Origin: Lentisphaeria bacterium
GTDB taxonomy: Bacteria; Verrucomicrobiota; Lentisphaeria; Victivallales; UBA1829
Direction of reading: 5' to 3'
DNA: 45,715 nucleotides
Assembly (NCBI GenBank): GCA_017503545.1
Contig: JAFVSW010000222.1
Location: forward strand, 1-45,715
Part shown: in pieces, positions 1 to 45,715 of the stretch
Numbering within the stretch: position 1 is the stretch's first letter
Layout: each line of letters opens with the position of its first letter
The notes under the pieces: model-generated
The model's database searches: none
Told to the model about the DNA's origin: nothing
Seen by the model: the letters and a program-made list of their open reading frames with translations, nothing else
Translations under genes and position numbers: made by a program

Positions 1-291
1 ATTGCCTCCACGATGAATCCAGTTCCTGCGGAACGTCTTCAACGCGGAGGCTGTCATAGAGCAATGTTATTCAATATTCTATTCCCAGGGTTACGCTGCG
101 CTTCACCCTGGGCTGTCTGACTCTTGCCGCCCTTACAGGGCTTGTCTATTGATAAATCCGGGGTTATTCGGACGTTTAGATTTGTGCTTTTTTACGTGTA
201 AAACTGGTCGATTCTACATTCTGTATTTGTTTATCAGGTGTTTTTGTGCATAATTGTGGCACAAACCGTCGAAGAACCTTTTTTTTTACGC
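1..291. repeat. Palindrome-rich stretch, no clear gene
   Basis: I see no convincing gene here. Several perfect hairpins are packed into the first 145 bases: GTTCC/GGAAC at 22-34, enclosed by GCCTCC at 4-9 and GGAGGC at 46-51; an 8-bp stem CCCAGGGT/ACCCTGGG at 84-112; and GCCCT/AGGGC at 129-141. Bases from about 145 to 291 are AT-rich and contain nothing I recognise. Hairpin clusters like this are typical of dispersed REP-like repeats, but only one copy lies in the window, so the repeat nature is inferred. No cobalamin riboswitch is recognisable ahead of the importer operon that follows. Confidence 0.35.
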
Positions 292-319
292 TTGCAAACG
301 GCTTTTTTTATGATATAGT
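292..319 (+). promoter_or_regulatory. Promoter of the importer operon
   Basis: TTGCAA at 292-297 and TATAGT at 314-319, with a 16-nt spacer, lie 20 bases before the first start codon. This is a sigma-70-type arrangement read by eye. Confidence 0.5.
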
Positions 320-339
320 ATGGTAAAAATAATACCGGA

Positions 340-1152
340 ATGAAAATGAAAAAGTTACTCTTGAGTTTGATTTGTTGTTTGTTTGCAGATCTTGCCCTTT
401 ACGGCAATGACCGCATCGTTTCCCTTTCGCCCGCATTGACAGAACTGGTTTGGCATTTGAAACAGGGAGAAACACTCGTCGGCAGAAGTTCCGCTTGTCA
501 ATATCCCAATGATGTCAAACAACTCCCGATCGCAGGAAATTTCGGTCAGCCGCAAGTGGAAAAAGTCTTTTCCCTGAAGCCGACATGGATCATTGCCAAT
601 GATTTTATCAATCCGCAGATGGCACACCGGTTCCGGCAGAATGGGATCAAAGTCGATCTCCGGCAAATACGGGATTTGGAAGATTACTGTTGGTGGGTAC
701 GCAAGATCGGAGAAATGTTATCCTGTCAGAAAGAAGCGGAAAAGGAACTGAAACGGATCGGATTTCTGGAACAGAAATTGAAACAGAAAAAAGCCATGCC
801 GCTGAAAATCCTGTGGGTGGTATCGGATCGACCGTTAATGGTCGCAGGCCCCGGCAGTCTGCCGGATCAGGTCATATCCATGATGAAGATGAACAATGTG
901 GCGAAATCGGTTCCCAATGAATATTTCAAATGTTCCTGGGAATGGATTTTGCGGCATCAACCGGACTGGATCGTATGGTCGATCCCCGGAAAACCGGAAA
1001 AAAATCACAGATTATGGGGTAAATTGAAGGCGGTCCGCAATAACCGTGTGATTATCGGAATCGTGGACGATCCGGTACAATGTCCCGGTCCGCGGTGGCT
1101 GGACTCGATCTTGCGTTTGCGCACAAAACTGGAACAGGGGGAATTACGATGA
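340..1152 (+). CDS. Periplasmic binding protein of a cobalamin/siderophore-type ABC importer (BtuF/FecB-like)
   Basis: This 270-aa protein has an N-terminal signal peptide (basic MKMKK, then a hydrophobic stretch, likely cleaved near residue 22) and a class III periplasmic binding fold. The signature SLSPALTELVWHL after the signal and the later GPGSLPDQVI region are typical of corrinoid, heme or Fe3+-siderophore binders. It would capture the ligand in the periplasm and pass it to the permease encoded next, whose start overlaps its stop by ATGA. No lipobox is evident, as expected for a soluble BtuF type. An in-frame ATG at 346 is better placed after a weak GGAA and may be the true start. The ligand cannot be told from sequence: corrinoid is my first guess because of the BtuF-like length and the absence of siderophore genes. 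Confidence 0.8.
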   Translation: MKMKKLLLSLICCLFADLALYGNDRIVSLSPALTELVWHLKQGETLVGRSSACQYPNDVKQLPIAGNFGQPQVEKVFSLKPTWIIANDFINPQMAHRFRQNGIKVDLRQIRDLEDYCWWVRKIGEMLSCQKEAEKELKRIGFLEQKLKQKKAMPLKILWVVSDRPLMVAGPGSLPDQVISMMKMNNVAKSVPNEYFKCSWEWILRHQPDWIVWSIPGKPEKNHRLWGKLKAVRNNRVIIGIVDDPVQCPGPRWLDSILRLRTKLEQGELR

Positions 1153-2099
1153 AACGGCATTTGACCGGTCTTATTCTTCCATTGATGGCGGTGTTACTCG
1201 CCGGATGTGCCGGGTTGATATTCGGTAAAGCGGAAATCGACTGGGCAAACTGGCAGCAGGATATCATTCTCTCCCTGCGTTTCACCCGTGTGTGCGGCGC
1301 ATTTGTGATTGGTGCGGCACTGGCGATTGCGGGGATGACTTTACAGGGCGTGTTGCGGAATCCATTGGCAGAACCGTTTACGCTTGGAATTTCCGGCGGT
1401 GCAAGCGTGGGTGCGGCATTGACTTTTATCCTTCACATCAACACGTGGGGGATCTACACGATCCCGGTATTCGCATTGACGGGAGCGTTGACGGTACTTG
1501 TTCTGGTTCTGTTCTTCAGTCGGCGTCTGACAACGGAAGATTTGCTTTTGAGCGGAGTGATCGCAGGGACAGTATCTTCCAGTATTTTGGTATACCTTGT
1601 CAGCATTGCAGATAACAGTGAATTGGCTGGCGTGACCTGGTGGCTGCTTGGCGATTTACAGGCAATGGATAACCGTCTGCTGCTGTTTACCGCTGTCATA
1701 CTTTTTGCTGCGTTATTCCTGATCCGCTGTTTTGCAGGGGAATTGAATGCGTTGGCATTGGGAGAGGAACGGGCGTGGATATTAGGTGTATCGCCCCGAA
1801 TTTTCACGGTATTGTTTATCACAACCGCAAGTCTGCTGGCATCGGCGACGGTGGCATTGGCAGGGCTGATTGCTTTTACCGGTTTGATCGTCCCCCATGC
1901 AGTCCGGCGTATTTATGGCTGTGATCATACAAAAATTATTTTTCCCACGGCATTATGGGGCGGCACATTTCTGATGATTTGCGATATTTTATCCCGGATC
2001 GTTCATCCGGTACGGGAATTGCCGGTTGGCGTTCTGACCTCTCTGGTCGGCGGAACGGTTTTTCTTTATCTGATCAAAGTCCGGCGAAAGGGAATGTAA
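1149..2099 (+). CDS. FecCD/BtuC-type ABC importer permease
   Basis: This polytopic membrane protein of about 316 aa has the FecCD hallmark GAALAIAGMTLQGVLRNPLA near residues 57-76 and the coupling-helix region LALGEERAWILGV, followed by GLIAFTGLIVPHAVRR. Members form a dimer of about ten-helix subunits that carries corrinoids, heme or siderophores across the inner membrane. I chose the ATG at 1149, which overlaps the upstream stop (ATGA) and follows a purine-rich GGGGGAA. A longer frame from 1080 lies inside the upstream gene and would add a tail not typical of the family. The ATPase gene starts one base after its stop. Confidence 0.9.
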   Translation: MKRHLTGLILPLMAVLLAGCAGLIFGKAEIDWANWQQDIILSLRFTRVCGAFVIGAALAIAGMTLQGVLRNPLAEPFTLGISGGASVGAALTFILHINTWGIYTIPVFALTGALTVLVLVLFFSRRLTTEDLLLSGVIAGTVSSSILVYLVSIADNSELAGVTWWLLGDLQAMDNRLLLFTAVILFAALFLIRCFAGELNALALGEERAWILGVSPRIFTVLFITTASLLASATVALAGLIAFTGLIVPHAVRRIYGCDHTKIIFPTALWGGTFLMICDILSRIVHPVRELPVGVLTSLVGGTVFLYLIKVRRKGM

Positions 2100-2100
2100 C

Positions 2101-2862
2101 ATGCAAATATCCACACACGCTCTTACATTCGGTTATCCGGAAAAATTATTATTTTCCAATGTAAATATCACATTTTCGCCGGGCAGGATCCATTGGATTG
2201 CCGGTCCGAACGGCAGTGGAAAAAGTACATTTCTGAAATTATTGTGCGGCTATCTGCAACCCGAAAAAGGCGAAATCCGGCTGGATGATCAACCATTGAA
2301 AACAATTCCGCATCGTATCCGCGCGAAACAGATCGGGGTTATGACACAGATTCCGCTGTACACACTGGATTTTACGGTGGAAGAAACGATCCGCACCGGA
2401 TGTCTTTCCATTTTGCCCCGCTTTGCGCCGGTTCCGGAAGAACTGCGGGAACGGATGAGAGAAGGATTGGAATATTTCGGTTTGACACCGTTGCGCACGG
2501 CACCGGTAAACCGTCTTTCCGGCGGAGAACGGCAGAAAACGGCATTGGCATCCATGTATGCACTTGCACCGGAGATTCTGCTGCTGGATGAACCGACATC
2601 GGCTCTGGATCCGGCGGCACGGAATCATACGGTCAACTGGCTGACGGAATATGCAAAAGATCATACGGTGATCGCCGTCACCCACGATTTTGAATTACTT
2701 GGCAGGGCAGCAGGTCAACTTCTGCTGACAGATCCGGCAGGAACCATTCTTGCGGGACAGGCGGAAACGATTCTGACAGCGGAAAATCTGGAACGGATTT
2801 ACGGAACAAAGGCGACAGTGGAATATAAATCAAACGGACAACGCCGGATCAGTTTTGATTAA
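2101..2862 (+). CDS. ABC importer ATPase (BtuD/FecE-like)
   Basis: This 253-aa ATPase energises the importer encoded by the two genes before it. It shows Walker A GPNGSGKST (residues 35-43), a Q-loop in GVMTQIP, the signature LSGGERQ, Walker B ILLLDEPTSALD and the switch histidine in VTHD. Order and spacing are normal for the FecE/BtuD group. The three genes form a compact btuFCD-like operon from the promoter at 292-319. Its stop codon overlaps by 4 bp with the stop of the convergent Maf gene. No TonB-dependent outer-membrane receptor lies in the window, although TonB/ExbBD genes lie about 4 kb away. Confidence 0.92.
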   Translation: MQISTHALTFGYPEKLLFSNVNITFSPGRIHWIAGPNGSGKSTFLKLLCGYLQPEKGEIRLDDQPLKTIPHRIRAKQIGVMTQIPLYTLDFTVEETIRTGCLSILPRFAPVPEELRERMREGLEYFGLTPLRTAPVNRLSGGERQKTALASMYALAPEILLLDEPTSALDPAARNHTVNWLTEYAKDHTVIAVTHDFELLGRAAGQLLLTDPAGTILAGQAETILTAENLERIYGTKATVEYKSNGQRRISFD

Positions 2863-3440
2863 ACAAGATTTTTCAATGCTTCGACCACCCGTTCCACAGG
2901 CAGTCCAACGATATTGGGAATAGACCCTTTCACAGATTGCACAAGCATATCGCCGTGTTCCTGAATGGCATATGCCCCCGCTTTATCCAGAACATGGACT
3001 TTCTGCATATAGTCCCGGATCGTCTCCAATCCATAAGGCTTGAATGTGACCGTACTGACATCGGTAAACAGGATCCGGATCTTATGTTTACGGGAAAGAA
3101 TACTGACGCCTGTGACGGTTTCATGCGTCTGCCCGGAAAGAGAAGTCAGAATCTCTTCTGCCTGGGCAACCGATTGCGGTTTACCAATGGTGGAATCACG
3201 GAATTCGATCACGGTATCCGCCCCGATCACGACGGAATCGGGGTATAATTGCGCCACTGCATCGGCTTTCATTTCGCTGTTCTGCAAGGCAATGGAATGT
3301 AAATAAATGGATTTTGCATCCAATTCTTCCACATCGGGAGCCGGAATGACACGGAAATCTGTGATTCCGGCAGAACGCAACAATTCCGCACGCCGCGGAG
3401 AGGCAGAAGCCAAAATCAAATCAAATGGAAAAGATGACAT
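2859..3440 (-). CDS. maf: Maf-family nucleotide pyrophosphatase
   Basis: This 193-aa protein begins LILASASPRRAELL, the Maf hallmark, and has the conserved acidic GADTVIEF segment near residue 80. Maf proteins hydrolyse non-canonical or modified nucleoside triphosphates (dTTP/UTP or m7GTP classes) in the cytoplasm and influence septation. The subclass cannot be assigned by eye. The open frame extends upstream, but the ATG at 3440 has a GGAGG about 8 nt before it and gives the normal family length. It is the last gene of the kinase operon, 17 bp after the heptose kinase gene. Confidence 0.9.
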   Translation of the reverse strand: MSSFPFDLILASASPRRAELLRSAGITDFRVIPAPDVEELDAKSIYLHSIALQNSEMKADAVAQLYPDSVVIGADTVIEFRDSTIGKPQSVAQAEEILTSLSGQTHETVTGVSILSRKHKIRILFTDVSTVTFKPYGLETIRDYMQKVHVLDKAGAYAIQEHGDMLVQSVKGSIPNIVGLPVERVVEALKNLV

Positions 3441-3457
3441 TGAAACATTCCTCCATC

Positions 3458-4465
3458 TCAGAAGGACTGGAAGATTTCCTGTTTGTTTGTGGTGGCAGTA
3501 CCACGTTTGCCGACAACGATCCCGGCAGCATGATTGGCAATCTGTGCCGCTTCCGTTTCCGTTGCACCGGCAGCACGGCAAAGCGTATAAGTTGCAATCA
3601 CCGTATCACCGGCACCGGACACATCAAACACTTCTTTCGCAATCGTGGGGATCGCCAGCAATTCCTGATTTTTCCGGAAAAGAGCCATGCCCTGATGACC
3701 GAGTGTGATCAGAAGGGAATCCGGATTCCAACTTTCCAATACCCGGCTGGCAACCAGTTTGAGACTTTCATCTTTTTCCACATCTTTCGGATCGGAACAA
3801 TATACCCCGGCAAGCCCGAATGCTTCCATCCGGTTCGGTGTCATAAGGGAAAGATTACGGATCTGCATGGCATGTCCCGGGTGCGGATCAAGAGAAGTAA
3901 AAATTCCTTCTGCCCGGGCGGCATCCGCAATACTCTGGAGCATATCTTTCTGGAGCAAACCTTTTGCATAATCTTCAAAAATCAAGGCATCAAATTGATG
4001 GTTGCGGATCCCATTGAGAATGAGTTCCGACATCTGTTCCAGCACACTACCGGTGATCGCATGTGTATCTTCCACATCCATACGGACCACCTGCTGACCG
4101 GAAACGATCACGCGCTGTTTGATCGTGGTACGTCTGCTGGAGTCGATCAGAACGCCTTTGATGGCAATGTGATCATCACAAAGAGCCTGTTTAAGCTGCT
4201 GACCATACACATCATCGCCCACAACACCGAACGCACTGACCTGACATTCCGGAGCCAGGCTCATCAGATTGTGCATTACGTTTGCAGCGCCGCCCAACCG
4301 TGTTTCCTGCTTGCGGACTTGCAAAACAGGGACCGGAGCTTCCTGAGAAAGTCGGTTAGCCGGACCGCTGATATAGATATCAAGCATCAAATCGCCGAGG
4401 ACCGCAATACGGGTACGGTTCATGGCATCAAAAATACAAGAGAGACGATTTTGTGAGATAGTCAT
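3458..4465 (-). CDS. D-glycero-beta-D-manno-heptose-7-phosphate kinase (HldE kinase domain type, RfaE1)
   Basis: This 335-aa PfkB-family kinase has VLGDLMLDIYISG near the N-terminus, the substrate-binding RLGGAANV motif, and the anion-hole/catalytic motif DVSGAGDT near the C-terminus. RfaE1 phosphorylates heptose-7-phosphate at C1 on the way to ADP-heptose for LPS core. The protein ends shortly after the kinase domain. The adenylyltransferase half found in bifunctional HldE is absent, so a separate RfaE2/HldC must exist elsewhere. I start at 4465; an in-frame ATG at 4501 would overlap the upstream gene by 29 bases and has no better ribosome site. A generic PfkB sugar kinase is the alternative, but the early motif string favours RfaE1. 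Confidence 0.85.
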   Translation of the reverse strand: MTISQNRLSCIFDAMNRTRIAVLGDLMLDIYISGPANRLSQEAPVPVLQVRKQETRLGGAANVMHNLMSLAPECQVSAFGVVGDDVYGQQLKQALCDDHIAIKGVLIDSSRRTTIKQRVIVSGQQVVRMDVEDTHAITGSVLEQMSELILNGIRNHQFDALIFEDYAKGLLQKDMLQSIADAARAEGIFTSLDPHPGHAMQIRNLSLMTPNRMEAFGLAGVYCSDPKDVEKDESLKLVASRVLESWNPDSLLITLGHQGMALFRKNQELLAIPTIAKEVFDVSGAGDTVIATYTLCRAAGATETEAAQIANHAAGIVVGKRGTATTNKQEIFQSF

Positions 4466-4472
4466 ATACAAC

Positions 4473-4967
4473 TCATTTCTTTTTTTCAGCGACCAAATCA
4501 TTCACAACAGCGTTGACCAATTTTTTCTGATCGACTTTTTCCTGCCGCAAATGGAATCTTGGTTTCTTCGCTTTCCAACGCGCCATGTAGCCGTCATAAT
4601 GACTGAATATACGTTTAATTTCAAATATTTGCTTATCATTCATCTCATCCTGATTTTCGGTAACATAAATGATAAGCTGATCCATTGCCCCGCGTACAAG
4701 ATCCACTTCCCCGCGCATAAGTTTATCATTCGGGCGGTAATTCCGCATTTTTGCGCGGAAATGATCTACCTGTTTGATCACTTTATCTTTTTCCACATGA
4801 AATTCATAAATATTGCGTTTCTGCAGCTGAACCGGTACAACAAGTGTAAGATACAGCTGCGCAAGAGCCATCAGTACAAGCATAGTCACTGCGGTACCGG
4901 TGATAAAATCGCGCTTGCGCTTGCAGGAATAACGGGCAATGATTTCTTTGGAAGGCATGGGGGGCAT
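4473..4967 (-). CDS. Small single-pass membrane protein of unknown function
   Basis: This protein of about 164 aa is unrecognised. It has a short basic cytoplasmic N-terminus (SKEIIARYSCKRKRD), one strong membrane helix (FITGTAVTMLVLMALAQLYL), then about 120 charged, helix-forming residues, probably periplasmic, ending in a run of Lys/Glu. It sits between the ROK kinase gene (10 bp upstream) and the heptose kinase gene (7 bp downstream), so it is co-transcribed. Position suggests a role linked to envelope or sugar metabolism, but nothing in the sequence proves one. The start at 4967 follows AAGGA closely; an ATG at 4958 is possible. Confidence 0.65.
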   Translation of the reverse strand: MPPMPSKEIIARYSCKRKRDFITGTAVTMLVLMALAQLYLTLVVPVQLQKRNIYEFHVEKDKVIKQVDHFRAKMRNYRPNDKLMRGEVDLVRGAMDQLIIYVTENQDEMNDKQIFEIKRIFSHYDGYMARWKAKKPRFHLRQEKVDQKKLVNAVVNDLVAEKKK

Positions 4968-4977
4968 CGATCCTTGC

Positions 4978-5973
4978 TTATTTGCTCCAGGGCAATGTCC
5001 ATTCGCCCCGTTCATACAGGGAGTAAAGAGCAACTGCAATACCGGAATATTCCCCGGCTTTGCTGCCCAATTTGCTCGGGACGATATCGCACTGCATCTG
5101 CGGCCAGGAATATTTGGTGATCCGTTCCATCAACGGTTTCATAAAGAGATCACCGCAATGTACCGCAATGGTACCGAGTGCAATCACGGACGGATTGAAA
5201 ATATTCATCAACGCGCCCATTGCCTGCGCATTGCGTTCCATCATTTCATCCCATACGGAAACGGCAAAGGCATCGCCTTCGCGTACTGCGATTTCCAATG
5301 CACGCATATCAATGGCTTCCGCATTGCCGCCTGCTGCTTTCACAATAGCGGAATCCGGCTGATCTGCCAATTGTTTCCGCAATCTCTGAGCAATCGCCAA
5401 ACCGCCGCAGAAGGCTTCATAGTCACCTTTCTGACCGCAATTGCAAACCGGTCCGGTGGGGTCGATCACCATGTGTCCGACTTCCCCGGCATAGTTGTTT
5501 CTGCCGCGGAGCATACGGCCGGATGTAATGATTCCGCCGCCGATTCCGGTACTCATGGTCAGATAAATCATATCATCCACGCCCTGACCGGCACCGAAGA
5601 GCCATTCTGCAAGACCGGCGGCGTTGGCATCGTTATCGAAAAATCCGGGGACGCCGAATTCTTTGGCAAGATAGTCGCGGATGGGTACATCTTTCCAGCG
5701 GGGCATGTTATGGGGTGCCTGAATCATCCCGGCTTTCCAATCCATGGGAGAGGGAGAACCGATCCCCAATGCTTTCAACGCACCGGGCTGGATATTCTGT
5801 TCTGCCAGCAATTTTTTACCGGCGGCAACAAGTTCGGGGAGAACATCTTTCGGGTCGCGGTCCCGATTATCGACACGGGCGGAAGCCAAAATAGTTCCAT
5901 CACTCAAAGCGAGACATACGGCGATTTTGGTACCGCCGATATCGAATCCCAACACAGGAAAAGTTTCATTCAT
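4978..5973 (-). CDS. ROK-family sugar kinase (glucokinase-like)
   Basis: This 331-aa cytoplasmic ROK kinase has the phosphate-binding DIGGTK at residues 11-16, the catalytic Asp in FFDNDANAAG (D115), TGIGGGII, and GEVGH with zinc-ligand His167. ROK proteins phosphorylate glucose, fructose, N-acetylmannosamine or related sugars. The usual zinc motif CxCGxxGCxE reads CNCGQKGDYE here (177-186): the third cysteine is replaced by Asp184, although another Cys follows at 189. Glucokinase is the most likely activity but the sugar is not settled. The start is preceded by GGAG at good spacing. It is the first gene of a four-gene operon running to maf. Confidence 0.85.
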   Translation of the reverse strand: MNETFPVLGFDIGGTKIAVCLALSDGTILASARVDNRDRDPKDVLPELVAAGKKLLAEQNIQPGALKALGIGSPSPMDWKAGMIQAPHNMPRWKDVPIRDYLAKEFGVPGFFDNDANAAGLAEWLFGAGQGVDDMIYLTMSTGIGGGIITSGRMLRGRNNYAGEVGHMVIDPTGPVCNCGQKGDYEAFCGGLAIAQRLRKQLADQPDSAIVKAAGGNAEAIDMRALEIAVREGDAFAVSVWDEMMERNAQAMGALMNIFNPSVIALGTIAVHCGDLFMKPLMERITKYSWPQMQCDIVPSKLGSKAGEYSGIAVALYSLYERGEWTLPWSK

Positions 5974-6011
5974 GATTACTACTCCAAAATAAATTTTTAA
6001 TATTTTTTTAA

Positions 6012-6040
6012 AATATACATTGAAAAATGGAGAAACGCAA
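6012..6040 (-). promoter_or_regulatory. Promoter of the ROK kinase-maf operon
   Basis: On the minus strand, TTGCGT (6040-6035) and TATATT (6017-6012) are separated by exactly 17 nt, about 40 bases ahead of the kinase start codon. Confidence 0.55.
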
Positions 6041-6125
6041 GTATTTTTTGAAGAAACATAGATTTTTTTTTTGAAAAAATAATCCGGATTGCATGTTTTC
6101 CGGAAAAAACAGAAGGTTTTTTAGA

Positions 6126-6866
6126 ATGTACGGGTTAGATTTTATGCCGGTTTTAGCGCAAAGCGCAATGAGTTATGCGTTCTCTAATTCTGATTTGATG
6201 GGACAGACGATCTGCGTAGTCCTCTTTTTCTTCTCCATCGCAGTCTGGGTCGTCATGCTGGAAAAAATTATTACTCTCAAAAATGTAAAGAAAGATACCA
6301 ATCATTTTGCCGCCGCTTTCGCCCGCCGGCGCGATCCCCTCCAATTGAAAGATCAGGCGGATCAGGATAACAGCCCCGCCGCCCGCGTATTTCAGGCGGC
6401 ATGTGACCGGATCGAAGCATTTCACCTGCGGGAACAGCCCGGCGGACCGCGCCGCGCATTGAGCGATGATGAAATCCAAATCGTAAAAGCCACCATGAGC
6501 CAATGCGTGGAAGAACAGATCCTGCTCCTGGAAAAACGCATGATGTTCCTGGCAACAGCCGTCAGTGCCAGTCCGTTCCTCGGATTGTTCGGTACAGTCT
6601 GGGGGATCACTCTGGCATTTACCAATCTTGCCATTCAGGGCCGTGCGGATATTCAAACATTGGCACCCGGGGTCTCCGGAGCGTTGCTGACAACGGTCAT
6701 TGCTCTGTTTGTTGCCATTCCGTCTCTGGTTGGATACAATATCATTGCGAACAGCATCAAAGATATTACGGTCCGGCTGGATAATTTTTCTGAAAATGTA
6801 GCAGCCAGATTGAAGATCGAACAGATGGAAAGCATTCAGGCATACGAAAAACGGAACCGGGAATAA
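6126..6866 (+). CDS. exbB: ExbB/TolQ proton-channel protein
   Basis: This 246-aa inner-membrane protein of the MotA/TolQ/ExbB family has three predicted membrane helices: one near residues 25-50, then two after a long cytoplasmic loop. The conserved LGLFGTVWGI and LLTTVIALFVAIPSLVGYN segments carry the Thr residues lining the proton path. With ExbD it uses the proton motive force to drive TonB. The ATG at 6126 has AGAAGG about 9 nt upstream, whereas an earlier in-frame ATG (6093) lacks one. ExbD follows after 6 bp and TonB overlaps ExbD, so this is a complete energy-transduction operon. Confidence 0.92.
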   Translation: MYGLDFMPVLAQSAMSYAFSNSDLMGQTICVVLFFFSIAVWVVMLEKIITLKNVKKDTNHFAAAFARRRDPLQLKDQADQDNSPAARVFQAACDRIEAFHLREQPGGPRRALSDDEIQIVKATMSQCVEEQILLLEKRMMFLATAVSASPFLGLFGTVWGITLAFTNLAIQGRADIQTLAPGVSGALLTTVIALFVAIPSLVGYNIIANSIKDITVRLDNFSENVAARLKIEQMESIQAYEKRNRE

Positions 6867-6872
6867 GTAATC

Positions 6873-7280
6873 ATGGCAAGACGTAATTTCCCGAGATCCA
6901 CATTCGATTCCATCAACGTGACACCGTTGATTGATACCCTGTTCTTTCTGCTGATCATTTTTATGGTCACTGCTCCATTGCTGGAATATACGGTGGAAGT
7001 CTCTCCCCCGCAAATGAATGCGGACCCCATGAAGCCGGATGAAGATTCCAAAATCGTCAATGTCAAAGCAAATGGCGATATCATTTTTGAACGCCGGGTC
7101 GTCACCGGACAGGAACTGGTACGTCTGCTTGCGGAAATCCCCAAAACCGGGAATCCAAAACCCGTTTTCCTCCGCGCAGATGGTGACCTCAAATTCAAAA
7201 ATGTCATTCATGTGATGAAATTGATCCGGGAAGGCGGATATCCTAACGTATTGTTCGTGACGGAGGAAGAACCGAAATGA
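6873..7280 (+). CDS. exbD: ExbD/TolR energy-transduction protein
   Basis: This 135-aa protein has a short cytoplasmic N-terminus, a single membrane helix INVTPLIDTLFFLLIIFMVT and a periplasmic domain. The transmembrane Asp (D21), which is essential for proton relay in ExbD/TolR, is present. This contrasts with the second ExbD-like gene at 36773. It sits between exbB and tonB, and its stop codon overlaps the tonB start (ATGATG). Confidence 0.93.
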   Translation: MARRNFPRSTFDSINVTPLIDTLFFLLIIFMVTAPLLEYTVEVSPPQMNADPMKPDEDSKIVNVKANGDIIFERRVVTGQELVRLLAEIPKTGNPKPVFLRADGDLKFKNVIHVMKLIREGGYPNVLFVTEEEPK

Positions 7281-8185
7281 TGCCGCAATTTTCGCCCGGT
7301 GAACTCGCCGCAAGCGGGCGTGACCCATACGAAAACTCTGGACGTTTTACCAGGATTGCAATTTTTGTTGTTATCCTGCACATCGCGCTGTTTGTCGTCC
7401 CCTGGATTTGGTTCACCTTTTTGAAACCGCAGGAAAATAAGGTATTCGTCATGCGCGCCGCTCTTGCCGAAATGCCCAAAGGCAATTCTCCGGAAGTTCC
7501 ACCGGCAATTCCCGGGAAGAAACCAGTTCCGGACCTTCCGGAGATCCCGGAGATCCCGGAGATTCCGGCGCAAAAACTCCCGGAACTTCCGGAAAAACCG
7601 CGTCCGGTGCCGCCGAAACAAAAACCGGCAGTAAAACCAAAACCCATTCCCGCACCAAAGAAAACGCCGGTAAAACCAAAAACAAAACCGGAGAAAAAGA
7701 AAAAATATCTTTCTGCGGAAGATATCCGGAAATCCATTCCGAAACAAAGAAATAATCCGCAGAGCAGAGAGTCCGCAAGACAACGGCAGCGTGCGGAAAA
7801 AGAAGCCGCACGGATTGCTGCGGAACGACGCCGGATACTGGACGAAACGGCAAAAACCCTGGAGAAAAAATTCGGGTCTCCTGCTGGAGGGCAGAAAGGT
7901 GTTCCTGCGACAAAAGAATTCTACGGTTATCTTGACCGATTGACCGCCATGCTGTATCAGCAATGGAATCAGCCGACAAGTACAGCATTGAAAAAACGCG
8001 GTATTTTTGTACTTGTCACCTTGCAAATTGCGGCAGACGGAACAGTGCAGACAAAAAATTTCAAACCGTCAGGCAATGCCATTATGGATCAATCAGTACA
8101 ACAATTATTGCAAAAATTACGTGCCGTTCCGCCGCCGCCCGGTGGTCAAATGACGATTCCGGTAAAATTGGTCGTAAGTGAATAA
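7277..8185 (+). CDS. tonB: TonB-family energy transducer
   Basis: This 302-aa protein has a cytoplasmic tail, one membrane anchor near residues 27-47 (IAIFVVILHIALFVVPWIWF) and a long Pro/Lys-rich periplasmic spacer of about 75-140 that includes PEIPEIPEIP. A charged Arg/Lys/Ala helix follows, then a TonB/TolA C-terminal domain of about 90 residues (GIFVLVTLQIAADGTVQTKN and a final TIPVKLVVSE strand). It would span the periplasm and energise outer-membrane receptors. The charged helix makes a TolA-like function possible, but no tolB or pal is adjacent. The DNA of the spacer carries three near-perfect 9-bp repeats (ggagatccc type) around 7541-7567. Confidence 0.88.
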   Translation: MMPQFSPGELAASGRDPYENSGRFTRIAIFVVILHIALFVVPWIWFTFLKPQENKVFVMRAALAEMPKGNSPEVPPAIPGKKPVPDLPEIPEIPEIPAQKLPELPEKPRPVPPKQKPAVKPKPIPAPKKTPVKPKTKPEKKKKYLSAEDIRKSIPKQRNNPQSRESARQRQRAEKEAARIAAERRRILDETAKTLEKKFGSPAGGQKGVPATKEFYGYLDRLTAMLYQQWNQPTSTALKKRGIFVLVTLQIAADGTVQTKNFKPSGNAIMDQSVQQLLQKLRAVPPPPGGQMTIPVKLVVSE

Positions 8186-8195
8186 AGGACAGATC

Positions 8196-9308
8196 ATGGA
8201 GCATTATTACGAAAAATATTACAAACACCATGCACCGTCAGCCAATGCGCTGCTGCACCGGACAACGGACCGGATCGCTTCCATAAAAATCCCTCTGGGC
8301 AGTAAACATCCTGATCCGGAACCGATCCTTGCGCTGCTGCATGATGCCGGATTCAACGGTGTCCTGCTGAATTGTATCACACCCGGCGGAAAACTCGTAC
8401 TGGACCCTGCCGGTTTCCTTGCGCTTTTTGCAGAAACCGCAAACAAATATTCCATACAATGCGGATTGGATATCCCCTGTGCATTTCCCGGAAAAACAAA
8501 TCGTACCCAGCAGACTTTCCGTAAACAATTGCGCTCTCTGCTTTCCTCCGGCATTTCTTTCTTTGAAATCCGTTTGAATAATACAGAACAAATGGGGCAG
8601 CCGGAATGGGATCCGCTTTTCAGCATGATCCGGCAAATGCAGCCTGATGCCGTGATTTCCGGCGGTCCGGATCGACGCAGAAGCAATCCCGGCGGCAGCC
8701 TTCCGCCTCTCTCCAGCAGTCGCTACACGCCCCGGAATTGTTTTCTCAACGGAGAAGCGCCGAATAATCCGAAATCCATTGAACGGCATTATGCGTTGGG
8801 CAATCCTTTCAACGGGCTGTATTATCTGCAGCCGGAATGTGATATTCCCCTTCCCCCGACTCCGGAACAACTGGTGGAAGCATATATGAATTCCGCAGGA
8901 AACGGCGGAATCATGAATGTCAGGATCCCCATGGATGATCATGGCATGTTCTCCACGGAAACGGAAGAACTTTTCCGGTCATTCGCCCGCCGTCTCAATG
9001 CCTTGCAGAGCCGGGAGATCCTTTCCTGGTATCTGAATGACGGGGATCAATTGCTGGAACTTTACCCGGGTTCGTTCGATTTGATCGACTTGAGCGAAGA
9101 TATGTCCTCCGGAGAACGGGTACGTGCCTGGAAAATCGAAGGTAAAACCGCAGATCAATGGCAAACACTGGCGGAAGGGACCATCATCGGTTTCCGCCGT
9201 CTCCGTCTTCTTCCGGAACCATGCCGCTGTACTCTGCTCCGGTTGACGGTGACCGGCGGCGGCGCAGAATTGAAACTTTATTCCAAGGTACATGATCATG
9301 AACAATAA
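8196..9308 (+). CDS. Degenerate alpha-L-fucosidase-like (GH29-related) protein, probably not catalytic
   Basis: This protein of about 370 aa follows the layout of GH29 fucosidases by eye. It has MEHYYEKYYKHH at the start, MQPDAVISGGPD near 148-160, EQLVEAYMNSAGNGGIMNVR in the middle, and a C-terminal beta domain beginning FDLIDLSEDMSSGERVRAWKIEG. Where active GH29 enzymes have the nucleophile Asp in a WFDG-type motif, this protein reads EIRLNN, putting Asn128 at that place. The N-terminal HWG segment is also missing, and it has no signal peptide. It is therefore likely a pseudo-enzyme or a carbohydrate-binding remnant. It lies 10 bp after tonB and overlaps the methyltransferase gene by 11 bp. 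The start at 8196 has AAAGGA upstream. Confidence 0.6.
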   Translation: MEHYYEKYYKHHAPSANALLHRTTDRIASIKIPLGSKHPDPEPILALLHDAGFNGVLLNCITPGGKLVLDPAGFLALFAETANKYSIQCGLDIPCAFPGKTNRTQQTFRKQLRSLLSSGISFFEIRLNNTEQMGQPEWDPLFSMIRQMQPDAVISGGPDRRRSNPGGSLPPLSSSRYTPRNCFLNGEAPNNPKSIERHYALGNPFNGLYYLQPECDIPLPPTPEQLVEAYMNSAGNGGIMNVRIPMDDHGMFSTETEELFRSFARRLNALQSREILSWYLNDGDQLLELYPGSFDLIDLSEDMSSGERVRAWKIEGKTADQWQTLAEGTIIGFRRLRLLPEPCRCTLLRLTVTGGGAELKLYSKVHDHEQ

Positions 9309-10512
9309 CCCTCCCGAAATAAAACGGATCGCCATCCGTGTAAAACGTAAAGCCGTTGCCGCAATCCGCCAGGGACATCCCTGGTTGTTTGCCGATTCCG
9401 TGGAACGGTATTCCAAAGACCCTGCCCCCGGTGATGTGGCAATTTTATTTGATCCCGACGGCAAAATGCTCGGTGCGGGGTTGTGTGACCCGAAATCGGT
9501 GGTACGTGTCCGTATTCTTGCGCATAAGAACGGGGAACCGCCGGTGGGACCGGAATTATTTGCGAAACTGATCCGCGAAGCAGCAGAACGCAGAGCAGGA
9601 AAAATCTCTGACGATACCACAGGCTGGCGTTTGATTCATGGAGAATCGGATGGTTTTTCCGGATTGGTGGCAGATAAATATGATGATACGCTGGTATTGA
9701 AATTGTATTCCGAAGCCTTTGTCATTCACGTTCCTGCGATTATTGATGCCATACAGAAAGAATACCCGGAAATCAAAAATACAGTGATTCGCCTTTCACG
9801 GGAATTGAGCCGCATCGTAACAACATATCAGGATGGCGATGTGATCCCGCCGACTGCACCCGTACTGAAAACATTTCTGGAAAACGGAATCCGTTTTCAG
9901 GCAGATTTGAAAACGGGTCAGAAAACCGGATTTTTCCTGGATCAGCGGGAAAACCGGCAGCGTCTGGAACGTCTTTCCGCCAACAAAGATGTATTGAATG
10001 TGTTCTGTTTCTCCGGTGGATTTTCTCTCTATGCCGCACGGGGCGGAGCCAATACAGTGACCGGGATCGATTTTGATAAACATGCCATTGCCGCCTGTGA
10101 AAAACATTTTGAAATGAACAAAAATATCCCGGCGATCCGCCGTTGCCGTCATACCGGTATTTGCGGAGATGCGTTTGAAGCAATGCGGGATCTGGCACAC
10201 AAACGGCGACTGTTTGATATTGTGATTGTGGATCCGCCCTCGTTTGCAAAATCTTCCGGTGAAAAAGATACGGCATTGAAAAGTTATACCGCATTCGAAA
10301 AACTGGCGGTCCGTCTGCTGAAAAAGAACGGAATCCTGGTATTCGCCTCCTGTTCCAGCCGGGTCACCGCCGATGATCTGTTTCCGGAAATCCTCCGGTC
10401 CGCCGGTGACTGCCTGGATGTGTTTGACAAAACATATCATGCCGCCGATCACCCCGCCGCATTTGCGGAATCCTCTTATCTGAAATGCCTCTGGGCAAGG
10501 AAAATCAAATGA
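9298..10512 (+). CDS. Class I SAM-dependent rRNA methyltransferase, RlmI-like
   Basis: This protein of about 404 aa has an N-terminal PUA-like RNA-binding domain (AIRQGHPWLFADSVER), a linking region with IHGESDGFSGLVADKY, and a Rossmann methyltransferase domain. SAM motif I is NVFCFSGGFSLYAARGGA; the catalytic motif DPPSFAKS and a later ASCSS complete the pattern. RlmI makes m5C1962 in 23S rRNA; the RlmK/RlmL-type relatives are less likely because the PUA domain is present. The ATG at 9298 has AAGG 9 nt upstream and is preferred to that at 9292. Its stop overlaps the mutY start (ATGA). Confidence 0.88.
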   Translation: MNNNPPEIKRIAIRVKRKAVAAIRQGHPWLFADSVERYSKDPAPGDVAILFDPDGKMLGAGLCDPKSVVRVRILAHKNGEPPVGPELFAKLIREAAERRAGKISDDTTGWRLIHGESDGFSGLVADKYDDTLVLKLYSEAFVIHVPAIIDAIQKEYPEIKNTVIRLSRELSRIVTTYQDGDVIPPTAPVLKTFLENGIRFQADLKTGQKTGFFLDQRENRQRLERLSANKDVLNVFCFSGGFSLYAARGGANTVTGIDFDKHAIAACEKHFEMNKNIPAIRRCRHTGICGDAFEAMRDLAHKRRLFDIVIVDPPSFAKSSGEKDTALKSYTAFEKLAVRLLKKNGILVFASCSSRVTADDLFPEILRSAGDCLDVFDKTYHAADHPAAFAESSYLKCLWARKIK

Positions 10513-11534
10513 CCTTGCAGGATCTTGACCGTCTGCCGGAATTGCTTCTGCCCTGGTATCAGGACAACAAACGGGATCTGCCCTGGCGGGAAATCCCGGC
10601 GGAACCATATCATGTCTGGCTCTCTGAAATCATGCTCCAGCAAACCCGCGTGGAAGCCGTCATCCCCTATTACCACCGTTTTCTGGAAGCATTGCCGGAT
10701 ATCCCCGCGCTTGCTGCCGCGGATGATGAAACAATTTTGAAATTATGGGAAGGCCTGGGCTATTATACCCGTGTCCGCAATCTCCGTGCCGCTGCACAAA
10801 AAATCATGGAGGATCACAACGGGATTTTCCCCTCATCCATAACCGGAATACGTGCGCTGCCGGGTATCGGAGATTATACCGCAGGCGCAATAGCCTCGAT
10901 TGCATTCGGACAATGTGAACCGGCAGTGGACGGCAATGTTTTGCGCGTGATCACACGGTTTGCCGGGGCAATGGATGATATTACAAAAAATTCAGTCAAA
11001 CAGCAGATCGCCGATGGATTACGGAGCATTTATCCATCTGGAGATCCATCCGGTTTCACACAAAGTCTTATGGAATTGGGTGCGTTGATCTGTCTTCCAA
11101 ACGGCACCCCGAAATGCGCGGAATGTCCGTTGCAGAACGCCTGCTCCGCACACCGGAACAAACTGACCGATCTGATCCCGGTCAAAAAGCCGAAGAAACC
11201 GCGGAAAGAAGAAAAACACACCATCCTGATTCTGTCTTCAAAAGGAAAAATTGCGTTGCGGAAACGCCCCGAAAAAGGATTGCTCGCCTCCCTCTGGGAA
11301 TTTCCATCTCTGCCCGGACATCTTACCAAAGATCAAGTATCACAACACTATCCGGCATGCCGTCACTGGCAGCGCGGACCGGAAGCCGTTCACATCTTTT
11401 CCCATATTGAATGGCACATGCACTCCTTTACAGCAGAAAGTCCGGAGGAACTGGAAGGACTCCAATATTTCTCTCCGGACCAATTTCCTGCGGTACCATC
11501 CGCATTCAAAGCATTTCTGCCGCTTAAAAAGTAA
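10509..11534 (+). CDS. mutY: Adenine DNA glycosylase MutY
   Basis: This 341-aa base-excision repair enzyme removes adenine mispaired with 8-oxoguanine. It has the catalytic glutamate in LSEIMLQQT (E40), a helix-hairpin-helix GIRALPGIGDYTAGAIA (113-129), the catalytic Asp141 in AVDGNVLRV, and four iron-sulfur cysteines at 195, 203, 206 and 212. There are seven residues between the first two cysteines, one more than in the E. coli enzyme. A NUDIX-like C-terminal domain follows (ILILSSKGKIALRKRP, LWEFPSLPG) and recognises 8-oxoG. The start overlaps the upstream stop and has AAGGA at 8-9 nt. Its 3' end overlaps the convergent GH30 gene by 11 bp. Confidence 0.93.
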   Translation: MTLQDLDRLPELLLPWYQDNKRDLPWREIPAEPYHVWLSEIMLQQTRVEAVIPYYHRFLEALPDIPALAAADDETILKLWEGLGYYTRVRNLRAAAQKIMEDHNGIFPSSITGIRALPGIGDYTAGAIASIAFGQCEPAVDGNVLRVITRFAGAMDDITKNSVKQQIADGLRSIYPSGDPSGFTQSLMELGALICLPNGTPKCAECPLQNACSAHRNKLTDLIPVKKPKKPRKEEKHTILILSSKGKIALRKRPEKGLLASLWEFPSLPGHLTKDQVSQHYPACRHWQRGPEAVHIFSHIEWHMHSFTAESPEELEGLQYFSPDQFPAVPSAFKAFLPLKK

Positions 11535-12852
11535 TCGTCACAATCGCTTTCGGACGCAACAGAACCCGTAAATATTCTCCGTTCAATTTGAATTGAACCG
11601 ATGCCGGGATCACGGCGGAATTGCTCATAACTGCCACATAACTGTTATCCGGATTCCGGAATATCACACAGGTAATGTTTGACGGCAGATCTTTGTTTGT
11701 ATAACAATGCAGCAATGCCGCACCGCGTTTCACATACGGCGCAAAATGTTTGAATACATGATACTGGACGCTGGGCGTGATTTCCCCGGTACGGGAATGG
11801 ATCTCCACCAGTCCGGCACATTCAAAATCACCCGTATTGGGCTGACCGTTTTCATCCAGCGCACAATTCCATCCGATAAATGACGCACAGCCGTTATTCA
11901 ATGCACCACTGATGGTCTTTGCCCACCATAACGGTTCCTGTTCCGCAGAATTCGGCTTGATGTTCGGACCTTTTTCCGTCAACTGGAACGGTAATCCGGG
12001 GTGTGCTTCCCGTACCTGGCGGATCATTTCCGGACAACCGCAATAGGGATGCCATGCCACAGCATCCACATGTTTTTTGACTTCCGGATCAGAGAGCATG
12101 TACATGACCCGTTTCCAGTTGTTATAATTGTGGTCGTAAAGCCAGATTTTTGTATTCAATCCGGCGGCAGTCAACCGGGGCGGCATCAAATAACCGCAGA
12201 GTTCCATTTCAAAATCGGGGTGGAGACGACTCTGGGGCATTCTGCCGATCTGATCGGTATCCACTTCGTTCTGCATGGTGATGGCATCAATGGGCAATCC
12301 GTGTTCCCGATAGGCTTTCAGATATTCCACATAATAATTGGCAAAGGCGGGCAGATATTTCTGACGCATTTCACCGCCGCACATTTCACCGCCGGTCTTC
12401 ATCCAGCCGGGAGGGCTCCACGGACTTGCCATCATAAAGAGATCATCCCGGAGGGCTTTGACTTCTTTTGCAACGGGGATGACATACGCTTCATCGTGTT
12501 CGATGGAGAAATGTTTCATTTCAATATCATCCGGCACATCGTTATAAGAATATACTTCAGTGGAGTAATCGCTGGAACCTACATTCATACGGACGATGGA
12601 AAGATTCAAGCCATCCGGAGAGAAAATATTCCGGAGCCATTCCGCCCGCCGGTCTTCCTCCAGCCGGGACAGCAAATAACAGGAGGCTTCGGTCAGGGAT
12701 ACACCGAATCCAAGCATGGTGTGGGAGACTTCTGCCGTATCCAGATCGAAACACGTTGCATCATAATAAAAATGGCGGCTGAACGGTTGATTTTCTGCCG
12801 GATATGCAACTCCGTTTGCATCTGTAACCAATGTTTTGAGTCGTTCGCTCAT
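11524..12852 (-). CDS. GH30-family glycoside hydrolase
   Basis: This 442-aa clan GH-A hydrolase has GFGVSLTEASCYLL at 48-61, ASPWSPPGWMKT at 142-153, the acid/base in TMQNE (E196) and the nucleophile in QLTEKG (E293), followed by a small beta domain. GH30 enzymes cleave beta-glucosyl, beta-xylosyl, beta-fucosyl or glucuronoyl-xylan linkages; the substrate is not evident here. There is no signal peptide, so it probably works on imported oligosaccharides or is exported in another way. It is the last gene of the GntR-led operon, 15 bp after the GH106-like gene, with AAGGAAAGG before the start. Confidence 0.85.
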   Translation of the reverse strand: MSERLKTLVTDANGVAYPAENQPFSRHFYYDATCFDLDTAEVSHTMLGFGVSLTEASCYLLSRLEEDRRAEWLRNIFSPDGLNLSIVRMNVGSSDYSTEVYSYNDVPDDIEMKHFSIEHDEAYVIPVAKEVKALRDDLFMMASPWSPPGWMKTGGEMCGGEMRQKYLPAFANYYVEYLKAYREHGLPIDAITMQNEVDTDQIGRMPQSRLHPDFEMELCGYLMPPRLTAAGLNTKIWLYDHNYNNWKRVMYMLSDPEVKKHVDAVAWHPYCGCPEMIRQVREAHPGLPFQLTEKGPNIKPNSAEQEPLWWAKTISGALNNGCASFIGWNCALDENGQPNTGDFECAGLVEIHSRTGEITPSVQYHVFKHFAPYVKRGAALLHCYTNKDLPSNITCVIFRNPDNSYVAVMSNSAVIPASVQFKLNGEYLRVLLRPKAIVTITF

Positions 12853-12867
12853 CTTCTTTTCCTTTCC

Positions 12868-15800
12868 TTATTTTATGAGACAAAGTTCCGGTGCTGTAAG
12901 CAGTCCGCATGGCACAAGTTGACGTATCGGTGAAATTGTTTCTTTGAATACTCCGGGTCCGGTCCATGCCGGCCAGGCTTCCGCCCCGTAAAACGGACCG
13001 AGTGCATTTCTGCGGCTGCCGTAAACTGTGATCTTCAATTGGATTTCTCCGGCAGGCAATTCCACACGGTAAGGCGGCCACGGCAGCAATTGTTCTTCGC
13101 CATCATTGATGGTGACACCCAGCAGAACGCCGCGCCATTTTGCGAATTCAAGCACTCTGCCGCCGTCTGGAACTTGAACCGTCCGGGAATAAGTGATATT
13201 TCCGGCATAATTGGGCAATCCCTGTTCCGTCCAGGAACCGGTCATCAACTGTTTCGGCAAGGTGACAAGGGTGTCATTCATGACTCCGAAATCACCAAGC
13301 AGGAACATGGCTTCCAATCCGGGCAGTTTTTCGTGATATTTACTGCGGAGTGACAAGGTATTTCTGCCTTTCTGAAGCAGAGTACAGGGGATATTGATAC
13401 ATTGGAAAGAACGGTCGATCCACCAGCAGATCACTTCATTTTTCAATACCGTACCGTTGAGCAGGATCTGATAAAATTCCGGATGTTCCAATGCCAATTG
13501 ACAATCTTTTGCCGGGACATCTTTGATTTGGAAATTATAAGTCAATTCCAAATCCAGCATTTTTTCCGGCGGAGTATGATCCCGCAACCAGGGCTGAATC
13601 ATATCACCGGCACGGTGACGCTGCTGCAGCATATCCCGTAATTGATTGTCAATGGAAAGAATATACTGTTCTTTTCCGCCGAATACGCCATCTGCACGCC
13701 AGTTGGCTTTATCCAGGACAAGTACGTTATCTTCATCCAACTGATAATCCCAGCCGTTACGGGGGAGTTTTTCCCGTTTTTCAACCGCTGCAGGAACCGG
13801 TTTTACTTCCGCAGAAAGGTTTTCTTCCGTAATAACATACAAATGAGATTCCCAATAATTGAACGACGTTTGCAGCACATATGCACCATTCGTATATTCC
13901 GCCGGAACAACGTAAATTTTTCCGGTCAGCGCATCAAGTTCGTACACGTTGCCGCGCTGCGGTACATGGATGGCAACTTGTGCATATGCAAAAGTCTGAG
14001 ATCGTTCCCGCACCATTTTTTCATCACGGGGCTCGGAGGAGAAATTCTTGCCGTAATTGCAAAGAAATACCGTATACGATTTCCCCGTATCGGCAAGACG
14101 CGCCAGAATCGGCGGAATCTGTTTGCCGCCGGCATCTGCCACGGAAACACGGCGTACTGACGGACTCAAAAGCGATACGGCTTCGGCAAGCGTTGCCTGT
14201 TTGAATTTCTTATAAATCTTTGCCGGAATGTCAGAAAGAGCACCATCCAGATACGCCGGAATATCACCCAGATACAAGACCGTGCCGCCCGCTTTTACAA
14301 AAGCAGCAAGCAGATCCAATGTCGTCTGACGGATCGTATCCAGTTCCGGAATCAATACTGCCCGGTAGGATGCCTTATTGACTTGCAGCGTTGTTTTATT
14401 CACCGCACCATAGCGGGAAAGGATTTCTTCTTCCCCGAAATCAAAGTCCAGTTTCTGCGCCAGCAGCGTATTGGTAATGGATACAAATTGTTTATCCAGA
14501 ACTTTCAGACCGCGATCTTCCCGGAACAGATCAAAACGCATCCATGCAGATTCAATCGGGTGAATGACCAGCAGTTCACGGATTTCTTCCCCTTCCGAAA
14601 GAATTGCGCCGAGACGGGCAAAATAATCTTCCACCAGCGGATATTTTTTATACCAGGATGACTGATAGGAAATACTGGCGGGATAGTCCCGTTTTGCTTC
14701 CGCTTCCGCAGAATACCAGGCAAGATGCTGACACCGTACATTGATCCCGAGCGCATATTGCAAATCGCCCAATGCTTTGTGACCGAAGAAGGGGAAATCC
14801 CACCCGGTACAGCCGTAGGTTTCGGAAAGACGCCATTTCTTCCCGAACTGACGTGCCATGGAGGTACATTGTTTGATCGTATTGAAAATACACCAGTGTT
14901 CCGTCAGAAAGTCGATCCCGGGCATTTGCATGTATTCATAAAAACGCATGGGCGAGCCGACTTCGTTGACCGCAAGAGCCAAGGCATCTTCTTCAAAAAT
15001 GTGACCGGTCATTGCCAGTCCGTTTTCATCACACCATTCTCCGATCGTACGGGCAAAAGCCTGCACAAAATATTCGGTGATGATATTGTAAAAACGATGG
15101 CGCGCCGTGGAAACTTTTTTCACTGACGCAAAGAAGATCTCCGGCAGATAATCCGTGATATCCTCCCCGTACAATTCTTTGTAACGGGCGGGAATGGCAT
15201 CGGTCCAGGATAAACTGTGCGCCGGGCCGGAATGCCAGAAACTGGGTTCATCACTGAAAATCGCTTTGACTGATTTGCCGAATTCGTCCCCAACTTCTTT
15301 CCGGTATGTTTCGTGTGTCGTTTCCACAAACTTTTTCACCGCATCCGGATTCAATGTATCCAGATAAGTCGCACCGTTGAACCAGGTACTTGAGGGACCG
15401 AGTACACGGGCAAAACGCAGCAATTTTCTGCTGCCGCGGGGCGAAAACTGTTCCGGATGTGCCTCTTTGCGGACTTGACGGACAATCGGATGTTCTTTTT
15501 CTCCGGTAACGGACGCCGTAAACCAGGCAAGGGTCTCGCCGCCCGCAGTGGATTCATCAACATTGTTCAGAATCTCGTAAACCAGGAAACGCATTTTGTA
15601 TTGGTCATCCCGGGTAACGAAAGACCCGGCACCGCCGGATGGCCAGCGGTCTTCATCATAAAGATTGGCAATCAAGCCGAGTTTTTTTGCTTCATCCACA
15701 CAAGCATGAATACAGCGGAACCATTCCTTGCTCAGATATTCCGTATTGAGTCCGATACGGGCGTGCATATAAAACCCGCCGAACCCCATTTCCTTGAAAA

Positions 15801-15912
15801 TACGGATCTGTCTGACCAGTTCCTCCGGGTCCAGTTTTGCATTCCACGCCCAGAATGGCGCACCGCGGAATTCCGCACCGGGATTTTTGAAATTAGCAAG
15901 CATCTGTTTCAT
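12868..15912 (-). CDS. Large GH106-like glycoside hydrolase (rhamnosidase-related)
   Basis: This 1014-aa protein begins FKNPGAEFRGAPFWAWNAKL, with MGFGGFYMHARIGL and YDEDRWPSGGAG soon after. That is the pattern of the large GH106-like TIM-barrel proteins related to alpha-L-rhamnosidases and common in Bacteroidetes and Lentisphaerota. A middle region resembles a class-I-glutamine-amidotransferase-like subdomain (VLIPELDTIRQTTLDLLAAF), and the last about 250 residues form beta-sandwich domains ending AGEIQLKITVYGSRRNALGP. There is no signal peptide. Family membership rests on remembered motif style, so the activity is uncertain. It lies in the operon between the secreted protein of 15925 and GH30, 12 and 15 bp away. 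Confidence 0.7.
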   Translation of the reverse strand: MKQMLANFKNPGAEFRGAPFWAWNAKLDPEELVRQIRIFKEMGFGGFYMHARIGLNTEYLSKEWFRCIHACVDEAKKLGLIANLYDEDRWPSGGAGSFVTRDDQYKMRFLVYEILNNVDESTAGGETLAWFTASVTGEKEHPIVRQVRKEAHPEQFSPRGSRKLLRFARVLGPSSTWFNGATYLDTLNPDAVKKFVETTHETYRKEVGDEFGKSVKAIFSDEPSFWHSGPAHSLSWTDAIPARYKELYGEDITDYLPEIFFASVKKVSTARHRFYNIITEYFVQAFARTIGEWCDENGLAMTGHIFEEDALALAVNEVGSPMRFYEYMQMPGIDFLTEHWCIFNTIKQCTSMARQFGKKWRLSETYGCTGWDFPFFGHKALGDLQYALGINVRCQHLAWYSAEAEAKRDYPASISYQSSWYKKYPLVEDYFARLGAILSEGEEIRELLVIHPIESAWMRFDLFREDRGLKVLDKQFVSITNTLLAQKLDFDFGEEEILSRYGAVNKTTLQVNKASYRAVLIPELDTIRQTTLDLLAAFVKAGGTVLYLGDIPAYLDGALSDIPAKIYKKFKQATLAEAVSLLSPSVRRVSVADAGGKQIPPILARLADTGKSYTVFLCNYGKNFSSEPRDEKMVRERSQTFAYAQVAIHVPQRGNVYELDALTGKIYVVPAEYTNGAYVLQTSFNYWESHLYVITEENLSAEVKPVPAAVEKREKLPRNGWDYQLDEDNVLVLDKANWRADGVFGGKEQYILSIDNQLRDMLQQRHRAGDMIQPWLRDHTPPEKMLDLELTYNFQIKDVPAKDCQLALEHPEFYQILLNGTVLKNEVICWWIDRSFQCINIPCTLLQKGRNTLSLRSKYHEKLPGLEAMFLLGDFGVMNDTLVTLPKQLMTGSWTEQGLPNYAGNITYSRTVQVPDGGRVLEFAKWRGVLLGVTINDGEEQLLPWPPYRVELPAGEIQLKITVYGSRRNALGPFYGAEAWPAWTGPGVFKETISPIRQLVPCGLLTAPELCLIK

Positions 15913-15924
15913 AAAAGACCTTTA

Positions 15925-16809
15925 TCAGCGAAGGGTGAATTGTGCTTTATCTGCTTTCAGTTTTTTTGCTAAATCGGCATTGGAAACCCGGGTGGTCGGC
16001 TGCCACAAACCAAAACGGAATTCTTTGAAATCTTTTTTCAGTTTGAGACGCAGAGTGGTCGTCCATTCATCACGCAGGTACAAATCCGCCTTTGCCACAC
16101 CTGTATGATCCAATATGATCATAACCGGGCCTTCCCCTTTATCCGCTGCAGAACCATCGTATTTTTTATCCTGAAGCACCAGACTGGTATCCGCCGGTGT
16201 CAGAACGTATGCCTGTTGTCTCTGCGTCAATGTCCGCGCCGGAGTAATCGCCATACGTTCATATCCTTTGCTCCAAATATTCTTTTTATTGGCATTTTTT
16301 GCAAGCATGGAAACCAATGCAGCAAATTGAATCTCTGCTGTTTCCACGTCCTCCACACTGTCCTTGGCAGGGCGGATACTGCCCCACAGGACCGGGGAAT
16401 CTTCCCGCATATACAACCGGAGAATGAATTTGGCTCCATCAAAATTCATTTTCAGTTCACATCCGGCGGATGTGCCTTCTTTCCACAAAGTCATATCAGA
16501 GTCTTTGGGGGTAAGGTCAGCATAACTGATCCCATTGACGGTCATACGGAAAAAGTTGACCAATGCGGAAAATCCGAATTTCGGAGCGGCAAGCCAATAT
16601 TGTGTACGTGGTGCAGTGGTTCCCATCGGTTTGGATTGGACAACGGTAAAAGTATAACGGTTCATGCCATTGAAAATATCGGTTTTCTGTGCAAAAGCAT
16701 AACGTTCCGGTTTGTAAACCACTGCTTTACTTTTTGTGGATGAGGCAGGAACGGCAGCAGAAAGCATAACTGCCGCACAGCTCAATGCAAGTACAAGCGT
16801 TTTTTTCAT
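15925..16809 (-). CDS. Secreted protein of unknown function in the glycan operon
   Basis: This 294-aa protein has a clear signal peptide (MKKTLVLALSCAAVMLSAAVPA). The mature part is rich in beta-strand-like segments, for example YWLAAPKFGFSALVNFFRM, FILRLYMREDSPVLWGSI and TTLRLKLKKDFKEFRFGLW, with few cysteines. I do not recognise the family. Strand-rich character and placement 22 bp after the PHP gene and 12 bp before the GH106-like gene suggest a periplasmic glycan-binding or processing accessory, which is inference. GAGGAA precedes the start at good spacing. Confidence 0.6.
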   Translation of the reverse strand: MKKTLVLALSCAAVMLSAAVPASSTKSKAVVYKPERYAFAQKTDIFNGMNRYTFTVVQSKPMGTTAPRTQYWLAAPKFGFSALVNFFRMTVNGISYADLTPKDSDMTLWKEGTSAGCELKMNFDGAKFILRLYMREDSPVLWGSIRPAKDSVEDVETAEIQFAALVSMLAKNANKKNIWSKGYERMAITPARTLTQRQQAYVLTPADTSLVLQDKKYDGSAADKGEGPVMIILDHTGVAKADLYLRDEWTTTLRLKLKKDFKEFRFGLWQPTTRVSNADLAKKLKADKAQFTLR

Positions 16810-16831
16810 GATTCAAATTCCTCGTTGTTGA

Positions 16832-18592
16832 TTATTGAAAATAGAACGGAGTCGTTGCAGCAATCCGGCTGTGGGTTCCGCTGCGTTCTTCCGTTGAACC
16901 GGAAATTTCCACACGGAGGAAATGTTTGGCATCCGCAGGAACATTGACTGTATAATCTTTATCCAGACGTGCTGCATCTTCTTTTGCCGCAAGAATCAAT
17001 TTCTCATCGGCATAAATGCGGACTTCCTGAATATTTTCATCAAAAATTGCGGCTGTCACATGAATCTGCATGGCATCCTGTTTTGCAATCGTATCACCGG
17101 GAATTGCTCCATTGCAGGTGATATCCGCTTCTGTAAATCCGCATGCGGCAATGTTGTGTCCTGCTTTGATCGCTGCCACCACACTGTCACGATTCGGTGT
17201 TGCACCATCCGCCAGATAAATAAAGTTGACAGCCGGATTCTGGTACATACGCCGGGTACCGAACAGGTCAACCGAATTCATCATAGTGACTTTACCGCCT
17301 TTCAGCCAGTAAGTTTCCATCGGAGTTCCGGTAAGAGGGCGCAGCGGTTCGATATCAACGGCATCCACGGGATAATCAAACCAGTAAGTCTGCATCTGCG
17401 GGTGTGTTGCCACGGCTGCACCGTTATGATCTTTGATATATTTCAGTGCCTTTTTCAAATAGGCATCCACTTCTTCATCGCCGTAAATACTCTTGGTAAA
17501 TTCCGGGGTGTAAGCATCATGATCCGTACCGACCGCAAGCAGATGATAACCGTTATGTGTCATGGAATCCAGTTTATCTTTCCAGTTGAACGGGTGATAT
17601 TCCTGCCCATCCAGGAACAGAACTTTATCATCGGAATATTCTTCCGGATCCAGTTTTCCTTTGTAACAGGCGGCATCTTTGATTGCCAATGAACAAATAT
17701 CGTATCCCATCTGACGCATCAGGGCATTGATTGTTCCGGGAGCAGAGTCGCAGCCGTACCAATCCAGAGAGTGCATGTGGATACAGAGTTTATAATTTCT
17801 TTTTCCTGCGGGGAGCGAACCTTTTTCCGGGATCGGATCGGTCACACCGGCTTTATGATTTGCAAAATAATGCATCAGGTTCTTCATGTATTTCCGCCAG
17901 AAATCAAGACATTTTTTATTGCTGTCCAATTTCACTTCCGGCACCAGGATCTGGTTGAGGAAATACAAGCCTTTCCCGTGGCGTCCCTGAAGGATCAATG
18001 CACCATCACGCACGCCCGGGTCCATATAAGTGCCGAGAACTTCCCAGTTTTCATCCGCAAGATAACAGCTCAATGCGGCAGTGTGGACCCGTTCCGAAAT
18101 ATCTTCATCCGGTTTGCCGCGGATAATCGTAAAGGAATTGACCTTGATATCCCAGCCGATCATTTCATCCGGTTCGATCTTTTCCGGATAATGGAACAGA
18201 TTTTTACCCTGACCGACTGCCCACGGCTGCATATAAATCATGAAGGAACTGTCTTTGAAATTCGCAAAACTGGCTCCGCCGATCGTGGGGATATAACGGT
18301 GGATCAATTTGGTATTGTTCAGGTGTTCCGGGAGGAAACAGGGTGCCCAACGCATATAATCCTGGTGCATGAACAGGAAGATCCCGCCGCGGCTGACCCA
18401 GTCCTGAATATACAATTCATCATTTTCAATATAGTCGTTGAACCCGTTCTGTTCCACCAGGACCACATCATATTTTTCCAGATAATTTTTATTGGAGAAG
18501 TCGATCTTCTCAATATCGTATCCTTCTTCTTCGAGAAATTCTGTAAAGTTCCAATGAGGTCTTGACCAATGTTCAAAATAACCGATTTTCAT
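16832..18592 (-). CDS. GATase-like/PHP-domain fusion protein
   Basis: This 586-aa cytoplasmic protein has two parts. Residues 1-245 resemble the class-I glutamine-amidotransferase-like (ThuA or beta-galactosidase-trimerisation) fold: YFEHWSRPHWNFTEFLEEEG, YDVVLVEQNGFNDYI, WVSRGGIFLFMHQ. Residues 265-490 carry a PHP-type metal-centre pattern: HMHS (H272/H274), DGQEYHP (about 329-334), GTDHD (H358) and ATHPQ (H397). A beta-rich tail of about 85 residues follows. PHP domains hydrolyse phosphoesters with bound metals, but many members in sugar loci have unknown substrates. It is the third gene of the operon, 35 bp after the DUF4838 gene, with AGGAG before the start. The fusion itself is what deserves attention. 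Confidence 0.65.
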   Translation of the reverse strand: MKIGYFEHWSRPHWNFTEFLEEEGYDIEKIDFSNKNYLEKYDVVLVEQNGFNDYIENDELYIQDWVSRGGIFLFMHQDYMRWAPCFLPEHLNNTKLIHRYIPTIGGASFANFKDSSFMIYMQPWAVGQGKNLFHYPEKIEPDEMIGWDIKVNSFTIIRGKPDEDISERVHTAALSCYLADENWEVLGTYMDPGVRDGALILQGRHGKGLYFLNQILVPEVKLDSNKKCLDFWRKYMKNLMHYFANHKAGVTDPIPEKGSLPAGKRNYKLCIHMHSLDWYGCDSAPGTINALMRQMGYDICSLAIKDAACYKGKLDPEEYSDDKVLFLDGQEYHPFNWKDKLDSMTHNGYHLLAVGTDHDAYTPEFTKSIYGDEEVDAYLKKALKYIKDHNGAAVATHPQMQTYWFDYPVDAVDIEPLRPLTGTPMETYWLKGGKVTMMNSVDLFGTRRMYQNPAVNFIYLADGATPNRDSVVAAIKAGHNIAACGFTEADITCNGAIPGDTIAKQDAMQIHVTAAIFDENIQEVRIYADEKLILAAKEDAARLDKDYTVNVPADAKHFLRVEISGSTEERSGTHSRIAATTPFYFQ

Positions 18593-18627
18593 GTTTTCTT
18601 ACTCCTTTATGTTAAAATCAGTTTCTA

Positions 18628-21135
18628 TTACTCTTTCCCTGCAAATTTGATCAGAGAATAATTGTTCAAATCATGATGACGTCCCAGGTTCATGGCGGAA
18701 GAGGAATACTCGCCCGGCATGGTCTTTTTCGTATGAACCAGATTCATCAGCCAGGATTCATACGCTTTCGGTGCAGAAAGATTCATCGCACTGAACGGAA
18801 GGAAAAATTCCACGGTCCAGCTGTTTTTGCCGATTACACGTTTCAACACATAACCGTTAGGCTGCCATGCGCCGTAAGGCTGCGGAATCGGTGCCAGCGT
18901 ACATTGTTTTTCAATCTGCAAATTACGGGCATCAAATACAAGATGGAAGTATTTCTGCTGTTTTGTACCCGGAGAAAGGAACAGTTCAATGTTGTCATTC
19001 AGCCACAGAGATTTGGTTTCCACGTCCGGATAATACGGCATGTGCAAATATCCGTAAATTCCTTTCTTATCCCAGGCAAGGCGTACATCGGCAGGAGATT
19101 TGAATTGTTTGCCGGAGCCAAGCGGACAGATCATTTTCACCGTCTTTGCTTTTTTCCAGGCTGCATCCATTTTCCCGTCAATCACAATTTTATCTTTTCT
19201 GGTCAACTGGTATACATCATGCACAGAACGTTCAAAAGAGTGACGGTTCCGTGTCCCGTTGAAGGCTGCCGGCCACAGTTTTTTCAGCAATGCAAAATGT
19301 TTTTTCGCCGTGGCATCTCCCGCAGGAAGATCTTTTTCCGCCTGATTCAGACAGGCTTCCATTTGATTGACTGCGGCAAGAGAGGGCAGAACATCCAGAC
19401 TTTCACTGTTCGCTGTCAAATCCATATAGGACTTCTTCAGCAGCAGGAAGAATTTGACAAGGCTGGTAGCGGATTTTTTCCCGTATAGCCGTTCAAACAT
19501 TTCGGCAATTGCCGCTTCCCCGTTGAAATCCGGATTCCACATATAACGGTACATTACATATTTACCATAGAAATGATGCCAGAAGTCATAAAATCCGCCA
19601 TGATCAAAGAACACCTGATCGCGTTCCTGCAGATTGCCCCATTTCCGGATCGCCAATCCCATCATTTCACCAAGAATGGCTCGGGCATATGTGTTGGTAT
19701 TGTGATTGTATGCCCAGATGGAACGTACCGGGTTGCCTGTGGCATTTTCCCATTCTTTCAAACTGTTGCTGATCCGTTTCCATTCCTTTTCGTTATGGAC
19801 CAGACCCGGAACGCCGCCTTCGCAATAACGCACTTCCACATTCTTACTCAGTTTCCATTTCGGGTCAATGGATGCCTGGCGGATATCATAATATGCCATC
19901 ACTGCCAGTTTTTTACCCGGCAATTCTTTCTGGAGCCGTTTGTCCAGATATTGGAGGAATCTGGCATACACATTGGCAAGCGGGGCATCCCGTCTTTTAT
20001 CCGCTTCTGTAATCAGGTTCAATTTCTTCACCAGCGGGTCAATCTCGATATCCGCGACTGTGATCCGGTGGTCTGTAACACCAAAGGAAATGTACTGGTT
20101 GTTCGCCCAATCCCATCCATCATTGTCTTTGCCGTTGGACTTGTAATATTTCTTGAGAGATTCCACCAGGACATCTGCAAATTCCAAATTCAATACATCG
20201 TAATATGATCCCACGATTTCATGAGGTGCATAATAGAAATTGCCATTGGGAGATTTATAGAAAACAGTATTGAGTTTGTTCTGTTTTGCCATCGCTCTGC
20301 CAAACCGTTTTTCTGCCGGGTCATGACCCCCGAACGGAGGATTCACCTGCCCCATGCGCCAACGGTTGTTCATTTTATTTGCCCATTCAAGGGAAAGATC
20401 GTTGCCCAGATACGGTTTCCAGTCTTCCACACGCCCCGCATTCCGATACGCATTTTTCTTTTTCGGCATCATCGTGCAATTGATAAAGAAAACACCGTTA
20501 CGACCGGGAAGACGCGGATAATCTGAATATGCAAGCGGTTTCACAGTCAAATCTTTGATCTCAGGGTAAAGACAGCCGGTGCCGGGCATGTAATAACGAA
20601 CATCCAGCACACGTTCCATAAAGTCATAAACACCCCATAATGTCCCGCGGATACTGCCTTTTCTGTCAAGGGGATGACGGTTGTAATTTTTATCCAGAGA
20701 GGAATCGGTCCCCGCGATTACGATCCCTTTATCAAAGGAAACAACTTTATATCCTTCCTGCTTGAGTTTTTTCACATCCACATATTTCCGTGATACCGGG
20801 TTATCCCCGATCACGACAACATACGCATATTTTTTCAAGGCTTCCGCATAAAAATCGGAGGTAAAAACTTCCACTTCCTTCCCGGTACTTTTACGGATCG
20901 TAAGCTGCAATTCTTTTACCGCAACGGCAATGCTGCTTTCACGGTTTTTGCGATATTCGCTGTGCATATCGGCAATAATCGCAAATTGCGGCTGACCGTT
21001 CCGGATCAAACGGATGTCTTTGTGAACCGGTGTTTTGTCAAAATCGACCGGTGTCAATGCCGGATTCTTCAGATCATAAGCCCCTGCCGTAAGAGCCAAT
21101 CCCGTCAGAATTGTGAGTAAAAATGTTTTTTTCAT
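18628..21135 (-). CDS. Secreted DUF4838-type protein with C-terminal CBM9-like domain
   Basis: This 835-aa protein carries a signal peptide (MKKTFLLTILTGLALTAGA). An N-terminal alpha-glucuronidase-like alpha/beta domain (about 40-170, with VKELQLTIRKSTGKEVEVF) precedes a DUF4838-like region that starts with RGTLWGVYDFMERVLDVRYY and continues to about residue 540. From about 650 there is a CBM9/DOMON-like beta-sandwich (IVIDGKMDAAWKKAKTVKM, LAWDKKGIYGYLHMPYY, NDNIELFLSPG). The layout fits an exported enzyme or binder acting on plant or host polysaccharide. No activity has been assigned to DUF4838 that I can name safely. It is the second gene of the operon, 27 bp after the regulator. Confidence 0.72.
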   Translation of the reverse strand: MKKTFLLTILTGLALTAGAYDLKNPALTPVDFDKTPVHKDIRLIRNGQPQFAIIADMHSEYRKNRESSIAVAVKELQLTIRKSTGKEVEVFTSDFYAEALKKYAYVVVIGDNPVSRKYVDVKKLKQEGYKVVSFDKGIVIAGTDSSLDKNYNRHPLDRKGSIRGTLWGVYDFMERVLDVRYYMPGTGCLYPEIKDLTVKPLAYSDYPRLPGRNGVFFINCTMMPKKKNAYRNAGRVEDWKPYLGNDLSLEWANKMNNRWRMGQVNPPFGGHDPAEKRFGRAMAKQNKLNTVFYKSPNGNFYYAPHEIVGSYYDVLNLEFADVLVESLKKYYKSNGKDNDGWDWANNQYISFGVTDHRITVADIEIDPLVKKLNLITEADKRRDAPLANVYARFLQYLDKRLQKELPGKKLAVMAYYDIRQASIDPKWKLSKNVEVRYCEGGVPGLVHNEKEWKRISNSLKEWENATGNPVRSIWAYNHNTNTYARAILGEMMGLAIRKWGNLQERDQVFFDHGGFYDFWHHFYGKYVMYRYMWNPDFNGEAAIAEMFERLYGKKSATSLVKFFLLLKKSYMDLTANSESLDVLPSLAAVNQMEACLNQAEKDLPAGDATAKKHFALLKKLWPAAFNGTRNRHSFERSVHDVYQLTRKDKIVIDGKMDAAWKKAKTVKMICPLGSGKQFKSPADVRLAWDKKGIYGYLHMPYYPDVETKSLWLNDNIELFLSPGTKQQKYFHLVFDARNLQIEKQCTLAPIPQPYGAWQPNGYVLKRVIGKNSWTVEFFLPFSAMNLSAPKAYESWLMNLVHTKKTMPGEYSSSAMNLGRHHDLNNYSLIKFAGKE

Positions 21136-21162
21136 TTTTTGCCTCTGATTAAATGGTTATTG

Positions 21163-22236
21163 TTATATTGAGAGTTCATCCTTCATAAATAATCGCGGTT
21201 CCAGTGTCCTGCAGTATGGACGGGTGGGAATACAGGAATCATCACGAATGTAATCCATTGCCAAACGGATACTTTCCAGATAATCAAAGGAAACATGGCA
21301 TACTTTATCACAATGTTCCCATACCCCGGACATGGCAATTTGGAACGGCTGTTCCTTCAGCGGCATCCCGGCTTGCTGTAAATATTGCCGGAAACGGTAA
21401 ACCAATACGGAAGAATCGGAAAGAATCGCCGTTTTGCCGTCGGATAATTCCTGTTTCATTAATGACCGGAATTGATTGAGATCGGTCAATTCGGCAACAC
21501 CATATTCGTTTTCTCTCATAACGACCTTGCCGACTTCCCGGATACCCAGTGACTTCATCATCAATTTCCGCCCTTCATCCCGCAGTAAATAGCTGGGTGA
21601 ATAAAAACGATTTTCCGGATAATCCAGATAAAGATAACGGGTAAAACCTTTCTGTGCCAACGTGGAACACGCCAATGCGCCTGCCATACGGTAATCCGGA
21701 AGAATGGAAACCTCATCCGCCATATCGACTTTGTAATGGGTCAGATGTACAATCTTCATCCCCTTACGCCGCAATTTCTTATACAAAACCGTATTCAACG
21801 GCACCAATGGCGATCCGACCAGCATGACCGCATAAAAATTCTGCTGAGCCGCCAATTCAAGAAAATGTTTTTCCTTTTCCGGATCCTGTTTATCGTTGGA
21901 TGAACAATACGGGGAAACAAACCAGCCTTCATGCAAATATTGATCCCGCAATTCTTCCAACGCTTCCATCCAGCTGTTCCGCAACAGAACGGCACCCACG
22001 ATCTGATTGCCCCGGAATGTTTTGAACGGATTTTCATCTTCCTGAACAAGATAGGTCCCCCTGCCATGTTCCGTGCGGATAATCCCTTCATCCGCCAGAG
22101 TCCGCAACGCATTGGCAACGGTCCCGGCACTGCATTGGAAACGTTCGGCAAAACTGCGGACTCCGGGCAATTTCCGGTTTCCGGCATATTTTCCGTCTGA
22201 AATATCTCTCTTGATACAATCCACAATGTCGATCAT
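21163..22236 (-). CDS. GntR-type regulator with LacI-like sugar-binding domain
   Basis: This 357-aa regulator has an N-terminal GntR winged helix (LPGVRSFAERFQCSAGTVAN then ALRTLADEGIIRTEHGRGTY, residues 23-63). It is followed by a periplasmic-binding-protein-like effector domain of about 280 residues (VGAVLLRNSW; TAILSDSSVLVYRFRQYLQQ). This is the GntR/LacI hybrid common in sugar operons. It heads the operon of five glycan genes on the same strand and most likely represses it until a sugar binds. A near-consensus promoter at 22291-22319 overlaps a dyad and direct repeat at 22267-22289 that could be its own operator. Confidence 0.85.
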   Translation of the reverse strand: MIDIVDCIKRDISDGKYAGNRKLPGVRSFAERFQCSAGTVANALRTLADEGIIRTEHGRGTYLVQEDENPFKTFRGNQIVGAVLLRNSWMEALEELRDQYLHEGWFVSPYCSSNDKQDPEKEKHFLELAAQQNFYAVMLVGSPLVPLNTVLYKKLRRKGMKIVHLTHYKVDMADEVSILPDYRMAGALACSTLAQKGFTRYLYLDYPENRFYSPSYLLRDEGRKLMMKSLGIREVGKVVMRENEYGVAELTDLNQFRSLMKQELSDGKTAILSDSSVLVYRFRQYLQQAGMPLKEQPFQIAMSGVWEHCDKVCHVSFDYLESIRLAMDYIRDDSCIPTRPYCRTLEPRLFMKDELSI

Positions 22237-22266
22237 GCAAAGGTCCTGTCGCTTGTTCTGAAAAAG

Positions 22267-22289
22267 TGTTCAACTGTTCAATTTTACAG
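22267..22289 (-). promoter_or_regulatory. Candidate operator of the GntR-type regulator
   Basis: Just downstream of the -10 box, TGTTCAAC is repeated directly as TGTTCAA (22267-22274, 22275-22281), and a dyad CTGT-N8-ACAG spans 22274-22289. A repressor bound here would block transcription of the operon. The dyad also equals the core of the E. coli LexA box, but nothing else here supports SOS control. Confidence 0.4.
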
Positions 22290-22290
22290 A

Positions 22291-22319
22291 ATTATACTGC
22301 ATGAATGGGAAAATGTCAA
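22291..22319 (-). promoter_or_regulatory. Promoter of the GntR-led glycan operon
   Basis: On the minus strand, TTGACA (22319-22314) and TATAAT (22296-22291) are separated by 17 nt. Both hexamers are perfect sigma-70 consensus, the strongest promoter in the window. It lies 55 bases ahead of the regulator start. Confidence 0.75.
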
Positions 22320-22361
22320 GAGAAATTATGATAAAATAATGGAAAAAACTGTTTTTTTTTA

Positions 22362-22389
22362 TTGAAAAAAATATTTTTCAACTTATAGT
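22362..22389 (+). promoter_or_regulatory. Promoter of the esterase gene
   Basis: TTGAAA (22362-22367) and TATAGT (22384-22389) with a 16-nt spacer lie about 50 bases before the start codon. The arrangement copies the promoter at 292-319. Confidence 0.5.
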
Positions 22390-22438
22390 ATGACATCCTC
22401 ACTAAAAAAATCAGCAATAAATACTGGAGATCTAAAAA

Positions 22439-23158
22439 ATGAGTGACGCAATTCCCCTCAACGAAAAATACGAAATGACACAATGTGTTTATGTCTCTCC
22501 CGAAGGTAAAAAATTGAATTATTGCCGCCGTCAGTTCGGCAAAGCAGGCAAAGAATCCGCCGTCGTGCTGTTCCTCCACGGTGCCGGTGAACGGGGTGAC
22601 AACAATTACAGTCAGCTCTTCCACGGTGCAAAAGAAATGTGCGCCTTCTGCACAAAAAACAATCTGAATGTTCTGGCATTGTTCCCCCAGTGTCCGGCAG
22701 ATCATCTGTGGGTGAACACTCCCTGGGGCGATCCGGCACACACGATGCCGGAAGAATCGGAAGATATGCGCCTTGCCATGGCAATGCTGGATCAGGAATT
22801 GAAAGAAACCGGTTCCGATCGCAATAAAGTCTATGTCATGGGTATTTCCATGGGCGGTTACGGCACATGGGATGCCATCAGCCGTTATCCGGAAAAATTT
22901 GCGGCGGCATTCCCTGTCTGCGGCGGGGTTGATGTCAAACAGGTGGAAAACTTCAAAAAGGTTCCGCTTCTGATTTATCATGGTGAAGTGGACTCCGTTG
23001 TGATGCCGAAACGTTCCCGTGATGCAGCGGCGGCATTGGAAGCAGCCGGCTGCAAAACATATCGTTATGTGGAAGTTCCGGGGCGTGATCACGACTCCTG
23101 GGTACCGGCATTTGCGGAAGAATCCAACTGGAAATGGTTGTTTGAACAAAGCAAATAA
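22439..23158 (+). CDS. Alpha/beta-hydrolase esterase (PHB-depolymerase/dienelactone-hydrolase-like)
   Basis: This 239-aa cytoplasmic protein has the oxyanion HGAGERGD (about 47-54), the nucleophile elbow GISMGG (serine near 140), a likely Asp in YHGEVDSVV and a likely His in GRDHDSW, giving a complete catalytic triad. Members hydrolyse carboxyl esters such as acetyl or feruloyl groups on xylan. It is transcribed away from the glycan operon from a shared regulatory region, so deacylation of the same glycan is plausible but unproven. No signal peptide is present. GGAG precedes the ATG. Confidence 0.8.
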   Translation: MSDAIPLNEKYEMTQCVYVSPEGKKLNYCRRQFGKAGKESAVVLFLHGAGERGDNNYSQLFHGAKEMCAFCTKNNLNVLALFPQCPADHLWVNTPWGDPAHTMPEESEDMRLAMAMLDQELKETGSDRNKVYVMGISMGGYGTWDAISRYPEKFAAAFPVCGGVDVKQVENFKKVPLLIYHGEVDSVVMPKRSRDAAAALEAAGCKTYRYVEVPGRDHDSWVPAFAEESNWKWLFEQSK

Positions 23159-23174
23159 TCCTTGAAAAAATGAG

Positions 23175-23204
23175 GCCGGGCAGAGGTTATCATCCTTGCC
23201 CGGC
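23175..23204. other. Perfect 8-bp hairpin after the esterase gene
   Basis: GCCGGGCA (23175-23182) pairs with TGCCCGGC (23197-23204). Eight A residues, not T residues, follow on the plus strand, so it is not a canonical terminator for the esterase gene. It may protect the 3' end of the message. Confidence 0.45.
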
Positions 23205-23246
23205 AAAAAAAATTGAAAAAAGATAAGTACGGAGGTATGATTTTAT

Positions 23247-23275
23247 TTGAAAAAAAAGGAAAGTTATGGTATATT
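23247..23275 (+). promoter_or_regulatory. Promoter of the long GreA operon
   Basis: TTGAAA (23247-23252), a 17-nt spacer and TATATT (23270-23275) lie 48 bases before the start codon. Confidence 0.55.
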
Positions 23276-23322
23276 ATAAGGATGTAAACAAATAATCCAA
23301 ACAGCATCAGGAGACAAATGCG

Positions 23323-25446
23323 ATGGAAATGAATGAATTGATCGAATTGGCAACACTTCCCGACAATGAAAAAATCGTTCTTCTTCTTCTGGAGAAGATC
23401 GGACTGACCGAAATTCAGGACCTTCGCCCGTATGCGGAACAGTTTGATGCTTTGTTGGAAAAATGGAGTGAAGATATCACACACTCCACGGAAAAAGCAG
23501 AAGTCGTCATCAAACTGGCTGACAAAGGCATCCTTGATACCCCTGCATTCCGTTCCGCTCTGCACTACGCAGTCCGCAAACTGCTGCCGCCCTACCTGGC
23601 AAGCGGTTCTGTTGTAAAAGCTCTCGGCGCAAAAGATCCTGCGGTTTCCATCCGCGATGTTGCACACCGCTTCCATAAACTTCAGAATTTGCGTTCCACT
23701 GCCCTGGTTTATCAGCAGGAAACCCATCAGTGGGGTAAAATCACCGGTATTGATAAATTGACCGGTACCATCGGAGTCGCCGGACTGGAAACATCCGGCG
23801 TTTCTTCTGTTCCGGTGGCATCTGCAGTGCTCAACTCTTACTTTTTCAATCTGACTCCTGACTTTCTGAACTTGCTGTATCCCGGCAAATTTGCCCGTGT
23901 TTCCTCCAATGAATACCGTGCCATGTTCGCCAAAAACACTCTGGCAGAACTCCCGGAAGCCAAGGTCAAAGAAATCGTCAGTTACCTGATGGTCCCGGAA
24001 GTCATGGACGAAGCCGGTTTTGAAGCATGGTGGACATGTGCTGAACAGCCTGCCCAGAACCAGTCCAACAAACGGTTCTATGCAGATGCACGCAGCGTTT
24101 TGGAACTCTATACACTCCTCCCCGGCACAAAAGAAGCGGAAAAAGACAAAGATCGCGTCAACGAAGTTTTGACTCCGATGGCTCCCTCTTCCGCCGAAAA
24201 ATTGGAAAAACTCTTTACCCGTCTTTACAGTTCCATGCCGTCAAAAGAAGTCACCATGCTGATGGAATGTGTGGCGATCCTCGGCGAACCGGAAACGGAA
24301 CCCGCATTGCTGCGTTCCACATTTGCACCTCTCCGCGGCAAAGTTCCCTTCTGGCCGGCTGTGGTCAATGAAAAACTCACCCTCGAAGGGTTGGAATACT
24401 GGGGTCATATCTCCGTTAAATTGCTCGGCGGTCTTGTAAAGGCAACCAGTATGCTTTATACACAGGAAGAATTGGCGATCCTCGGTACACGCCTCCCGTT
24501 GCGTTGTATCGGACCCGTGATGAGCCGCGTTTCTTCCGATATTCTCAATGAAACCATTCTGAAAATGAAACTTCTCAGTTCCGACCTGATCCTTTGGATC
24601 TGGAAAAACCCCGGTGCGGTTCTGCCCCGTTTGGCAGAAGCCATTGATATGGGCTGCGTTGTCAATGCCCTCTCTGTGGAAAGCCTTCCCCGCGAATGGA
24701 CCGCTGCCCAGCGTGAACTGAAAAAGAATACTTTTGAAAAGAAACAGTTCCAGCAATTCCTCATCGACAACGCGCAGGGCGATATCCCCTCCATCAGTTC
24801 CGCAGTTCAGCGGTGCAGAGTGTTTGTCGGCGGCGAACGCCAGAGTTTGCTGGTGAAACTTGCCAGCCTCTCACCGGAATTGATGGAATGTCTGGAATCC
24901 GGCGAAGGCAGACGTATTCTCGGCAACTCCCAGTCTTCTGTGGAACAGGCAACGATCACATCCGTTGTTTCCTATCAGAAGAAAGCAGCGGAACTGGAAA
25001 ACCTGATCAACGTATTGATTCCGGAAAATGCTGCAGCCGTCGCTCTTGCACGCAGTTATGGTGACTTGCGTGAAAATGCGGAATATGATGCCGCAAAAGA
25101 ACAGAGACGGTTCCTCCACAAACGCCGCAGCGAATTGGAAAAAGAAATCAATACCGTTCAGAGTACCGATTTCAAAGATGTTACGGTGGCAGATCATGTG
25201 GTTCCCGGCTCTGTGGTCAAACTGGAAGCCGCTTCCGGTGATGTGAAAGAATATTACCTCCTCGGCGCATGGGATGGCGATCCGGAAAAAAATCGCATTT
25301 CTTACAAGACCCGTATCGGGGAAGCTCTTGTCAACCGCAAAGTCGGCGACAAAGTACAAATTCCGGAAGCCGGTGCATTCACAGTGCAGGCTGTTCTCCC
25401 GCTCCCCGCCGATCTGCTTAAAGAACTTGCAGGCGAAAACGCCTGA
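23323..25446 (+). CDS. Long GreA-type transcription elongation factor with large N-terminal extension
   Basis: This 707-aa protein carries a GreA module only in its last 150 residues. The coiled-coil tip motif is YGDLRENAEYDAAKEQ (579-594; D581 and E584 match the acidic residues that enter the RNA polymerase channel), followed by the FKBP-like C-terminal domain (YLLGAWDGDPEKNRISYKT). The preceding 550 residues are mostly helical and resemble nothing I can name. GreA is normally about 158 aa; a fused protein of about 715 aa is known in Chlamydia, so this is a PVC-type form. It would rescue backtracked polymerase by stimulating RNA cleavage. AGGAG lies 9 nt before the start. Confidence 0.82.
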   Translation: MEMNELIELATLPDNEKIVLLLLEKIGLTEIQDLRPYAEQFDALLEKWSEDITHSTEKAEVVIKLADKGILDTPAFRSALHYAVRKLLPPYLASGSVVKALGAKDPAVSIRDVAHRFHKLQNLRSTALVYQQETHQWGKITGIDKLTGTIGVAGLETSGVSSVPVASAVLNSYFFNLTPDFLNLLYPGKFARVSSNEYRAMFAKNTLAELPEAKVKEIVSYLMVPEVMDEAGFEAWWTCAEQPAQNQSNKRFYADARSVLELYTLLPGTKEAEKDKDRVNEVLTPMAPSSAEKLEKLFTRLYSSMPSKEVTMLMECVAILGEPETEPALLRSTFAPLRGKVPFWPAVVNEKLTLEGLEYWGHISVKLLGGLVKATSMLYTQEELAILGTRLPLRCIGPVMSRVSSDILNETILKMKLLSSDLILWIWKNPGAVLPRLAEAIDMGCVVNALSVESLPREWTAAQRELKKNTFEKKQFQQFLIDNAQGDIPSISSAVQRCRVFVGGERQSLLVKLASLSPELMECLESGEGRRILGNSQSSVEQATITSVVSYQKKAAELENLINVLIPENAAAVALARSYGDLRENAEYDAAKEQRRFLHKRRSELEKEINTVQSTDFKDVTVADHVVPGSVVKLEAASGDVKEYYLLGAWDGDPEKNRISYKTRIGEALVNRKVGDKVQIPEAGAFTVQAVLPLPADLLKELAGENA

Positions 25447-26279
25447 TGCTCCGGGATATCGGAGAAAACTGGACGCGCGGTAAATTTGACATCAAACCGC
25501 AGGTAGATAAATTATCCTGCGGTTTGAGAGTTCGCACATTTTTTGTCAAAGCACCCGGGCTTACAGGAAAAACACTTCTTTTCGCCTCCGATTTTCACAT
25601 TCAGAACCGCAGGATTTACAGTTTTCCGGGATTTTCTCCGGCGATTGGCGCGGCGCATGCGGAACGCTTATTATATCCGGTTATGGAACAATTCAAACCG
25701 GATTTTTTCGTATTCGGTGGGGATCTGGTAACAGAAAGCTCTCTGCTCCCGGATTGTCTGCCGTTATTCTCTGAAATCGGCAGTCAAACCACGGCGATTG
25801 CGGTTCCGGGCAATTGGGATCTGCGCCGGAAATGGCTGCCTGTCCCGTTCTGGCGCAGATGGTATCAGGAAGCATCCTTTTACTTTCTTATGAACCAGAG
25901 TTTATCCTGTCCCGGAATTGCATTTTACGGATCCGATGATTTTAAGATCGGCGACCCTGTATTTCCGAAACAATTTCTTGAGGCTCCCTTCCGTTGTGCG
26001 GTATGCCATAATCCGGATACCGTTGCCTTGCTGTCGGATGAACAGTTGGCGCAGCTCGATCTGATCCTTTGCGGTCATACACACGGCGGTCAGATCCGGA
26101 TCCCCGGATTCGGTGCAATTTGTTCCGCTACCGTAAAATGGAAACGGTTTGAATACGGTCCATATCAACATATAAACGGCAAAACCATGCTTCTGGTCAC
26201 CTCCGGACTCGGCACCACCTGGCTGCCGTACCGGTTATTCAACCCGCCGGAAGTCTGCCTGATCCGGTTTGTCTCATGA
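25446..26279 (+). CDS. Calcineurin-like metallophosphoesterase
   Basis: This 277-aa protein shows the metal-site motifs SDFH (about 49-52), GGDLV (about 91-95) and GHTHGGQ (about 212-218), like the YkuE/LpxG-type enzymes. The third motif, normally GNHD, reads GNWD, so the usual catalytic His is a Trp. Members hydrolyse phosphodiesters or pyrophosphates such as UDP-diacylglucosamine; the substrate here is unknown. A cluster of hydrophobic and basic residues just after that motif (LPVPFWRRWYQ) could be a membrane-contact patch. The ATG shares its A with the stop of the GreA gene (TGATG), and the helicase gene overlaps its own stop. Confidence 0.78.
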   Translation: MLRDIGENWTRGKFDIKPQVDKLSCGLRVRTFFVKAPGLTGKTLLFASDFHIQNRRIYSFPGFSPAIGAAHAERLLYPVMEQFKPDFFVFGGDLVTESSLLPDCLPLFSEIGSQTTAIAVPGNWDLRRKWLPVPFWRRWYQEASFYFLMNQSLSCPGIAFYGSDDFKIGDPVFPKQFLEAPFRCAVCHNPDTVALLSDEQLAQLDLILCGHTHGGQIRIPGFGAICSATVKWKRFEYGPYQHINGKTMLLVTSGLGTTWLPYRLFNPPEVCLIRFVS

Positions 26280-28894
26280 ACGGCTGTTTTTTCTTTGATG
26301 AACAACACAAACTCTGCTGTACCGGCACGGCTCCGTTCCGTCGGGATTTTGCACATTCACCGGCGGAAGGACTTCTCTCCATTCTGCAGCAGGAGATACC
26401 GGAAAATCCTCCGGCGGATCTCCTCTTTCTCCGCCATATCACAAGCGATTATCTCCAGGAATGTATGCGGAATGATCAATTCCGGCAGATACCCGGGGAA
26501 CCGTGGCTGAATACGTTGTGCGAAAAAGCTCCATCCTTTGCCAACGGTGTCACCTGTACACCCGATGATCTGCGGGAACTGTTCACCGGACTTTCTGTTT
26601 ATCTGGAAGCTCATGCGCCGGAACGGGAATATCTCCAAGTCCGTTTTCCTGCCTGGAAAGATATCGGGCGGATCACATTTCATCTTGCGGAAAACCGCCA
26701 GGATACGGACGGCCGTCATCCTTTTGTTTTTCTTGCCACTTACCCGGATCACACGGATGAACAGGGCGAAATACGCCATATCCCGCTTGTCACGGCATTG
26801 AAACAATATGCCGCAGACAAAGAGACATTGAACCGTCTGCTCTCCTCCGTCCGGACTGCGGCAGAGAAAAGCCCGTTTCTTGCCGCTATGCTGGAAAATA
26901 AATCCGTTTTCCGCCCCTGCGTATGGAGTCCGCAGGATGCCTTTCTGTTCGTCCGCGATATCGAACTCTTCCGTTCCGCAGGAATACAAGTCCGACTGAA
27001 TAAAAACGATGGCAAACGCCCGCCCCGGCTCCGGCTGGATATTGCCTTTGATGCACCGCCGCCGCGAAAAGGAGAACCGGTCACTGCCAATCTGTTGCGC
27101 TTCTCCGTCCGCGCGGCATTAGGTGATCAAATCATTACAGAAGAAGAACTGGCGGAAATCCTGAAGACCGGTGGAGGATTGATCCGGGTGCGCGGGGAAT
27201 GGGTGGAAGCCGATACGGAACAGGTATCCAAACTGCTGACACAATGGCGGCGCGCAGAACGGCTGGCGCAAGTCGCCGGGATCCCGTTCCTTCACGGGTT
27301 GCGGATGATTTCCGGTATGCGTTTGCCCGCCAATGCTCCGGAACTTCCCCCGGCGGACGATGAACTGTGCAATATTCATGCCTCCGAAACGCTCAAACAA
27401 TTGTTGGAACAAGGAATCCCGGACGATATCATGCCGCCATTCCCTGCACATATCCCGTTACGCCATTATCAACAGCAGGGCGTGCGCTGGCTGTACCGTA
27501 TGGGCTCTCTCGGATTGGGCGGCTGTCTCGCCGATGATATGGGATTGGGAAAAACCATACAGGTTTTGACTTATCTTGAAATTTTACGGCAGCAGAACAT
27601 CTTTGCCGGACACGGCGCGGCATTGGCAGTTGTCCCCGCCTCTCTGTTGGAAAACTGGCGCAATGAAGCCGGCAAATTCACACCGGAATTACGGGTGGCA
27701 GTTCTCCATGCTTCGGCGGGAACACTGGAAGATTTCCGGAACGATCCGGAAGGCTTTTTTGCAGCTCATGATCTTGTGATCACCAGTTATTCCATGGCAT
27801 TGCGTCTGGAACCTTTGCAAACATTGCATTTTCCCGTCTTATTGCTGGATGAAGCACAGAACATCAAGAATCCCGCATGTCGTCAAAGCGGTGTTCTGCG
27901 GAAATTTACTGCGGACCGGAAATTTGCATTGACGGGAACACCATTGGAAAATTCCATTACCGATCTCTGGAGTATATTTGATTTTCTGATCCCCCAATTC
28001 CTCGGAACCTATGCCCATTTCCGGGAATCCGTCAAAGCAATGGAACACGATACCGAAAAAGGATTTGCTCCCCTGCGCAAAATGGTGCAGCCTTGTATTC
28101 TCCGCCGTTTGAAAACCGATCGATCCATTATCCCGGATCTGCCGGATAAATCGGAAATGACGGTACGGTGCCATCTGACAACGGTCCAGGCAAAAATGTA
28201 TCAGCGTGCGGTGGAACAATTCCGGAACGAATTATACAGTGCGGAAGAAGAACGGCGGCGCGGTGTTATTTTATCTTATCTGATGCAATTCAAACAGATT
28301 TGCAATCACCCGGCACAATTTTCCGGCTTGGGTAATTACGATGTGGAACGGAGCGGTAAATTCCAATATCTGAAAGCCCTTGCCGCCGATATCGCAAGCC
28401 GCGGCGATAAAGTTCTGGTCTTTACACAATTCCGGGAAATGATTCAACCGATCCATAACTTATTGGCGGAACAATTCAACCAGAACGGATTGATGCTTCA
28501 CGGCAGTATGTCCATTCCGGAACGGCAGGCTGCAGTCGAAAATTTTCAATCCCCTGCGGGCGCACCGTTTTTTGTCCTATCCCTCCGGGCTGCGGGCGTG
28601 GGATTGAATCTGACAGCGGCAAATCATGTGATCCATTTTGACCGCTGGTGGAATCCGGCAGTGGAAAATCAGGCAACGGACCGTGCATATCGAATCGGAC
28701 AGCACCGGAACGTATTGGTCCACAAATTTGTCTGCCGGGGAACATTGGAAGAACGGATCGATGCCATGATCCGGGAAAAAGTACGTCTTTCCGAAAAACT
28801 GCTGCACAACGACGGCGGAGAAAAATTGCTCACGGAAATGTCAAATGATGAATTGATGGCATTTGTGCAATGCGATACCGCATCACTTCTGTAA
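26276..28894 (+). CDS. SNF2-family DNA-dependent ATPase/helicase
   Basis: This 872-aa protein has an N-terminal region of about 380 residues typical of bacterial SNF2 proteins. The two RecA-like lobes follow: motif I DDMGLGKTIQV (about 420), motif II LLLDEAQNIKN (about 523), motif III ALTGTPLEN, motif V LRAAGVGLNLTAANHVIHFD and motif VI QATDRAYRIGQ (about 799). It would translocate on double-stranded DNA and remodel bound proteins. A role in clearing RNA polymerase, as for HepA/RapA, would suit its co-transcription with the GreA homologue; this is inference. The ATG overlaps the upstream stop, and its 3' end overlaps the convergent permease gene by 12 bp. Confidence 0.9.
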   Translation: MNGCFFFDEQHKLCCTGTAPFRRDFAHSPAEGLLSILQQEIPENPPADLLFLRHITSDYLQECMRNDQFRQIPGEPWLNTLCEKAPSFANGVTCTPDDLRELFTGLSVYLEAHAPEREYLQVRFPAWKDIGRITFHLAENRQDTDGRHPFVFLATYPDHTDEQGEIRHIPLVTALKQYAADKETLNRLLSSVRTAAEKSPFLAAMLENKSVFRPCVWSPQDAFLFVRDIELFRSAGIQVRLNKNDGKRPPRLRLDIAFDAPPPRKGEPVTANLLRFSVRAALGDQIITEEELAEILKTGGGLIRVRGEWVEADTEQVSKLLTQWRRAERLAQVAGIPFLHGLRMISGMRLPANAPELPPADDELCNIHASETLKQLLEQGIPDDIMPPFPAHIPLRHYQQQGVRWLYRMGSLGLGGCLADDMGLGKTIQVLTYLEILRQQNIFAGHGAALAVVPASLLENWRNEAGKFTPELRVAVLHASAGTLEDFRNDPEGFFAAHDLVITSYSMALRLEPLQTLHFPVLLLDEAQNIKNPACRQSGVLRKFTADRKFALTGTPLENSITDLWSIFDFLIPQFLGTYAHFRESVKAMEHDTEKGFAPLRKMVQPCILRRLKTDRSIIPDLPDKSEMTVRCHLTTVQAKMYQRAVEQFRNELYSAEEERRRGVILSYLMQFKQICNHPAQFSGLGNYDVERSGKFQYLKALAADIASRGDKVLVFTQFREMIQPIHNLLAEQFNQNGLMLHGSMSIPERQAAVENFQSPAGAPFFVLSLRAAGVGLNLTAANHVIHFDRWWNPAVENQATDRAYRIGQHRNVLVHKFVCRGTLEERIDAMIREKVRLSEKLLHNDGGEKLLTEMSNDELMAFVQCDTASLL

Positions 28895-29836
28895 TCTGGG
28901 GTCAAGCGCATCCCGTAAGGCATCACCTAAAATATTCAACGCCAATACCAGAATGAACATGAAAAGCGTTGCTCCGGCGGCTTCCCACCAGATACCACGC
29001 CATAATTGACCCTGTCCGTCCGAAATCATGGCACCCCAACTTGGTTCAAATTGCACCCCAAGCCCCAGATAACTGACAATAACTTCTGTCATAACGGCAA
29101 AAGCAAAACGCATGGTAAAATAAATAATCACAAGATGCATCAGATTCGGTAAAATATGATAGCACAGAATACGGCAATGACCTGCCCCCAATGACCGCGC
29201 CGCCGTAACATACTGCATTTCACGCAAACGCATGGTTTCCGCACGGACAACACGGCATAATGCAACCCACCCGGTCAGCCCGATCCCGATATAAACTGCC
29301 ATCATCCCCGGTTCCGTATTCAGCATCCGGCATAATCCACGGAACGCAGTATCCAGCGGTCCCCAGAGAAAACCTTTGGAGACAAGAAGGGCAAACGCCA
29401 ATATGAACAATAAGGTAGGCATGGAAGCAAAGGTACTGTAAATCCATACCACTATATCATCCACCGTACCACCGAAATATCCGGCACATATCCCCAGAAT
29501 CACGCCGAGAAACGCGGAAAGCAAAGATGCCGCAATCCCTACTTTAACCGCGGTCCGTGTGGCAAAAACCGCACGCAGCAATACATCCCGCCCCAGATAA
29601 TCTGTCCCCAGCGGATGTTCCCATGATGGCGGCTGATTCCGCTGTTCCACATGGGGGATCCGGTAAATGGGATCCACCTTTTTGGCAGCGCAATACAAAC
29701 TGTAACATTCTGCCCCGAGCGCAGTAAAGAAAAATAACAGACATACTGTCAGAGATGCCAGAGCAAAACGCTGCGCCGCAAAACGGCGGAAGGTCCCCCG
29801 CAAAAGCCCCGGAACAGCAGCAGTCCCATCAGACAT
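28883..29836 (-). CDS. OppC/DppC-type ABC transporter permease (orphan)
   Basis: This 317-aa inner-membrane protein has an N-terminal helix near 30-50, then the dipeptide/oligopeptide permease hallmark LGTDYLGRDVLLRAVF and the EAA loop YVTAARSLGAGHCRILCYHI, which contacts an ATPase. About six helices are predicted, with a C-terminal LNILGDALRDALDPRLQ typical of OppC/DppC. Its partner permease, ATPases and binding protein are not in the window. It overlaps the end of mnmG by 8 bp. The ATG at 29836 has GGGGGA about 8 nt upstream and is preferred to ATGs further inside mnmG. Confidence 0.87.
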   Translation of the reverse strand: MSDGTAAVPGLLRGTFRRFAAQRFALASLTVCLLFFFTALGAECYSLYCAAKKVDPIYRIPHVEQRNQPPSWEHPLGTDYLGRDVLLRAVFATRTAVKVGIAASLLSAFLGVILGICAGYFGGTVDDIVVWIYSTFASMPTLLFILAFALLVSKGFLWGPLDTAFRGLCRMLNTEPGMMAVYIGIGLTGWVALCRVVRAETMRLREMQYVTAARSLGAGHCRILCYHILPNLMHLVIIYFTMRFAFAVMTEVIVSYLGLGVQFEPSWGAMISDGQGQLWRGIWWEAAGATLFMFILVLALNILGDALRDALDPRLQK

Positions 29837-31724
29837 GATTGTTTTCCCCCGCCGATGCGGTTTCATTATTACTCCGGCGGACACGTTCCAGCCAGACCTG
29901 AAGCAACGAGATTTCCGACGGTGTTACGCCGTCGATCCGGCTTGCCTGGGCAAGAGAAACAGGAGATACCCGTTTCAATTTCATACGGGATTCATTCCGT
30001 AATCCGGTAACCATATCGTAATCAAATCCGGCAGGAATACGCCAGGATTCCAAGTTCCGCAAACGGGCAACCGCCTGATCTTCCTGACGGATATATCCTT
30101 CATAATGCGCCTGAATCGCCAATTGACGGAACACCCGTCTGCCTTCCCGGGTATCCGGGCGGATCCCCAACGTTTCCGGTGCCACCGGCAATTTCTCAAA
30201 ATCCGCCTCCCCTTGCATATCGCGGATAACCGTCCATGCCGTTTTTCCACCGGGCAGTGAACATTCTTTTGCCAAACGCGTGGATGTTTCCAGATTTTCT
30301 TTGTACTTCAGGAATTTGTTATACGTCGTCCCGGAAATCAAACCGTTCTGATATGCCATTTCGGAAAGACGCAAGTCCGCATTATCCTGGCGGATACGCA
30401 ACCGGTATTCCGCACGGCTGGTAAACAACCGGTAGGGTTCTACGATCTCTTTTGTTACCAGGTCATCCATCATCACGCCGAAATAGGAGTTGTCACGGGG
30501 GAATTCCACCCCGGCTTTCCCCGCTGCAAAACGGGCAGCATTCAATCCGGCGGTCAACCCTTGTGCAGCCGCTTCTTCGTAACCGCTTGTGCCGTTGACC
30601 TGTCCGGCATGATAAAGCCCTTTCCATTTTTTGACCGCAAGACAGCGATCCAATTCTTCCGGGAAAATAAAGTCATATTCAATCGCATAAGCATACCGGG
30701 CGATCACTGCATTTTCCAGTCCGGGGATGGAGCGCACCATGAGTTTCTGCACTTCCGGCGGCAAACTGGTGGAAATACCGTTAAGGTAATATTCATCCGT
30801 AAATTCCCCTTCCGGTTCCAGATAAATATGATGCTGTTCATGATCCGGAAAGCGCACGATCTTATCTTCAAAGGAAGGACAATATCTTGTCCCGATCCCT
30901 TCGATCTTGCCATTATACATCGGTGCTTTGTCCAGATTTTGACGGACGATTTCCGCCGTTCTGGCTGTGGTATGCGTCATCATGCAAACCATATCACGGT
31001 CACGGGTGCGCGGCGCAATCCCATTGTCATCCGGATAAAATGTAAAACGTTCTTCCGGCGTATCAGATTCCTGGGGTGCCATACCGGAAAAATCAACACT
31101 TCTGCCGTAAATACGCGGCGGTGTCCCGGTCTTCAAACGCCCCATCCGCAATTGCAATTGATCCCGGATCGCCAGGGAAAGTTCTGTCGATGGCGGATCA
31201 CCGGCACGGCCGCCGGGGAAATCTTTCAAACCGTAATGGAGTTTCCCGCGCAAAAACGTTCCTGCCGCCATAACAACGGCTTTTGCATGAAATTCTTCTC
31301 CGAACGAGTCAACAACACCCACAACTGCATCGTTTTCAGTCAGAAATGATGTAACAAGGGATTGGCGGACCGCCAGATTGGGGACATTTTCCAGATACAA
31401 TTTCATTGCCCGCTGATAACAGACTTTATCGCATTGTGCGCGCGGCGCATGGACTGCCGCTCCTTTTGTACTGTTCAGCATACGGAATTGAATGGTGGAA
31501 GTATCAGCAATTTTCCCCATCGCACCGCCAAGTGCGTCGATTTCACGTACAAGATGACCTTTTGCGATTCCCCCGATACAGGGATTGCAGCTCATTTGCG
31601 CAATATGATCCAGGTTGATGGTCAACATCAAAGTATTTGCGCCGCATCTTGCAGCAGCAAATGCGGCTTCACACGCGGCATGACCGCCGCCGATCACGAT
31701 AACATCATAATAATTCTTTTCCAC
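29829..31724 (-). CDS. mnmG: tRNA uridine 5-carboxymethylaminomethyl modification enzyme MnmG (GidA)
   Basis: This FAD protein of about 631 aa works with MnmE to modify U34 of tRNAs. It starts YYDVIVIGGGHAACEAA (FAD-binding fold; the usual HAGCEA reads HAACEA), has LTINLDHIAQMSCNPCIGG, the PRIYGRSVDF region, GTRYCPSFEDKIVRFPD, and the C-terminal YEGYIRQEDQAVARLRNLE helical domain. I start at the GTG at 31724, which has GGAGAA about 8 nt upstream and begins the homologous region; the frame continues about 30 codons further to an ATG without support. It shares its transcript with the peptide permease gene. Confidence 0.95.
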   Translation of the reverse strand: MEKNYYDVIVIGGGHAACEAAFAAARCGANTLMLTINLDHIAQMSCNPCIGGIAKGHLVREIDALGGAMGKIADTSTIQFRMLNSTKGAAVHAPRAQCDKVCYQRAMKLYLENVPNLAVRQSLVTSFLTENDAVVGVVDSFGEEFHAKAVVMAAGTFLRGKLHYGLKDFPGGRAGDPPSTELSLAIRDQLQLRMGRLKTGTPPRIYGRSVDFSGMAPQESDTPEERFTFYPDDNGIAPRTRDRDMVCMMTHTTARTAEIVRQNLDKAPMYNGKIEGIGTRYCPSFEDKIVRFPDHEQHHIYLEPEGEFTDEYYLNGISTSLPPEVQKLMVRSIPGLENAVIARYAYAIEYDFIFPEELDRCLAVKKWKGLYHAGQVNGTSGYEEAAAQGLTAGLNAARFAAGKAGVEFPRDNSYFGVMMDDLVTKEIVEPYRLFTSRAEYRLRIRQDNADLRLSEMAYQNGLISGTTYNKFLKYKENLETSTRLAKECSLPGGKTAWTVIRDMQGEADFEKLPVAPETLGIRPDTREGRRVFRQLAIQAHYEGYIRQEDQAVARLRNLESWRIPAGFDYDMVTGLRNESRMKLKRVSPVSLAQASRIDGVTPSEISLLQVWLERVRRSNNETASAGENNHV

Positions 31725-32450
31725 GGAACATTCTCCATCTATATCATGTTGGTAATATACCACACATTGAAGATTTTTCGACTGACATTTTATTTTTTTC
31801 AGTAATTTTCTCAAAAAAATAAATTCTAATCTGATTTATGTTTAACTTTACCGTACGAAAAACCGCTTGTTTTACGATTGATCCGGATTTTTCCGGACAA
31901 TTCCTGCTCACAAACAAAAATCTGACAAAATCGCTTTCCCAAAATCAATATTCGGCAGATCAAACATGGTGAAAATACCTGTTTTTTTTGAAATTTGTTC
32001 CTTTTTGTTACGTCAGGGACAAAAAATGTCCCTTTGACGGTTTATATTATTCCATACAAGCAAACGATAACAAAAAAATAACGAAAGGACAAGATAACCA
32101 GGAAAAACAACGCAACGGGGCAATCCCCGGAAAAATCGCAGCCTCCATAACAAAAAAATGTATTGAGGTAATTTCAAAAGTCCGGCAAAATTTGACTGAA
32201 AAAAGATTGTTGATGAGATGAAAATGGTAGTTTAGTGCGTGGCTACCCTATGGGTAACCACCAAAAACGCCCCGTTTTCAGATCGCAACAAGAGTTTTCA
32301 GACATTTTTGAAGACTTTTGAAATTGCCTCTATTAAAAAAGTCCCGCTTTTAATATTAATAATTAAAAAAAGAAAAAAAATTGGAAACGGGACTTGAAAA
32401 AATGGAATCGGAGGTTAAATTGTATAGACTAACGAAAGGACACAAAAATC
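31725..32450 (+). other. Long leader ahead of recA with hairpins and a MITE
   Basis: No gene of normal appearance lies in these 726 bases. They contain a strong hairpin at 32011-32039 (AGGGACA, five A, TGTCCCT, extended by CGTC/GACG), a small stem CGGGG-CAAT-CCCCG at 32116-32129, a 166-bp transposable element at 32165-32330, and an inverted repeat AAGTCCCGCTTT/AAACGGGACTT at 32339-32350 and 32385-32395. The 13-mer TAACGAAAGGACA, which holds the recA ribosome site, occurs twice: 32079-32091 and 32430-32442. A 77-codon frame across 31988-32221 runs into the element and is probably chance. The recA promoter is not obvious. Confidence 0.5.
32165..32330 (+). mobile_element. MITE copy A (166 bp)
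   Basis: The ends are imperfect inverted repeats: GAGGTAATTTCAAAAGTC at the left and the complement of GAGGCAATTTCAAAAGTC at the right (17 of 18 match). It is flanked by TATT on both sides (32161-32164 and 32331-32334), a 4-bp target duplication. The centre holds a hairpin GTGGCTACCC-TAT-GGGTAACCAC (32239-32261). It carries no gene. Copy B at 38812 is about 88 percent identical by eye in inverted orientation. It sits 120 bp upstream of recA. Confidence 0.9.
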
Positions 32451-33578
32451 ATGGCGGAAAAAGACAATTTGAAGAAAGGTATCCCTGCCGCGAAAGCTGC
32501 AGAAAGTCGGGATAAAAATTTGCAGATCGCATTGGATCAGATCGAAAAAGAATTCGGTAAAGGCTCCATCATGCGTCTTGGCGATAATAAAGTTGTGGAT
32601 GTACCGGTGATCAGTACCGGTGCGCTTTCTCTTGATATTGCATTGGGGATCATGGGGTTGCCCCGTGGAAGAATCATTGAAATCTTCGGTCCGGAATCTT
32701 CCGGTAAAACCACTGTGTGTCTTCATGTAATCGCCAATGCACAGAAAGCAGGCGGTACGGCTGCGTTTATTGACGCAGAACATGCGGTTGACCCCATTTA
32801 TGCAAAAAAGATCGGCGTGAATATTGATAACCTCCTGATCGCTCAGCCGGACTGCGGGGAAGATGCGTTGAATATCGCGGAAACACTGGTGAAAAGCAAT
32901 GCTGTCGACGTCCTTGTGATCGACTCTGTTGCCGCCCTGGTTCCCAAAAATGAAATCGAAGGTAATATCGGTGACTCCTTTATGGGCTTGCAGGCCCGTT
33001 TGATGTCACAGGCATTGCGTAAACTGACACCTGCCATCAGCCGCAGTAAAACCTGCTGTATTTTCACCAACCAAATGCGCGAAAAAATCGGCGTGATGTT
33101 TGGTAATCCGGAAACAACTCCCGGCGGTAACGCAATGAAATATTACTGCTCCATCCGTATGGATATCCGCCGTGTTCAGACCTTGAAAGACAGTGCAGGA
33201 CAGCCCACCGGTGCTCATACCCGTGTCAAAGTCGTGAAAAATAAACTCGCGCCCCCGTTCAAAACGGCAGAATTCGATATCAATTTCAACGAAGGGATCT
33301 CCCGTATCGGTTCGATCATTGATGTTGCATCTGATTTCGGCATTCTGGAAAAACGCGGTTCCTGGTTCTCTTTTGAAGGGGAACAGGTGGCACAAGGCAG
33401 AGATGCCGTCAAAGCCGCTCTTGCCGATCAGCCGGAACTCACAGAACGTATTTACGGCAAAATTAAAGAAAGAATTGCTGCCATGCAGGCTGGAAATACG
33501 GCGGTGGAAGATGAAAATTCCCCCGAACCCGCTGTGGATCCCGTCAACATGGAAACCGATGGAACTGCTGACGCATGA
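32451..33578 (+). CDS. recA: Recombinase RecA
   Basis: This 375-aa recombinase has Walker [10 protein letters not shown] (residues 80-88), AEHAVDP, the Walker B-like [12 protein letters not shown], the L1/L2 regions [16 protein letters not shown] and [19 protein letters not shown], and an acidic C-terminal tail. It forms the filament for homologous recombination and SOS signalling. A few positions are unusual, for example [10 protein letters not shown] and GDSFMGLQ, where most RecAs have LGIGGLPRGR and GDSHMGLQ. CGAAAGGAC precedes the ATG. Its stop overlaps the start of the TPR protein gene (ATGA), an unusual recA operon. I see no recognisable LexA box upstream. Confidence 0.97.
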
Positions 33579-36151
33579 TTTTACTGCGTAATAAACTCCG
33601 GCATAACGGGATCCTGCCCGTTGTGACCGGATTCCTTCTGACAATATTTGCTTGCACGCTGGATGCGGAAACAGGTATCACACACTATCGTGACCGTGTT
33701 TCCGGCGATGATGCGTGCAAAGCCGGCGATTTTACGACCGGTGCAAGTTTTTACCGCAGTTACCGGAGAGAAGCGGAAGATAACAGAGACAGCAAAGCCA
33801 TCCGCGACGCATACGAACGGGAAATTGATGCCTGGATCCGCGCCGGATTGGGCAACAGTGCAGACACTCTTCTGGATCAATACAAGAAAGCATATCCTGC
33901 CGCGGAATTGGATTCCACATCCATTGCATTGTGGCGCGCGGATATCCGTATCTTGCAGGACCGGTTGGATGAGGCAGAAAAGTTATTGACTCCGGTTCTG
34001 CAATTGATGCAGAAAAATGATCCGCGCCGGAAACAGGCAATGTCCTCCATGGCATTTATCCGGGAATATCAGAAAAAATACCGGGAAGCAGCGGAATTAT
34101 ACGATGAACTCTCTTTTTATGAGGGTGATAATACATTCAAACGCAATACCATCGAACGCAGTATTCTGATGCGGATCGCCGCAAAAGAATATGATAAGGC
34201 GTTGAAAAAACTGCTGGAAATGCCCCTTGCCAACAAATCCGTACGGGATCTGACCTCCATGAAACTGTTGAGTTTCTATTTGCGTTTGGAAAAAGATCCA
34301 CCGGCGGAATCTTATCCGGCATGGGAAGAAATCCTCCGGGGACAACCGGAAATCCGGGACTCCGTTCTTTATTCCGCATGTCGCCTGATTTCGGATTCCT
34401 TCTATGCCCGCAAAGATTATAAAAACTGTCTTGCGGCTTCTCAACTTGCATACAATTGTGCCTCATCCGCCAAAGAGGAACGGGATGTTCTCAGCAGCAT
34501 GATTGTCACATTGGAAAAAACGGCAGATGTCAATGGTGCCGCGCAATTGGCAATGGTGCAATACGACCTTTTCCAGGGGAACCGCACCACACCGGAAATC
34601 AAATTGCGTTATTGTCAACTGCTGATCAATGCAAAATTGAATGATTCCGCATTAAAAATCGGTGCAGGGATATTTGATACGGTACAATCCAAAGAAACCC
34701 GGGAGAAAGTTTTCCGTTCCCTGTTCAAAGCGTTTCTGGAGAAAAATGCGTTTCAACATGGGGAAAAACTCCTTGATATCTATTTGCGTGATCAGAAAGA
34801 TTCTGCCGAATATCAATTGATAAAAGCCGATTTGTATTATCAGGAAGGCAGAAAAAAAGAAGCTGCCGCCTTGTGTCTGCAAACCGCAGAAAAAGACCCG
34901 GCATGCCGGGATAAAGCATACAGAAAAGCGGTCCGGATTTATTCTGAAATCCGGGATTACAAAAATGTCGTGGATGTCAGCAGTCGTATTCTCCGGATGA
35001 CGCCGGTAGATCCCGTTGTGTTCCATCGTGCAGAATCATACAGACACCTGAATGATTTTTCCGCTGCACACCGGGATTATAATGTGTACTTGAAACTTCC
35101 GGCGGAAAAAGCCCCGGAATCGTTCCGGATTCAGGCGCAATTCCGGATAGCAGAAATGTTTATGGCGCAGGGTAAAGTTTCCGATGCCGAACGTATATTC
35201 CAGAATATTTTCCGGAAACATACAAAATCGGAATTCGCTCCCGCTGCAGGATATTGGCTTGTTCATGCAAAGTTGATGCAGGAAAACAGCGTCAATGCCG
35301 AACGTTTGACATGGCAATTGGCAGAACGTTATCCCGATTCCGTTTATACCTATTCTGCAATTCTGCGGCTTGCCTCTTATTATCGGACAATCAACGCAGC
35401 AGACCGGGCGGCAAACGTTCTGGAATCCGCAGTAAATCAAACGCGGCATCCTGCGGCACGCGCACGGGCATTATATGAAAAATCGTTGATTGCTGTTCAG
35501 CAGAAAAAATATGACTTGGCAGAAAAAACCATTCAGGAATTGCTGACTCAATTCCCCGATGACAGAAACGTAGGTGCTGCCCTGTATTTGCGCGGCGATA
35601 TCCGCAGAATTAACGGACATTTGCAGGAAGCCATCGCAAACTATCAATATGCCGCACTCAAGGGAAAAGATACCTTGCTGGAACAGGCATCCCTTGGAGC
35701 AGAGGGCGATTGTCTTTTTGCACTTGCAGCAAAAGCGGACAAGGCTGAATTGTATCAGAAAGCACTGGCTTGCTATCATAAGGTTCTGGCATGTAAAAAT
35801 GTATTGCCGGAATACCGGGCTATGGCAATTTACAAAAGCGGAAAATGTATGGAACTTTCCGGCACTCCGGTGAATGAAGTCATAACAGAATACAAAAAAT
35901 TATTGTATCTGGTTGTGGCAGAACAGGCACCCACGCATCCCGGCGAATTGTTCTGGATTGTGAAAGGGATCGATGCATTGACAGCACTTGCCCGTGCCAC
36001 CCCCACCGGGGAACACATTAATGCAGCAATCGAAGCTGCAAACTATTTAGGAAAAACCGGTCTGATTTCAGCAGAAAATATGCGTAAACGCATCAAAACT
36101 CTGAGACGCCGGAAATACAGACCTTTAATACAGGAGATTCATAAAAAATGA
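33575..36151 (+). CDS. Secreted TPR-repeat protein
   Basis: This 858-aa protein has an N-terminal hydrophobic signal ([19 protein letters not shown]) and is otherwise built of tetratricopeptide-type helical repeats. Recognisable units include [40 protein letters not shown] and [20 protein letters not shown]. Such proteins are periplasmic scaffolds that bind partner proteins. It starts on the recA stop, and its own stop overlaps the ExbB-like gene (ATGA), so it belongs to the following envelope module. TPR proteins next to ExbB/ExbD-like genes recur in PVC bacteria and Bacteroidetes, but no fixed function is known to me. Confidence 0.82.
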
Positions 36152-36786
36152 AATTGTATCTGCAAATGATCCGGGATGGCGGCCCTATCATGGTCGTTAT
36201 CGCTTTCTGTACTTTGATCGCGGTGTTTATTTTTCTCAAGAAATATATGCAGTTTTATCGCGCTCAAGTCAATGTCGATGATCTGATCAAAGGTTTGGTC
36301 AATGTCCTGAAACGCGATGGTATGATCGAAGCAATCACATTGTGCGAAACTACGCCGGGACCGGTGGCACGTATCCTTTCCGCCGCAATCCATGCCTACC
36401 AGAACGGCGATGATATCAAACAATCGCTGGAAGATCAATCACTAATCGAAGTCCCGAGATTGGAAGCGAATCTGAATATTCTTGCCACGATCACCTATAT
36501 CCTCCCGTTGCTCGGCTTGCTCGGTACCGTTACCGGTATGATGGAAACGTTCCGTATCATGCAGCAAAGTTCTGCCGTCACAATGCCCGAACTGTCCAAA
36601 GGCGTGCATTTGGCTCTTGTCTGTACGGCGGCGGGGTTATGCGCCGCAATCCCATGTCATATCGCCTATAATTTTCTGCTGACAAAGGTACAGGGATTCT
36701 GTGTGGAAATGGAACGGGCATCCTCCTCTATCATGGCATTTTTCCAGCAGCACGCTCAGGAGAACGCGCAGAATGAAGAAAAATGA
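36148..36786 (+). CDS. ExbB/TolQ-like proton-channel protein, second system
   Basis: This 212-aa protein has three predicted membrane helices (about 13-33, 113-133 and 153-175). The family core LLGLLGTVTGMMETF and the third-helix Thr in LVCTAAGLCAAIPCHIAYNF are conserved, so the channel part looks functional. It differs clearly from the ExbB at 6126, being shorter and lacking the long loop. It overlaps the TPR gene upstream and the ExbD-like gene downstream (14 bp). Confidence 0.88.
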   Translation: MKLYLQMIRDGGPIMVVIAFCTLIAVFIFLKKYMQFYRAQVNVDDLIKGLVNVLKRDGMIEAITLCETTPGPVARILSAAIHAYQNGDDIKQSLEDQSLIEVPRLEANLNILATITYILPLLGLLGTVTGMMETFRIMQQSSAVTMPELSKGVHLALVCTAAGLCAAIPCHIAYNFLLTKVQGFCVEMERASSSIMAFFQQHAQENAQNEEK

Positions 36787-37249
36787 AACAACCACTTCCT
36801 GTGTTCATGTACGGACCAGACTGCAGCCCTTCCGGGGACTGCCGCCGTTCATCCCGTATCTGGGCCTGTTTTTCATTCTGATCCTGTTCTTCATGCTCAG
36901 TTCCAGTTCAATGCCGGTCCAGGGAGTCAAAGTAACACTGCCCACAGCTGCCATGCGGGAAACCCAATATGTCTCCCGACACATGATTGTTACCGCCGAT
37001 GCATTCGGCAAATTTTATTTCAATGATATCCCGGCGGAAAATTTGCAGCAGTTGAAACGGCGCGTCTCGGAGGCTGTATCCAAATACGGAACATCCGATG
37101 AACTTATATTCCGCTGCGATCAATCCATCAATGCGGATACTATGATGAAACTGACGGAAATCGCCAGCGAATTGAATATGACTGCTCTCTTTGTTGTTGA
37201 CCAGCCGAAACAAACCGGTAAAACATCTTTCATGGAAACAGAACGATGA
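36773..37249 (+). CDS. ExbD-like protein lacking the transmembrane aspartate
   Basis: This 158-aa protein has the ExbD/TolR layout: a short N-terminus, one membrane helix (IPYLGLFFILILFFML, about 27-42) and a periplasmic domain with MIVTADAFGKFYFNDIPAEN and ELIFRCDQSINADTMMKLTE. The helix contains no Asp where ExbD/TolR has the essential proton-relay Asp; the aligned spot reads FIPYLG. It may act without proton relay or need a partner. I start at 36773, which follows AGGAG and overlaps the ExbB-like gene; a longer frame from 36701 is inside that gene. Confidence 0.75.
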   Translation: MKKNETTTSCVHVRTRLQPFRGLPPFIPYLGLFFILILFFMLSSSSMPVQGVKVTLPTAAMRETQYVSRHMIVTADAFGKFYFNDIPAENLQQLKRRVSEAVSKYGTSDELIFRCDQSINADTMMKLTEIASELNMTALFVVDQPKQTGKTSFMETER

Positions 37250-38022
37250 AAAAATATAACGGGGAACTTACAATCCGTGATCTGTTTTTACTGTGTCTGA
37301 TCACGGCTATAACTTTTCTTCTGCCTCCGCTGCTTTTTCAGCCGCGGAAGAATACCCCTGCCCCGAAAGTCCAACGGAAACCATCCGCGGTCATTGTCAA
37401 AAGTGATACATTCAGCCCCCCGGGACTGCAGGATCAGTTTTATTATCATGATCCCGAAGTCTTTTTGAATGGCGATGATGCCCACACCTTTGCGTTTTTC
37501 CGTATCCGGGAACATAATCCCGAATATTTACTGAAACAACTTGGAAGTCTGCCGGAATTGGAAACAGAAAAAGTTTCCTCCCTGCAGCCGGGTAAACTCC
37601 CCGGTTCAACAAGCAGAATCAGTGCCGTACCTTTGCGCGAACCATATCCCGTAAGCCGGAAATCGGTGACGGACTCCGGTAAAACATGGAATTATCCCAT
37701 GCTTTTCAGCCCGGATGGATTACCCCTTCCCGATTGCAGGATCAATGCAGAAAAAAATGCTGAAGTACCCGGAAAACCGACAAAACTTCAGATCAATGTT
37801 CCGCTGTTGAATGAAATGGAAACTTTTGTCCATGTGGAAATCGTTGCCTCCTGCGGTAACAAACAGATGGACCGGATTGCCCAGCGGGAAGTCAACCGTT
37901 ATTTATTGTCAAATTCCCGTTTCGGATGGAAACATGGCATGATCCTCACCGTTTACTGGGGACAAAACGTTATGGTGGCTCCGGCACCGGAAGAAACGCA
38001 AACAGAAGGGAAACGGTCATGA
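37246..38022 (+). CDS. Membrane-anchored TonB-like protein of the recA-linked module
   Basis: This 258-aa protein has a short N-terminus, one membrane helix (LFLLCLITAITFLLPPLLF, about 13-31), a periplasmic middle part of about 150 residues and a C-terminal segment. In that segment, FVHVEIVASCGNKQMDRIAQ and LTVYWGQN could form the strand-helix-strand of a TonB C-terminal domain. There is no Pro/Lys-rich spacer. It starts on the stop of the ExbD-like gene (ATGA) and occupies the TonB position. TonB relationship is a weak structural inference; it could also be an unrelated anchor. Confidence 0.55.
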   Translation: MKKYNGELTIRDLFLLCLITAITFLLPPLLFQPRKNTPAPKVQRKPSAVIVKSDTFSPPGLQDQFYYHDPEVFLNGDDAHTFAFFRIREHNPEYLLKQLGSLPELETEKVSSLQPGKLPGSTSRISAVPLREPYPVSRKSVTDSGKTWNYPMLFSPDGLPLPDCRINAEKNAEVPGKPTKLQINVPLLNEMETFVHVEIVASCGNKQMDRIAQREVNRYLLSNSRFGWKHGMILTVYWGQNVMVAPAPEETQTEGKRS

Positions 38023-38267
38023 TCCCCATTTATCCTGAACAAGTGATTTATTTATTCACCATATTCTTTTTTCTGATTCTGGGCTTTTTGTGGCTCCGGG
38101 AAGAATTGAATCAAAGCCGTGTCAGTTCAAAATGGACAGCGGATAAAAAATCGTTATATCTCTGCGGGAAATGCCATCTCTCCTTCCTGGCATTCCGCGG
38201 GCAAACCGTTGTGCGCTGCCCGCGCTGCGGCGAACTTTGCTTTCTTCGCCGCCGCAAACGCTTCTGA
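38019..38267 (+). CDS. Small membrane protein with zinc ribbon
   Basis: This 82-aa protein has an N-terminal membrane helix (VIYLFTIFFFLILGFLWL) followed by a zinc-ribbon-like pair of CxxC motifs, CGKCH and CPRCG, separated by 15 residues, and a basic tail (RRRKRF). It starts on the stop of the TonB-like gene (ATGA) and is the last gene of the module. Its ribbon probably lies in the cytoplasm, given the basic tail. The role is unknown. Confidence 0.72.
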   Translation: MIPIYPEQVIYLFTIFFFLILGFLWLREELNQSRVSSKWTADKKSLYLCGKCHLSFLAFRGQTVVRCPRCGELCFLRRRKRF

Positions 38268-38271
38268 TCGT

Positions 38272-38778
38272 TTATTTTGCGTTTTTACGTAATTCGATCT
38301 GTTTGGCGCGGACTGCTTCCACTGCCTTATAAGGATCTTTAATATTCAATACGGTGGATTCCATAGGACAAAGACCATCCCGTTTCCGGTTCAGAATACG
38401 CGGAACCAGTAAAGTATAACTGGCGGTGATCTTATGCGCTTTCAGAAAATCAACGGCTTCCTGACTCATCACTTCTGCATGGACATGTTTGACTTTTCCA
38501 CATATCGCAATCGCGGCAGTCGCTCTGCCAATCACTTTGTCAACCACAACGGTCCCCCGCAAATCCCCTTTATTTTTATCATAAATGACCAGTAACGGAC
38601 TGACGCCGCGTCCATTTTCGATCATCACAATCTTTCCGTCTTTCATCAATACACAAGCGGCTTTATTTTCCAACAACATTTTCCGTGCCGCTTCCAATTC
38701 CGATTTTGCGGCGGATAAGGTTACAGAAGTAAAAAGCATAATTACAATCCCTATCAAAAAATTCCATATTCTTTTCAT
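38272..38778 (-). CDS. DUF1893-family protein with a signal peptide
   Basis: This 168-aa protein begins with a signal peptide (FLIGIVIMLFTSVTLSAA). It continues with the DUF1893 (TM1506-like, cytidine-deaminase-like fold) pattern: GRGVSPLLVIYD, VVDKVIGRATAAIAIC, HAEVMSQEAVDFLKAH, LVPRILNRKRDGLCPMES. Known family members that I recall are cytoplasmic, about 130 aa and of unknown function; a secreted version is unusual. AGGAG lies 6 nt before the ATG. A MITE copy ends 34 bp upstream, so its native promoter may have been displaced. Confidence 0.8.
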   Translation of the reverse strand: MKRIWNFLIGIVIMLFTSVTLSAAKSELEAARKMLLENKAACVLMKDGKIVMIENGRGVSPLLVIYDKNKGDLRGTVVVDKVIGRATAAIAICGKVKHVHAEVMSQEAVDFLKAHKITASYTLLVPRILNRKRDGLCPMESTVLNIKDPYKAVEAVRAKQIELRKNAK

Positions 38779-38811
38779 GAAAGACTCCTGTTTCTCTCTT
38801 TATTTATTACT

Positions 38812-38976
38812 GAGGCAATTTCAAAAGTCTTCAAAAATGCCTGAAAACTCTTGTTGAGATCTGAAAACGGAGCGTTTGAGGTGGTTACCCACTGGGTAGC
38901 CACGCACAAACTACCATTTCCATCTCTTCAACAATCCTTTTTCAGGCAAATTTTGACGGACTTTTGAAATTACCTC
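38812..38976 (-). mobile_element. MITE copy B (165 bp)
   Basis: This is the same element as copy A on the opposite strand, with terminal repeats GAGGCAATTTCAAAAGTC and, read inward from the other end, GAGGTAATTTCAAAAGTC. TACT flanks both sides (38808-38811 and 38977-38980), a 4-bp target duplication. The central hairpin GTGGTTACCC-ACT-GGGTAGCCAC is conserved with a compensated change. It lies between the DUF1893 gene and copy C. Confidence 0.9.
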
Positions 38977-39040
38977 TACTGTTTTCTATTCATAACATAT
39001 CACAATACTGACAAATTTCAATTTATTTTTCCATTTATTT

Positions 39041-39126
39041 GAGGTAATTTCAAAAATCAGGCAAATTTTGACGGATAAAAGATTGTTGAGTTCTCAGGCA
39101 GTTTTAAAGACGTTTGAAATTGTCTC
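39041..39126 (+). mobile_element. MITE copy C, internally deleted (86 bp)
   Basis: The left end matches copy A through GATTGTTGA. The sequence then jumps to the right part (CTCAGGCAG...) and ends GACGTTTGAAATTGTCTC. About 80 central bases, including the hairpin, are missing, with GA/GAG microhomology at the junction. The flanks share only TTT, so the 4-bp duplication has decayed. This copy looks older than A and B. No gene lies between 38779 and 39146. Confidence 0.75.
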
Positions 39127-39146
39127 TTTACAGAAAAAATTTACAC

Positions 39147-39950
39147 TTACCGTTTCCGGTATGCCGCAGGCGCAATTCCATAATTTTTGCGGAAGGCTTT
39201 GGAAAATTGAAAACGGTCTGAATATCCTCCCAGCTCCGCTATCTCCTCAATCGACATTTCCGGATCACTCAACAACAATTGCCGGGTATATTCCAAACGC
39301 TGCGTTTGACGGTATTCCTTCGGCGTCATTCCCAGCGCCGCTTGAAATTCACGATAAAACGAATTCACCGGTATCCCCGCATAACGGGCGATTTCCACGT
39401 TGGTCACTGTTTTATTCCGGTTCCGGCTGATCCATTCGGCAGCACGCCGGATCCCCGGCGGAATCCCATGATTTTCAGACGTCAGGTCTTCTTCCGGAAT
39501 CTGACATAAATAATGATACAACATCAAACGTAATGCAATTGCGGAAGTGTGAATCGTTGCTTTGCCAGTCATCTGATGCTGCATCCTCTGAACCGCTTCC
39601 GCAGGAAAAATATAGATTCCACGCTTCCCGCTGTCATACGGAAACGGCGCATGAAAATGCAGATAAAATTGACGGAAACTCTGTTTCGCCCGGGTCGAAA
39701 AAACCGTATACGGCGGAATCAATGCAACCATATCCGGCTTCAACGCATACACCGTTCCCTGATAATGGATCTCTGCGCCCGGTGTTTCATTCCAATAGAA
39801 CAGCCAATCGGTGTAAATCACATCCGGAAAATTCCACATATCCACATTGCGGTATCCGGAAAAACGGATCGTTATATCAAATGGTGCAGAAATACATTCA
39901 TAATCATTCAAAAAAGTTGAAAATGACATAAAACAGGTAATCCTTGACAT
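39147..39950 (-). CDS. AraC-family regulator
   Basis: This 267-aa regulator has an N-terminal cupin-like sensing domain of about 150 residues (YQGTVYALKPDMVALIPPYT) and a C-terminal AraC DNA-binding domain with two helix-turn-helix units: NVEIARYAGIPVNSFYREFQ and SIEEIAELGGYSDRFQFSKA, followed by FRKNYGIAPAAYRKR. It is divergent from the gene at 40021 with only 70 bp between them, so it likely controls that gene in response to a sugar. An in-frame ATG at 39929 could be the start. Confidence 0.88.
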   Translation of the reverse strand: MSRITCFMSFSTFLNDYECISAPFDITIRFSGYRNVDMWNFPDVIYTDWLFYWNETPGAEIHYQGTVYALKPDMVALIPPYTVFSTRAKQSFRQFYLHFHAPFPYDSGKRGIYIFPAEAVQRMQHQMTGKATIHTSAIALRLMLYHYLCQIPEEDLTSENHGIPPGIRRAAEWISRNRNKTVTNVEIARYAGIPVNSFYREFQAALGMTPKEYRQTQRLEYTRQLLLSDPEMSIEEIAELGGYSDRFQFSKAFRKNYGIAPAAYRKR

Positions 39951-40020
39951 TTTATTTTTGTTTTTTATGTGCTATAATATAGATGCAATTCAACAAAATT
40001 ACAAATAAGGAACGTACAAA

Positions 40021-41043
40021 ATGACACTTTCAAAAAAAATGAAACAGAAAGTTTTTCTCGAAATCGAACAGCTGATCATTAAAAACAGAAAGGTAAGAGC
40101 AGAACATAAAGTAAAATTGGGCGAAAGTGCTGCACCTACTCCCGAAAATATCAATAATACCAATCCCCTGCTCGGTAAAGTCAATACAGATTGGCCTGCC
40201 TTGCTGGAACCGGAATACTCCAATGCCGCAAATGCCATCCGCGAAGCATTAAAAGAACTCCCCAATGATGATCTCAAGAATTATCCCAAAATCCCCATGG
40301 ATAAATTGTGGCTCTGGGGCGGCCCCACTCCTTATTGGGGCGGAAATATGGCGGACGATGCACTCGTAACTGCTGCCGATTATTTCAAAGCGGAAAACGG
40401 CGTATATGTTTACGGTGCAACCAATGAAAAAACGCTGCAGCTCCATGCCGGATTCAAAAAATTGATCTGTCAGGTCAACGAAAATTGCAGAACTCCGGGC
40501 GCACAGGAAGGTTCTACCGATGAAGAGAATGCAGAACGACTCAGTAAACTTTCCCTGCAATTCCCCAATATCATCGGTGCCGTTTGTGATGATATGACGA
40601 CCAGTTATCTGCACATTGTCCCCCCCGAACCCGTGCAGGCCGTCCATCGCGGATTGAAGAAATATAACAAAAATCTGAAACTGTATGGCGTAGTATACGC
40701 CCATGAATTAATGGGAGATAAAGATTTCTCCCTCGTTTCCGAATATTTCGATGTCGTCAACTTCTGGCTCTGGCATATGGAAGATATTCTGGAATATGAC
40801 CGCTATATCGAAATGTGCCGGAAAACATTCCCCGGAAAACCCATCCTCCAGGGTATCTTCCTCCATGAATACGGTTCCTCCGATGCCGGACAGATGCCCG
40901 AATTGCTGATTTATCAGTTGGAACGCTGCCGTAAATATCTGGCAGAAGGTGTACTGGAAGGCGTGGTTCTCCTCGGCGACCGCGAAATCCGCAAATGGCC
41001 GGATTCCGCAAAAGCCGTTCAGGAATACCTCCTCGGAAAATAA
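40021..41043 (+). CDS. Unrecognised cytoplasmic protein, possible TIM barrel
   Basis: This 340-aa protein has no signal peptide. The N-terminal 85 residues are helical and charged. Afterwards a regular alternation of strands and helices (GVYVYGATNEKTLQLHAGFK, NIIGAVCDDMTTSYLHI, LKLYGVVYAHELM, YFDVVNFWLWHMEDILEYD, ILQGIFLHEYG, EGVVLLGDREIRKWP) resembles a TIM barrel with acidic residues at strand ends (DD, E, E, D). This suggests a glycosidase-like or sugar enzyme, without a family I can name. AAGGA precedes the ATG by about 10 nt. A terminator follows at 41087, so the gene stands alone, probably under the divergent AraC regulator. Confidence 0.7.
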   Translation: MTLSKKMKQKVFLEIEQLIIKNRKVRAEHKVKLGESAAPTPENINNTNPLLGKVNTDWPALLEPEYSNAANAIREALKELPNDDLKNYPKIPMDKLWLWGGPTPYWGGNMADDALVTAADYFKAENGVYVYGATNEKTLQLHAGFKKLICQVNENCRTPGAQEGSTDEENAERLSKLSLQFPNIIGAVCDDMTTSYLHIVPPEPVQAVHRGLKKYNKNLKLYGVVYAHELMGDKDFSLVSEYFDVVNFWLWHMEDILEYDRYIEMCRKTFPGKPILQGIFLHEYGSSDAGQMPELLIYQLERCRKYLAEGVLEGVVLLGDREIRKWPDSAKAVQEYLLGK

Positions 41044-41086
41044 GATCAAACGGAACTCAAATAAACGATGTCAGCATCTTGATTCC

Positions 41087-41132
41087 AACTCCGGTGGCAT
41101 ATCTTAAAAAATCGCCGCCGGAGTTTTATTTT
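41087..41132 (+). terminator. Rho-independent terminator of the 40021 gene
   Basis: A 12-bp stem (AACTCCGGTGGC at 41087-41098 with GCCGCCGGAGTT at 41114-41125, one G-T pair) is followed by TTTATTTTAC. It acts on the plus strand only; the T-rich side is absent on the other strand. Confidence 0.8.
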
Positions 41133-41787
41133 ACAATGCAGTTTCCGTCATTGCTTTTCCCATCAGAAATGCGTTGCGGCAATCAACAGGGAATTGTTCA
41201 TTCCGGCTTCGTTCTTTCTCTGCCGGATCAAAAAGTGTTGCATCGTATTTGCTGTAATCATCGAATTGTTTGGTGTTATACGCATATAACACCGGCGGTT
41301 CCCCACTGTTGAATAAATGACCGCCGAACGCCCGGAGCATCCGCAAACGTTCCCCGTAATGATGTTGTTCCGCCCCCTCTTGCGGAACATTCATGGTATA
41401 CACAAAAGCGGTCCGGATTTTTCTTTTAATCAAAGATGAATGTGCCGGATCATACCGGAAATTTGCAAAATAAAGACGTTCAATCAAATTGCGGAACATG
41501 CCACTTTCCCCACCAAAATAAATCGGAGTTCCAAAAATGATCCCGTCAGACTCCAACAACTTTTCCAGAACCGGTGTCAACGCATCCCGTATGGCACATT
41601 TGCCGTATGACGGCGCATGATTCAATTTACACGCAAAACAACTTTTGCAACCGCTGAATTGCAAATCGGTCAAATGAATCAATTCCGTTTCCGCACCGTT
41701 TGATGCGGCTCCGTCAAGTGCATGCTGCAATAAAGTCGCAGTATTGCCGGTATGACGCGGACTGCCGTTGATTGCGTAAATTTTCAT
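41131..41787 (-). CDS. FMN-dependent flavoprotein (NADPH reductase / iron-sulfur flavoprotein type)
   Basis: This 218-aa protein has the flavodoxin-like phosphate loop NGSPRHTGNTATLL (residues 7-20) and the GIIFGTPIYFGGESGMFRNL segment. The cysteine cluster CKSCFACKL followed by a Cys ten residues later resembles the iron-sulfur flavoprotein (Isf) group, whose last spacing is usually shorter. It would be a cytoplasmic oxidoreductase. It is 6 bp downstream of an AraC regulator gene and co-transcribed with it. Confidence 0.82.
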   Translation of the reverse strand: MKIYAINGSPRHTGNTATLLQHALDGAASNGAETELIHLTDLQFSGCKSCFACKLNHAPSYGKCAIRDALTPVLEKLLESDGIIFGTPIYFGGESGMFRNLIERLYFANFRYDPAHSSLIKRKIRTAFVYTMNVPQEGAEQHHYGERLRMLRAFGGHLFNSGEPPVLYAYNTKQFDDYSKYDATLFDPAEKERSRNEQFPVDCRNAFLMGKAMTETAL

Positions 41788-41793
41788 AATATA

Positions 41794-42639
41794 TCATTCC
41801 TTTTCTGTTTCCGGGTTCTTATCAAAACCGCCATTCCGCTGATATTCCCGGGGAAACATCCCGAAGCGACGGTAAAATGCATTGGAAAAGCCGGAAACAT
41901 TGGCAAACCCGCACATGTCTGCAAGTTCATTGATCCGGTATTGATGTGATTTCAATAACAGCATCGCAGCATAATCCAATCGGCTTTGCTGTAAAAATCG
42001 CTGAAAGGGAATCTTAAATCGACGTTGAAACAACAAGCGGAAATAAACCTCCGATATCCGCCGGTCCGCCGCTAACTCCGCTTGACTGTACGGATAAAAT
42101 GGATTGTGCCGGATCATTTCCCATACCTGATAAATACGGTACGGATCCCCCGCCACATGACGTGCGTCGCTGTTTTCCGTTGTGATAAGGCAAATAAGCT
42201 GTTCAAATTTGACTGTCATTTCATTGGGATCATATCCGTCTCCGGAAAAAAACCATTCGCCGATCTCCTGATACAGGTCTAAAATCCGCCCCACTTGATC
42301 AGCCGGAATGGCAATACATCTTTCCGGATACCGTTTACATAAAAAATCATGTATCCGTTTCCCACGCGCCCCGATATAATCAATCCAGAGATGACGGTAC
42401 TGGCAATGTCTCCCGCGAAAATGATAAATCCGGCAGGTATCTTTGTTCCAGAAAATACACGGACCTTTCAAAATCATCCGTTCAGCATCACTCCGCAGCT
42501 CAACTTCCCCCTCCGCGATCATTTCCAATGAATAATATCCCGGTGTGGATGACAATGGAAGATGAATATGATTCGGGTCGAAAACACGGTCAAAGACCGC
42601 CTGGATCTCCAAATCGCCAAAATACTCATTTGCTCTCAT
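41794..42639 (-). CDS. AraC-family regulator
   Basis: This 281-aa protein has an N-terminal cupin-like domain (GYYSLEMIAEGEVELRSDAE, VFDPNHIHLP) and a C-terminal AraC pair of helix-turn-helix units (YSQAELAADRRISEVYFRLL; YRINELADMCGFANVSGFSN) ending FYRRFGMFPREYQR. Upstream, a 9-bp inverted repeat at 42665-42695 could be its site. It leads the flavoprotein gene. The ATG has AGGAG nearby. Confidence 0.88.
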   Translation of the reverse strand: MRANEYFGDLEIQAVFDRVFDPNHIHLPLSSTPGYYSLEMIAEGEVELRSDAERMILKGPCIFWNKDTCRIYHFRGRHCQYRHLWIDYIGARGKRIHDFLCKRYPERCIAIPADQVGRILDLYQEIGEWFFSGDGYDPNEMTVKFEQLICLITTENSDARHVAGDPYRIYQVWEMIRHNPFYPYSQAELAADRRISEVYFRLLFQRRFKIPFQRFLQQSRLDYAAMLLLKSHQYRINELADMCGFANVSGFSNAFYRRFGMFPREYQRNGGFDKNPETEKE

Positions 42640-42664
42640 TGCATACTCCTGAAATTCAATCTTC

Positions 42665-42695
42665 CTTCCGGACTAATATAACACCGGTCCGGAAG
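42665..42695. promoter_or_regulatory. Perfect inverted repeat upstream of the AraC gene
   Basis: CTTCCGGAC (42665-42673) and GTCCGGAAG (42687-42695) form a perfect 9-bp dyad with 13 nt between, and the spacer holds a TATATT-like -10 box on the minus strand. It may be an operator, or a hairpin ending the Gfo/Idh transcript; it lacks a T-run. Confidence 0.5.
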
Positions 42696-42723
42696 AAATT
42701 CAACTCTCCGGGAGTCTTTTATC

Positions 42724-43764
42724 TCAAAAATCGTTGCGAACCTTGACCGTTTTTCCAGTATGCGCGGACTCGATCGCCGCCGCACATGCCGCAACCGTTC
42801 TCGCTCCCTCAACCACCGATGCCGTATTCGTTGCACCACGCAAAACCACATCCGCAAGCAATCGGATCTGGGATGGAATATTATGATTGTTCACTTCCAC
42901 CGGAATCGTCACAAACGGAGTGGCATCCCATGGCGAATCATAGAACGGAACACTGGATAACTGCATGGTGGAACTGGTGTTGTCACAAACAATCGTCCCT
43001 TTTGTCCCATAAAATACACTCCGCATCGTATACGGCGCAGAAAGACCAATGGAACACATCACTTTCCCAATCGTCCCTTTCCGGAATTTATACAAACAAA
43101 AATAAGAATCAAAATCAATCGGCCAGTCCGCCAACCCCTTCTTCGTCCCATACGCAAAACTTTCGTCGATCAAATCATCCACTGCCCAGCGGAGAAAATC
43201 CACCGCATGACAGCCGCCGCCTAACAGCGGATCACGCCGCGCATCCTTCCGCCAATTCGGTTTTGCTGCGCGGTCCATCCCCCGGTAATTATGGGCATAT
43301 TCCGTTTCCGCCATAAAAATATCACCAATATCACCACGGGCGATCATCTTTTTTGCCAGCACAAATGCCGGCGTATAACGGGTCGGATGCGCAACCAGAA
43401 AAGTCTGACCGGTCCGCCGTACTGCCTCCGCAATATCAGCGGCTTCCTGAAGATCAAGTGTCATAGGCTTTTCGCAAAGAATATGTTTCCCCGCGCCCAT
43501 CAACGCAATCGCCTGTTCCGCATGATAAAAATCCGGAGAACAGATGGATACCACATCAATATCCGGATCGGCAACAACTTGACGGTAATCCGAATACATT
43601 TTGATTCCATCCAGTTGATATTCCGCCTTGCGCTTTTCGCAATATTCCATATTGACATCACAAATCGCGACAAGCTCAAATTCCGGATTGGCTTTATACG
43701 CTTCGATATGTCGGAATCCTTCCCCCATACCGATTACTGCTGCTTGAAATTTTCCATTTTTCAT
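42724..43764 (-). CDS. Gfo/Idh/MocA-family oxidoreductase
   Basis: This NAD(P)-dependent sugar or inositol dehydrogenase of about 346 aa has the Rossmann start AAVIGMGEGFRHIEAYKANP, ICSPDFYHAEQAIALMGAG, the catalytic EKP motif (HILCEKPMTL) and a C-terminal alpha/beta domain with the GGGCHAVDFLRW histidine. The glycine motif reads GMGEGFRH instead of GxGxxG followed by a small residue. The substrate is unknown. The ATG at 43764 has GGAG 9 nt upstream and is preferred to the one at 43779. Confidence 0.87.
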   Translation of the reverse strand: MKNGKFQAAVIGMGEGFRHIEAYKANPEFELVAICDVNMEYCEKRKAEYQLDGIKMYSDYRQVVADPDIDVVSICSPDFYHAEQAIALMGAGKHILCEKPMTLDLQEAADIAEAVRRTGQTFLVAHPTRYTPAFVLAKKMIARGDIGDIFMAETEYAHNYRGMDRAAKPNWRKDARRDPLLGGGCHAVDFLRWAVDDLIDESFAYGTKKGLADWPIDFDSYFCLYKFRKGTIGKVMCSIGLSAPYTMRSVFYGTKGTIVCDNTSSTMQLSSVPFYDSPWDATPFVTIPVEVNNHNIPSQIRLLADVVLRGATNTASVVEGARTVAACAAAIESAHTGKTVKVRNDF

Positions 43765-43813
43765 TGTAAAACACTCCATATTCTGTTAATTTCCTTATTG
43801 CGTGACAAGTTTT

Positions 43814-43841
43814 AATATAGCAGTTTCCCTATTCAATTCAA
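43814..43841 (-). promoter_or_regulatory. Promoter of the Gfo/Idh gene
   Basis: On the minus strand, TTGAAT (43841-43836), a 16-nt spacer and TATATT (43819-43814) lie about 50 bases before the start. The remaining bases to 44061 are AT-rich with no gene seen. Confidence 0.5.
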
Positions 43842-44061
43842 ACGCAAATAAAAGAAAGAGTTACTTCAAATAATAATAATGTTGTGATTCATGATAAACA
43901 TGATCTTTTGCACCATAAAATCCTGAATCTGACAATTCAAAACACATCAGGATACGGATTCCGTTTTATTTTTTCTGCCTGACCGCTGATTATTTTTCAT
44001 AAAAAAAACGGTTTATAGATTGACTTTTCTGATTTTTGTATTACATTACACATAATCTGAT

Positions 44062-44137
44062 CGGGGTATAGCGCAGTTGGTAGCGCGTTTGGTTTGGGAC
44101 CAAAAAGTCGACGGTTCGAGTCCGCCTACCCCGACCA
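44062..44137 (+). tRNA. tRNA-Pro (anticodon UGG)
   Basis: This 76-nt gene has a 7-bp acceptor stem CGGGGTA/TACCCCG, a D-stem GCGC/GCGC, an anticodon stem TTTGG/CCAAA with loop TTTGGGA (anticodon TGG), a T-loop TTCGAGT and an encoded CCA (44135-44137). The first base is C, as in bacterial tRNA-Pro. One A-C mismatch lies in the T-stem. Confidence 0.97.
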
Positions 44138-44225
44138 TTTTTTTTGTAAAAAAATGGTCAACGAAGCCGTCAGGCTTCACATCGTGCGGCGACAGCCGCT
44201 CTTCTCTTAAAAAACGGAGTTTTTT
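44133..44225 (+). other. Tandem hairpins directly after the tRNA
   Basis: Four consecutive palindromes follow: GACCATTTTTTT-TGT-AAAAAAATGGTC (44133-44159, which includes the tRNA CCA end and may terminate it), GAAGCC-GTCA-GGCTTC (44163-44178), GCGGC-GACA-GCCGC (44186-44199) and AAAAAAC-GGA-GTTTTTT (44209-44225). The last resembles a small terminator. The stretch to 44385 has a short direct repeat TGGACCACA (around 44263 and 44275) but no gene I can support. Confidence 0.6.
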
Positions 44226-44385
44226 CTTCACATCTTCACCTGTCTTGAATTCTGCCTTGAAGTGGACCACAAACTGGACCACACCCAAAGCACAGTTTAT
44301 TGGTGCTAAAACTTTCACCATCGATATATTTGGCAATAAGTTGTGAAACAGTTCCCATCACTATTCTTTCTTCCGCTTTTTATTA

Positions 44386-45525
44386 TTAGCTCATTGATGC
44401 TAAATATTTATTGTAACTAAAGAATCTATTCCGCTTGTTGCCGGTGGTTTCTTCGATGATGTTGAATTCCAACAGGTAATTCAGCATCTTGCCGATGGTG
44501 GCGTTGGTCAATCCGGTCAGTTCTTTCAGTTTGGCGATGTCGGCTATCGGGTGACGGAGCATTGCCTGATGTACTGCCAATGCTGATGTCGCAGCTCTGC
44601 CAAGTGTTGCAATCTTTGCTCTGTCACTTTCGATTTGATTGTGCAGATTCAAAATGATTTCATTACTTTCTTTTGCCGTTTCAATGACTGCATCCAAAAA
44701 GAAATCCAGCCAACGTTCCCAGTCGCCGTTTTCACGGATGCCATTCAGCAAATCGTAGTAGTATTGACGATGGCTCTTGAAATAGTAACTCAAGTACAGC
44801 AGCGGCTGTTTCAACATTCCACCGTTGCACAACAGTAAAGTAATCAGCAAACGCCCGACTCTGCCATTTCCGTCAAGGAACGGATGTATCGTTTCAAACT
44901 GAACGTGGCTCAATGCCGCTTTAACGAGAAGCGGAGTGTTTTCATCGTGCAGAAACTTTTCCAGTTCGACCATGCATCTTGCCGCTTCTTCCGGCGGTGG
45001 CGGCACAAAAAATGCATCCCCCGGACGGGTTCCCCCTATCCAGTTCTGGCTGTGACGGAATTCACCCGGATTTTTGCCACTGCCACGACCTTTGGCAAGC
45101 AATTCAGCATGGATTTCCCGAAGCAAACGCAATGAAAGCGGGAATCCCTCTTCCAAACGCTTCAAGCCGTAAGTCATCGCCGCAACATAATTGCTGACTT
45201 CCTGAACATCATCAATGGGAACGCCCGGTTTTTCCTTGAGTTCAAACAAAAGCAAGTCCGACAAAGATGACTGCGTACCTTCGATTTGCGAAGACAGTAC
45301 CGCTTCTTTACGGATAAACATATAGAGGAATATTCCGACATCCGGGAGCAGATTCGCTGAACCATCAAGTTTGCCAAGCAAAAAAGCAGCTTCATCCAGC
45401 TTTTTCTGCAACTCCCCCGTAATTTCCAATGCCGGAAACGGCGGCAACGGATTGGGAATAAAGGCTTTTACCGTTTCCCCGACCGTACTGACAGTTTCAT
45501 AATGTCCTTGCAGCCCCCGTTTCAT
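44386..45525 (-). CDS. Fic-domain protein with inhibitory helix and C-terminal winged helix
   Basis: This protein of about 379 aa has the complete Fic active site HPFLDGNGRVGR (about 214-225). Fic enzymes transfer AMP or related groups to hydroxyl groups of target proteins. An N-terminal inhibitory motif SSQIEG (SxxxEG, about 78-83) marks a self-inhibited class II type. A flap region with GDAFFVPPPPEE precedes the active site. The C-terminus carries a winged helix (IADIAKLKELTGLTNATIGK) that may bind DNA for autoregulation. I start at 45525, with GGAGAGG upstream; an ATG at 45552 lacks this. The gene stands just past tRNA-Pro, with possible mobile-island DNA beyond. Confidence 0.9.
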   Translation of the reverse strand: MKRGLQGHYETVSTVGETVKAFIPNPLPPFPALEITGELQKKLDEAAFLLGKLDGSANLLPDVGIFLYMFIRKEAVLSSQIEGTQSSLSDLLLFELKEKPGVPIDDVQEVSNYVAAMTYGLKRLEEGFPLSLRLLREIHAELLAKGRGSGKNPGEFRHSQNWIGGTRPGDAFFVPPPPEEAARCMVELEKFLHDENTPLLVKAALSHVQFETIHPFLDGNGRVGRLLITLLLCNGGMLKQPLLYLSYYFKSHRQYYYDLLNGIRENGDWERWLDFFLDAVIETAKESNEIILNLHNQIESDRAKIATLGRAATSALAVHQAMLRHPIADIAKLKELTGLTNATIGKMLNYLLEFNIIEETTGNKRNRFFSYNKYLASMS

Positions 45526-45627
45526 AATCCTCTCCAAATTAAAATAGCACATCGTCTTACTTTAAGATAATACAATATCGTAAAATATGCAAGCCATTTA
45601 TTTCAATTTTTTGATTTTTTTGTTACG

Positions 45628-45715
45628 TTATAAATCCATACCTCTGGATTTTTTCTTGTTCCGTACCCGTTCTTCCCGTTCCTGCTGTTCACGGCGGTTT
45701 TGTTCGGCACGCTCA
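45628..45715 (-). CDS. C-terminal end of an Arg/Glu/Gln-rich protein (partial)
   Basis: The last 29 codons of a minus-strand gene enter the window from its right edge and end at a TAA at 45628. The residues are strongly charged (ERAEQNRREQQEREERVRNK) and end KKSRGMDL. Such tails are typical of relaxase/mobilisation proteins and some coiled-coil proteins, but this is too short to assign. Confidence 0.5.
   Translation of the reverse strand, partial: ERAEQNRREQQEREERVRNKKKSRGMDL

Follow-up and report, generated by a model that had tools for sequence, protein, structure and literature searches.

The window, a stretch of 45,715 nucleotides from a genome of the order containing Victivallis, carries an open reading frame of 370 codons that opens with an ATG at 8196, closes with a stop codon ending at 9308 and contains no internal stops. 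The frame follows exbB, exbD and tonB and precedes rlmI and mutY (Table 1), with a divergent ROK-family gene upstream of exbB. Successive junctions from exbB through exbD, tonB, the 370-codon gene and rlmI to mutY measure +6, -4, +10, -17 and -28 nt. This spacing, together with the absence of terminator-like sites on the + strand at two of the junctions, suggests that exbB, exbD, tonB, the 370-codon gene, rlmI and mutY are co-transcribed. As read from the sequence, the AAGG at 9285-9288 is better placed for an alternative rlmI start at 9298 than for the one at 9292, and this motif and the overlap between the two genes would fit a coupled rlmI start at 9298.

Table 1. Features of the locus, numbered from the first letter of the window
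Feature	Coordinates	Strand	Basis or remark
exbB	6093..6866	+	PF01618 4.2e-28
exbD	6873..7280	+	PF02472 7.9e-23
tonB	7277..8185	+	PF13103 1.1e-12
AGGA, Shine-Dalgarno-like	8186..8189	+	At end of tonB region, ATG 6 nt on; read from sequence
GH29-B-derived pseudoenzyme, 370 aa	8196..9308	+	ORF, phmmer, blastp, AF2, Foldseek, VIA-align
His21, kept His of HF motif	8256..8258	+	H in 69/72 relatives
Asn128 (AAT) at nucleophile Asp position	8577..8579	+	L010 alignment, model strand E124-128
Pro165 (CCC) at acid/base Glu position	8688..8690	+	Alignment; column E in 72/72 relatives
Glu214-Cys215-Asp216, kept ECD motif	8835..8843	+	Relatives: E 72/72, C 69/72, D 72/72
C-terminal beta domain, residues 273-366, family-like constraint	9012..9293	+	Model and conservation
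RlmI-type 23S rRNA methyltransferase (rlmI)	9292..10512	+	Pfam / NCBIfam profiles
mutY	10485..11534	+	TIGR01084 1.8e-92, above cut-off

Two further parts of the window merit description. A carbohydrate cluster on the - strand (11524-22236) abuts mutY tail to tail and comprises a GH30 gene (11524-12852) and a GH106-like gene (12868-15912) whose match is confined to positions 268-623 of the 743-position model. It also codes for two proteins that match nothing in Pfam, a DUF4838 protein and a GntR-type regulator. This cluster may bear on how a glycosidase gene arrived at 8196-9308. Farther along, 23323-25446 encodes a 707-aa protein in which GreA/GreB domains are found only C-terminally (residues 550-681), behind a long N-terminal extension.

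The 370-aa protein descends from GH29-B alpha-fucosidases. Searched against PDB chains with phmmer, it matches 8ayr (7.1e-12), SpGH29 6or4 (4.3e-9), 4zrx (2.4e-8), 3gza (1.8e-7) and 3ues (7.1e-4), and blastp aligns it to a Victivallales GH29-B protein, L010, at E 2e-30. Its AF2 model (pLDDT 80.2, pTM 0.84, a confidence that partly reflects the 72 homologues in the input alignment) consists of alternating strands and helices followed by an all-beta C-terminal part from residue 273. Foldseek places 8ayr_B first (9.4e-24), and VIA-align against the PDB yields Z scores of 33.1 to 3gza and 31.4 to SpGH29. Among the structure matches listed, the best 12 lie at Z 27.4-33.1, and the next, which include entries titled GH29A, reach 20.8 at most. 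These 12 are GH29-B proteins. For SpGH29, this placement is supported by PMC10154630. The GH29-like scaffold and C-terminal beta domain proposed in the initial annotation are thus confirmed by both the phmmer match to 8ayr and the fold. Homology and fold place the protein in GH29-B, while at E<=1 Pfam does not return PF01120 (Alpha_L_fucos) for it, and none of the 15 PF01120 matches in its own genome lies at 8196-9308. Assignment to another family was rejected, the sole Pfam match being Amidohydro_2 (E 0.2) and the sole NCBIfam match having an E of 0.098. In a phylogenetic tree, the branch of the query has a length of 2.65 against a median of 0.39; its placement there beside L010 and L141 was set aside, as the program warns of long branches meeting at that point.

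Catalytic positions were compared in an alignment (A2) of the query with 72 GH29-B proteins of at most 720 aa, taken from the best 80 of 134 loci, and the counts out of 72 that follow refer to this selection. The nucleophile column is Asp in 72/72 and the acid/base column Glu in 72/72; by a manual count on the alignment to 3ues, the two columns correspond to its residues 172 and 217, the pair to which the title of the double mutant 3uet refers. GH29 enzymes use a conserved Asp nucleophile at that position (PMC10154630), and the acid/base Glu is conserved across GH29-B (PMC11189522). A further 34 relatives, drawn from the order and the phylum, were also compared: the Asp is present in 32/32 and the Glu in 30/30 of the sequences covering those columns. 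The query has Pro165 in place of the acid/base Glu. At the nucleophile, the L010 alignment sets FEMWFDGAN opposite the query's FEIRLNNT and thereby puts Asn128, with which the fourth barrel strand (E124-128) ends in the AF2 model, at this position, whereas A2 shows a gap there. The Asn named by the initial annotation therefore appears in one alignment and not in the other, and the Asp is absent in both. No alignment supports an intact nucleophile elsewhere in the protein.

The losses extend well beyond the two catalytic residues. KHHDG, which contains the fucose-binding His pair, is deleted or replaced in the query and present in 71/72 relatives; GWFYH (68-72 of 72) and the glycine-rich loop after the nucleophile (72/72 at conserved columns) are gone, and the Y and W preceding Asp92 (72/72) and the W of RWVGNE (71/72) are missing. 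PMC6718869 describes the fucose-binding role of the His pair and reports that D230N alone causes a significant loss of activity in human FUCA1. His21, Asp92, Glu214, Cys215 and Asp216 are kept. An HWG region had also been listed as missing, but GH29-B relatives have HF at this point; the query retains the His (H21) and has lost the aromatic, and the motif that is plainly missing is KHHDG. The query is the sole siteless protein among those inspected. Four GH29-like members of the set of 34 (L028, L032, L033 and L035) have HC where the fucose-binding pair is otherwise HH and keep the nucleophile Asp, and their substrate may differ.

With these residues lost, the 370-aa protein is predicted to be unable to hydrolyse fucosides. 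The reading as a pseudo-fucosidase emerges stronger than it was first put, since the nucleophile, the acid/base residue, the His pair and three active-site loops are all gone, and a GH29 profile check with active-site mapping yields no PF01120 match at E<=1, no intact nucleophile elsewhere and no other family. One could instead suppose a changed reaction, in which the polar residues retained at the barrel mouth (His21, Asp92, Glu214 and Asp216) take on a new activity. The loops that normally form the binding site are deleted, however, no other family profile matches, and these residues need no new role because active relatives conserve them too; we regard a changed reaction as very unlikely.

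The query has no hydrophobic N-terminus, from which a cytoplasmic location is predicted. Judged by simple hydropathy rather than a signal-peptide predictor, a hydrophobic leader is missing from 6/6 Victivallales GH29-B N-termini read (L036, L019, L021, L148, L167 and L169) and present in six Bacteroidota GH29-B members. Because the Victivallales relatives also lack a leader, its absence probably came with the family. The missing signal peptide was thus correctly noted at the outset, but being the usual state in the six relatives it loses weight as a support for the initial reading.

Region 8196-9308 is not an ordinary pseudogene, given its lack of stops, native codon usage and uneven conservation between domains. 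Its in-frame codon score is 0.180, compared with 0.074-0.221 for the 17 other window genes, which also set the codon reference, and 1000 random synonymous versions of the gene average -0.273 with a maximum of -0.131. G+C and codon score show no break across the region. When the L010 frame (420 codons) drifts neutrally to 36% identity, at least six stops arise in each of 200 runs, and at 60% identity at least two; a stop-riddled pseudogene is ruled out by the 370 codons without a stop. An intact coding sequence and lost catalytic residues together define the product as a pseudoenzyme.

Conservation differs markedly along the protein. Over residues 1-135, 136-272 and 273-355, identity among six active relatives averages 0.55, 0.48 and 0.30, against 0.20, 0.31 and 0.25 between the query and these relatives. 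Of the 16 other rows of the L010 alignment, L007, L008 and L016 were wrong-frame picks with no blastp match and took no part in this comparison. The active-site half of the barrel has thus collapsed, while the beta domain is nearly as near the family as active members are to one another. Where a column is conserved to at least 85%, the query retains 7/7 in the beta domain, a small number of columns, and 40/128 in the barrel (p 0.00045), or 40/92 when gapped columns are removed (p 0.0042). Tested against seven relatives one by one, the barrel-versus-beta difference in identity does not reach significance (p 0.31-0.89), and the contrast between domains is visible only relative to the identity among active members.

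This unevenness bears on the main and serious rival to a selected pseudoenzyme, namely that a GH29-B gene was caught between tonB and rlmI by rearrangement and is a functionless passenger, its frame held open since interruption by a stop or frameshift would break the translational coupling to rlmI-mutY. Tight and overlapping junctions, the very long branch and the retention of only 40/128 conserved barrel columns are all in line with such a passenger. Frame-keeping alone, however, should not spare the beta domain, and because a decaying passenger should not respect domains, the uneven loss favours a selected pseudoenzyme. We consider a passenger possible but doubtful, and the genomic distribution of the gene adds to the points on its side.

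An exbB match was present in 35 genomes and an rlmI match in 36, and neighbourhoods were sampled in 20 of each. The ORFs picked at these 20 exbB and 20 rlmI loci give no match to the query at E<=1e-4, and the best neighbouring ORF, at E 0.33, is a tonB. ORF picking took the longest frame, sometimes antisense, and for L100, where the gene chain ended at tonB, the locus rests on the picked-ORF comparison. In several genomes of the same family, ROK and rfaE-like genes neighbour exbB-exbD-tonB; rlmI is found at another place, followed by mutY at 9/20 rlmI loci. In the one further genome of the genus, uvrB comes after tonB. A conserved gene slot between tonB and rlmI was not seen at the 20 exbB and 20 rlmI loci, and the conserved exbB-exbD-tonB linkage that would characterise a TonB-system accessory is likewise absent at the 20 exbB loci of the family. 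The linkage to tonB therefore appears private to this genome, one event in one sampled lineage, as a passenger would have it. The gene order described by the initial annotation as a TonB operon holds for this genome, but it is not found at the 20 exbB and 20 rlmI loci of relatives, and no orthologue lies beside tonB at the 20 exbB loci. With the linkage unseen there, the comparisons lend no backing to the suggestion of TonB-linked sugar sensing; a scaffold or binding role is compatible with the data.

Two side observations concern other genomes. In genus g9 (L120-L124, L126 and L133), rlmI is immediately preceded by an additional, diverged rlmI-like ORF, with 291 aa in six loci and 409 aa in L133. 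In-frame TAG codons occur in otherwise well conserved genes, namely rlmI (L053) and exbB (L070/L100) of G024 and a GH29 gene (L022) of G043, and may be sequencing errors, pseudogenes or something else.

No orthologue was found among the inspected protein and profile matches in 137 genomes of the order, which are only site-bearing GH29 proteins or edge fragments; inspection covered all profile-match frames below 480 aa and the longer ones with a locus in the 34-relative set. The 387 genomes of the phylum likewise hold only long GH29 frames at E<=1e-12 and no orthologue, and a scan of genome contigs with the single 370-aa protein returned 11 stretches, none related. An orthologue hidden by short length was also rejected, 17/20 short stretches holding at least one intact site motif and 3/20 (L257, L260 and L270) being contig-edge fragments that lack the site region. 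This absence of orthologues among the inspected matches is again consistent with a passenger. Three short GH29 genes scoring above the PF01120 cut-off (L253 898-1920, L254 1520-2497 and L256 1416-2534) keep the nucleophile Asp (WID/WVD), have KHV for KHH and end where the beta domain would start; they possibly form a compact GH29 branch in the order.

A junction absent in every relative examined, in a genome of 353 contigs with an estimated contamination of 5.57%, could also arise if assembly or binning had joined tonB to an unrelated contig piece. Against this, the same-genus genome G029 holds close counterparts of both flanks (exbB 64% and rlmI 59% identical), G+C and codon score run continuously across the gene, and the junctions fall at neat gene ends, making an artefact highly improbable.

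We hold, with about even confidence, that the gene product is a GH29-B pseudoenzyme of the cytoplasm, retained because its fold and beta domain serve in binding or as a scaffold. The alpha-fucosidase ancestor would have passed on its (beta/alpha)8 barrel core and C-terminal beta domain, and the loss of the nucleophile, the acid/base residue, the fucose-binding His pair and the active-site loops would have ended fucoside hydrolysis. Through its tight or overlapping junctions, the gene is probably translated within a single unit, with coupling that runs from tonB through it to rlmI. A non-catalytic role would then rest on the fold, chiefly on the beta domain and the surface where that domain meets the second half of the barrel, and binding or scaffolding is the likeliest such role; nothing in the comparisons appears to support tying it to TonB specifically. 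A fuller scenario, in which a fucosidase became a cytoplasmic non-catalytic binder by paring the active-site loops of the barrel and keeping the beta domain, under the exbBD-tonB promoter, with its dose tracking TonB energisation and its translation setting rlmI-mutY output, strikes us as rather unlikely.

Among known systems, the nearest in structure are the GH29-B alpha-1,3/4-L-fucosidases, represented by SpGH29 (6or4) and the enzymes of Bifidobacterium (3ues/3mo4/3uet), Akkermansia (8ayr) and B. thetaiotaomicron (3gza), which share the barrel and C-terminal beta domain with the query at Z 27-33. These enzymes hold the Asp nucleophile, the Glu acid/base residue, KHHDG and the active-site loops, whereas the query has none of them. 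Nearest in sequence among those found are Victivallales GH29-B proteins (L010, L011, L036 and others), with 33-36% identity over residues 137-355. Like the query, they have no hydrophobic N-terminus where read; unlike it, they have a complete catalytic site, an extra C-terminal domain of ~100-150 aa and no visible link to tonB.

Among the matches listed in the open-access literature, no GH29 pseudoenzyme is described. If functional, the protein shows that the beta domain is the part of a fucosidase worth keeping once catalysis is lost, and the sugar-binding role of this domain in GH29 still awaits validation according to PMC10154630. If a passenger, it would be a clean case of a dead gene whose frame is kept open by translational coupling. 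Glycosidase relatives without catalysis include the GH18 chi-lectins. Published reports describe the same for heparanase 2 (PMC12406646) and for the pseudoenzymes of beetle pectin digestion (PMC6549527). All three are eukaryotic and belong to other families, whereas the protein described here is a bacterial member of GH29-B from which the active-site loops have been deleted as well.
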